DNA of 42,519 bases from an uncultured Bacilli bacterium (GTDB taxonomy: Bacteria; Bacillota_I; Bacilli_A; RF39; UBA660): the NCBI GenBank assembly GCA_944373095.1, contig CALWAK010000006.1, positions 1 to 42,519 on the forward strand. Direction: 5' to 3'. Under the pieces are notes generated by a model, which searched no databases, was not told the DNA's origin, and was given only the letters and a program-made list of their open reading frames with translations. The translations under genes and the position numbers were made by a program. Shown here piece after piece: positions 1 to 42,519 of this stretch; the first letter of the stretch is position 1, and the number at the start of each line of letters is the position of its first letter.

Positions 1-67
1 CTTTCTACATTTTGTTTGGCTATAACTATTATATCACGATTTTAAGCTTATCAGTCATAAAGTTTAA

Positions 68-511
68 CACAACTTTTTAATAAAAGCTTTGTTACATAAT
101 TGTCATATTGCATATCCCGATGTGTATAATTGGGGTGATCGTAAAGAACATAATTATTATTATACAACTACTTGTAATTGGCTTGTAGAAGAAAAAACTT
201 ATGGAGAAGGTCGATTTCAAAGAACTCATGAAGAATTTAAACCAGATAAACCATTTGGAATTAGTATTGAATCGAGTAATGATTATCCTAAAATACCTAA
301 TGAATTATTATTTAGTAAATATACTTTTAAGAACGAGGAGTTAAAAAATGGTTTATATAATAGCATTTTTGTACAAGATTTTTTGCATTCTAAAAAGTAT
401 AACAAAAAAATTTATGACTTTTTTATGTATAAATTAGATTTAGAATATAAAAGTGTTACAAAAGATGATTTAGTTAATCAAACAACAAGATTTCTAGTTA
501 GAAAAAAATAG
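68..511 (+). pseudogene. C-terminal fragment of an unknown protein, paralogue of the next gene
   Basis: The frame opens after a TAA at 65-67, and the only usable start is a TTG at 89. The translation aligns with the last third of the downstream gene. Shared elements are LLHNC near the start, the GLYNSIF block, the DFFMYKL/DFYMKKL block and a terminal FLVRK. The match begins around base 74 (FLIKALLHNC against YLIKILLHNC), and nothing recognisable of the paralogue lies upstream. I read it as the 3' remnant of a duplicated gene that lost about two thirds of its length. It could still be expressed as a short protein. Function unknown. Confidence 0.6.
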
Positions 512-528
512 TAAAGGATAGATATTAA

Positions 529-1449
529 ATGAGCGAAATTTGGGGAGACTTAAATAATAATAATAAAAATACTAGTTATTTTAATGGTGTTTTGTACCAT
601 GATCTAACCCTTGCTAATTTAGTTTCATATATTGAGGGATATTTTGAAAAAGATATATGTGAAGATTCAATGGTGGATTTCTTTGGTAAAGATAATTTAT
701 CAAAGATTATTTCAGGTACAACTAGATATATTCCACATGAACTTTTTTTACATAATTTTTCTGAAGAAAAGATATATAAAATTTTATCTTTTATCTTTAA
801 TTACTTATATTTACATATTGGAACAACGGATAAAAGTTATACGTATTTACATACTTTATTATCGTTACCTAAAACTAAATATAAATCAGATTTTATATTA
901 AAACTTATAAAGCAAGCTTCTGAATTTAATTTTAATTTTAATTATAAGCCATTAGATGAAATACCTATATATAATTGGGCAATTGGAGGTAGATCTTATG
1001 CTGGTAAAATAGTTGAATTTAGAAAATTACTGCCAAACTACTATGATTATAATTTTAGAGATAGTAATAATTTAAATGCTAACGAATTAATTTATTTAAT
1101 AAAAATACTTTTACATAATTGTTATTATAAAGACGATTATATGCAAGACGATCTGTGTTATGAAACTAGCGTTTCAGATACTTCAGTATTTATTGGTAAA
1201 GGTTACTTTGGAGAGGCTAAAATAAGTGATAAGGAACTTTTATTTGAAGAATATAATTTAAATTCGCATGCTTTAAAATATGGCTTATATAATAGTATAT
1301 TTTTTAACGACTTTAAAAGCGGAGAGGATTATGATTGTAATGAAATAATTCGTGATTTTTATATGAAAAAATTAAATTTAAAGTATGAAGAAATTCCTTT
1401 TGAAAATTGTGATAAGTTAAAAACAGGATTTTTAGTCAGAAAAAGATAA
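529..1449 (+). CDS. Hypothetical protein, 306 aa
   Basis: This is a complete frame from ATG, preceded by an AAAGGA ribosome site (513-518) 10 bases upstream. I do not recognise the family. The protein is rich in Tyr, Asn and aromatic residues, with no signal peptide or obvious membrane segment. Its C-terminal third, from LLHNC to the terminal FLVRKR, is shared with the fragment immediately upstream, which shows the frame is real and that the gene has been tandemly duplicated. The GLYNSIFFNDF block is the best conserved part. It ends 11 bases before the convergent LysR gene. Confidence 0.7.
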   Translation: MSEIWGDLNNNNKNTSYFNGVLYHDLTLANLVSYIEGYFEKDICEDSMVDFFGKDNLSKIISGTTRYIPHELFLHNFSEEKIYKILSFIFNYLYLHIGTTDKSYTYLHTLLSLPKTKYKSDFILKLIKQASEFNFNFNYKPLDEIPIYNWAIGGRSYAGKIVEFRKLLPNYYDYNFRDSNNLNANELIYLIKILLHNCYYKDDYMQDDLCYETSVSDTSVFIGKGYFGEAKISDKELLFEEYNLNSHALKYGLYNSIFFNDFKSGEDYDCNEIIRDFYMKKLNLKYEEIPFENCDKLKTGFLVRKR

Positions 1450-1468
1450 AAATAGTTATTCTATTTTA
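1447..1468. terminator. Possible bidirectional terminator between convergent genes
   Basis: AAAATAG (1449-1455) pairs perfectly with CTATTTT (1461-1467) across a 5-base loop, flanked by A and T runs. It sits between the stop codons of two convergent genes. The stem is almost all A/T, so it is weak. Confidence 0.4.
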
Positions 1469-2333
1469 AAACTTCAATAAATTTAACAGCAATATTACTT
1501 AAATTTTTATCATTTAAAGTTATTAAACTAATATATCTATTTTCTAATGGTATATTACTTTTTAATTGATAAATAATATTTTTATCAAGTTCATCATTTA
1601 AATATTCTTTTATTACTAAACCAATTCCTAAACCCATTTTAATAAATTCTAATACTAATGTACTACTAGTAAATTCCATTTTAGGAGTAATAGTAATATT
1701 TTGATTATTTAAAATTTTTTCTAAATAATATCTTGTAGTAGAACCAGTACTTTGTAATATAAGAGGTAGATGCTTAATATTATCATAAGTAATTATAATA
1801 TCTTTATATTCTTTAGTACCAGCAAAGAAGGTAGTTAATTTTTGTAACTTGGTAATTGTAAAATCATTTGGGATATCACATGGTGTATTAATAATAATAA
1901 AATCGATAATACCCATTCTTACTTTTTTTATTAATTCCTTATCAGAACCAGTAATAATATTTATTTTAATATTAGGATATTTTTTATAGAATTTTTCAAT
2001 ATATTTACATAAATATTTTTCAACAATAGTTTTACTAGTACCAATAGATAAAACACCATAGTTTATATCATTAATACTTTTTACTTTATCTTCAATATTA
2101 TTTAAAATAAATAAAGCATTTTCTACTTCTTTATATAATTCTAATCCTGCCTCAGTTAAATAAACACCACTTCTATTTCTAATAAATAAAGTACAATCTA
2201 ATTGATTTTCTAAATTCTTAATAGCTTTACTAACAGCAGGTTGACTAATTAATAATTCGTGACTAGCTTTAGTAATATTTTTATTTTTAGCAACTACGTA
2301 AAATGTTTTATATAATTCAAAATTAATATTCAT
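1461..2333 (-). CDS. LysR-family transcriptional regulator
   Basis: A 290-residue protein of typical LysR length. The N-terminal winged helix-turn-helix is clear: FYVVAKNKNITKASHEL, then ISQPAVSKAIKNLENQL, then LFIRN, covering about residues 10-55. The rest fits the two-lobed effector domain (LSIGTSKTIVEKYL, GIIDFIIINTPC, MGLGIGLVIKEYL). ATG start with AAGGGAG upstream. It is transcribed divergently from the phosphoesterase gene at 2453, the usual arrangement when a LysR protein controls its neighbour, but no inducer or target can be read from the sequence. Confidence 0.92.
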   Translation of the reverse strand: MNINFELYKTFYVVAKNKNITKASHELLISQPAVSKAIKNLENQLDCTLFIRNRSGVYLTEAGLELYKEVENALFILNNIEDKVKSINDINYGVLSIGTSKTIVEKYLCKYIEKFYKKYPNIKINIITGSDKELIKKVRMGIIDFIIINTPCDIPNDFTITKLQKLTTFFAGTKEYKDIIITYDNIKHLPLILQSTGSTTRYYLEKILNNQNITITPKMEFTSSTLVLEFIKMGLGIGLVIKEYLNDELDKNIIYQLKSNIPLENRYISLITLNDKNLSNIAVKFIEVLK

Positions 2334-2401
2334 ATAATAATCTCCCTTTTTAATAAAGTGCTTTCTATAATAACATATATTTATTGATTGTAAATAATTT
2401 A

Positions 2402-2430
2402 TTGTATCTATTTAAGTTTTTATGTATAAT
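2402..2430 (+). promoter_or_regulatory. Sigma-A-type promoter for the phosphoesterase gene
   Basis: TTGTAT (2402-2407), 17 bases, TATAAT (2425-2430). It lies 22 bases upstream of the ATG at 2453 and downstream of the in-frame TTG at 2384, so the longer frame cannot be the translated one if this promoter is used. Confidence 0.6.
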
Positions 2431-2452
2431 AACTAGTACTTTTGGGGGCTAT

Positions 2453-3565
2453 ATGAGTAATTTTAAAGATATTTTCAATATATTTAATTATGATTTAGAA
2501 TTTATTATCTTAAAAAATAAAATATTAGATGCAATTGATTCTGAAAAGTGGTTAACTTTAGGTGAAATATGTAATGTATTACATAGTAAAGGAATTGATT
2601 TGTCTAATAATGAAATATTAAAACTGCTTAATTTTTTGATAATTGAATCGGGAAGTATTATAAGAAGAGATTTTATTAATGAAGGGACAAAATATTTTAA
2701 AGTTAATGATTATGTTAAAAAATCTAATTATACTAAATTTTATTCTAATTTAAATTTAGATGGATTAAATAGGGCAATTGTTATATCTGATACTCATATC
2801 GGTAATCCAAACTTAGAAGATTATTTATTAATTAATAGTATTTATGATTTTGCTATTAAAAAAGGAATTAGTACTATATTTCATTTAGGCGATTTATTTG
2901 GTGCTACTAAAAATTCAAAAGTAGAAGAATTAGAAAGAGAGTTAAACTTATTTTTAACCAGATATCCTAATATTAACGAAGTAAAAACGTATGCTTTAGT
3001 AGGTAACCATGATAAATATATTAATTATTATTTAGAAAGTGGAGCTTTTTTTGAAACTTCTGATTTACGAGCATTAACATACTTTAATCCTAATTTTTAT
3101 ATGTTCTCTTATAATAATAGTTATAATCCCTATAATACTGGTAGTTTAACATCTTATTTAGATAATCTTCAGGTTCATTTTAGTCACTTTTTATATATAA
3201 GTTATATGTTTTCATACTACCCCATAAATGGTATTGAAGATTTAATTAAATATCCAGCTAATTTATTTATTGATTTAAAGAATGATATATTATTATCTGG
3301 TCACATTCATCAAGCATTTTTTTATAAAACTTATCTTCCTGATTTTAAACATAATACTTTTTATTTAGGTGTACCTGCTTTAAATAAATCTAATTTAAAT
3401 AAGACTATTGGTTATATTTTAAATTTTAATAGAGATAGTAATAATAAGGTAGTTAGTATTGATATCGAAGTATTACAAGTTGATAATAATTATCATATTA
3501 GTATTAAGGAAATTATCCATCATGATTTTGATAAAGAGTGTAAAACTTTAAAAAGAATGCTTTAA
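2453..3565 (+). CDS. Calcineurin-like metallophosphoesterase with N-terminal winged-helix-like region
   Basis: The protein has 370 residues from the ATG at 2453, chosen because GGGGG lies just upstream and a promoter lies between it and the longer TTG-started frame at 2384. Metallophosphoesterase motifs appear in order: SDTHIG (Asp113, His115), HLGDLFG, VGNHD and SGHIHQ, which together build the two-metal centre. About 100 residues precede the catalytic domain and look like a small helical, winged-helix-like region (LTLGEICNVLHSKGIDLS). Substrate cannot be deduced. The leader GGGGGCTATATG is identical to that of the gene at 9390. Confidence 0.85.
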   Translation: MSNFKDIFNIFNYDLEFIILKNKILDAIDSEKWLTLGEICNVLHSKGIDLSNNEILKLLNFLIIESGSIIRRDFINEGTKYFKVNDYVKKSNYTKFYSNLNLDGLNRAIVISDTHIGNPNLEDYLLINSIYDFAIKKGISTIFHLGDLFGATKNSKVEELERELNLFLTRYPNINEVKTYALVGNHDKYINYYLESGAFFETSDLRALTYFNPNFYMFSYNNSYNPYNTGSLTSYLDNLQVHFSHFLYISYMFSYYPINGIEDLIKYPANLFIDLKNDILLSGHIHQAFFYKTYLPDFKHNTFYLGVPALNKSNLNKTIGYILNFNRDSNNKVVSIDIEVLQVDNNYHISIKEIIHHDFDKECKTLKRML

Positions 3566-3593
3566 ACATAACTTGTAGTTATCTATATATAAC

Positions 3594-3623
3594 AAATATG
3601 TTTTTTACATATTTCTTTTTTTT
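3594..3623 (+). terminator. Rho-independent terminator after the phosphoesterase gene
   Basis: AAATATGT (3594-3601) pairs with ACATATTT (3607-3614) around a T5 loop and is followed by a T run (3616-3623). The stem is AT-rich. Confidence 0.5.
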
Positions 3624-3668
3624 ATTTAAGATATATTCTGTCTTTTAAAGACAAAAGGGAGGATATAT

Positions 3669-4502
3669 ATGGCAAGTTTTGTAGTTCACAATATTGCAGG
3701 AGAAAAATTTTTACAACTTTTAGAAGAATCAGGTATAAATTTATCCCCAGAACAAAAAGATAAGTTTTTATTAGGTAATTTAATAGTTGATTCTTCTAAA
3801 ATAAAAAAAGTAATACCAGAAGGAATAAGTGCTGAAGAATTAAAGAAAATAAAAGAATATTATCGAAATTTAATTCAAGATGAGAAAATTGCTACGCATT
3901 TTAGAGATAGTAATGATTTAGAGCTATGTATTCAAAAACCAGATTTAAGTAAATTTATTAATAAATATGGTAATTTATTTATGGAAGATATATCTGTATT
4001 AGGTTATTTTTTTCATTTATTTACTGATAAATTATTTTTTGAAGATTTATTTAAAGCAACTTTTAGTTGTTTAGATAAAGATAATAAAGAAACTAATTAT
4101 GCTAAGGAAGTTACATCTATGTATGTAAAGAAAAATGGTAAAATTTATAATCCAATTGATTTTTGGAATGGTGAAAAAAGAGAAAGTATTTATCATGATT
4201 ATACAGTAATGAATAAGATTCTTTTAGAATATTATGGTTGTGTTTTTGATAAAACTAGATTAGTAGATAGTTCTAAAACTTTTATAAATCCTGGTATAGA
4301 AGAAGTAGATTATGGTAATATTACTTCAGTATTAAATAAAACAGATGCTTTTATAAAAGAAAGTTACGCTACTGAAGATAACACTTTATATGTATTTGAT
4401 TATGAGATGGTAAAAAGCTTTATTAGTATAGTAGCACATAATTTCTTTAATACTTATTATGATTTAATTAAAATGTCTATTTCAAGTGGAAGATTATTAT
4501 AA
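3669..4502 (+). CDS. Zinc-dependent phospholipase C-like protein
   Basis: A 277-residue cytosolic-looking protein with no signal peptide. It has the spaced His/Asp pattern of the zinc-dependent phospholipase C-like family common in Bacillota: an N-terminal His (VVHNIAGEKF), LLGNLIVDSS, ATHFRDS, then LGYFFHLFTDKLFF. These are the positions expected to bind the metals. Family members are mostly uncharacterised, and the lack of an export signal argues against a secreted toxin. The start is preceded by GGGAGG. Its stop overlaps the start of the LOG gene (TAATG), so the two are probably translated together. Confidence 0.65.
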   Translation: MASFVVHNIAGEKFLQLLEESGINLSPEQKDKFLLGNLIVDSSKIKKVIPEGISAEELKKIKEYYRNLIQDEKIATHFRDSNDLELCIQKPDLSKFINKYGNLFMEDISVLGYFFHLFTDKLFFEDLFKATFSCLDKDNKETNYAKEVTSMYVKKNGKIYNPIDFWNGEKRESIYHDYTVMNKILLEYYGCVFDKTRLVDSSKTFINPGIEEVDYGNITSVLNKTDAFIKESYATEDNTLYVFDYEMVKSFISIVAHNFFNTYYDLIKMSISSGRLL

Positions 4503-5053
4503 TGAATAATAATGTATTAGTAGGTGGTTCTTCATCTTCTAATTTGGCTAAAGTCTATTATGATGAAGCATATTTAGTAGGAGATTATCTAGCTAAAAAA
4601 GGTTATAACCTAGTATGTGGGTGTACTTGTGGGTTAATGAACACTGTTAGCTTAGCCTTTAAAAATAATGGTATGAGTGTTCAAATAATGGAAACTAAGA
4701 ATGATTTAGTAGATTATTATCCATATCCGATGCAATTATTTCCTAGTGTTTGTGATCGTAAGAAAGCATTATATAATAATGTTTCCCTAGCAGTGTTTTT
4801 ACCCGGTGGTATTGGAACATTTGATGAATTATTTGGGGCGATTGAAAGCAATAGGTGTAAAGATGTATCTTATCCAGTTATTATTGTTAATATTAATCAT
4901 TACTATGATAATTTACTTTTGATGTTAGAAACTATGTACAAAGAGTCTTTTGCTACTGAAGAAAAAAGAAACTTATATAGTGTTGTAAATAATATTAATG
5001 AATTAGATAACTTATTGAAATCTAATAATTTTAAATTAGTTAGAAAAAAGTAG
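4502..5053 (+). CDS. LOG-family protein (Rossmann-fold nucleotide phosphoribohydrolase)
   Basis: A 183-residue protein matching the LOG/TIGR00730 family, once annotated as lysine decarboxylase. It opens with VGGSSSSN, has CGCTCGLMNTV where the family carries a glycine-rich loop, and then PGGIGTFDELFGAIE, the family signature (PGGxGTxxE). Characterised members release ribose 5-phosphate from nucleoside monophosphates. Deviations from the usual GGGxxGLMG loop leave the substrate open. It overlaps the preceding gene by one base and is followed at once by a terminator. Confidence 0.85.
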   Translation: MNNNVLVGGSSSSNLAKVYYDEAYLVGDYLAKKGYNLVCGCTCGLMNTVSLAFKNNGMSVQIMETKNDLVDYYPYPMQLFPSVCDRKKALYNNVSLAVFLPGGIGTFDELFGAIESNRCKDVSYPVIIVNINHYYDNLLLMLETMYKESFATEEKRNLYSVVNNINELDNLLKSNNFKLVRKK

Positions 5054-5074
5054 AACAAAATCGTTCTACTTTTT
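5048..5074 (+). terminator. Rho-independent terminator after the LOG gene
   Basis: AAGTAGAAC (5048-5056) pairs with GTTCTACTT (5063-5071) around AAAATC, with a T run at 5070-5074. It overlaps the stop codon. Confidence 0.8.
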
Positions 5075-5079
5075 AATAT

Positions 5080-5106
5080 AAAAAAACATCTTACTAAAGT
5101 AAGATG
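5080..5106 (-). terminator. Rho-independent terminator of the tRNA operon
   Basis: Read on the minus strand, CATCTTAC (5106-5099) pairs with GTAAGATG (5094-5087) around a 4-base loop and is followed by a T run (5086-5080). It lies 14 bases past the tRNA-Glu 3' end, back to back with the terminator of the opposing LOG gene. Confidence 0.85.
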
Positions 5107-5119
5107 GAATAATCAAAAT

Positions 5120-5195
5120 TGGTGACCTGTACGGGATTTGAACCCATGAATGTATGCGTGAAAGGCATATGTGTTAACCGCTTCACCAACAGGCC
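5120..5195 (-). tRNA. tRNA-Glu (anticodon UUC)
   Basis: A 76-base cloverleaf on the minus strand. The acceptor GGCCUGU pairs with ACAGGUC (one G-U). The D arm is GUGAAGCGGUUAAC, the anticodon loop CUUUCAC reads UUC, and the T arm carries GGUUCAAAUCC. The 3' CCA is encoded. It matches the standard bacterial tRNA-Glu. Confidence 0.96.
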
Positions 5196-5200
5196 ATAAA

Positions 5201-5277
<77 letters not shown>

Positions 5278-5297
5278 AATCGCTGCTGACTACTTAA

Positions 5298-5325
5298 TTC
5301 TACTAAAAAAAATAATTATTTGCAA
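5298..5325 (-). promoter_or_regulatory. Promoter of the tRNA-Ile/tRNA-Glu operon
   Basis: On the minus strand: TTGCAA (5325-5320), 16 bases, TAGAAT (5303-5298), about 20 bases before the tRNA-Ile 5' end. It is divergent from the promoter at 5333-5362. Confidence 0.6.
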
Positions 5326-5332
5326 GACTTTT

Positions 5333-5362
5333 TTAACATTTTTTGAAAAAAATTGCTATAAT
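5333..5362 (+). promoter_or_regulatory. Promoter of the 5383-9372 gene cluster
   Basis: TTAACA (5333-5338), 18 bases, TATAAT (5357-5362) preceded by TGC, an extended -10. The predicted start point near 5369 makes the GTG at 5371 an unlikely start codon and favours the ATG at 5383. Confidence 0.6.
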
Positions 5363-5382
5363 GTTTGTAGGTGATAGGTCTA

Positions 5383-5664
5383 ATGCAAAAAAAAGTACTA
5401 AATGATAAGGAATTTAATGAAAGTAAAACTGGTAAAGAGATAAATCAAAGATTAAAAAGAGTATTTGTAATAGGAGTACTTTGTATTTTATTTGGTTTGA
5501 TATATTTAATAACTAATATAGTTTTAAAAGAAGAATGGTATGAATATATAACACCAGTATTATTATTTATCTTTGGTCCTATATTTATATATAATTCTTT
5601 TTCTATTAGAAGATCTAGAGTTAATGAATTTAATTATTATAATAGGTATCATAATAAAAAGTAG
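5383..5664 (+). CDS. Small two-helix membrane protein, 93 aa
   Basis: The start is set at the ATG at 5383, because the GTG at 5371 would sit almost at the transcription start, whereas AGGTGAT upstream of 5383 serves as ribosome site. The protein has a charged N-terminal part, two hydrophobic segments (FVIGVLCILFGLIYLITNIV and ITPVLLFIFGPIFIYNSF) and a basic, Tyr/Asn-rich tail. I do not recognise a family. It lies 5 bases before priA and is probably co-transcribed with it. Confidence 0.6.
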   Translation: MQKKVLNDKEFNESKTGKEINQRLKRVFVIGVLCILFGLIYLITNIVLKEEWYEYITPVLLFIFGPIFIYNSFSIRRSRVNEFNYYNRYHNKK

Positions 5665-5669
5665 GCTTT

Positions 5670-7850
5670 ATGTACGCAGATGTCTTAATTGAATATACAA
5701 ATAAATCTATTGATAAAACATTTACTTATTTAATACCTAATGAATTAATTAGTATTATAAAAGTTGGAATGATAGTAAATGTAGGTTTTGGGAAAAAAAT
5801 AGTTAATGGGTTAATAATTAATATTCATGATACCTATGATAAAGATTATGATTTAAAAAGTATACTAAATATAGTAGATACTGATTTAATATTTGATAAA
5901 GAAATGTTTTCTTTAGCAACATATTTAGCTAAAGAAACTATATGCAGTAAAATGAGTGCGGTTAAATGTATGCTACCATCTAGTTTAAAATTAGGTTCAA
6001 AAAAACATGATTATAATAAATATGATACTTATATTAAATTAAATGATTCTATAGATATAACTGAATATATAAATAAGAATAAGAAATATCCTAAAAGAAT
6101 AGAACTTATAAAGTATTTAAAAGATAATACTAAAGTGTTAAAAAAAGATATTAAATCTAGTGTATTAAATACTTTAATAAAAGATAATATAATTATCTTA
6201 GAAAAAGAAAAAGTTTATAGAATAGTTCCTAATAAAGATGATAAGTATATAAAACCAATACTTACTAAAGATCAAGAAAATGCTATAAATTCTATAGAAT
6301 TAAATAAGTATAAAACTTATTTGTTACATGGAGTAACTGGATCTGGCAAAACAGAAGTATATATGGAACTAATTGATAAAGTATTACTATTAAATAAAAC
6401 GGCATTAGTTTTAATACCTGAAATATCTTTAACTACGCAAATAATTAATAGATTTTATCAAAGATTTGGTAATATTGTTGCTATATTTAATAGTGCTTTA
6501 TCAGAAGGTGAAAAATATGATGAATACCAAAAAATATATCATAATGAAATTAAAATAGTAGTAGGTACTCGTAGTGCTATTTTTACACCTTTAAAAAATA
6601 TAGGTTTAATAATTTTAGATGAAGAACATTCTGATACTTATAAACAAGAAACTAATCCTAAATATGATACTTTAGATATGGCTAAGTTTAGAGCTGAATA
6701 TAATAATGCTCCTTTAATATTAGGATCGGCAACACCATCTCTTGAATCAATGGCAAGAGCTAAAAAAGGTGTATATGCTTTAATTGAAATGCCAAATAGA
6801 GTCGGAAAATCTATATTACCTAAAATAGATATAGTAGATATGCGAAGTGAAGTATCTAAAAAAAATTATATTATAAGTGAATTATTAGATAATTTAATTA
6901 AAGAAACTCTTAGTAAGAATGAACAAATTATTTTATTATTAAATAGAAGAGGTTATTCTACTATTATTACATGTTCTAGTTGTGGCTATACATATAAATG
7001 TCCTAATTGTGATATATCCTTAACTTATCATAATACTAATAATACTTTAAGATGCCATTATTGTGGATATACAATATTTAAAAGTAGTAATTGTCCTAAG
7101 TGTCATGAAGAATCTTTAAACTATTTAGGTATAGGTACTGAAAAATTAGAAAATATTATTAAAGAAAAATATCCTAATAGTAGAGTAGTTAGAATGGATA
7201 CTGATACAACTCAAAATAAAGGGACTCATGAAAAAATAATTACTAGTTTTAGAAATTACGAATATGATATTTTAATTGGTACCCAAATGGTTAGTAAAGG
7301 ATTAGATTTTCCCTTAGTTACTTTAGTTGGTGTAATAAACTGTGATACATCCCTAAATATGCCAGATTTTAGAAGTGGAGAAAAAACTTATGCTTTATTA
7401 AGTCAAGTAGCGGGACGTGCTGGTAGAAGTGATAGATTTGGTAGAGTAGTTTTACAAACCTTTAATCCAGATAATCAGTACTTAGAATTTGTATGTAAAA
7501 ATGATTATAATTTATTTTATAACTATGAAATGCAATTTAGAAAGAAACTACAATATCCACCATATTATTATTTAGTTAGTATATTAATAACTAGTAAAGA
7601 TTATGAAAATGTTGATATAGAATCTAAAAAAATATTTAATTATTTAAAAAATAATATATCTAAATCAAGTTTAATATATGGACCAACACCATCACTAGTT
7701 TTTAAAATTAATAATATCTATCGTATGCAAATTATGATAAAATATCGTTATGACGATTTATTATATAATGTCTTAAAATATATAGATAGTATATATGCTA
7801 ATGATAGAAAAATTAATTTAGAAGTATGGTTTAATCCTAATAGAATGTGA
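5670..7850 (+). CDS. priA: Primosomal protein N' (replication restart helicase PriA)
   Basis: A 726-residue 3'-to-5' helicase that reloads the replisome at stalled forks. An N-terminal DNA-binding domain (YADVLIEYTNKSIDKTFTY) leads to Walker A GVTGSGKT (221-228), Walker B DEEH (317-320) and GSATPS. Zinc-binding cysteines follow from Cys435 (CSSCGY, CPNC, CHYCGY, CPKC), then GTQMVSKGLDF and QVAGRAGR, helicase motifs V and VI. Length is near that of other PriA proteins. Its TGA stop overlaps the GTG of the longest fmt frame. The usual neighbour def is absent here. Confidence 0.97.
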   Translation: MYADVLIEYTNKSIDKTFTYLIPNELISIIKVGMIVNVGFGKKIVNGLIINIHDTYDKDYDLKSILNIVDTDLIFDKEMFSLATYLAKETICSKMSAVKCMLPSSLKLGSKKHDYNKYDTYIKLNDSIDITEYINKNKKYPKRIELIKYLKDNTKVLKKDIKSSVLNTLIKDNIIILEKEKVYRIVPNKDDKYIKPILTKDQENAINSIELNKYKTYLLHGVTGSGKTEVYMELIDKVLLLNKTALVLIPEISLTTQIINRFYQRFGNIVAIFNSALSEGEKYDEYQKIYHNEIKIVVGTRSAIFTPLKNIGLIILDEEHSDTYKQETNPKYDTLDMAKFRAEYNNAPLILGSATPSLESMARAKKGVYALIEMPNRVGKSILPKIDIVDMRSEVSKKNYIISELLDNLIKETLSKNEQIILLLNRRGYSTIITCSSCGYTYKCPNCDISLTYHNTNNTLRCHYCGYTIFKSSNCPKCHEESLNYLGIGTEKLENIIKEKYPNSRVVRMDTDTTQNKGTHEKIITSFRNYEYDILIGTQMVSKGLDFPLVTLVGVINCDTSLNMPDFRSGEKTYALLSQVAGRAGRSDRFGRVVLQTFNPDNQYLEFVCKNDYNLFYNYEMQFRKKLQYPPYYYLVSILITSKDYENVDIESKKIFNYLKNNISKSSLIYGPTPSLVFKINNIYRMQIMIKYRYDDLLYNVLKYIDSIYANDRKINLEVWFNPNRM

Positions 7851-7858
7851 GAGATGTT

Positions 7859-8791
7859 ATGAAAGATTTAAAAGTTATATTTATGGGTACTCCAAAATTT
7901 TGTTTACCTGTATTAGATGCATTAATAAAAAATACTAATGTTATATTAGTCGTTAGTCAACCAGATAAATTGGTAGGTAGAAAAAAAGTACTAACACCAA
8001 CACCAGTTAAAAAACTAGCACTAGAAAATAATATTGAAGTATTTCAACCTAGTAAAATTAGAGAAGATTATGAAAAAATTATTTCTTTAAAACCAGATAT
8101 TATAATAACTTGTGCTTATGGTCAAATAATTCCTAAAGCTATATTAGATTGTCCTAAATATGGATGTATAAATGTTCATGCATCGCTTTTACCTTATTTA
8201 AGAGGTGGTGCTCCAATTCAACATTCGATAATAGATGGATATTTAAAAACTGGTATTACTATTATGTATATGGATGAAGCTATGGATACTGGAGATATTA
8301 TATCTAGTAGAGAATTAAGTATAAAAGATACTGATACTTATGGTATTATTCATGATGAATTAAGTAGTATTGCTAAAGATTTATTAATTGATACATTACC
8401 TAGTATTATAAATAATACGAATAGTAGAACAAAACAAGATAGTAAGTTAGCAACTTATGCTTGGAATATAAAAAGGGAAGAAGAACATATTAATTTCTTA
8501 GATAGTGGTATAAATATTGATAGATTAGTTAGAGGTTTAAACCCTAATCCTTATGCTAATACAATAATAGATAATATAGAATACAAAATAGTAAGTGGTT
8601 ATTTTGTTAAAACTACTAAAAGTATTCCAAATAAAATATGTGATATTTCTAAAAAATGTTTAGGAATAGGGTGTAATGATGGAATATATTATGTTACTTC
8701 ACTTAAACCAGCTGGAAAAAATGTTATGGATATAAAAGCTTTTTTAAATGGTATTAATATTGATGTGTTTAAAGATAAGGAAATTAAATAA
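7859..8791 (+). CDS. fmt: Methionyl-tRNA formyltransferase
   Basis: A 310-residue enzyme that formylates initiator Met-tRNA using 10-formyltetrahydrofolate. Recognisable are VIFMGTPKF at the N-terminus, the folate/catalytic block INVHASLLPYLRGGAPI, then GITIMYMDEAMDTGDI, and a C-terminal tRNA-binding domain with WNIKREEEHINF and VRGLNPNPYA. I chose the ATG at 7859 because the GTG at 7847 overlaps priA and adds residues the family lacks. GAGAG serves as ribosome site. Confidence 0.96.
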   Translation: MKDLKVIFMGTPKFCLPVLDALIKNTNVILVVSQPDKLVGRKKVLTPTPVKKLALENNIEVFQPSKIREDYEKIISLKPDIIITCAYGQIIPKAILDCPKYGCINVHASLLPYLRGGAPIQHSIIDGYLKTGITIMYMDEAMDTGDIISSRELSIKDTDTYGIIHDELSSIAKDLLIDTLPSIINNTNSRTKQDSKLATYAWNIKREEEHINFLDSGINIDRLVRGLNPNPYANTIIDNIEYKIVSGYFVKTTKSIPNKICDISKKCLGIGCNDGIYYVTSLKPAGKNVMDIKAFLNGINIDVFKDKEIK

Positions 8792-9372
8792 TGAGTGAAG
8801 ATAAATCAAAAAGTTTATTTATGTTAATAGGATGGTTAGTATTTATTATTATTTTAATTGTATTTATTAGAATAGGTTATAAAAATAATAGTAATGTTAC
8901 TATTGATCCAGGATTAAATTACATAAGATTAGAAGATGGTTTTATAGAATTAATAAGAAGTAACTATGTTTATAATTATAATATAATAGATAATAATAAT
9001 ATAATTAATTATACAGGTAGTATTAATAAAAATACTAATAATGGTATTAAAATAACTAATGATAGTACGATAAATTATTATAGTGATGGAATGAATTTTT
9101 ATAATAAGGATACTAATGAAGTAATTAATATATATGATAATTATTTAAGTTATTTTTTAGAACCTGCTAATGTATATAATTTTGTATATGAACTAAAGTA
9201 TGATACTAAAATAGATTCTAATAAAAAAGTATATATCTATAATTCTACTTATAATAATTTACCTATAGAAATTAATGTCTTTGTTAATGAAAATAATATC
9301 ACTGATATAAATTATAAGTATAATAATATAGAATATAAATGTAATTATAGTAATATAGGATTAGTAAATTAA
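8791..9372 (+). CDS. Membrane-anchored hypothetical protein, 193 aa
   Basis: The start overlaps the fmt stop (TAATG), so the genes are translationally coupled. One N-terminal membrane segment (about residues 9-28, MLIGWLVFIIILIVFIRIGY) is followed by an extracellular domain very rich in Asn, Tyr and Ile with no recognised motif. It has no lipobox, so it is a signal-anchor protein with the C-terminus outside. Function unknown. Confidence 0.65.
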   Translation: MSEDKSKSLFMLIGWLVFIIILIVFIRIGYKNNSNVTIDPGLNYIRLEDGFIELIRSNYVYNYNIIDNNNIINYTGSINKNTNNGIKITNDSTINYYSDGMNFYNKDTNEVINIYDNYLSYFLEPANVYNFVYELKYDTKIDSNKKVYIYNSTYNNLPIEINVFVNENNITDINYKYNNIEYKCNYSNIGLVN

Positions 9373-9389
9373 ATAATGTTGGGGGCTAT

Positions 9390-10139
9390 ATGGATAAGAA
9401 AAGTAAGGAAAAATTATTTGTTAATTTAATAACTGGATTAAGAGCTATTGGCGCAATAGCATTAATTCCAGTTTTTTATGCCTTAGGACCAATTATAACT
9501 GCTGAGTTTTTTTTGCTTTTTATATCAACAGATTGGATAGATGGATTTTTAGCAAGAAAATTCGGTGTATCAACTTTCTTTGGTGCTTTACTTGATGGCA
9601 TGTCAGACAAATTGTTTGGATTTATTTCACTATTTTTATTATGTAACACTATTCCTAGCATGGCAGTTGCTATTCTTTTAGAACTTTCTATTTTAGGCTT
9701 TGGAACTTATAGCGTTTTAAAAGGTAATTCGGCTAAAAGCACAATGGTTGGTAAGAGCAAAATGTGGGTATTAGCACTAGGAGTATTTATTGGTTTAATA
9801 ACTTATGATTATTCTTCTTTTATAGAGTTATGTAAAAGTTTTAATTTTCCTATTTTATCTATTGAAAAAGTAAAGACTATTCAAAAAGGTGTTAGCAGTG
9901 CTATTATAGCAAGTGAGGCTTTAACACTTGGAAGTTATGTTTTAAGAGATAAAAAAGAAAGTATTGAAAGTTTAGAAGAAAAAAGAGTTAATTTATTAAA
10001 AGAAAAAGATAGGTTATTATCTTTAAAAGATAATTTATTACCTACTAATGAATTAATTGATAAATTACTTGATACTAATTTTTATGAAAATAATAAAGAT
10101 AAGAGAGCTTTAGGATTATTTTTAAAAAAGTCTAGATAG
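9390..10139 (+). CDS. CDP-alcohol phosphatidyltransferase family protein
   Basis: A 249-residue membrane enzyme of the family that makes phosphatidylglycerol-phosphate, cardiolipin or related lipids from CDP-diacylglycerol. The diagnostic motif D-x2-DG-x2-AR-x8-G-x3-D-x3-D is complete, from DWIDGFLARKF to GALLDGMSD (about residues 47-72). Several hydrophobic segments surround it. Unlike plain PgsA it has a charged, probably coiled-coil tail of about 60 residues (KESIESLEEKRVNLLKEKDR). The substrate alcohol cannot be deduced. The leader GGGGGCTATATG is identical to that at 2453. It is followed 11 bases later by the Sel1 genes. Confidence 0.85.
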   Translation: MDKKSKEKLFVNLITGLRAIGAIALIPVFYALGPIITAEFFLLFISTDWIDGFLARKFGVSTFFGALLDGMSDKLFGFISLFLLCNTIPSMAVAILLELSILGFGTYSVLKGNSAKSTMVGKSKMWVLALGVFIGLITYDYSSFIELCKSFNFPILSIEKVKTIQKGVSSAIIASEALTLGSYVLRDKKESIESLEEKRVNLLKEKDRLLSLKDNLLPTNELIDKLLDTNFYENNKDKRALGLFLKKSR

Positions 10140-10150
10140 GAGATAAAGAT

Positions 10151-10639
10151 ATGGGAAAATTAAATTTATATAAGTCAAATGAAACGGAATTTTATTTTAT
10201 ATTTGGCTATTATAGTTTAACTGGTAAAAATGATAATAAAATTGATTATAAAACTGCTTTTAAATGTTTTAAAAAAGCTTATTATTTAGGTCGTATTGAT
10301 GCTGCTTATTATTTGGGGTTAATGTATATGAATGGTACTGGTGTAGAAAAAGACTTAGAAGAAGCTAAAAAATACTTAAATATGGCAGCTAAAACTTTTA
10401 ATATTAAAGCTATGTTGTCTTTAGGACATATATATTATAAAGAGAATAATTATTCTTTAGCAGAATATTGGTATAAAGAGGCTGCTAAATTTGGTAATTC
10501 TCTTGCAATGTATAATTTGGGGGTTATGTATCAAACTGGTAAAGCTTCAGTAAAAAATATTGATTTGGCTAAATATTGGCTTTCAAAATCAGCTAATATT
10601 TTATCATTAAAAAGAATGAATAAATCTTTTAATAATTAG
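10151..10639 (+). CDS. Sel1-repeat protein, 162 aa
   Basis: A small cytosolic protein built of Sel1-like (TPR-type helical hairpin) repeats of about 36 residues. Clear units are AAYYLGLMYMNGTGVEKDLEEAKKYL, AMLSLGHIYYKENNYSLAEYWYKEAA and AMYNLGVMYQTGKASVKNIDLAKYWL. Such repeats are protein-binding scaffolds. The ATG has a GGAGAT ribosome site. Its repeats resemble those fused to the AAA+ domain in the next gene 48 bases on, suggesting shared ancestry or a shared partner. Confidence 0.8.
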   Translation: MGKLNLYKSNETEFYFIFGYYSLTGKNDNKIDYKTAFKCFKKAYYLGRIDAAYYLGLMYMNGTGVEKDLEEAKKYLNMAAKTFNIKAMLSLGHIYYKENNYSLAEYWYKEAAKFGNSLAMYNLGVMYQTGKASVKNIDLAKYWLSKSANILSLKRMNKSFNN

Positions 10640-10687
10640 TATTTTTGTTATAGATTAAAGGGGTTTCTTAAACTAATAGGAGTAACA

Positions 10688-12307
10688 ATGGATATAATTG
10701 ATAATTATAAAAAATTAGCTTTAGAAAATGATATAGATAGTATGCTATCTTTAGGAAAGATTTATTTATTTGGTGGTGGTGTGCCTGTAAATTATAAACA
10801 GGCTAAATATTGGTACGAGAAAGCTGCTAATTTAGGTAATGCCGATGCAATGAATTCTTTAGGTTATATTTATAATTATGGTTTTGGTATATCAATAGAT
10901 TATAAGTTGGCAATTTATTGGTATGAAAAAGCTATTGAATTAGAAAATACTTTAGCAATGAATAATTTAGCTTATTTATTTTATAGTGGAAAAGGTGTAA
11001 CTTTAGATTATAAAAAAGCCAGATATTGGTATGAAAAAGCTGCTAATAGAGGCAATGTAAAAGCAATGAATAATTTGGCTAGTTTTTATTATTGTGGAAT
11101 AGGAATTGAAGCTAATTGTAAAAAAGCACTTTTTTGGTATGAAAAAGCTGCTAATTTAGGATTTACTATAGCTATGTATAATTTAGGAAATATTTATGAA
11201 ACAAATGAAACTATAAAAGATTATAAAAAGGCTTTATTCTGGTATGAAAAAGCTATTAAATTAGGAAATTATGATTCTATAGAAAGGTTAGAAGCATTAC
11301 GAAAAAAAATTAATAAAGGAACTATTTATAATAGAGATAATAATGAAATGGATAAGAATAAAATTTATAAATTAAATAAAATTATTAGTGAATGTAAAAG
11401 TAAATTTGTTAATAGAGACGATACTATTAAAATTTTAGCTAATAATATATTTCATAGTAATTTGGTTATTAATAAGCTAAAGGATAATAAAACTATAAGA
11501 AATAATATTTCTACTATTTTATTAGTTGCTTCTACAGGAAGCGGTAAAACTTCTATAATTAGTGATATTGTTTCTAAATTTGATATTCCATATATTCATA
11601 TTTCTTTAGGATGTTATACCCAAACCGGGTATAAAGGATTAGATTTACAAGATATTTTTCTTAGTTTAATAAAAGCTTCTAATGGTGATACTAAAAAAGC
11701 TATGGAAGGAATAGTAGTACTTGATGAATTTGATAAACTTAGAATTGATAGTGAAGGAGTAGTTTTGGGATTTAATAAAGGTTTACAACAAGAATTATTA
11801 TCATACTTGGAGGGGAGAAAAGTATTTTTAAAATCTGAATCTGGATCTATAATCGAATTTGATACATCTAAAATAACGTTTATTTTAGCGGGAGCTTTCC
11901 AAGATATTACTGAAAGTTATAAATATGAGGAAGTAGAAAAACAAGTTCTTAATGGTTATTTGCCAGAATTAATATCAAGAATAAATATTATTCATATAAT
12001 GCCTAAATATACTAAACAGGATTATATTGATATATTAACTAACTCAGAAATTAGTCCGTTAAAAGAATTTACTTTAGTATGTGGTATGTATAATAAATCT
12101 TTAATAATATCACCTTATGCTCCCTTTATTGATTCTATTGCAGAAGAAGCTGTTTTTTTAGATCAAGGTATGAGAGGGCTTAATAATATTTTTGCAAATA
12201 TTAGAAGTTTATTATTAGATGATCTGATAAATGGTCAAGAAGATATTTCTTTATTATCTTCTTATGAAGATTTAAAAAGAATAAAACAAAGAAAAAGAAG
12301 ATTATAG
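10688..12307 (+). CDS. Sel1 repeats fused to a ClpX-type AAA+ ATPase
   Basis: 539 residues. Residues about 14-192 hold five Sel1 repeats (AMNNLA..YYxGxG..DYKKAxxWYEKAA). A Lys/Asn-rich linker follows, then an AAA+ domain: Walker A ASTGSGKT (281-288), pore-loop-like TGYKG, Walker B VVLDEFDK (Asp346, Glu347), QQELLSYLEG, ILAGAF, PELISRI, and a sensor-2-like GMRGL (494-498). Order and spacing follow ClpX (GYVG, IDEIDK, GEGVQQALL, GAF, GARGL). The ClpX zinc-binding domain is replaced by Sel1 repeats, and the stretch after GAF is too short for the ClpP-binding IGF loop. I infer a ClpP-independent unfoldase or remodelling factor. An IS3 element begins 6 bases after the stop. Confidence 0.82.
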   Translation: MDIIDNYKKLALENDIDSMLSLGKIYLFGGGVPVNYKQAKYWYEKAANLGNADAMNSLGYIYNYGFGISIDYKLAIYWYEKAIELENTLAMNNLAYLFYSGKGVTLDYKKARYWYEKAANRGNVKAMNNLASFYYCGIGIEANCKKALFWYEKAANLGFTIAMYNLGNIYETNETIKDYKKALFWYEKAIKLGNYDSIERLEALRKKINKGTIYNRDNNEMDKNKIYKLNKIISECKSKFVNRDDTIKILANNIFHSNLVINKLKDNKTIRNNISTILLVASTGSGKTSIISDIVSKFDIPYIHISLGCYTQTGYKGLDLQDIFLSLIKASNGDTKKAMEGIVVLDEFDKLRIDSEGVVLGFNKGLQQELLSYLEGRKVFLKSESGSIIEFDTSKITFILAGAFQDITESYKYEEVEKQVLNGYLPELISRINIIHIMPKYTKQDYIDILTNSEISPLKEFTLVCGMYNKSLIISPYAPFIDSIAEEAVFLDQGMRGLNNIFANIRSLLLDDLINGQEDISLLSSYEDLKRIKQRKRRL

Positions 12308-12313
12308 GTGAAC

Positions 12314-12334
12314 TGAACCCCAAAAGTTGGACAG
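12314..12334. repeat. IS3-family terminal inverted repeat (orfB end)
   Basis: TGAACCCC, five unmatched bases, TTGGACA; pairs with the repeat at 13721-13741. Confidence 0.85.
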
Positions 12335-12348
12335 TTTATAAATAATTT

Positions 12349-13158
12349 CTAATTAGAGGATTGTAACCTGTAATTTACAGGAGACAGTCCTTTTAATTTT
12401 ACTTTAATTCTTTCATTATTATAATAATTGATATATTCATCTATTGCAATAATTAATTCATCAATATTTTTATATTTATCTTCCTGATCATAAAACATTT
12501 CTGTTTTAAGTATCCCAAAAAAGTTTTCCATCATACCATTATCCATACTATTTCCCTTTCTGGACATACTTTGTTTAATACCGTGATTTTTTAATTTTTG
12601 TTGATAAGATTGATGTTGGTATTGCCATCCTTGATCTGAATGTAATATTAACCCGTCTAAACTTTTATTTTTAAATCCTTTACTGAGCATATCATTTATT
12701 TGTTCTAAATTAGGAGATTTAGAAGTGTTATAAGATATTACTTCACCATTATATCCATCTAATATGGGTGATAAATAAATTTTTTCTCCTCGAAGATTAA
12801 ACTCGGTTACATCAGTATAACATTTTTGGTTTGGTTTATCTGCATAGAATTCACGATTAATATAGTTATCAGCTATTTTACCAACAGTCCCTTTGTATGA
12901 AGAATATTTTCTTTTATTTCTTTTTAATGGCTTGAGTCCTAGCTTAACCATTATTCTATATACCTTTTTATGATTTACTTCATAGCCTTGATTTCTAAGT
13001 TCTAAAGTGATTCTACGATAACCATATCTTTTCTTATGATGTAGAAAAATTTCTTTTATTTTATTAATTATTTGTTCATTTTTATTATCTTTATCAGTTT
13101 TCGATAATGTATAGTAAAAGGTTGATTTAGCTAATCCTGATATTTTTAGAAGAATCAT
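12349..13158 (-). CDS. IS3-family transposase OrfB (DDE integrase)
   Basis: 269 residues from the ATG, but probably made as an OrfAB fusion. An HTH_21 region (KKRYGYRRITLELRNQGY) is followed by the rve catalytic core with the DDE triad: Asp in CYTDVTEF, Asp in LILHSDQGWQY, Glu in MMENFFGILKTEMFYD. The frame stays open upstream of the ATG to the end of orfA (KVSVVSELQLKYNLMILL), which is typical IS3 OrfB N-terminal sequence. It appears intact. Confidence 0.93.
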   Translation of the reverse strand: MILLKISGLAKSTFYYTLSKTDKDNKNEQIINKIKEIFLHHKKRYGYRRITLELRNQGYEVNHKKVYRIMVKLGLKPLKRNKRKYSSYKGTVGKIADNYINREFYADKPNQKCYTDVTEFNLRGEKIYLSPILDGYNGEVISYNTSKSPNLEQINDMLSKGFKNKSLDGLILHSDQGWQYQHQSYQQKLKNHGIKQSMSRKGNSMDNGMMENFFGILKTEMFYDQEDKYKNIDELIIAIDEYINYYNNERIKVKLKGLSPVNYRLQSSN

Positions 13159-13193
13159 TAAATTATATTTTAGCTGAAGTTCACTTACAACAC

Positions 13194-13700
13194 TTACTTT
13201 TTCTTCTGTTGTTGATTCTTCCTTGCTTGAACTACGGCTCTCAATTTTTTTGAGTATTCTAGCTCCGCTTTCAAATATAAATTTTCTTGTTCTAATCTTT
13301 TTATCTTCTCGTCTTTAGTTTCATTTTTCTTTTCTTTAGTAACTTTTGGCATAATTGACCGACCTCGCTTTCGTTCTACTATATTATAACTGTTTTCTTT
13401 ATATTTTTTAACCCATTCAGATAACATTCCATGACTAGGTAATCCTTCATCTATAGCAACTGAAGTAATACTTTCTCCATTAATTAGTATTCTTTTTATT
13501 ATTTGTTCTTTCTGATAAGGTGGATAATATTTATTTCTATTTTTTCTTAGAATATCATATCCATGTTTTTCTATTATTCTATATATGTAATCAATTATTG
13601 AAATACTAACATCATATTCTTTTGCTAAAGCTATTTTAGTAGATCCTTGTTTTTTCTTTTTATGTATTTCAATTTTATCTTCATAACTTAATTTTGACAT
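13194..13700 (-). CDS. IS3-family transposase OrfA
   Basis: 168 residues with two helix-turn-helix segments (KIALAKEYDVSISIIDYIYR; SITSVAIDEGLPSHGMLSEWV) and a C-terminal leucine-zipper-like coiled coil (IKRLEQENLYLKAELEYSKKL), as in IS150-type OrfA. It binds the ends and pairs with OrfB. It ends in GAAAAAG followed by TAA. Confidence 0.92.
   Translation of the reverse strand: MSKLSYEDKIEIHKKKKQGSTKIALAKEYDVSISIIDYIYRIIEKHGYDILRKNRNKYYPPYQKEQIIKRILINGESITSVAIDEGLPSHGMLSEWVKKYKENSYNIVERKRGRSIMPKVTKEKKNETKDEKIKRLEQENLYLKAELEYSKKLRAVVQARKNQQQKKK
13196..13203 (-). promoter_or_regulatory. Probable -1 frameshift site joining OrfA to OrfB
   Basis: On the minus strand the last orfA codons read AAG AAA AAG TAA. 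A slip of one base back on GAAAAAG enters the orfB frame, which is open from here. The run is shorter than the A-AAA-AAG of many IS3 elements, so efficiency may be modest. Confidence 0.6.
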
Positions 13701-13720
13701 ATAAAAACCTCGTTTCTATT

Positions 13721-13741
13721 TTGTCCAAGAAACGGGGTTCA
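13721..13741. repeat. IS3-family terminal inverted repeat (orfA end)
   Basis: Reverse complement reads TGAACCCC-GTTTC-TTGGACA. Just inside the end, CGTTTCT pairs with AGAAACG around a 10-base loop, giving a hairpin over the end and the orfA leader. The same hairpin occurs at 42458-42481. Confidence 0.8.
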
Positions 13742-13782
13742 TATCAAGGTTATCATTTTATAAAGTTTTGATAACTAAAATT

Positions 13783-13823
13783 AAAAATTGTGGAGAATAT
13801 AGATATTAATCTCCACAATTTTT
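13783..13823 (-). terminator. Strong hairpin ending the small anchor-domain gene
   Basis: A perfect 14-base-pair stem (13783-13796 with 13810-13823) with a 13-base loop. One arm includes the last codons of the minus-strand gene, and the distal arm ends in a T run on that strand. It lies between the gene and the IS. Confidence 0.75.
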
Positions 13824-14051
13824 ATTTAATACAATTTTTAATTTTCCTTGAAGAATTACTTCTAAATTAATAATACTATCTATCATTGATTCTACAGATT
13901 TATTTATGCATATTAGTTCTTTGCAATCTGGACACATTTCAATAGCGCTTTTAATTTTTAAACTTTCTGCTTCAATTATTTTAGAAAGTGATTTTTGCTC
14001 TTCAGCAACACTATCGATTATACTATTAACTGATTGTTCATTTATATTCAT
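13806..14051 (-). CDS. Stand-alone copy of the surface-protein C-terminal domain, 81 aa
   Basis: It aligns end to end with the last 80 or so residues of the divergently transcribed choice-of-anchor A protein: VNSIIDSVAEEQKSLSKII against VNNIIESVAEEQSALASLI, then CPDCKELICINKSVESMIDSI against CSDCKELICINKSAEDMIQSI. This helical, cysteine-containing domain resembles the tail of spore-surface and collagen-like proteins of Bacillota (EAALAHILNAEGEKIQ type), from memory rather than a search. No signal peptide. The leader GGGTGAAAAAATGAAT is identical to that of the paralogue. It probably assembles on the spore surface. Confidence 0.7.
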   Translation of the reverse strand: MNINEQSVNSIIDSVAEEQKSLSKIIEAESLKIKSAIEMCPDCKELICINKSVESMIDSIINLEVILQGKLKIVLNKNCGD

Positions 14052-14066
14052 TTTTTCACCCTAGTA

Positions 14067-14093
14067 TATTATATGTAAATAAATATAATTTGT
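14067..14093 (-). promoter_or_regulatory. Sigma-K-like promoter of the small anchor-domain gene
   Basis: On the minus strand: AC (14093-14092), 16 bases, CATATAATA (14075-14067), fitting the Bacillus sigma-K pattern AC...CATAnnnTA. The -10 is 5 bases from the ribosome site GGGTG. The same arrangement occurs at 40688-40714. Confidence 0.45.
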
Positions 14094-14136
14094 AATATTT
14101 ATAAGACAAATATACTTTTTATAATTTTTTTTAGTA

Positions 14137-14145
14137 CATAAAATA
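14137..14145 (+). promoter_or_regulatory. Possible sigma-E/K-type -10 element before the choice-of-anchor A gene
   Basis: CATAAAATA fits CATAnnnTA and is identical to the element before the YjcZ-like gene. No AC is found at the right distance, and a sigma-A-like TATAAT at 14120-14125 is an alternative. Confidence 0.3.
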
Positions 14146-14163
14146 TAGAAGAAGGGTGAAAAA

Positions 14164-15450
14164 ATGAATTTTAAAATTGCTAATAATTTTAATGTTTATG
14201 TATTAAATGATCATAAACAAAGTAATACAGATAGTGAAGGTAGAGTTGCTGTAGGTGGAAATGCTACTTATTCAAATTATGGCATTGGTAGTAAATTAAC
14301 TACTTCTTTAACTCGTGCTGATCTAATAGTAAATGGTACTATGGATATTACAGGTGGTACTAACTTTAATGGTAATTCAGTTATTGGAAATATAGCCAAT
14401 GTAATAAATTATACTATGACTAATAATAATGGAGTATTGCCACAACCTATGGAAGATATTCAATTTGATTTTGAAGAACAAAATAATTATTTAAGATGTA
14501 GTTCAATTAATTGGGCTTTATTGGCTGCTAATGGTACTGCTAAAGTTGAATTTGGTGGCTTAACATTAATAGGTACTGATCCAACATTAAATATTTTTAA
14601 TATCAATGGTGATAATATTGCTGGGTCTGGTTTATCTTTGGCAATGTTAAATAAAGTAGATATAGTTGCTCCTATTGGTTCAACAATATTAATAAATGTA
14701 AGTGGTAATACCTTAGGCTTCGGTAGTTACGGAATGTTTAGAAATGGTATTACTGCTACAGGTGCAGATGGTCAATATATTTTATGGAACTTATTTGAAG
14801 CATTAAATATTTTACCAGGTACAACCTCCGTAAAGGGTAGTTTACTTGCACCACTTGCAACATATAATTCAGGATATACTAATATTGAAGGTACTATTAT
14901 GGTAGATAATTTATATGGTAATATTGAATCTCATTATTATCCTTTTGTAGGTAATTTACCTGATGTTTGTAGTATAACTTCTACAACCGACTCAACAACG
15001 ACTGATTCAACTACAACCGACTCAACAACAACAGACTCAACTACAACCGATTCAACTACAACTGATTCAACAACAACAGACTCAACGACAACAGATTCGA
15101 CTACAACAAACTCAACAACAACAGATTCGACTACAACAAACTCAACAACAACAGAGACAACAACTACAACAACTTCTACTATTAGTACAACTACTGTGCC
15201 ATGTGTTTATAATACTTCTGTTAATAATATTATTGAAAGTGTAGCAGAAGAACAAAGTGCGCTTGCTAGTTTAATTGAGGCTGAAAGTCAAAAAATTGTT
15301 TTTGCTACAGAAAATTGTAGTGATTGTAAAGAACTAATATGTATAAATAAATCTGCTGAAGATATGATTCAATCTATAACTAATTTAGAAGTAGTACTAT
15401 CTAATAAATTAAAAATTAGTAAAAAGTATTGTAATAATATATGCGAGTAG
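14164..15450 (+). CDS. Choice-of-anchor A family surface protein with Thr/Ser stalk, probable spore-surface protein
   Basis: 428 residues. Residues about 1-275 form a choice-of-anchor A domain (FNVYVLNDHKQSNTDSEGRVAVGGNA; ADLIVNGTMDITGG; VKGSLLAPLATYNSG; EGTIMVDNLYGNIE). A low-complexity stalk of 11 DSTTT-type pentapeptides plus a Thr-rich tract follows. Last comes an 80-residue helical domain with CSDCKELICINKSA, shared with the divergent 81-aa protein. There is no signal peptide, so ordinary Sec secretion is unlikely; assembly from the mother cell onto a spore would explain this. The overlapping glycosyltransferase gene suggests the Thr/Ser stalk is O-glycosylated. The ribosome site is GGGTG. 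Confidence 0.8.
   Translation: MNFKIANNFNVYVLNDHKQSNTDSEGRVAVGGNATYSNYGIGSKLTTSLTRADLIVNGTMDITGGTNFNGNSVIGNIANVINYTMTNNNGVLPQPMEDIQFDFEEQNNYLRCSSINWALLAANGTAKVEFGGLTLIGTDPTLNIFNINGDNIAGSGLSLAMLNKVDIVAPIGSTILINVSGNTLGFGSYGMFRNGITATGADGQYILWNLFEALNILPGTTSVKGSLLAPLATYNSGYTNIEGTIMVDNLYGNIESHYYPFVGNLPDVCSITSTTDSTTTDSTTTDSTTTDSTTTDSTTTDSTTTDSTTTDSTTTNSTTTDSTTTNSTTTETTTTTTSTISTTTVPCVYNTSVNNIIESVAEEQSALASLIEAESQKIVFATENCSDCKELICINKSAEDMIQSITNLEVVLSNKLKISKKYCNNICE
14989..15153 (+). repeat. Eleven 15-base tandem repeats encoding DSTTT/NSTTT
   Basis: Eleven units of 15 bases with the order D x8, N, D, N at the first residue. Synonymous codon differences (GAC/GAT, TCA/TCG, ACA/ACG/ACT/ACC) separate the units, so expansion is not all recent, but copy number may vary between strains. 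Confidence 0.9.
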
Positions 15451-16715
15451 CTATATTAACAATGTTTAATGGTTTAAGTCCCACTTATTCTTTAGTAAAT
15501 GTAGTTGCCGAACATATAAAAATGTTTTTAGATAATAATATAGATACTACTATATTAGTTAGTGAGACAATAAATGATAAAGAAAAATGGGGTATTTATA
15601 AAGATAAAAGATTAAAATGGTTAAAAATTAAAAATAAAATTAATAATAAACAAATAAAATGGTATGATTATTCTAATAATAATACTAGACTACATGATAC
15701 TTTTTATGATGAAGTAGAGGTAATAAAAAAGGATTTTATCTTAAAATTAAAAGATTTTGATGTATGTTTTATGCATGATATTTTATATCAAGGATGGCAT
15801 TATGTACATAATATTGCTATTAGAAGAGCTCAAGTATATTTACCTAAACTAAAGTTTATAGCATTTACTCATTCGTATCCAGTTAAAAGACCTACTAATA
15901 TTAAAAATGAATTTTTAGGAAGATTTGTAGATATGCCAAATACTATATTTGCTTATCCAACTAAATCAGGGTTAAAAGCTCTTGCTTCACAATATAATGT
16001 AGATATTAAAAAATGTGTTGTAATTAATAATAGTATTCCCTTATTAGATTTTATGAATGATGATGTAAAAGATTTAAATTCTAAAACTAATTTTATGGAT
16101 GCTGAGGTATTAATTATTTATCCAGCTAGATTAACTTTAAGTAAGAAACAAGAAAAGGTAAGTGCATTAGCAGGAAGTTTAAAAAAAGTAAGTAAAAAAA
16201 GTATAAAAGTAATATTTTGTGATTTTGCTAGTTTAGATATTGATTCAACAAAGTATAAAAATATTATTATCAATGAAGGAATTAAATTTGGCTTAGCTAA
16301 AGAAGATATAATATTTACAAGTGATTATGGCTTTGAAAGGGGATTTCCTAGAGAATCAGTTTTAGAACTATTTAGTTTATCAAATATTTATATATGTCCT
16401 TCATTTTCTGAATCATTTGGGTTAACTGTATTAGAGGCTGCAAGTAAAGGAAATTTCTTAGTATTAAATAAAAAAGTACCAGCTTTAGAAGAACTTGGCA
16501 ATAATTTAAATTCATATTTTATGAACTGGGATGCCAGAAATAATGGATATGATACTAAAGAAAATTATTATCCTAGTGAAGAAGAATATTATTTAGAAAA
16601 TTCTAAAAAAATATTAGATAAATTATATAGTAGTCCTTTATATTCTAAAATAAAAGTAAGAACTTTATATAGTAATAAATATATATTTGAAAATCAGATT
16701 AAACCATTATTATAA
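15441..16715 (+). CDS. Glycosyltransferase (GT4-like, GT-B fold)
   Basis: 424 residues. The N-terminal half begins RVAILTMFNGLSPTYSLVNV, a GT-B nucleotide-fold start. The C-terminal half has IIYPARLTLSKKQEK, IYICPSFSESFGLTVLEAASKG with the E-x7-E retaining GT4 motif, and a following loop. No membrane segment. The ATG lies inside the end of the surface-protein gene (10-base overlap), so the two are co-translated. The likely acceptor is the neighbour's Thr/Ser repeat, which is an inference from context. A strong terminator follows. Confidence 0.87.
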   Translation: MRVAILTMFNGLSPTYSLVNVVAEHIKMFLDNNIDTTILVSETINDKEKWGIYKDKRLKWLKIKNKINNKQIKWYDYSNNNTRLHDTFYDEVEVIKKDFILKLKDFDVCFMHDILYQGWHYVHNIAIRRAQVYLPKLKFIAFTHSYPVKRPTNIKNEFLGRFVDMPNTIFAYPTKSGLKALASQYNVDIKKCVVINNSIPLLDFMNDDVKDLNSKTNFMDAEVLIIYPARLTLSKKQEKVSALAGSLKKVSKKSIKVIFCDFASLDIDSTKYKNIIINEGIKFGLAKEDIIFTSDYGFERGFPRESVLELFSLSNIYICPSFSESFGLTVLEAASKGNFLVLNKKVPALEELGNNLNSYFMNWDARNNGYDTKENYYPSEEEYYLENSKKILDKLYSSPLYSKIKVRTLYSNKYIFENQIKPLL

Positions 16716-16740
16716 GAGTATTTTAATAGTACTCTTTTTT
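16714..16740 (+). terminator. Rho-independent terminator after the glycosyltransferase
   Basis: AAGAGTA (16714-16720) pairs with TACTCTT (16730-16736) around a 9-base loop, followed by T6 (16735-16740). Confidence 0.8.
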
Positions 16741-16741
16741 G

Positions 16742-16770
16742 TTGCGTGTTACACCAAAAAGTGATAAGAT
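16742..16770 (+). promoter_or_regulatory. Promoter of helicase module 1
   Basis: TTGCGT (16742-16747), 17 bases, TAAGAT (16765-16770), 27 bases before the ATG at 16798. Confidence 0.5.
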
Positions 16771-16797
16771 ATTTTAACTTTCTTAGAAAGGGTAATT

Positions 16798-17034
16798 ATG
16801 GAAAGAAAAGTTGGCCGTGTTATTGAAGTGTTTATACCAGAAGAAGATAGTTTAGATGATATGAATATTGGTTTTAAAGTATTAGTTGATGATGGGGTTA
16901 TAGAAATTATTGAAGAACAAAATGAATCTAATATTAACATTTTAAAAGATGATTTAGTATTAATAACAAAACAAGTTATATCTAATAAAGAATTTATTGA
17001 TATTGAATTATATGATGGTGATTTATATGAATAG
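16798..17034 (+). CDS. Small acidic protein of helicase module, copy 1 (78 aa)
   Basis: A 78-residue, acidic, mostly beta-strand-looking protein (MERKVGRVIEVFIPEED; GFKVLVDDGVIEIIEEQ; DDLVLITKQVI). I do not recognise a family. It is 74/78 identical to the copy at 19913. Its last 8 bases overlap the helicase ATG (ATGAATAG), exactly as in copy 2, so production of the two proteins is coupled and a physical partnership is likely. An AAAGGG ribosome site precedes it. Confidence 0.8.
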   Translation: MERKVGRVIEVFIPEEDSLDDMNIGFKVLVDDGVIEIIEEQNESNINILKDDLVLITKQVISNKEFIDIELYDGDLYE

Positions 17035-19849
17035 GGATTATTCTAAAATAGGTTTATATCCACATAATATTGATGGATATGAAAAAGTTATTGAAGCTTA
17101 TAAAAATAACTCAATTGTCTCAGTTATTCGCGCTACTGGTACTGGTAAAACATATATTGGGCTACAATTTGCCTTAGATAATAATGATAAAAAAACAATG
17201 TATTTTGTACCTAGTTATGCGATTACCGAACACATAACAAGTGTAATAAATGATAATCCTAACTTAAATTTAACAAGGGATTTTCCTAATTTAGATTTAA
17301 GAGTTTATCAAAGCTTAATAAATATGTCTTATGAAGAGATTAAAAACCTAGATATTGATATTTTAGTTCTTGATGAGTTTCATCATCTTGGGGCACCAGT
17401 ATGGGGAGCAAGAATTAAAACATTAATTGAAACTCATCCTAATATTAAAGTATTTGGAATGACTGCTTATACAGTAAGAGATCGAAATACTCCTTATGAA
17501 AGAGATATGATAAATCCATATACTAATGAATTATTTTCTAATACCGATGTTAGTCATTATGATATTTGTGATGGGATGATTGACCGTGTTTTGCCGACAG
17601 TAATATATCGTAGTGCTTATCTTGTAAATGAGTCATATCAAAAGATTGAAGAAGAAGCAAAAAATCTAGATCCTACACTTCCTGAAGATAAAAAATTATT
17701 AGAGTTAATAAAAAATGCAAAAAGACTAATTCAAAATGCCCCAAGTATTGTAGATGTTATAAAACAAAATATAATCCCAAATGGTAAGTATATTTATTTT
17801 TGTCCACCAAAATCTAAAGATGGTAAAAATGATATCGATACGATAATGCAAGAAGCCAAAGAATGGTTTTTAGCCATGGGCTTAAAAGAAGAAGACATCA
17901 TATTTTATAAAACAACTAGTAAAATGCGTAAGTTAGGAAAGCAAAATCGTGATGCATTTTATTATGATGTTGACTTAGAAGGTAATTCGGTATCAAATAA
18001 ATTAAGAGTTATGTTTGCTATAAATCAATATAATGAAGGAGTACATGCACCTAATGTTAATGGCGTAATAATGGGAAGATATACATCTTCAGATATAGTC
18101 TATTTTGAAGAATTAGGAAGAGCATTATCGGTTAAAGGAGATACTTTAAAAAAATATGAAGAATATCAAAAATATTCCTTAGAAGAATTATTAGACTTAT
18201 GTAAGCAACGAAAAATATACGTTGAAGATAATATAACAAAAGAAAAAATAATAAATAAATTATTATCGCCAGTAGTAATCGATTTAGTTAATAACATTGG
18301 TTTTATAAAAGAGTTAGAAAATAATTTAAAGGATCGAATTAAAGAAATATCTAAAAAAACTAGTAATCATCGTAATAACACATTAACATTAAAAGAAACA
18401 TATTTTGATATTGTCATACAAAATGAAGAATTATTTACAGTATTAAAAGATTTATCTCAAAGATTAGCAAATTCTTGGGATAAAATGTATGAATATGCCA
18501 AGATATATTATGAACATTATGGTAACTTAGAAGTTCCTCAAGTATTTAAAACGAATAATGGTTATGACTATGATGAGAATGGCAAAGTGAATTTAGGTGC
18601 ATGGATAGCTCGTCAAAGAATAAGAATTTCCCCAACCAGCGAACGTGCACAAAAATTGTTGACGATAGGTATGCGTTTTGAAAATAAATTTTTAACGTGG
18701 GACGAAATGTATGAATATGCCAAGATATATTATGAACATCATGGAAATTTAGAAGTACCTCAAAAATTTAAAACGAATAATGGTTATGAATATGATGTGA
18801 ATGGTAAAATAAATTTAGGAAGTTGGATAGATACTCAAAGGCGAAAAATTGCCCCATCAAGTGAACGCGGTCAAAAGTTATTGGCAATTGGTATGCGTTT
18901 TAAAAATAAATTTTTAACTTGGGATGAAATGTATGAATTGGCGAAGATATATTATGAACATCATGGAAATTTAGAAGTACCTCAAAAATTTAAAACGAAT
19001 AATGGTTATGATTATGATGTAAATGGTAAAGTGAATTTAGGAACTTGGATAAATAATCAAAGATTTAAGGTAGATCCATCAAGTGAACGAGGCCAAAAAT
19101 TATTAGCAATAGGTATGCGTTTTGAAAATATAAGAAGTACATTAACATGGGATGAAATGTATGAATTGGCGAAGATATATTATGAGAAACATGGTAATTT
19201 AGAAGTCCCTTATAGTTTTAAAACGAATAATGGTTACGACTATAATGCTTTCGGTAAAGTGAATTTAGGCAAATGGATAGTTAGTCAAAGATTTAAGGTA
19301 GATCCAACAAGTGAACGAGGCCAAAAATTATTAGCAATAGGTATGCGTTTTGAAAATTTAAGAAGCACATTAACATGGGATGAAATGTATGAGTATGCCG
19401 AGATATATTATGCACATCATCATAATTTAGAGGTTCCAATAAGATTTAAAACGAATAATGGGTATGAATATGATGTGAATGGTAAAGTAAATTTAGGAAA
19501 GTGGATATCAAAACAAAGAACTGCTATTGACCCAACCAGTGAACGAGGCCAAAAATTAATTAAAATTGGTATGGTTTTTAGTGTAAAGAAAAATAAAGAA
19601 GATGTTAAGATATTTTGCTTAGAAAATAATATTGATTTAGAGAAAAACAAAATTACTTTAAAACATATATCAATTCAAGAACTTATTGCTAAGACTAGGT
19701 ATTTAGAAGAACAAAATATAGATATAGTAGATGCAAATGGCTTATTACATGAAATATATAGTATGAGTAATGTTAATATGCAAGTTAAATATAATATAAG
19801 TTTAGAAGAATTAATAGATAAATACTATTTAACTTATAGTAGAAAGTAA
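17027..19849 (+). CDS. DEAD/ResIII-type helicase with five helicase-associated repeats, copy 1
   Basis: 940 residues from the ATG at 17027, chosen because it matches copy 2 and overlaps the small gene by 8 bases; the frame itself opens at 16997. The superfamily 2 motor has ATGTGKT (36-42), DEFHH (116-120), GMTAYT and a motif V/VI region INQYNEGVHAPN...YFEELGRAL. A SAP-like segment (SLEELLDLCKQRKIYVEDN) follows, then five repeats of about 71-74 residues of the helicase-associated (HA, PF03457-like) type: WDEMYEYAKIYYEHHGNLEVP...NLGxWIxxQRxx[IV]xPxSERGQKLLAIGMRF. The C-terminal 90 residues are shared only with copy 2. Nucleic-acid translocation is likely; target unknown. Confidence 0.88.
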   Translation: MNRDYSKIGLYPHNIDGYEKVIEAYKNNSIVSVIRATGTGKTYIGLQFALDNNDKKTMYFVPSYAITEHITSVINDNPNLNLTRDFPNLDLRVYQSLINMSYEEIKNLDIDILVLDEFHHLGAPVWGARIKTLIETHPNIKVFGMTAYTVRDRNTPYERDMINPYTNELFSNTDVSHYDICDGMIDRVLPTVIYRSAYLVNESYQKIEEEAKNLDPTLPEDKKLLELIKNAKRLIQNAPSIVDVIKQNIIPNGKYIYFCPPKSKDGKNDIDTIMQEAKEWFLAMGLKEEDIIFYKTTSKMRKLGKQNRDAFYYDVDLEGNSVSNKLRVMFAINQYNEGVHAPNVNGVIMGRYTSSDIVYFEELGRALSVKGDTLKKYEEYQKYSLEELLDLCKQRKIYVEDNITKEKIINKLLSPVVIDLVNNIGFIKELENNLKDRIKEISKKTSNHRNNTLTLKETYFDIVIQNEELFTVLKDLSQRLANSWDKMYEYAKIYYEHYGNLEVPQVFKTNNGYDYDENGKVNLGAWIARQRIRISPTSERAQKLLTIGMRFENKFLTWDEMYEYAKIYYEHHGNLEVPQKFKTNNGYEYDVNGKINLGSWIDTQRRKIAPSSERGQKLLAIGMRFKNKFLTWDEMYELAKIYYEHHGNLEVPQKFKTNNGYDYDVNGKVNLGTWINNQRFKVDPSSERGQKLLAIGMRFENIRSTLTWDEMYELAKIYYEKHGNLEVPYSFKTNNGYDYNAFGKVNLGKWIVSQRFKVDPTSERGQKLLAIGMRFENLRSTLTWDEMYEYAEIYYAHHHNLEVPIRFKTNNGYEYDVNGKVNLGKWISKQRTAIDPTSERGQKLIKIGMVFSVKKNKEDVKIFCLENNIDLEKNKITLKHISIQELIAKTRYLEEQNIDIVDANGLLHEIYSMSNVNMQVKYNISLEELIDKYYLTYSRK
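18476..19579 (+). repeat. HA-domain repeat array in helicase 1 (5 units)
   Basis: Five units of about 213-222 bases, each starting at the codon for Trp in WDxMYE. Units share the FKTNNGY and NLGxWI blocks and differ mainly next to WI and QR. Confidence 0.9.
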
Positions 19850-19864
19850 GCATATATATTATAA

Positions 19865-19893
19865 TTGCTATTAAGGTATATAACATTTATAAT
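19865..19893 (+). promoter_or_regulatory. Promoter of helicase module 2
   Basis: TTGCTA (19865-19870), 17 bases, TATAAT (19888-19893), 19 bases before the ATG at 19913. Confidence 0.6.
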
Positions 19894-19912
19894 TATGTTA
19901 AAGGTGGTTATT

Positions 19913-20149
19913 ATGGAAAGAAAAGTTGGACGTGTGATTGAAGTATTTATACCAGAAGAAGATAATCTAAATGATATGAATATAGGTTTTAAAGTGTTAG
20001 TTGATGATGACGTAATAGAAATTATTGAGGAACAAAATGAATCTAATATTAATATTTTAAAGGATGACTTAGTATTAATTACTAAACAAGTAATATCTAA
20101 TAAAGAATTTATTGATATAGAATTATATGATGGTGATTTAAATGAATAG
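19913..20149 (+). CDS. Small acidic protein of helicase module, copy 2 (78 aa)
   Basis: Start set at the ATG at 19913 with AAAGGTGG upstream. The frame opens at 19865, but those residues overlap the promoter and have no counterpart in copy 1. It differs from copy 1 at four residues only (S/N, D/N, G/D, Y/N). Strong conservation beside a more divergent helicase repeat array suggests the protein contacts the conserved motor rather than the repeats; that is inference. Confidence 0.8.
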   Translation: MERKVGRVIEVFIPEEDNLNDMNIGFKVLVDDDVIEIIEEQNESNINILKDDLVLITKQVISNKEFIDIELYDGDLNE

Positions 20150-22970
20150 GGATTATTCTAAAATAGGTCTATATCCGCATAATATTGATGGATATGAAAA
20201 AGTTATTGAAGCTTATAAAAATAACTCTGTTGTTTCAGTTATTCGTGCTACTGGTACTGGTAAAACATATATTGGCTTACAATTAGCCTTAGATAATAAT
20301 GATAAAAAAACAATGTACTTTGTACCTAGTTATGCGATTATCGAACACTTAACAAGCACAATAACTAATAACCCTAACTTGGATTTAAAAAAAGATTTTT
20401 CTAATCTAGATTTAAGAGTGTATCAAAGTTTAGTAAATATGTCTTATGATGAGATTAAAAACTTAGATGTTGATATTTTAGTTCTTGATGAGTTTCATCA
20501 TCTTGGGGCTCCAGTGTGGGGAGCAAGAATTAAAATATTAATTGAAACACATCCAAATATTAAAATATTTGGAATGACTGCATACACAGTAAGAGATCGA
20601 AATACCCCTTATGAAAGAGATATGATAAATCCATATACTAATGAGTTGTTTTCTAATACCGATGTTAGTCATTATGATATTTGTGATGGGATGATTGATC
20701 GAGTATTACCATTACTAATATATCGAAGTGCTTATCTTGTAAATGAGTTATATCAAAAACTCGAAGAAGATGCTAAAGATCTTGATCCTGCACTTCCTGA
20801 AGATAAAAAATTATTAGAATTAATAAAAAATTCTAAAAGATTAATTCAAAATGCACCAAGTATTGTAGATGTTATAAAGCAAAATATAATTCCAGATGGT
20901 AAATATATTTATTTTTGTCCACCAAAATCCAAAGATGGTAAAAATGATATCGATACAATAATGGAAGAAGCCAAAAAATGGTTTTTAGCCATAGGTTTAA
21001 AAGACGAAGATATAATATTTTATAAAACAACAAGTAAAATGCGTAAGTTAGGAAAACAAAATCGTGATGCATTTTATTATGATCTCGACTTAGAAGGTAA
21101 TTCAGTATCAAATAAATTAAGAGTTATGTTTGCTATAAATCAGTATAACGAAGGAGTACATGCCCCAAATGTTAATGGAGTAATAATGGGGAGGTATACG
21201 TCTTCGGATATCGTTTATTTTGAAGAATTAGGAAGAGCTTTATCGGTTAAAGGTGATACTTTAAAAAAATATGAAGAATATCAAAAATATTCTTTAAAAG
21301 AATTGTTAGATTTATGTAGGCAACGAAACATATATGTTGAAGATAATATAACAAAAGAAGCATTAATAAATAAATTATTATCGCCAGTGGTAATCGATTT
21401 AGTTAATAATATTGGCTATATAAAAGAGTTAGAAAATAATCTAAAGGATAGAATTAGAGAAATATCTAAAAAAACTAGTAATCATCGTAATAATGCGTTA
21501 ACATTAAAAGAAACATATTTTGATATTGTCATACAAAATGAAGATTTATTTACAGTATTAAGAGATTTATCTCAAAGATTAGCAAATTCCTGGGATAAAA
21601 TGTATGAATATTCCAAAATATATTATGAATATCACCATAATTTAGAAGTTCCTCAAGGTTTTAAAACGAATAATGGATATGATTATGACGAGAATGGAAA
21701 AATAAATTTAGGAATTTGGATACGTAATCAAAGGTATAAAGTTGCTCCAACAAGTGAACGAGGCCAAAAATTGTTAGCCATAGGTATGCGTTTTGAAAAT
21801 AAAATTAATGCATTAACCTGGGATGAAATGTATGAATTGGCAAAAAAATATTATGAGCACCATGGTAATTTAGAAGTTCCTCGAAAATTTAAAACGAATA
21901 ATGGATATGAATATGACGAAAATGGAAAAATAAATTTAGGCCAATGGATAAATACTCAAAGATATAAAGTTGCCCCAACAAGTGAACGAGGTCAGAAATT
22001 GATGGCAATAGGTATGTGTTTTGAAAAGAAATTTTTAACGTGGGACGAAATGTATGAATATGCCAAGATATATTATGAACACCAAGGAAATTTAGAAGTT
22101 CCTCAAGGGTTTAAAACGAATAATGGTTATGATTATGATGCAAATGGTAAAGTAAATTTAGGTACTTGGATAGCAAACCAGAGACAAAACATTGACCCAA
22201 CAAGTAAACGAGGCCAAAAATTGTTAGCAATAGGTATGCGTTTTAAAAATAAAATTAGTGCATTAACCTGGGATGAAATATATGAATTGGCCAAGTTATA
22301 TTATGAACATCATGGCGATTTAGAAGTTCCTTATAGTTTTAAAACGAATAATGGGTACGACTATAATGCTTCTGGTAAAGTGAATTTAGGCCAATGGATA
22401 GTTCGTCAAAGATTTAATGTAGATCCAACAAGCGATCATGGTCAAAAGTTGTTAGCAATTGGTATGCGTTTTGAAATTATAAGAAGTAAAAGACCATGGG
22501 ATGAAATGTATAAGTATGCCAAGATATATTATGCACATCATCAAAATTTAGAGGTACCAATAAGATTTAAAACCAATAATGGTTACGAATATGATGAGAA
22601 TGGAAAGGTAAATTTAGGAACTTGGATAAATCATCAAAGACAAGACGTTGATCCAACAAGTGAGCATGGTCAAAAATTAATTAAAATTGGTATGATTTTT
22701 AGTGTAAGAAAAAATAAGGAAGATGTTAAAATATTTTGTTTAGAAAATTATATTGATTTAGAGAAAAATAAAATTACTTTAAACCATATATCTATTCAAG
22801 AACTTATTGCTAAGACTAGGTATTTAGAAGAACAAAATATAGATATAGTAGATGCAAATGGTTTACTACATGAAATATATGGTATGAGTAATGTTAATAT
22901 GCAAGTTAAATATAATATAAGTTTAGAAGAATTAATAGATAAGTATTATTTGACTTATAGTAGAAAGTAA
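20142..22970 (+). CDS. DEAD/ResIII-type helicase with five helicase-associated repeats, copy 2
   Basis: 942 residues, the same architecture as copy 1: motor with ATGTGKT, DEFHH, GMTAYT and ELGRAL, a SAP-like segment, five HA repeats, and a nearly identical C-terminal 90 residues (QELIAKTRYLEEQNIDIVDA). The motor halves of the two copies are close to identical, while the repeats differ at defined positions (after WI: RN, NT, AN, VR, NH; after QR: YK, YK, QN, FN, QD). The start overlaps the small gene by 8 bases. A restriction- or defence-type role is possible but unproven; no nuclease or methylase is adjacent. Confidence 0.88.
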   Translation: MNRDYSKIGLYPHNIDGYEKVIEAYKNNSVVSVIRATGTGKTYIGLQLALDNNDKKTMYFVPSYAIIEHLTSTITNNPNLDLKKDFSNLDLRVYQSLVNMSYDEIKNLDVDILVLDEFHHLGAPVWGARIKILIETHPNIKIFGMTAYTVRDRNTPYERDMINPYTNELFSNTDVSHYDICDGMIDRVLPLLIYRSAYLVNELYQKLEEDAKDLDPALPEDKKLLELIKNSKRLIQNAPSIVDVIKQNIIPDGKYIYFCPPKSKDGKNDIDTIMEEAKKWFLAIGLKDEDIIFYKTTSKMRKLGKQNRDAFYYDLDLEGNSVSNKLRVMFAINQYNEGVHAPNVNGVIMGRYTSSDIVYFEELGRALSVKGDTLKKYEEYQKYSLKELLDLCRQRNIYVEDNITKEALINKLLSPVVIDLVNNIGYIKELENNLKDRIREISKKTSNHRNNALTLKETYFDIVIQNEDLFTVLRDLSQRLANSWDKMYEYSKIYYEYHHNLEVPQGFKTNNGYDYDENGKINLGIWIRNQRYKVAPTSERGQKLLAIGMRFENKINALTWDEMYELAKKYYEHHGNLEVPRKFKTNNGYEYDENGKINLGQWINTQRYKVAPTSERGQKLMAIGMCFEKKFLTWDEMYEYAKIYYEHQGNLEVPQGFKTNNGYDYDANGKVNLGTWIANQRQNIDPTSKRGQKLLAIGMRFKNKISALTWDEIYELAKLYYEHHGDLEVPYSFKTNNGYDYNASGKVNLGQWIVRQRFNVDPTSDHGQKLLAIGMRFEIIRSKRPWDEMYKYAKIYYAHHQNLEVPIRFKTNNGYEYDENGKVNLGTWINHQRQDVDPTSEHGQKLIKIGMIFSVRKNKEDVKIFCLENYIDLEKNKITLNHISIQELIAKTRYLEEQNIDIVDANGLLHEIYGMSNVNMQVKYNISLEELIDKYYLTYSRK
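21591..22700 (+). repeat. HA-domain repeat array in helicase 2 (5 units)
   Basis: Five units in the same register as in helicase 1. Units 4 and 5 correspond best to units 4 and 5 of copy 1 (PYSFKTNNGYDYNA and PIRFKTNNGYEYD). Confidence 0.9.
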
Positions 22971-22978
22971 GTGATTAT

Positions 22979-23269
22979 ATGTTTTTAAATAAGTATATAA
23001 ACGAATTTTATTTAAATTTAATATATGATAATTATGAAGAAGATTTTATTAATTCTTTAGATGAAAAAAATTTTATAAAAATAAGTAATTTATTTAAAAA
23101 TAATAATTTTTATTTTATAAATGATATATACCTTAATTACTTAGAAATATTTAAATTAGATTATGAAGAAGTTTTTAATAAGTTAAAAATATTAAAGAAT
23201 AAATTAGGAAATAACTATAATTATATTATAGGTAATGATATGAGATATTTAGAATATTTACTAAAGTAA
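22979..23269 (+). CDS. Hypothetical protein, 96 aa
   Basis: ATG start 8 bases after the helicase 2 stop with GTGAT as a weak ribosome site, so it is probably the last gene of that operon. It is helical, rich in Asn, Tyr, Phe and Leu, with no membrane segment or known motif. No equivalent follows helicase 1. A terminator ends the operon directly after it. Confidence 0.6.
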   Translation: MFLNKYINEFYLNLIYDNYEEDFINSLDEKNFIKISNLFKNNNFYFINDIYLNYLEIFKLDYEEVFNKLKILKNKLGNNYNYIIGNDMRYLEYLLK

Positions 23270-23298
23270 CTCTTTTAAAGAAATTTAAAGGAGTTTTT
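23268..23298 (+). terminator. Rho-independent terminator of the helicase module
   Basis: A 12-base-pair stem (23268-23279 with 23284-23295, one G-T pair) with a GAAA loop, then a T run to 23298. Confidence 0.85.
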
Positions 23299-23301
23299 CA
23301 T

Positions 23302-23330
23302 TTGCATTTAAAATATATATTTGTTATAAT
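23302..23330 (+). promoter_or_regulatory. Promoter of the RNase J-like gene
   Basis: TTGCAT (23302-23307), 17 bases, TATAAT (23325-23330). Confidence 0.65.
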
Positions 23331-23374
23331 TATCGTGCAATGAAAACTTGTATTAATATGAAAGGTGATTTATT

Positions 23375-25009
23375 ATGAGTAAAATTAAAATTATGGGGCT
23401 TGGTGGGCTTAGTGAGACCGGCAAGAATACCTATGTAATAGAAGTTGATAATTATATATATATATTTGATTGTGGACTTAAATATGCAACAGAAAATTTA
23501 TATGGAATAGATTATATAATACCTGATTTTGATTATTTAGTTAAGAATAAAAGAAGAATTAGAGGTTTATTTTTAACTCATGGTCATTATGAAAATATGG
23601 GTGCTACCAGTGATTTATTAAAGTTAATTCCTACATTAAAAGTTTATGCAACTAAATTTACGAAGTTTGTATTAGAACAAGATGGGGTAAATCCTAAAAA
23701 TATTATTGAAATTAAACCACATAAGAAGTTAAACTTTGGTGATGTTAGTATATTTCCTATTAGTGTATCTCATTCAGCACCAGATGCGGTAATGTATTGC
23801 TTAAATACTAAGGATGGGGCAATATGTTATACAGGAGATTTTATAATTGATCCTAGTATGCGTGGAGCCTATGACATGGATTTAGGTAAAATTGCTTACG
23901 TTGGAAAACAAGGAGTGTTAGCTCTTTTAAGCGAATCTACTTTTTCTGAAAGACCAGGTCATACTTCACCAAATCATCGTTTAACAAGGCATTTTAAATA
24001 TGCTGTTAATCATGCTGATGGTCGTTTAATATTTTTAGTTCTTCCAAATCATTTATATACTATTCAAGAAATATTTGATTCCTTAAGAAATACTCATCGT
24101 AAAGTAATACTTATGGGTAAACAGTTACAATCTGTTTTAGATATAGGTTTAAAAGAAGGATATTTAAATATTCAAGATGGTTTATTAGGTGATTTATCTA
24201 ATATAAATGATAAAGATTCTGTACTTATTATGGCAGATAGTAAAGAAAATCCTTATGCAGTATTATCTAAAGTACTTGGAGGATATGATAAGTTTGTAAC
24301 TTTAAAAAGTACTGATACAGTTGTATTTGCAGAACCTAGATATGATTCTAGCGAAAAAGTTTTAGTTAAATTAGAAAATGATTTAGCAGAGATGGGTTGT
24401 GAAATTGTTTCTGTTCCTAAAGATAAATGTATATTACATCATGCTTCGCAAGAAGATTTAATGTTAATGATTAAATTATTAAATCCAAAGTATTATATGC
24501 CTGTTAAAGGTGAGTATCGTTATATGGTTAATAATGCCAATATGGCAAGTGCGCTTGGAATTGATGCTAGCAATATTATCTTAAAACAAAATGGTGATAT
24601 TGTTGAAATTGATGATGGTGTATTACAAGATAAGTTTAAATCTATTAAAGTTAATGATATTTTAATAGATGGTAAAAGTAGTGAAGATGTTGGAGAACTT
24701 GTTATTAAAGATCGTGAGATGTTATCAGAAAATGGTATTGTTTTAATAAGTGCTACGATATCTAAAAAAACTAGACAGTTATTAGTAGGACCAGAAGTTA
24801 CTACTAGAGGATTTATTTATATTAAAGATTCTAAAGAGATGATTAAAGAGATTAAAAATATTTCTACTACAATAATTGAAAGAAATATTACTGAAACTTA
24901 TGTTGAATATAATAAAATAAAGACTGAAATTAGAGAAGAATTAGGTAAATATTTATATAGTGAAACTGAATGTAAACCAATGATTATTGCGGTAATTCAA
25001 GAAGTATAA
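23375..25009 (+). CDS. RNase J-family protein, J2-like (degenerate metal site)
   Basis: 544 residues with the metallo-beta-lactamase/beta-CASP layout of RNase J: GLGGLSETGKNTYVIE, LTHGH, SVSHSAPDAV, CYTGDFIIDPS, SESTFSERPGHTSP, VLPNHLYTIQEI, MPVKGEYRYM, and a C-terminal domain. The usual HxHxDH motif reads His69-Gly-His71-Tyr-Glu73-Asn74, so the Asp and last His are replaced, and the His of the PVHGE motif is Lys378. Bacillus RNase J2 also has a degenerate site and acts as partner of J1. I infer a weakly active or structural subunit. GGTGAT precedes the ATG. Confidence 0.85.
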   Translation: MSKIKIMGLGGLSETGKNTYVIEVDNYIYIFDCGLKYATENLYGIDYIIPDFDYLVKNKRRIRGLFLTHGHYENMGATSDLLKLIPTLKVYATKFTKFVLEQDGVNPKNIIEIKPHKKLNFGDVSIFPISVSHSAPDAVMYCLNTKDGAICYTGDFIIDPSMRGAYDMDLGKIAYVGKQGVLALLSESTFSERPGHTSPNHRLTRHFKYAVNHADGRLIFLVLPNHLYTIQEIFDSLRNTHRKVILMGKQLQSVLDIGLKEGYLNIQDGLLGDLSNINDKDSVLIMADSKENPYAVLSKVLGGYDKFVTLKSTDTVVFAEPRYDSSEKVLVKLENDLAEMGCEIVSVPKDKCILHHASQEDLMLMIKLLNPKYYMPVKGEYRYMVNNANMASALGIDASNIILKQNGDIVEIDDGVLQDKFKSIKVNDILIDGKSSEDVGELVIKDREMLSENGIVLISATISKKTRQLLVGPEVTTRGFIYIKDSKEMIKEIKNISTTIIERNITETYVEYNKIKTEIREELGKYLYSETECKPMIIAVIQEV

Positions 25010-25017
25010 ATATTACC

Positions 25018-25047
25018 TTGTCAAATTATAAATAATTATGGTAAAAT
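25018..25047 (+). promoter_or_regulatory. Promoter of rpmG-efp
   Basis: TTGTCA (25018-25023), 18 bases, TAAAAT (25042-25047). Confidence 0.55.
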
Positions 25048-25077
25048 ACCTAGTGTAAAAAAAAGGAGGATAGCATT

Positions 25078-25242
25078 ATGGCAAAAAATGAAAATAGAAA
25101 TTATGTTACTTTAGTATGTAGTGAATGTAAACATGAAAATTACACTACTAGTAAAAATAAGAAAAATACTCAAGAAAAATTAGGAATTAAAAAAGCATGT
25201 CCAAATTGTGGAAAACATACAATTCATAAAGAGAAAAAATAA
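25078..25242 (+). CDS. rpmG: 50S ribosomal protein L33
   Basis: A 54-residue protein of the L33 family, a component of the large ribosomal subunit near the E site. It has the zinc-ribbon form with cysteines in two pairs (VCSECK, Cys14/Cys17; CPNCGKH, Cys41/Cys44), the conserved [10 protein letters not shown] core and a basic C-terminus. AAAGGAGGA is an excellent ribosome site. It lies 18 bases upstream of efp and is probably co-transcribed. Confidence 0.95.
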
Positions 25243-25260
25243 TAGAAAGGGGGATATAAA

Positions 25261-25821
25261 ATGAATATTAACATAAATGATATTAAAAATGGTATGACTA
25301 TTATTATGGATGGAAAGTTATGCCAAATTGTAGAATTTCAACATGTTAAACCTGGTAAAGGTGCTGCATTTGTAAAAATGAAGTTAAGAAATTTAAAGAC
25401 TGGATCAATTGTAGAAGATACTTATAATACTAATATTAAAGTAGAAAAAGCTCATATTGATAAGAAACCTATGCAATATTTATATAATACTGGGGATTCT
25501 TATGTATTTATGGATACTAATACTTATGAACAAGTTGAAATACCGGAATCTAGATTAGAAGAAGAAAAGAAGTTTTTAAAGGAAAATTTAGAAATTACTA
25601 TTAATTTCTATGAAGGTGAAATAATTGGTATTGAATTACCAGAAAAGATTGAGTTTGAAATTGTAGAAACTACAGATGCAACTAAGGGTAATACTACTAA
25701 TAATGCACAAAAAGATGCTACTATTGAAACAGGTTATACTCTTAAAGTGCCTATGTTTATTTCTCAAGGAGAACATATTATTATTTCTACAAAAGATGGA
25801 AAATATTCTAGTAGAGCTTAG
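25261..25821 (+). CDS. efp: Translation elongation factor P
   Basis: 186 residues, the normal length. EF-P relieves ribosome stalling at polyproline stretches. The N-terminal KOW-like domain includes the loop KPGKGAAF, whose Lys33 is the position modified in other species; two OB domains follow, and the C-terminal TGYTLKVPMFISQGEHI...DGKYSSRA is the standard ending. No modifying enzyme gene is seen here. GAAAGGGGG precedes the ATG. Confidence 0.97.
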   Translation: MNININDIKNGMTIIMDGKLCQIVEFQHVKPGKGAAFVKMKLRNLKTGSIVEDTYNTNIKVEKAHIDKKPMQYLYNTGDSYVFMDTNTYEQVEIPESRLEEEKKFLKENLEITINFYEGEIIGIELPEKIEFEIVETTDATKGNTTNNAQKDATIETGYTLKVPMFISQGEHIIISTKDGKYSSRA

Positions 25822-25832
25822 GCTCTTTTTTT
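25813..25832 (+). terminator. Rho-independent terminator after efp
   Basis: AGAGC (25813-25817) pairs with GCTCT (25822-25826) around TTAG, followed by T7. It overlaps the efp stop. Confidence 0.75.
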
Positions 25833-25855
25833 CGTTTTAGAATATTTTTAATAAA

Positions 25856-25883
25856 TTGCTAGTCAAATAAAAAAAATTATGAT
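25856..25883 (+). promoter_or_regulatory. Promoter of parE-parC
   Basis: TTGCTA (25856-25861), 16 bases, TATGAT (25878-25883). Confidence 0.5.
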
Positions 25884-25893
25884 ACCATTTTAA

Positions 25894-27810
<1,917 letters not shown>

Positions 27811-27816
27811 GTAAAT

Positions 27817-30321
27817 ATGGAAGATGTAGTAAAGAAAATACAAGATTATGCCCTTGAAGAAATAATGGGGTTAAGATTTGGTGCATATGCAAAAGAAATT
27901 ATTCAAGATAGAGCTATACCTGATGTAAGAGATGGCCTAAAACCTGTTCAAAGAAGAATTCTTTATGATATGTATAAAAATAACATTACGCATGATCATG
28001 CTTATATTAAGTGTGCATCTACTGTTGGTGATGTATTAGGTAAGTATCATCCTCATGGAGACTCATCAGTATATGATGCGATGGTAAGAATGAGTCAATG
28101 GTGGAAACAAAATGAAGTATTAATTGACATGCATGGTAATAATGGATCAATGGATGGAGATAGTCCTGCAGCATACCGTTATACTGAAGCCAGACTATCT
28201 AAAATAGCATCAGAATTATTAAAAGATATTGATTCTAATACCGTTAAATGGGCTCCTAATTTTGATGATAGATTTCTAGAACCAACTGTATTACCAGCAA
28301 AGTTTCCTAATCTTTTAGTAAATGGATGTAATGGTATTTCAGCTGGTTATGCAACAAATATTCCGCCACATAATTTAGGTGAAATAATTGATGCAACAAT
28401 AAAGAGAATTGATTCACCTAATTGTAGATTAGAAACTATATTAGATATTGTTAAGGGACCTGATTTTCCAACTGGTGGTATTGCTATGGGAAAAACTGGT
28501 ATAATTGATGCTTTTTCTAATGGTAAAGGAAGAATTATTGTTCAATCTAAATATGAATTTGTTAAGAATAAAGGTAAAGAGCAAATAATTATTAGTGAAA
28601 TACCTTTTGAAGTTAATAAATCATTATTAGTAGCTAAAATAGATGGTATTAGAATAGATAAAAAAATAGATGGTATTCAAGAAGTTAGAGATGAAACAGA
28701 TAGAGAAGGACTACGTATTGTTATTGATTTAAAAGCAGGTGCTAATAAAGATTTAATTATTAATTATTTATTAAAAAATACTGATTTACAAATATCTTAT
28801 AACTATAATATGGTTGCTATAGTTAATCGTAGACCTATGACTTTAGGTATAATACCTATAATAGATGCTTATATAGATCATCAAAAAGAGGTTATTACTA
28901 ATCGTAGTAAATTTGATTTAGAAGCTTATAAAAAAAGATTAAATATAGTAGATGGATTCTTAAAAATGATATCTATCTTAGATGAAGTTATTAAAACGAT
29001 TAGAGCTTCTAAAAATAAGGGTGATGCTAAAGAAAATTTAATTAAGAAGTTTGATTTTAATCCTGAACAAGCAGAAGCTATTGTAGTATTACAATTATAT
29101 AAATTAACTAATACAGATGTAGTAGCCCTAGAAGAAGAACAAGAAAATCTTCATAAATATATTAAAGCTTTAGAACTTATATTATCTGATGAGTCTAAAT
29201 TAAGAGAAGTTATGAAACATGAACTTAAAAAAATTAAGAATGAATATGCTAAACCTAGAAAAACTACTATTGTAGATGAAATATCAGAGATAAAAATAGA
29301 TAATAAAGATTTAATAAGTAAAGAAAATGTAATAGTAGTAATAACTAATGAAGGATATATTAAAAAAGTTTCACTAAAGAGTTATTCATCAAGTAATGGA
29401 GAAGAAACTACTTTAAAGCCAGGAGACTATGTAACTCATTTATTTGAACTAAGTACTACTGATACTATATTAATATTTACTAATAAAGGACAATATATAT
29501 ATGCTCCTGTACATACTATATTTGATGCTAAATGGAAAGATTTAGGAAAACATATTAATAATTTAGTTAGTGGACTAAGTGAAGATGAGCGTATTGTAAA
29601 TGCTTTTGTTTTAGATAATAAGGAAGATGTTATTACATTCTTTACTAAAAATGGTTTAGTTAAGCAATCTGTATTAAAAGATTTTATAGTTACTAGGTAT
29701 TCTAAGGCTATGATGGCATTTAAATTAAAAGATGATGATGAAGTTATTAATATTACTAAATCTAAATTACAAACTTTACTTCTAACAAGTAATGGTTATT
29801 ATCTAAATATTAAAACTGATGAAATACCTTTAGTAGGTTCTAGAGCATCAGGTGTAAAAGGTATTAGTCTTAAAGATGATAAGTTAGTATTTGGTAGTAC
29901 TTATGACAATGAAGTAGAATATTTAACTGTATTTACTAATAATAAGACTGCTAAAAGAATTAAAATTAATGAATTAGAAATACATAATAGGGCTAAAAAA
30001 GGATCTAGTCTAATAAAGAAAGTTAAATCTTTTGATTATAAAATAATTAATGTGTTATTAACTACTAGTAAAGATGAAATAAATATATTATGTGATAATG
30101 AAGTTAATACTATAAAATGTAGTGATATACCTATTATGGATTTTAAATCTACTGGATCAAGCATTTCTAAATATTTAATAGATGATATCTTTATCAGTAG
30201 TAATTTAGTATCTTATTTAGATAAAAATACTAATATTGAAGTGATAAATCCTAAAGAAGAAGTAGTTAATGAACCTAAACAAGCTTCTTTAGATGACTTT
30301 TTTGAAGAATTTAAATTTTAA
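27817..30321 (+). CDS. parC: DNA topoisomerase IV subunit A
   Basis: 834 residues, six bases after parE. The N-terminal breakage-reunion domain has RAIPDVRDGLKPVQRRIL, the quinolone-resistance region HPHGDSSVYDAM (Ser83, Ser84, Asp87 in this protein) and catalytic Tyr122 in AAYRYTEARL. The C-terminal part is a set of beta-pinwheel blades (GYIKKVSLKSY, GLVKQSVLKDF, TAKRIKINELEI). Ser and Asp at the key drug positions are the wild-type, sensitive residues. GyrA is the alternative, but the neighbour argues for ParC. Confidence 0.92.
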   Translation: MEDVVKKIQDYALEEIMGLRFGAYAKEIIQDRAIPDVRDGLKPVQRRILYDMYKNNITHDHAYIKCASTVGDVLGKYHPHGDSSVYDAMVRMSQWWKQNEVLIDMHGNNGSMDGDSPAAYRYTEARLSKIASELLKDIDSNTVKWAPNFDDRFLEPTVLPAKFPNLLVNGCNGISAGYATNIPPHNLGEIIDATIKRIDSPNCRLETILDIVKGPDFPTGGIAMGKTGIIDAFSNGKGRIIVQSKYEFVKNKGKEQIIISEIPFEVNKSLLVAKIDGIRIDKKIDGIQEVRDETDREGLRIVIDLKAGANKDLIINYLLKNTDLQISYNYNMVAIVNRRPMTLGIIPIIDAYIDHQKEVITNRSKFDLEAYKKRLNIVDGFLKMISILDEVIKTIRASKNKGDAKENLIKKFDFNPEQAEAIVVLQLYKLTNTDVVALEEEQENLHKYIKALELILSDESKLREVMKHELKKIKNEYAKPRKTTIVDEISEIKIDNKDLISKENVIVVITNEGYIKKVSLKSYSSSNGEETTLKPGDYVTHLFELSTTDTILIFTNKGQYIYAPVHTIFDAKWKDLGKHINNLVSGLSEDERIVNAFVLDNKEDVITFFTKNGLVKQSVLKDFIVTRYSKAMMAFKLKDDDEVINITKSKLQTLLLTSNGYYLNIKTDEIPLVGSRASGVKGISLKDDKLVFGSTYDNEVEYLTVFTNNKTAKRIKINELEIHNRAKKGSSLIKKVKSFDYKIINVLLTTSKDEINILCDNEVNTIKCSDIPIMDFKSTGSSISKYLIDDIFISSNLVSYLDKNTNIEVINPKEEVVNEPKQASLDDFFEEFKF

Positions 30322-30343
30322 TATTTAAGTTCTTTTTATTTAC

Positions 30344-30372
30344 TTGTTTTTTAAATAATCATTTGTTAAAAT
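30344..30372 (+). promoter_or_regulatory. Promoter upstream of the 30404 gene
   Basis: TTGTTT (30344-30349), 17 bases, TAAAAT (30367-30372). Confidence 0.45.
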
Positions 30373-30403
30373 AAGCATGCTTTAATAAACAGGAGAATTT
30401 ATA

Positions 30404-31102
30404 ATGAAAAAAATAACAGATATAGAAATGAAATTTTATGAATTTCTAGGAATAAAAGAATTTAAGAAGTTTGTTCTTTTTGTTTTAGACAAAAGATTTT
30501 TTTTAAGTAATCCTAATTTAACAAAAGAAGAAAGAAAAAAACTTATATGTGATACAGCTACTAATTATAATATAGGAAAAGATAGAAATTTAAATAGTCT
30601 ACATAGATATAAAATGTTTTTATATCTTAATACATCTATTCACTTAATACCATTTATAGTTAGTGTATTTTATCTTCCTAAAATTATATTTAGTAATTTA
30701 AATTCTATCATATACTTTATTCTTATAATTTTAGAAACGATAAATACTTATTGTTTAATCTTACAAAGATATAATTGTATAAGAATTAATAAAATGATTA
30801 AAAGAATGATAGCTAAACAAGAGTTAGAAGAGAAAAAATTAAAAGAAGAATTAATAGAAAAAGATGCTTTATTAGAAGAACACACTTATAAAGTAATAGA
30901 TGAATTAAATATAGAAAAAACTATTACATTTAAAGAATTACTAGATAAAGCTGATATTAATACTTTAAAAGAGTATCGTAAGTATTTAGCAGTGCTTCAA
31001 GAAAATGTCCAAAATAATGAAAATAATGCATGTGATTTATCATTTCCAATAGAGGATTCTAAAGGGGTTAGATTGGTTTTAAAATATGAACAAGATAGAT
31101 GA
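30404..31102 (+). CDS. Hypothetical membrane protein with coiled coil, 232 aa
   Basis: Residues about 1-75 are soluble and basic. Two hydrophobic segments follow (FLYLNTSIHLIPFIVSVFYL and SIIYFILIILETINTYCLIL). Then comes a long charged helix (ELEEKKLKEELIEKDALLEEH) and a cytosolic tail. Family not recognised. AGGAG precedes the ATG. Its last 17 bases overlap the start of the leucine-rich-repeat gene, so the two were probably expressed together. Confidence 0.65.
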   Translation: MKKITDIEMKFYEFLGIKEFKKFVLFVLDKRFFLSNPNLTKEERKKLICDTATNYNIGKDRNLNSLHRYKMFLYLNTSIHLIPFIVSVFYLPKIIFSNLNSIIYFILIILETINTYCLILQRYNCIRINKMIKRMIAKQELEEKKLKEELIEKDALLEEHTYKVIDELNIEKTITFKELLDKADINTLKEYRKYLAVLQENVQNNENNACDLSFPIEDSKGVRLVLKYEQDR

Positions 31103-33042
31103 TTTAAAAATTATAAAAAAATATTATGGTGAAGATATGATGCATCTTTGTCGTAGTATATTTAGTACAATATTGGATATTTATCCAGGTAAATTACAAG
31201 AAGTTATGTTATCGCATTTTGATAGTACTAGATATTTGTATGCTGATATTGTTAATAATAAATTAGAAACAAATTTTAAAAATTATATATATAGTTTTTT
31301 TCCTAATGAAGAAAATAATGATAATACTATAAAAGTAAGTTTAACGCCTTTTGAACTAATGAGAAAAGTAGGGTATACTTTATATGAATGTCATACTGAA
31401 TCTGATATTCAAAAATTTAAAAAATATTATGAACCTACTGAAAAATTATGTACGTTTAGAGGTGGTCGACTAAATAATTATTATGTGTTTTTTGCATTAA
31501 AGGATAATGCTTCTTATTTAAAAAGAAGAGATTTTAAAGATCCTAAAAGAGAAGATGAATATGGAACTTCAGTAATAAGTATTCAATTTACTAAAGATTC
31601 TTCACATACCTTATCAATAAAAAATAGATATAATCATACAGTTGATAATCCTGATTCTACTTTTTCTAATAATTTAGAAAATATTGTAGAAGGATTAACA
31701 GTAAGTTTTGAAAAAACTTATGGATTAATTCAAACGATTAAAAACAATGGTTTTGAAATTCCTGGTTATGTAAAAGCCAATGATGGTAAATTTTATAAAT
31801 ATAATTATGAAATTAATAATGTATATTATTGTCCAAATAATATTATAATAACTGATTTTGTTGTAAAAAAATATCCAAAAGAAAAATATTTAATATTTGA
31901 TTATTTTATTTTAGATTTAATGAATAAAACTATTAGTTGCAATTTAAAAGATAGCTTTATTGAAAGTATTGGAACTATAAAAAATATAAAAATAATAAAT
32001 AGTAAAGATTATAAAGAAATTATAATTACCCCAATTGAAGGATTTGATATATATATTAAATTAGATAAACTAAATCGAATTATTGAGTATATTAATTTAA
32101 ATGTAAAAATAATTAAAGATAATTTTTTACATTTTAATAAAAATTTAAGTAAAATCGAATTATTAAATGTTGAAGAAATTAAAAACTATTTTTTATATAA
32201 TAATACAATCACTTATTGAATTAGATATGCCAAAACTAATAAAAGTTTATAATAACTTTTTAACTAATAATTTTAATTTAAGGAAAATAAATATGCCTAA
32301 TTTAGAGGAAGTTGGTTATAATTTTTTAACTGATTTTCCAATTAGTTTAAATATAAAATATAGTAAAAATTTAAAATTAATATATTTTCCTAAGTTACGT
32401 AAAGTAAATAATAATTTTATGTTAAATTATTGTTTTATAAAAGAAGCATATTTACCTAGTTTAGAAGTGGTTAAAGATAATTTTTTATCATCTAATAATA
32501 GTTTAACAGAATTAAATTTACCAAAATTGAAGAAAGCTGGTAATTGATTTTTAGCAAAGAATGAAGTACTAACTAAATTATTTATACCTTATTTAGAAGA
32601 GGTAGGTGTTGATTTTTTAGATAGTAATATATCTTTATTTGTTATGGAAGCGCCAAATTTAAAAATCGTAGATGAGTACTTTTTAGCTAATAATAAATCT
32701 TTACAAGAACTTAATTTACCAAATTTAGAAAAAACGGGTAATTATTTTTTGAAAAATAATGAGCAATTTATAGCATTATCTTTTCCTAATTTAAGAATAG
32801 TTTCTCGTGAATTTCTTAAAAATAGTAAAGCTTTAGAAGTTTTATATGTACCTAATTTAGAATATGCTGGATATGACTTTTTAAACAATTGTTATAGTTT
32901 AAAAGAGATTACGATTCCTAATATATATTTTATTAACAATCCTAAAATATTAAAAAGATTAGTATTATATAGTTATAAAAAAAGAATATTAGAATTTCTA
33001 TTAAATAAAGGTAGTAGAACTTTAAAAAAGGATAGATTATAA
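31086..33042 (+). pseudogene. Broken leucine-rich-repeat protein gene (frameshift plus in-frame TGA)
   Basis: Three open segments form one gene: 31086-32219, 32167-32547 and 32548-33042. The first about 340 residues are an unknown domain. The rest is about eleven LRR units of some 23 residues (SLxELxLPxLxxVxNNFLxNN), of the BspA-like LRR_5 type. An extra C at 32206 breaks the frame: without it the text reads NNKSLIELDMP, a perfect repeat. TGA at 32545-32547 stands in a repeat position normally Tyr, Asn or Asp (GNYFL elsewhere). Both sides continue the repeat, so loss is recent or is a sequencing error. Confidence 0.8.
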
Positions 33043-33119
33043 AATTATCATATTTTTTAAAATACTATTTTATATATTATTAATTTGTGATAAAATTAAA
33101 TAAGAATAAGGAGGTTACC

Positions 33120-34841
33120 ATGGGTAGTACCACTTTTATACTTATTGGAGTATCTTATTATTTGTTATCTATAGTAATAATTGTAGTTGTTTTAAATAAA
33201 ATAAATAAAAAAGAAAAAGATAAATATCTTAATACAATAAATGAGTTAGAAAGAAATAAAAATTTAATAATATCTTCTGGAATATTAACTGAATTAAATA
33301 ATGCTAATAATTTAGTAAATAACGAAGAAACTAAAGAAATGTATGATGATTGGAAAAGAAGATTTAATAATATTAAAGATGTTGAAATCCCTAAAATAAC
33401 TGATGCTTTAATTGAAATACAAGATTTATTTGATAATAAAAAGTATAAAAATTTAAATAAGTTACTTGCTAAAACAGAATTAAATATTGATTATATTAAA
33501 ACTAAAAGTAATTATTTATTAAATGAAATAAAGGAAGTTACTACATCAAGTACACGTAGTAGAGAAGAAGTATTAAAGTTAAAGCAAAAATATAGAGAAA
33601 TTATTACTAAATATAATAATAATAAAAATGATTATAATATTATAACGGGACCAATTGAACTACAATTTGAAAATGTAGATAAGTTATTTAGCCATTTTGA
33701 AGTTGCTATTGATGAGAATAATTATCAAGATATTTGTAAAGTATTAAATGCACTAAATGATATAGTAGGTAATCTAGAGTTAATTATTAAAGAAGGACCT
33801 TCGATAATATTACTTGGTACTAAGTTATTACCTAGTAAAATGAAAGATGTATATATAGAAGCTGAAAAACTAAGAAAAGAAGGGTATAATTTAGATTATT
33901 TAAATATTGAGTATAATTATGATGAGGCTAATAAAAAGATAGCAGATGTTTTAGAAAGAATAAATGTTTTAAATATAGAAAATTCTTTATTAACATTAAA
34001 AACTTTGTTAGATTATTTTGATAATTTATATAATGATTTTGAAAAAGAAGTTAAAGCTAAGAAAAGTTTTAAAGAGTTTACAAGAAGTATTTTAGTAAGA
34101 GCTAATAAGTATGAAAAGATTAATAATGAATTAAGAAAAAAAGGAAAAGAATTTGTATATAGTTATGATTTAACTGAAGATGATATTAAAATATTAGATG
34201 TTTTAAAAGAAGAGATAAAAGGTATAAAACATGATTATGATGAAATAATTGAAGCATCACGTACTAAAAAAGTAGCTTTTTCAAGATTAGAAAAGGAAAT
34301 GAAAGAGTTAAATGCTAGATTGGTTAAATGTGGGGATAATTTAGAATATGCACTTAAGAATTTAGGAAGTCTAAAAGAAGATGAATTAAGAGCTAATGAT
34401 CAGTTAGATGAAATAAAAAGTATATTAAAGAAAGCAAAATATAAAATTAGTAGTTATAAATTACCTGTTATACCTAGAAAATATTATATTGAATTAAGTG
34501 AAGCTAGTGTTTCTATTAAAAATGTAGTTAAAGAGTTAGAGCGTAAACCTATATCCATAAAAACTTTAAATATTAGAGTAGATACAGCTAGAGATTTAGT
34601 ATTAAAACTTTATAATACTTCTAATGAGATTATAAAAACTGCTTGTTTAGCTGAAACTAGTATTGTGTATGGTAATAGGTATCGTAGTACTAATAAAAGT
34701 ATTGATGATGCCCTAACTAACTCTGAATATTTATTTAATAATGGGGAATATAAGAATTCTTTAGAAACTTCTATTAATGCTATAAATAAGATAGAACCTG
34801 ATTTTTATAAAAAATTAAAAGAAACATTAGAAAACAAATAG
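33120..34841 (+). CDS. ezrA: Septation ring formation regulator EzrA
   Basis: 573 residues, close to the usual 560-570. One N-terminal membrane helix (FILIGVSYYLLSIVIIVVVL) with the N-terminus outside is followed by a very long cytosolic spectrin-like coiled-coil rod. EzrA limits FtsZ ring assembly and links it to wall synthesis. The ATG at 33120 is preceded by AAGGAGGT, much better than the upstream in-frame ATA codon at 33087 where the frame opens. It is followed by a cysteine desulfurase, the common Bacilli arrangement. A terminator lies at the stop. Confidence 0.92.
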   Translation: MGSTTFILIGVSYYLLSIVIIVVVLNKINKKEKDKYLNTINELERNKNLIISSGILTELNNANNLVNNEETKEMYDDWKRRFNNIKDVEIPKITDALIEIQDLFDNKKYKNLNKLLAKTELNIDYIKTKSNYLLNEIKEVTTSSTRSREEVLKLKQKYREIITKYNNNKNDYNIITGPIELQFENVDKLFSHFEVAIDENNYQDICKVLNALNDIVGNLELIIKEGPSIILLGTKLLPSKMKDVYIEAEKLRKEGYNLDYLNIEYNYDEANKKIADVLERINVLNIENSLLTLKTLLDYFDNLYNDFEKEVKAKKSFKEFTRSILVRANKYEKINNELRKKGKEFVYSYDLTEDDIKILDVLKEEIKGIKHDYDEIIEASRTKKVAFSRLEKEMKELNARLVKCGDNLEYALKNLGSLKEDELRANDQLDEIKSILKKAKYKISSYKLPVIPRKYYIELSEASVSIKNVVKELERKPISIKTLNIRVDTARDLVLKLYNTSNEIIKTACLAETSIVYGNRYRSTNKSIDDALTNSEYLFNNGEYKNSLETSINAINKIEPDFYKKLKETLENK

Positions 34842-34859
34842 ACCTTATAGGTCTTTTTT
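34841..34859 (+). terminator. Rho-independent terminator after ezrA
   Basis: GACCT (34841-34845) pairs with AGGTC (34849-34853) around TAT, then a T run to 34859. A TATACT -10-like box follows at 34862 for the next gene. Confidence 0.7.
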
Positions 34860-34892
34860 GGTATACTATCTAATGTAGATATGGGTGATAAT

Positions 34893-36029
34893 ATGATATA
34901 TTTAGATTATAGTGCAACTACACCAGTTAGTTACGATGTTTTAGAATCTTTTAATAAAGCTAGTAGAGATTATATAGGAAATGCTAATTCTATTCATAGT
35001 TTAGGTGTAAAATCAAAGGCTTTACTTAATTCAGCAACAAAACAAATTGCTGAATTATTAGATGTTAATTGTAGTGAGTTAATTTATACTAGTGGGGCTA
35101 CAGAGTCAAATAATTTAGCATTAATAGGTTATGCTCTTAAACATAAAAATAGGGGACGTCATATAATTACTACTAAGTTAGAACATCCTTCTATTTATAG
35201 TATTGCCTCTTATTTAGAAACTTTAGGTTTTGAAATTAGTTATGTTGATAATGATTCTGATGGCTTAATTGATTTAGAAGATTTAAAATCTTTAATAAGA
35301 AATGATACTATATTAATTAGTATTTGTGGGGTAAATAGTGAAACAGGTGTTAGACAACCTTTAAAGACTATTAGACAAGTTATTAAAAAAGAAAATCCTA
35401 ATACTATATTTCATAGTGATTTAACCCAAGCATTAGGTAAAATAAGTATAAATTTACATGATGTTGATATGGCATCTTTTTCAGGTCATAAAATTTTTGG
35501 ACCTAAAGGAATTGGATTACTTTATAAAAATGATAAAATAGAGTTAGAACCAGTTATTCATGGAAGTAGTAAATCTAGTCCACTAAGACCAGGAACACCA
35601 CCATTACCACTGATTGTAGCACTATCAAAGGCTATTCGTTTAGCATTAACAGATTTAACTAAAAAGGAAGAATACATTAGAAAATTAAATGAAAAGATTG
35701 TTAATGATTTATCTCATTTTCCAGAAATAAGATTTAATAAATCAAAGTATTCTATACCTCATATTTTAAATATTAGTTTAATGCAAATAAGACCTGAAAG
35801 TTTTATTCATGCAATGGAAGAACATGAAGTATATATTAGTACTAATACTGCTTGTAGTTCTAATGATTTGTCTACATCTGTTATGGCGTTATATAATGAT
35901 AAGGTAAGAGCCTTAACAACTATAAGAATAAGTTTATCTAGTATTACTACTATTGAAGAAGTAAATAGATTTTTAACTTTCTTTCATGGTGAATATCAAA
36001 GATTTATTAAATTAGGAAGGAGGAATTAA
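34893..36029 (+). CDS. Cysteine desulfurase (NifS/IscS-like)
   Basis: 378 residues from the ATG at 34893 (MIYLDYSATTP is the family N-terminus; GGTGAT lies upstream). A pyridoxal-phosphate enzyme that moves sulfur from cysteine to an enzyme cysteine. Seen: TSGATESNNLAL, the PLP lysine in SFSGHKIFGPKGIG, the catalytic Cys in ISTNTACSS, and TTIRISLS. In other Bacilli this gene next to ezrA supplies ThiI for tRNA 4-thiouridine; thiI is not here. Confidence 0.93.
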   Translation: MIYLDYSATTPVSYDVLESFNKASRDYIGNANSIHSLGVKSKALLNSATKQIAELLDVNCSELIYTSGATESNNLALIGYALKHKNRGRHIITTKLEHPSIYSIASYLETLGFEISYVDNDSDGLIDLEDLKSLIRNDTILISICGVNSETGVRQPLKTIRQVIKKENPNTIFHSDLTQALGKISINLHDVDMASFSGHKIFGPKGIGLLYKNDKIELEPVIHGSSKSSPLRPGTPPLPLIVALSKAIRLALTDLTKKEEYIRKLNEKIVNDLSHFPEIRFNKSKYSIPHILNISLMQIRPESFIHAMEEHEVYISTNTACSSNDLSTSVMALYNDKVRALTTIRISLSSITTIEEVNRFLTFFHGEYQRFIKLGRRN

Positions 36030-36030
36030 T

Positions 36031-36369
36031 ATGAAAAAATTATTTATTATAATTATTAGTATGCTTTTATTATGTAGTTGTAGTTCTAAAGGAACATATC
36101 AAACTATTAAATGCTCAGATATAACTGATGATATGATTATTATTGATGTTAGAGAAGCTAATGAATATAAATTTGGTCATTTAGATAACGCAATTAATAT
36201 TAGTGTTAATAATTTAACTGAAGAATCCTTAAAAGATATTAGTAAGGATAGTAAAATAGTAGTGTATTGTCAAAGTGGTTCAAGGAGTAAAGATGCTAGT
36301 GAAAAACTATTAGAATTAGGCTATAAAAATGTTTATGATCTAGGGGCAATGAGTAATTGTCAAAATTGA
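36031..36369 (+). CDS. Rhodanese-like lipoprotein
   Basis: 112 residues. A signal peptide (MKKLFIIIISMLLLCSC) with a lipobox at LLCSC predicts attachment to the outer face of the membrane. The mature part is a single rhodanese domain: IIDVREANEYKFGHLDNAINI, then the active loop YCQSGSRS with its cysteine, and LGYKNVYDLGAM. It would bind or transfer sulfane sulfur outside the cell. It starts one base after the desulfurase with AGGAGG as ribosome site, so it is co-expressed, although its product is on the other side of the membrane. Confidence 0.9.
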   Translation: MKKLFIIIISMLLLCSCSSKGTYQTIKCSDITDDMIIIDVREANEYKFGHLDNAINISVNNLTEESLKDISKDSKIVVYCQSGSRSKDASEKLLELGYKNVYDLGAMSNCQN

Positions 36370-36395
36370 TTATAATAATACAAATAAATGAATAT

Positions 36396-36418
36396 GAGCA
36401 GGTAATACCTGTTCTTTT
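36396..36418 (+). terminator. Rho-independent terminator after the rhodanese gene
   Basis: GAGCAGGT (36396-36403) pairs with ACCTGTTC (36407-36414, one G-T pair), then T4. Confidence 0.75.
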
Positions 36419-36437
36419 AGTTTAAAGTATAAATATA

Positions 36438-36446
36438 TGCTAAAAT
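36438..36446 (+). promoter_or_regulatory. Extended -10 promoter of the 36462 gene
   Basis: TGCTAAAAT inside ATATGCTAAAATA. The same string precedes the next gene (37279-37287). No clear -35. Confidence 0.4.
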
Positions 36447-36461
36447 AATGTTGTGATTGTT

Positions 36462-37247
36462 ATGCAAAAAAGAAAATTTAATGAATTTATGAAAAGATAT
36501 GATAAATTTAAGAATAATAATTTACCAACTCCATTTTGGGATGATGAAAGGCAAACATTAGAGTATGTAAATATTGGTAATAGAAAAAACATATATAACT
36601 TTGATAATTTAGATAATAAAATGAAAATATATAATAATTTAACTAGTGCTTTAGAAGATGTAGCAGATATAAGTTTTTATTATCCTTTTTATGCTAAACA
36701 TCAAGAACTTACTAAAAATGAAAGTAAATTTGTTGTTGGATATACTCATACTCATTCATTTGAAAATGTAGTTGAATTTCTTTATCAAAGTCCAGAGTCG
36801 TTTTATATATCTAGTGAAGATAAAGAATTTTATAGTAAACAAGAGCTTAGATATTTAAAAAAATTACAAAAATATTTATTATTTATTGGGTTAAAAGATA
36901 TAGAAAGTAATAAAGTACCTGTATCAAGATATAGGAATAAATTACATGAAAAATATAAAAATGCTTATATAATTTCTTTAAATGATGAAATATTAAATAA
37001 TATTTTAAATGCTAAAATGAATTTTATTGCTAATAAATGGTATAGTGATTATAAAGAAAATAAATATAAAAAGAAAGAATATCAATGTTTAATTACTGAC
37101 AAAGATTATAATTTTAAATTATTTATAGAATTTAACTATGATGAACTAAAATTATATAAAGATATTAAAGATTTAAATCATATTGATAATATTAATGATT
37201 TTGATAAAGTAATAGTTAGATATTTTAATATAATCGAAAGATTTTAA
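36462..37247 (+). CDS. Hypothetical protein, 261 aa
   Basis: Start set at the ATG at 36462 (MQKRKFNEFMKRY); the GTG at 36453 is the only in-frame alternative, and GTGAT serves as a weak ribosome site. Soluble, rich in Tyr, Lys and Asn. VVGYTHTHSFENVVEFLYQSPESFY, with two histidines, is the only distinctive stretch, and a weak resemblance to JAB/MPN-type metalloproteins (HTH-x7-14-D/E) can be imagined but not defended. Function unknown. Confidence 0.6.
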   Translation: MQKRKFNEFMKRYDKFKNNNLPTPFWDDERQTLEYVNIGNRKNIYNFDNLDNKMKIYNNLTSALEDVADISFYYPFYAKHQELTKNESKFVVGYTHTHSFENVVEFLYQSPESFYISSEDKEFYSKQELRYLKKLQKYLLFIGLKDIESNKVPVSRYRNKLHEKYKNAYIISLNDEILNNILNAKMNFIANKWYSDYKENKYKKKEYQCLITDKDYNFKLFIEFNYDELKLYKDIKDLNHIDNINDFDKVIVRYFNIIERF

Positions 37248-37259
37248 TAAATATTTTTA

Positions 37260-37287
37260 TTTACTTCTTATATTTATATGCTAAAAT
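37260..37287 (+). promoter_or_regulatory. Promoter of the 37312 gene
   Basis: TTTACT (37260-37265), 16 bases, TAAAAT (37282-37287) preceded by TGC. Confidence 0.45.
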
Positions 37288-37311
37288 ATAATGCACAAAA
37301 GGTGATATTTT

Positions 37312-38454
37312 ATGAAAAAAAATCAAATAGATATTAAAAATTTAATGGCAGGAGCATTATTTTGCTTCGATAGGTTTACAAGTTTAGACATATCATTGTT
37401 AATGCAAAAGTTTTTGAAATTGAATCCTGATTTTAGTATCAAAAGTTGTACTTTTGATGAATTAAAAAAATATATAAAAAGGGATAAAGATGTTTTTTAT
37501 ATTGATTCTAAATCTAAAAATAAAGTTTCCATAAATAATACTTTAAAAATGTTACTAAATGAGGATGTAAATAAATTTTTTGCTAGTTTTGATGTAGTAG
37601 AATTTATTCTTAGGAAAGTTACATTTTATACTGAAGTGAAAGAAGAACAAATAAATCAAATTTTTAGTGATGTTGAACAAGCAATAATTGAAAAATTAGT
37701 AAGTAAAGAACTTTTAATTTGGGAATGTATTGATAATCATAAAATATTAAAACTATCTAAATTAGGAAAGTTAAAATTATTTAAAATAGATAATGCTTGT
37801 GAAGTTGAAGAGTTTATTAAATCATTGGAAACTATGAGATATGATGTAACAATAATAGATGAATTTTTATTAACTCAAGATTTGGATAAAGAAGTAAACA
37901 ACATTTTAAACATTTCACAATTAGAAAAGTTTTCTAATACTTATGATAGAGCGATAACTAGTGAAAATATATCTTCATTATCTTTTTATGATTTAAAAAA
38001 AGCAGATGACAAATTATCAGCAGAGGCTGGAAATTTGTTAAAAGAACTATTTAATTCTGATTCTAATAAAGTGGTTTATATTACTCATCCAAATTATATA
38101 TTTAAAGGAAATGATTTGATTAATAGCAAAGTAAGAAGATTATATAATGTTGATTGGGATGATATTGATTTAAATAAAATGTTTTATTCCGAAAAATTTA
38201 AGAAATTAAAAAATAGAGATATAAGTAAAATATTAACTGAAATTAACTTATCTTTTAAACCAGAACCAGTTGATGGGATAAATGTGATTTTTTCTATTAT
38301 AGAATATGCCTATTTTGCAATAGTTGAAGTGGATAGTGAAAATAATGCTGTTGTAAAATGTATTATTCGTAAAGATTCTAATGGAAATATTTCGTTAGCT
38401 TTTAATCCACGATATAAAGAAAAATCTATTAGTCGAACATTAGCAAAAAAATAA
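37312..38454 (+). CDS. Hypothetical protein, 380 aa
   Basis: ATG with AAAGGTGAT upstream. No membrane segment or signal. Predicted as a mixed alpha/beta soluble protein with a possible winged-helix region around residues 100-165 (EQAIIEKLVSKELLIWECIDNHKILKLSKLGKLKLF). The C-terminal 100 residues look like a separate domain (INVIFSIIEYAYFAIVEVDSENNAVV). I do not recognise a family. It is a single-gene unit with its own promoter, 131 bases before sepF. Confidence 0.6.
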   Translation: MKKNQIDIKNLMAGALFCFDRFTSLDISLLMQKFLKLNPDFSIKSCTFDELKKYIKRDKDVFYIDSKSKNKVSINNTLKMLLNEDVNKFFASFDVVEFILRKVTFYTEVKEEQINQIFSDVEQAIIEKLVSKELLIWECIDNHKILKLSKLGKLKLFKIDNACEVEEFIKSLETMRYDVTIIDEFLLTQDLDKEVNNILNISQLEKFSNTYDRAITSENISSLSFYDLKKADDKLSAEAGNLLKELFNSDSNKVVYITHPNYIFKGNDLINSKVRRLYNVDWDDIDLNKMFYSEKFKKLKNRDISKILTEINLSFKPEPVDGINVIFSIIEYAYFAIVEVDSENNAVVKCIIRKDSNGNISLAFNPRYKEKSISRTLAKK

Positions 38455-38526
38455 ATTAAAATTACTAAAAAGACTTTCCAAAAATTCTAAAAGTATGTTA
38501 TTATATATGGGCACAGCAAAAAGTAA

Positions 38527-38555
38527 TTGCCAAATACTAATATTTTAGGTATAAT
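38527..38555 (+). promoter_or_regulatory. Promoter of sepF-divIVA
   Basis: TTGCCA (38527-38532), 17 bases, TATAAT (38550-38555), 31 bases before the sepF ATG. Confidence 0.7.
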
Positions 38556-38585
38556 TAATTAAGTTAGAAAGTAAGGAGAATTTAT

Positions 38586-38990
38586 ATGGCTTTAAATTTA
38601 AAAAAAATGATGGGCTTAGAAGATGATGAAACAAAATTAGGAACTGAAGATGAATATTATACTGCTACAATAAATGAAGCAACTGGTGGAGATAGTACAG
38701 GGGCTAAAATGATTCTTTTAGAACCACGTGCTTATTCTGAATCACAACAAATTGCAGATCATCTAAAGAAACGTAATAGTGTAGTGGTTAATTTAAAAAG
38801 AGTTACTTCTGATCAAGCAAAAAGAATTATTGATTTTTTAAGTGGATGTGTATACGCTATTGGTGGTACTATGCAAAAAGTTGGCGTTGGAATATACTTA
38901 TGTGCACCTAAAAATGTTAATGTACAAGGCAAAATTACTGAGGATACTTCAGTGGCATCTGAAGAAATTGAAGAAGAAATAAAATGGTAA
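38586..38990 (+). CDS. sepF: Cell division protein SepF
   Basis: 134 residues, slightly short for the family. An N-terminal amphipathic segment ([13 protein letters not shown]) would bind the membrane, followed by a linker and the SepF core: [52 protein letters not shown], and IYLCAPKNV. SepF tethers and aligns FtsZ filaments. AAGGAG precedes the ATG. divIVA follows after 26 bases, the standard order in Bacilli division clusters, without ylmE/ylmG here. Confidence 0.95.
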
Positions 38991-39016
38991 TTAATATTTA
39001 AACGAGGTGGAGGCTT

Positions 39017-39448
39017 ATGCCAGGCAAATTTAAAACAGCTATTAAAGGTTATAATATCGAAGAAGTTAATGCCTTTGTTAATAAAGTAACAGGTGAATAT
39101 GAGGCTTTATTAGAAAAATTAAAAGCAAGTGATGAAGAAAATAAAAAGTTAAAAATGGATTTAGAAAAATATGAAAATATTGAAGGTTCATTTAAAAAAG
39201 CCTTATTAATAGCAGATGAAACTAATAGAAATTTACGAAAACTTACAACTGATGAATCTTCACAAATATTAGAAGATGCTAAGAAAAATGCTTCTAGAAT
39301 AGTAAATGATGCATTAATTAAAGCTGATAAAATTGAAGCAGAAGCTGAAAATTTAAAAAGAAATGTTGAAATGTATAAAAGAAGAATTAAGCAAATGTTA
39401 ACTGAACAATTACAAATAGTTGATAAATTAGATGATATAGAGTACTAG
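39017..39448 (+). CDS. divIVA: DivIVA domain protein
   Basis: 143 residues. The N-terminal membrane-curvature-binding domain is clear (KFKTAIKGYNIEEVNAFVNKVTGEYEALLEKL), followed by two coiled-coil stretches. DivIVA marks negatively curved membrane at poles and septa and recruits Min, division or sporulation proteins. It is shorter than Bacillus subtilis DivIVA. GAGGTGGAGG is a strong ribosome site. A hairpin with a T run follows before sigK. Confidence 0.88.
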   Translation: MPGKFKTAIKGYNIEEVNAFVNKVTGEYEALLEKLKASDEENKKLKMDLEKYENIEGSFKKALLIADETNRNLRKLTTDESSQILEDAKKNASRIVNDALIKADKIEAEAENLKRNVEMYKRRIKQMLTEQLQIVDKLDDIEY

Positions 39449-39464
39449 AAATAGTATTTTTTTT
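39441..39464 (+). terminator. Terminator between divIVA and sigK
   Basis: TACTA (39443-39447) pairs with TAGTA (39452-39456) around GAAA, then a run of about 8 T. The stem is short, so partial read-through into sigK is possible. Confidence 0.55.
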
Positions 39465-39486
39465 ATATTATTTATTAGGTGATGTA

Positions 39487-40185
39487 ATGTTAAATTTACT
39501 TATTTCTATTATAAAAGGGATGAATTTTTTTACTGGAAGTTATTCTAATACTGTATTTTTGGATCCTTTAAGTAGAGAAGAAGAAGAAAAATATTTAAAA
39601 TTATTAGAGCAAAAAGATGTTAATGCAAGAAATAAATTAATTGAACATAATTTAAGATTAGTAGCGCATATTGTAAAGAAGTTTGATAATAATTTAACTG
39701 AGTCTGATGATTTAATAAGTATCGGTACAATTGGTTTAATAAAAGGTATAGATTCTTATAAAAATGATAAAAATATTAGACTTACTACCTATGTAGCTAG
39801 ATGTATAGAAAATGAAATATTAATGTATTTTAGAAGTAATAAAAAATATCAAAATACTGTATCTTTAAATGATTCAATTGGTTATGATAAAGATGGTAAT
39901 AAAATTATGTTAATAGATGTATTAAAAGATAATAAAGATTCCTTAGATGATGAATTATATTTAAAAGAAAATATAAATTTAATAAATAAGTATTTAGTTA
40001 AATTAAATGATAGAGAACGAGAAATTATTATTAAAAGATATGGTTTAAACAATAAAAAAGCTATGACTCAAAAAGAGATAGCTAAGAATATGAATATATC
40101 ACGTAGTTATGTATCTAGAATAGAAAAACGCGCTATTAGTAAAATATTAAAAGAGTTTATTAAAAATCAAAAGATAACTGATTAA
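39487..40185 (+). CDS. sigK: RNA polymerase sporulation sigma factor sigma-K (pro-sigma-K)
   Basis: 232 residues. Region 2 is almost as in Bacillus sigma-K: ARNKLIEHNLRLVAHIVKKF, DDLISIGTIGLIKGIDSY and TTYVARCIENEILMYFR. Region 4 has LNDREREIIIKRYGL and the helix-turn-helix TQKEIAKNMNISRSYVSRIEKRA. The hydrophobic N-terminus (MLNLLISIIKGMNFFTGSYS) aligns with the pro-sequence removed by SpoIVFB, and Ser18-Tyr19 falls at the Bacillus cleavage position (Ser-Tyr). The gene is not split by a skin element. It acts late in the mother cell to drive coat genes. GGTGAT precedes the ATG. Confidence 0.94.
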   Translation: MLNLLISIIKGMNFFTGSYSNTVFLDPLSREEEEKYLKLLEQKDVNARNKLIEHNLRLVAHIVKKFDNNLTESDDLISIGTIGLIKGIDSYKNDKNIRLTTYVARCIENEILMYFRSNKKYQNTVSLNDSIGYDKDGNKIMLIDVLKDNKDSLDDELYLKENINLINKYLVKLNDREREIIIKRYGLNNKKAMTQKEIAKNMNISRSYVSRIEKRAISKILKEFIKNQKITD

Positions 40186-40637
40186 TCACATTTAGCACCA
40201 TTACTAGTTAAACTTTTAACTACTGTATCAATATTAGTATCTTTATCAGATAAATCTAGACCTAATGTTTTTAATAGTGGTATATTTTTATCATTTACAT
40301 CTATATCTAATATAAAAGCCATTTTATCATTAATATCTAAACTAAAATTTAAACCTTCAGTGTTTTCGGTATCAAGACCTAGATTTTCCATTATAGATTT
40401 ACGTATTTGTTCTTTTTGCTCATTGGTTAAATTTTTAAGTTCAGATGTATTTATTAATTCACTAGCAAATGAAATAGTAAGTTTTATTTTACTAATATTA
40501 TCTTTATCAGTAGTAAATTCAATATCTTGCGTCATATAGTTTTCTTGTTCTAAATGACATGTACGTATTTTTTTAGATCCACAACCACTGGCTGTAAATA
40601 AAATAATAAAAAGTAATAATAATATTTTTTTCTTCAT
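40182..40637 (-). CDS. Lipoprotein, 151 aa (YehR/DUF1307-like)
   Basis: A signal peptide with lipobox (MKKKILLLLFIILFTASGC) directs it to the outer membrane face. The mature part, starting CGSKKIRTCHLEQENYMTQDIEF, resembles small DUF1307/YehR-type lipoproteins, judged by general pattern only. GAGGT lies upstream of the ATG. It is convergent with sigK and the stop codons overlap by four bases, leaving no room for a separate terminator. Confidence 0.7.
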   Translation of the reverse strand: MKKKILLLLFIILFTASGCGSKKIRTCHLEQENYMTQDIEFTTDKDNISKIKLTISFASELINTSELKNLTNEQKEQIRKSIMENLGLDTENTEGLNFSLDINDKMAFILDIDVNDKNIPLLKTLGLDLSDKDTNIDTVVKSLTSNGAKCD

Positions 40638-40687
40638 AAATTACCTCAATATATAAGTATTATATCATATCATTACAAATATCATAC

Positions 40688-40714
40688 ACAAAAAAATAAT
40701 TAATCCATAAAATA
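40688..40714 (+). promoter_or_regulatory. Sigma-K-like promoter of the YjcZ-like gene
   Basis: AC (40688-40689), 16 bases, CATAAAATA (40706-40714), fitting AC...CATAnnnTA and the same spacing as at 14067-14093. It lies 16 bases upstream of AGGAGG. Confidence 0.5.
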
Positions 40715-40744
40715 TATTGAATATATAAAAAGGAGGAATGATTT

Positions 40745-40834
40745 ATGAATAATGGTGCTTGCGGATGCATGGGACCTGCTATCATCTTAGTGTTATTTAT
40801 TTTACTTATAATCATTGTTGGAGCATTTATTTAA
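40745..40834 (+). CDS. YjcZ-like tiny sporulation membrane protein, 29 aa
   Basis: A short frame (MNNGACGCMG, then PAIILVLFILLIIIVGAFI) after a perfect AAGGAGG ribosome site. The Cys/Gly-rich head and the AIILVLFILLIIIVGAFI helix match the YjcZ/tiny-TM family of Bacillus (GFALIVVLFILLIIVGAAF), made during sporulation and placed in the spore. A sigma-K-like promoter precedes it. Confidence 0.8.
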   Translation: MNNGACGCMGPAIILVLFILLIIIVGAFI

Positions 40835-40918
40835 ATGAAAAAAAATAATAATAATTTTTTAATAATTATTTTATATATTTTACTAGCGGTAATACTAAGT
40901 AGTTTTATATTTTATTAA
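40835..40918 (+). CDS. Tiny membrane peptide, 27 aa
   Basis: It starts on the base after the previous stop (TAAATG). The sequence is a basic/Asn head (MKKNNNNF) and one hydrophobic helix (LIIILYILLAVILSSFIFY). It lacks its own ribosome site, so it would rely on translational coupling. A terminator lies at its stop. Not a family I recognise; possibly a second spore membrane peptide. Confidence 0.5.
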   Translation: MKKNNNNFLIIILYILLAVILSSFIFY

Positions 40919-40937
40919 AGGGATAATCCCTTTTTTT
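40917..40937 (+). terminator. Rho-independent terminator after the tiny membrane genes
   Basis: AAAGGGA (40917-40923) pairs with TCCCTTT (40927-40933) around TAA, then T7. It closes a short two-gene operon. Confidence 0.85.
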
Positions 40938-40974
40938 ATATGAAAAAAATGATAAACATTTCCTAAATATAATT

Positions 40975-41688
40975 TTAATGAGGAAATTTTAAAGATCTTT
41001 CTAGTTTTAATTCTCTAGAATGATCATAAAGATTATTTTTTCTCATCTCTTCTAATTCTTCTTCTAATCTTTTTAAACTTTCTTCATTAAAGTTTGAATA
41101 AATTATTGTTTGATCTTGCTTTTTTAATTCGCTATCTTCTTGTTTAGATACTTTTTCACGTTCTTTATAGTAATCTAATTCTTCTAATCTTTCTTTTACT
41201 AATGATAATTGTTTTTCAAGATTTTCTAATTTACTTTTATTAATTTTACTTACTAAATTAGATATAATATTTTTACAACCATAATTTTTACTTAACCATT
41301 TTTGCAACTCAACTAAAATAATTTTATAACCAATTCCATATGTTAGAAGTAAATTTCTAATAAAAATAAATGTAGGTGATAGTGGCCCATTAACATCAAT
41401 AAAAATAAAACTTATAAAAATCATAATAAATAATGAAAAATAAGCAATAAAACTAAAAACTCCAATTTCATTATTTGGTAAGCAATTATAAAAGTATGCA
41501 AGTTTTTTTGCTAATTCATCACCTTTATTATTTAAATTTGCAATATTTTTTTCAAGTGTTTCTTTGGCATTTTCTAAATTTAAATATTCTGGTAGTTGTG
41601 AATAATATGTTACCTCTTTCTTCTTATTATCATCAGTTAGTATTAAAGCTTTATTAGAACTACTATCATAGATTAATTTATTGTTCAT
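40975..41688 (-). CDS. Membrane protein with flanking coiled coils, 237 aa
   Basis: The N-terminal cytosolic part has a heptad-like stretch (LENAKETLEKNIANLNNKGD). Two hydrophobic segments follow (FSFIAYFSLFIMIFISFIFI and FIFIRNLLLTYGIGYKIIL). A long charged coiled coil ends the protein (LENLEKQLSLVKERLEEL; ESLKRLEEELEEMRKN). Family not recognised. AAAGGAGT precedes the ATG. The gene stands alone between sporulation-type genes and a toxin remnant. Confidence 0.65.
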   Translation of the reverse strand: MNNKLIYDSSSNKALILTDDNKKKEVTYYSQLPEYLNLENAKETLEKNIANLNNKGDELAKKLAYFYNCLPNNEIGVFSFIAYFSLFIMIFISFIFIDVNGPLSPTFIFIRNLLLTYGIGYKIILVELQKWLSKNYGCKNIISNLVSKINKSKLENLEKQLSLVKERLEELDYYKEREKVSKQEDSELKKQDQTIIYSNFNEESLKRLEEELEEMRKNNLYDHSRELKLERSLKFPH

Positions 41689-41836
41689 ACGTAACTCCTT
41701 TCAATTTGAAATATAATACATAATTAATAAAAAAATATCAAGTAAATTATAAAAAAATATAAACTTTAAGTTTTGTGATTTATTTTTAGAAATCTTATAG
41801 ATATTAATACTAATAATTGATAGTAATTTTAATGAT

Positions 41837-42450
41837 TTATAATTTTCTTATTCCTAATTTAAGTAATTGATCAGTTAATAAACTTTTTGCATAATATACT
41901 GCTTCTTCATAATCCACGTTCTTATCTAAAAATTCAAAACTTTCTTTATTTTTATTCCATAATTCAATTGTTTCATTTATTAAATCCTTATTTAAGTGTG
42001 TTAAATCAATATTATCAATATTTATCCTCTTTCTATCTTCTAACATTTTTTTAAAATAATTAGAGAACTTTTTATAGTCATATTGGCCATTATGTAATTT
42101 ATATATATCATAAAAATCTTTTAATCTATGGAAGTTTTTAAGATTTTGACATTCTGCAATAATACATAATTTTTGGGCCATATATTCTTCAAAAGAAGGA
42201 GTGTTTACATAAAATACTTTATCACCTGTAAATATTGGGGTAATCGGTTTATACTGAACTTCGTATAGTATTTTAGGATTAGGATCAAAATCTATACCAA
42301 TTGTATGTTTAATACTATCAAAACATACATATATTGAGAAACTACATATACCATTTGGTGTTATTTTAGGTTGTCTATTTATTTGATAAGTAATTTTAGA
42401 GTCCCTATGATTAAAAAAATCGAATAATAAATTCAATGCAGAATATGATG
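41837..42450 (-). pseudogene. AbiEii/AbiGii-type nucleotidyltransferase toxin, 5' end removed by IS insertion
   Basis: The remaining about 200 residues match the C-terminal half of the AbiEii (DUF1814) family: IGIDFDPNPK, then SFEEYMAQKLCIIAE and FHRLKDFYDIYKLHNG, where the family has slEe.lAeKL and RxKDxxDIy. The N-terminal nucleotidyltransferase core (GGTxL...R.S.DxDF) is missing, and the frame runs directly into the IS end at 42451. A TTG at 42434-42436 is the only start. The partner antitoxin AbiEi is not in the window. The toxin is very probably inactive. Confidence 0.7.
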
Positions 42451-42519
42451 TGAACCCCGTTTCTTGGACAAAATAGAAACGAGGTTTTATTATGGGAAAA
42501 TTAACATTTGAAGATAAAA
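42451..42519 (+). mobile_element. Second IS3-family element, left end, continues beyond window
   Basis: The first 41 or so bases are nearly identical to the orfA end of the complete element (TGAACCCC-GTTTC-TTGGACA, then the orfA leader with AGAAACGAGG). The coding part then diverges, so it is a related but different copy, oriented opposite to the first. Confidence 0.9.
42492..42519 (+). CDS. Start of IS3-family OrfA (partial)
   Basis: Reads MGKLTFEDK against MSKLSYEDK in the complete element. It is cut by the window edge. Confidence 0.8.

Follow-up and report, generated by a model that had tools for sequence, protein, structure and literature searches.

Introduction

What does a bacterium gain from two adjacent copies of a helicase that carry a row of near-identical repeats, and what do these repeats recognise? 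The question is raised by a stretch of 42,519 nucleotides from an uncultured Bacilli bacterium (hereafter the window), in which a unit of a small gene and a helicase gene at positions 16798-22970 is present twice in tandem. The window corresponds to contig C6 in a metagenome-assembled genome of 1.08 Mb, and its host is a small gut-type bacterium. The repeats belong to the HA family (PF03457). HA-domain helicases are a known but unstudied annotation, and PF03457 has so far been a name without a function; we found no papers on bacterial HA repeats in the open-access literature (subscription literature was not covered, and we make no claim to priority). Our best explanation, to which we assign a probability of roughly 55 %, is that the module encodes a sequence-targeted RadD/XPB-like DNA translocase with an OB-fold partner and a targeting array that diversifies quickly.

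Results

Architecture of the module

All module genes lie on the plus strand. The first copy opens with S1 (16798..17034), which encodes a small acidic protein of 78 aa with a predicted minimal OB fold and overlaps by 8 bp with H1 (17027..19849), the gene for an SF2 translocase (ResIII/DEAD, RadD/XPB-like, the fold match being taken from the H2 run) of 940 aa, whose five HA repeats of 72-76 aa span 18476..19591. The second copy starts with the ATG of S2 at 19913 (19913..20149, again 78 aa and a predicted OB fold) and, after a further 8-bp overlap, continues with H2 (20142..22970), an SF2 translocase of 942 aa with five HA repeats at 21591..22712. Two adjacent units with overlaps of 8 bases had been described in the initial annotation and are confirmed by the list of open reading frames; the length of 940 residues given there for the helicases applies to H1 but not to H2.

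Pfam likewise finds the five repeats per helicase that had been counted before, with E-values of 3e-64 for H1 and 3e-58 for H2, and the scores of 213.6 and 194.5 bits against a curated cut-off of 28.4 place both helicases in PF03457. Their N-terminal regions score as ResIII with 38.5 and 40 bits (cut-off 22.5) and show the Walker A motif ATGTGKT and the DE box DEFHH, as expected for an SF2 DEAD/ResIII motor. In agreement with the earlier remark that no nuclease is visible, Pfam gives neither a nuclease nor a methyltransferase domain in the module genes, which consequently do not qualify as a Type III or Type ISP restriction system. A third module gene of 96 aa, located at 22979..23269 and matching no family in Pfam, PADLOC or NCBIfam, had been missed, as had the variable island of about 13 kb in which the module resides. 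Neither PADLOC nor NCBIfam offers a specific family for the module genes.

Seven hypervariable repeat columns

Counting the W of the repeat as column 1, variability is concentrated in columns 22 and 23 (VPxxF) as well as 42, 45, 46, 49 and 50 (xWIxxQRxx). The latter five had been named beforehand and proved real, and the two residues following 'VP', which we add here, are equally variable. To rank the columns we collected 373 HA repeats and used those 47 arrays that have four or more repeats and come from beyond the genus, found in other genera of the same family and in Ruminococcus, Aneurinibacillus, Pseudomonas and Streptomyces plasmids. By variability within these outside arrays, the top seven of 66 columns are exactly the seven of the window, and the share of variability falling on them is at least 0.15 in every listed array, compared to a uniform share of 0.106. 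The HA arrays have the outward features of a zinc-finger or TALE-like array: repeats in tandem, a scaffold that is conserved, and hypervariable positions that are few and recur at the same places.

Within the genus, pN/pS amounts to 1.08 at the seven columns versus 0.22 in the remaining ones. Acidic residues (D/E) make up 6.2 % at the seven columns versus 21.6 % in other variable columns, while N, Q, H, S and T together reach 42 % versus 27 %. With this contrast in pN/pS and the depletion of acidic residues, the seven columns look selected, more than merely relaxed. As judged from sequence statistics, column pattern and residue composition fit a surface that would face nucleic acid and are hard to explain by relaxation alone.

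Divergence of the copies and turnover of repeats

S1 and S2 share 74 of 78 residues, and H1 and H2 are identical at 826 of 940 (91 % identity in residues 1-525, 81 % in the repeat region), so that the near-identity of the copies pointed out initially is real. At the nucleotide level, the motors (residues 1-482) are separated by a dS of 0.32 and a dN of 0.04 and the small proteins by a dS of 0.49 and a dN of 0.02; given these dS values, the tandem pair is no recent assembly duplicate. Save for a handful of repeat columns, all parts show purifying selection. When repeats at the same position in H1 and H2 are compared, 22 of 35 residues are different at the seven variable columns versus 40 of 315 elsewhere (Fisher P 2e-10), and all five matched pairs differ at predicted contact residues, which is consistent with the earlier suggestion that duplication gave rise to two specificities.

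The arrays also change in length and content. Repeat number varies between five and seven, the second helicase of the sister species having seven, and repeats exchange their recognition helices: 120 nucleotides are identical in K2r4 and K2r6 before 12 of 33 helix nucleotides differ, and H2r5 and K1r1 carry a matching helix between diverged flanks. Between the two copies of the sister species, a motor tract of 1179 nt (L009:6268-7446) is identical in copies diverged elsewhere; it could reflect gene conversion or a metagenome assembly error and is not firm evidence. The relatives are mostly metagenome assemblies, and several of their contigs end within HA arrays, so these assemblies need to be treated with care. 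Degenerate copies were encountered as well. The helicase gene of G184 (L065:8271-10499) contains an in-frame stop and represents a decaying copy, and an orphan ORF of 257 aa that comprises two HA repeats and matches the C-terminal part of the helicase at 53 % identity (G000:C1:60369-61052, L066:7361-8131), is probably the relic of a further copy.

Predicted structures

All structures discussed here are predictions. In the AlphaFold2 model of H2 (13 sequences, mean pLDDT 80), every HA repeat folds into a helix, a short hairpin and two further helices, columns 40-50 forming the second helix. The five variable positions 42, 45, 46, 49 and 50 fall within a 140-degree arc of this predicted helix, as do 2.4 % of possible sets, and W43, I44, Q47 and R48 occupy its other side; a helical-moment permutation test was not significant (p 0.12). 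The proposed exposure of the variable side chains is deduced from periodicity. Positions 42, 45, 46 and 49 follow the i, i+3, i+4, i+7 spacing of the contacts made by zinc-finger recognition helices.

No relative of full-length H2 was found in the PDB by phmmer. A VIA fold search, for which residues 1-467 of H2 were taken, ranked RadD best with a Z-score of 21.4 over about 312 residues, followed by XPB/TFIIH and Mfd at about 18, with generic SF2 folds at 16-18 and RNA helicases at 16-17. In Foldseek the first ranks of the motor are taken by LlaBIII, XPB and RadD, LlaBIII being the best match.

The 78-aa protein is modelled as a five-stranded barrel (pLDDT 84). Its Foldseek matches are mostly OB folds (RPA, SSB, RecO, LEF-3), individually weak with a best E-value of 0.026, and VIA lists OB and other small barrels (eIF5A-type, PriB, SsbA, RecO) at Z 6-8 with a maximum of 8.1 (PriB and SsbA at 6-7), which is near chance level for small barrels. 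Taken together, these predictions suggest a minimal OB fold.

Partner genes

Among 186 genomes of the family the small protein occurs in ten (E < 1e-10), and it is these ten that carry a long match to the helicase, with no less than 48 % identity. A profile run over 288 genomes of the order recovered 24 small genes, each of them immediately upstream of a helicase of this subfamily. From 346 genomes sampled across the class comes one further, marginal match only (E 8.6e-4), and no convincing solitary small gene was found in the family, order and class samples. The initial annotation had called the small protein an obligate partner; this holds insofar as the small gene keeps to this helicase subfamily, but one helicase copy of the sister species lacks the small gene, and none was found at the distant HA helicases checked.

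Homologues of the 96-aa gene were detected by phmmer beside HA genes in 18 entries, both loci of the genus included. Most loci have the homologue immediately downstream of the helicase; in others it adjoins HA arrays that lack a motor. Long motorless arrays, with up to 17 repeats in one frame and spread over consecutive ORFs, were observed at L068, L140, L141 and L143.

Genomic context

The variable island occupies about 10.1-23.3 kb of the window. In the congener G175 the matches to window positions 4834-10129 and 23301-25832 are only 645 bp apart, and the module is therefore absent at this site, and in the nearest relative (CALVSW010000001.1; L009 = G041) the module adjoins pyruvate kinase, with RNase J on another contig. 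Besides the module, the island carries an IS3-type transposase (orfA/orfB, 12349-13700), an adhesin-like protein, a glycosyltransferase and an unusual protein in which Sel1 repeats are joined to an AAA ATPase domain (10688-12307). Housekeeping genes make up most of the neighbours at the module loci examined, no constant target gene adjoins the modules in these loci, and the window's module contains no sigma gene. A gene of the sigma-70 family that stands alone (regions 2 and 4) is found 16 kb downstream at 39487-40185; nothing seen here links it to the module.

Location in a defence island was also considered and is not supported by the PADLOC matches of the neighbours, as the strongest ones listed for the 47 neighbours go back to one UvrD/PcrA-like helicase. 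From the specific PADLOC protein models the module itself receives weak partial helicase matches only, the best reaching 2e-6 over 45 residues. Phage records gave one match at 23 % identity, and viral contigs one relative at 30 %. The role in defence that had been considered possible at the outset thus finds no backing in the housekeeping neighbours, in the generic PADLOC helicase matches or in a module without a nuclease.

HA arrays elsewhere and links to sigma factors

In the order sample, 65 of the 288 genomes contain PF03457, and every one belongs to the same family as the window; a phylum sample of 344 has it in no other genome. Four proteins from two other genera of this family carry an HA array fused in frame to a complete sigma-70 factor: L069 (5100-9365, 12 HA repeats), L070 (7585-10371, seven) and L074 (6528-9785, six) have sigma regions 1.2, 2, 3 and 4 by Pfam, and L090 (6314-8491, three) has its sigma part assigned by similarity. 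A related group of SF2 helicases without recognised HA repeats (L079-L086; about 890-1317 aa, 29-33 % identity) is followed immediately downstream by a gene for a sigma r2/r4-like protein of about 470-620 aa in eight of eight cases. Because sigma factors act on DNA, the simplest view of an HA array fused to them is that of an arm for DNA binding, and the fusions are the best argument for DNA over RNA as the HA ligand. Fusions and sigma-helicase pairs point to transcription at least as much as to defence.

Further afield, Ruminococcus albus pRUMAL01 has HA helicases in tandem beside a cluster for surface polysaccharide (L106:10543-17125), with no OB partner upstream. TtrA from Streptomyces telomeres, described as a putative DEAD-box helicase without mention of HA repeats (PMC8743542), may be a relative and is noted here as a lead only.

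Discussion

The initial proposal of a modular nucleic-acid-reading surface, itself a prediction, is well supported indirectly by the recurrence of the seven columns in unrelated arrays, their few acidic residues, the placement of five of them along one side of a predicted helix, and the sigma fusions. We therefore envisage a module of three genes, comprising an OB-fold protein, an SF2 translocase with its HA array and a helper of 96 aa. The array would serve as a modular DNA-binding arm, in which each repeat of about 75 residues contributes one helix (LGxWIxxQRxx), and the exposed variable residues together with the two after 'VP' would read a short sequence. In this way the array may guide the ATP-driven, RadD/XPB-like motor to selected sites, and there the motor could pump or open the DNA or strip proteins from it, the OB protein likely holding a single strand or coupling the motor. 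Tandem duplication would then provide two arrays of different specificity, and gain or loss of repeats as well as exchange of helix segments would re-tune them. The output at the target site might be the opening or clearing of promoters, in line with the sigma links, or an action on foreign DNA, in line with fast diversification and patchy presence.

These two outputs can also be read as accounts in their own right. If HA arrays address promoters and an XPB/Mfd-like motor opens or clears them for RNA polymerase, the sigma fusions would be the one-protein version of the same system; the four fusions, the sigma-like gene behind each of the eight HA-less helicases and a motor fold near XPB and Mfd all speak for this possibility, which we hold only tentatively, as the window's module is without a sigma gene, the sigma-paired helicases form a different subfamily and no constant target gene adjoins the modules. 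Somewhat less probable is defence or control of mobile DNA, with the array reading phage, plasmid or IS sequences, the motor blocking or stripping invaders and an arms race driving diversification. It would account for the rapid change of contact residues, the patchy presence in the order and shifting genomic position, the related HA helicases commonly carried by plasmids and the IS3 transposase in the same island, but it has to contend with the missing nuclease and methyltransferase, weak and generic PADLOC matches to helicases, largely housekeeping surroundings in which the strongest matches listed come down to one UvrD/PcrA-like helicase, and a single distant relative on viral contigs.

Two other readings question the ligand or the function of the array altogether. 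Many SF2 motors are RNA helicases, and RNA and proteins are also among the ligands of OB folds, so the arrays might bind RNA or protein and their variability reflect ligand diversification of another kind; with sigma-factor fusions and with the DNA translocases RadD, XPB and Mfd as closest motor folds, we regard this as unlikely. Ordinary drift, in which tandem repeats are homogenised and their relaxed surface positions have no function, does predict the pN/pS near 1 at the variable columns, yet the same seven columns recur in unrelated arrays, acidic residues are strongly depleted there and other surface columns stay conserved, which makes drift highly improbable.

Several known systems come close to the module. 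Proteins annotated as 'Helicase associated domain protein' in Streptomyces, Rhodococcus, Pseudomonas plasmids and Ruminococcus albus pRUMAL01 also combine a ResIII/DEAD motor with tandem HA repeats, and tandem pairs occur among them, but they share about 23-28 % identity with the module's helicases, have no OB partner at those checked and carry repeats that are far more diverged from one another. RadD and the XPB/TFIIH-type dsDNA translocases are close to the predicted motor fold, at about 14 % sequence identity over the motor, the HA array and OB partner being specific to the module. Type ISP and Type III restriction translocases such as LlaBIII have a similar SF2 ResIII-type motor, unlike the module in their nuclease and methyltransferase domains. 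With C2H2 zinc-finger and TALE arrays the HA arrays share near-identical tandem repeats, a fixed scaffold, few hypervariable helix or loop residues and fast repeat turnover; they differ in being unrelated in sequence, in their longer repeat of about 75 aa, in an arm mounted on an ATP-driven motor or a sigma factor, and in a code that is a candidate only. Binding to DNA has been demonstrated for STAR, MOON and pTERF, repeat proteins with hypervariable residues, compared to the predicted binding of HA arrays; the main text of the survey of DNA-binding tandem repeats that covers them does not name the HA family (PMC11417379). The following observations are new to the extent that this could be verified: the constant hypervariable face of the helix, the OB partner, the third gene and the fusions to sigma factors.

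A broader conjecture, which we put forward with caution, is that HA repeats constitute a natural, shuffling and potentially programmable code for reading dsDNA that is attached to varied effectors, a translocase with its OB protein here and sigma factors elsewhere. Provided that DNA is what the array reads, the window's two copies together with the sigma fusions of related genera offer a ready test set, in which near-identical scaffolds differ little beyond the candidate contacts. A new kind of modular repeat for DNA binding could emerge from it, along with a means to study how bacterial DNA motors or sigma factors are directed to targets that change. Should the conjecture be true, the HA code would be a bacterial counterpart of zinc-finger arrays, addressing a motor or RNA polymerase to chosen sequences.
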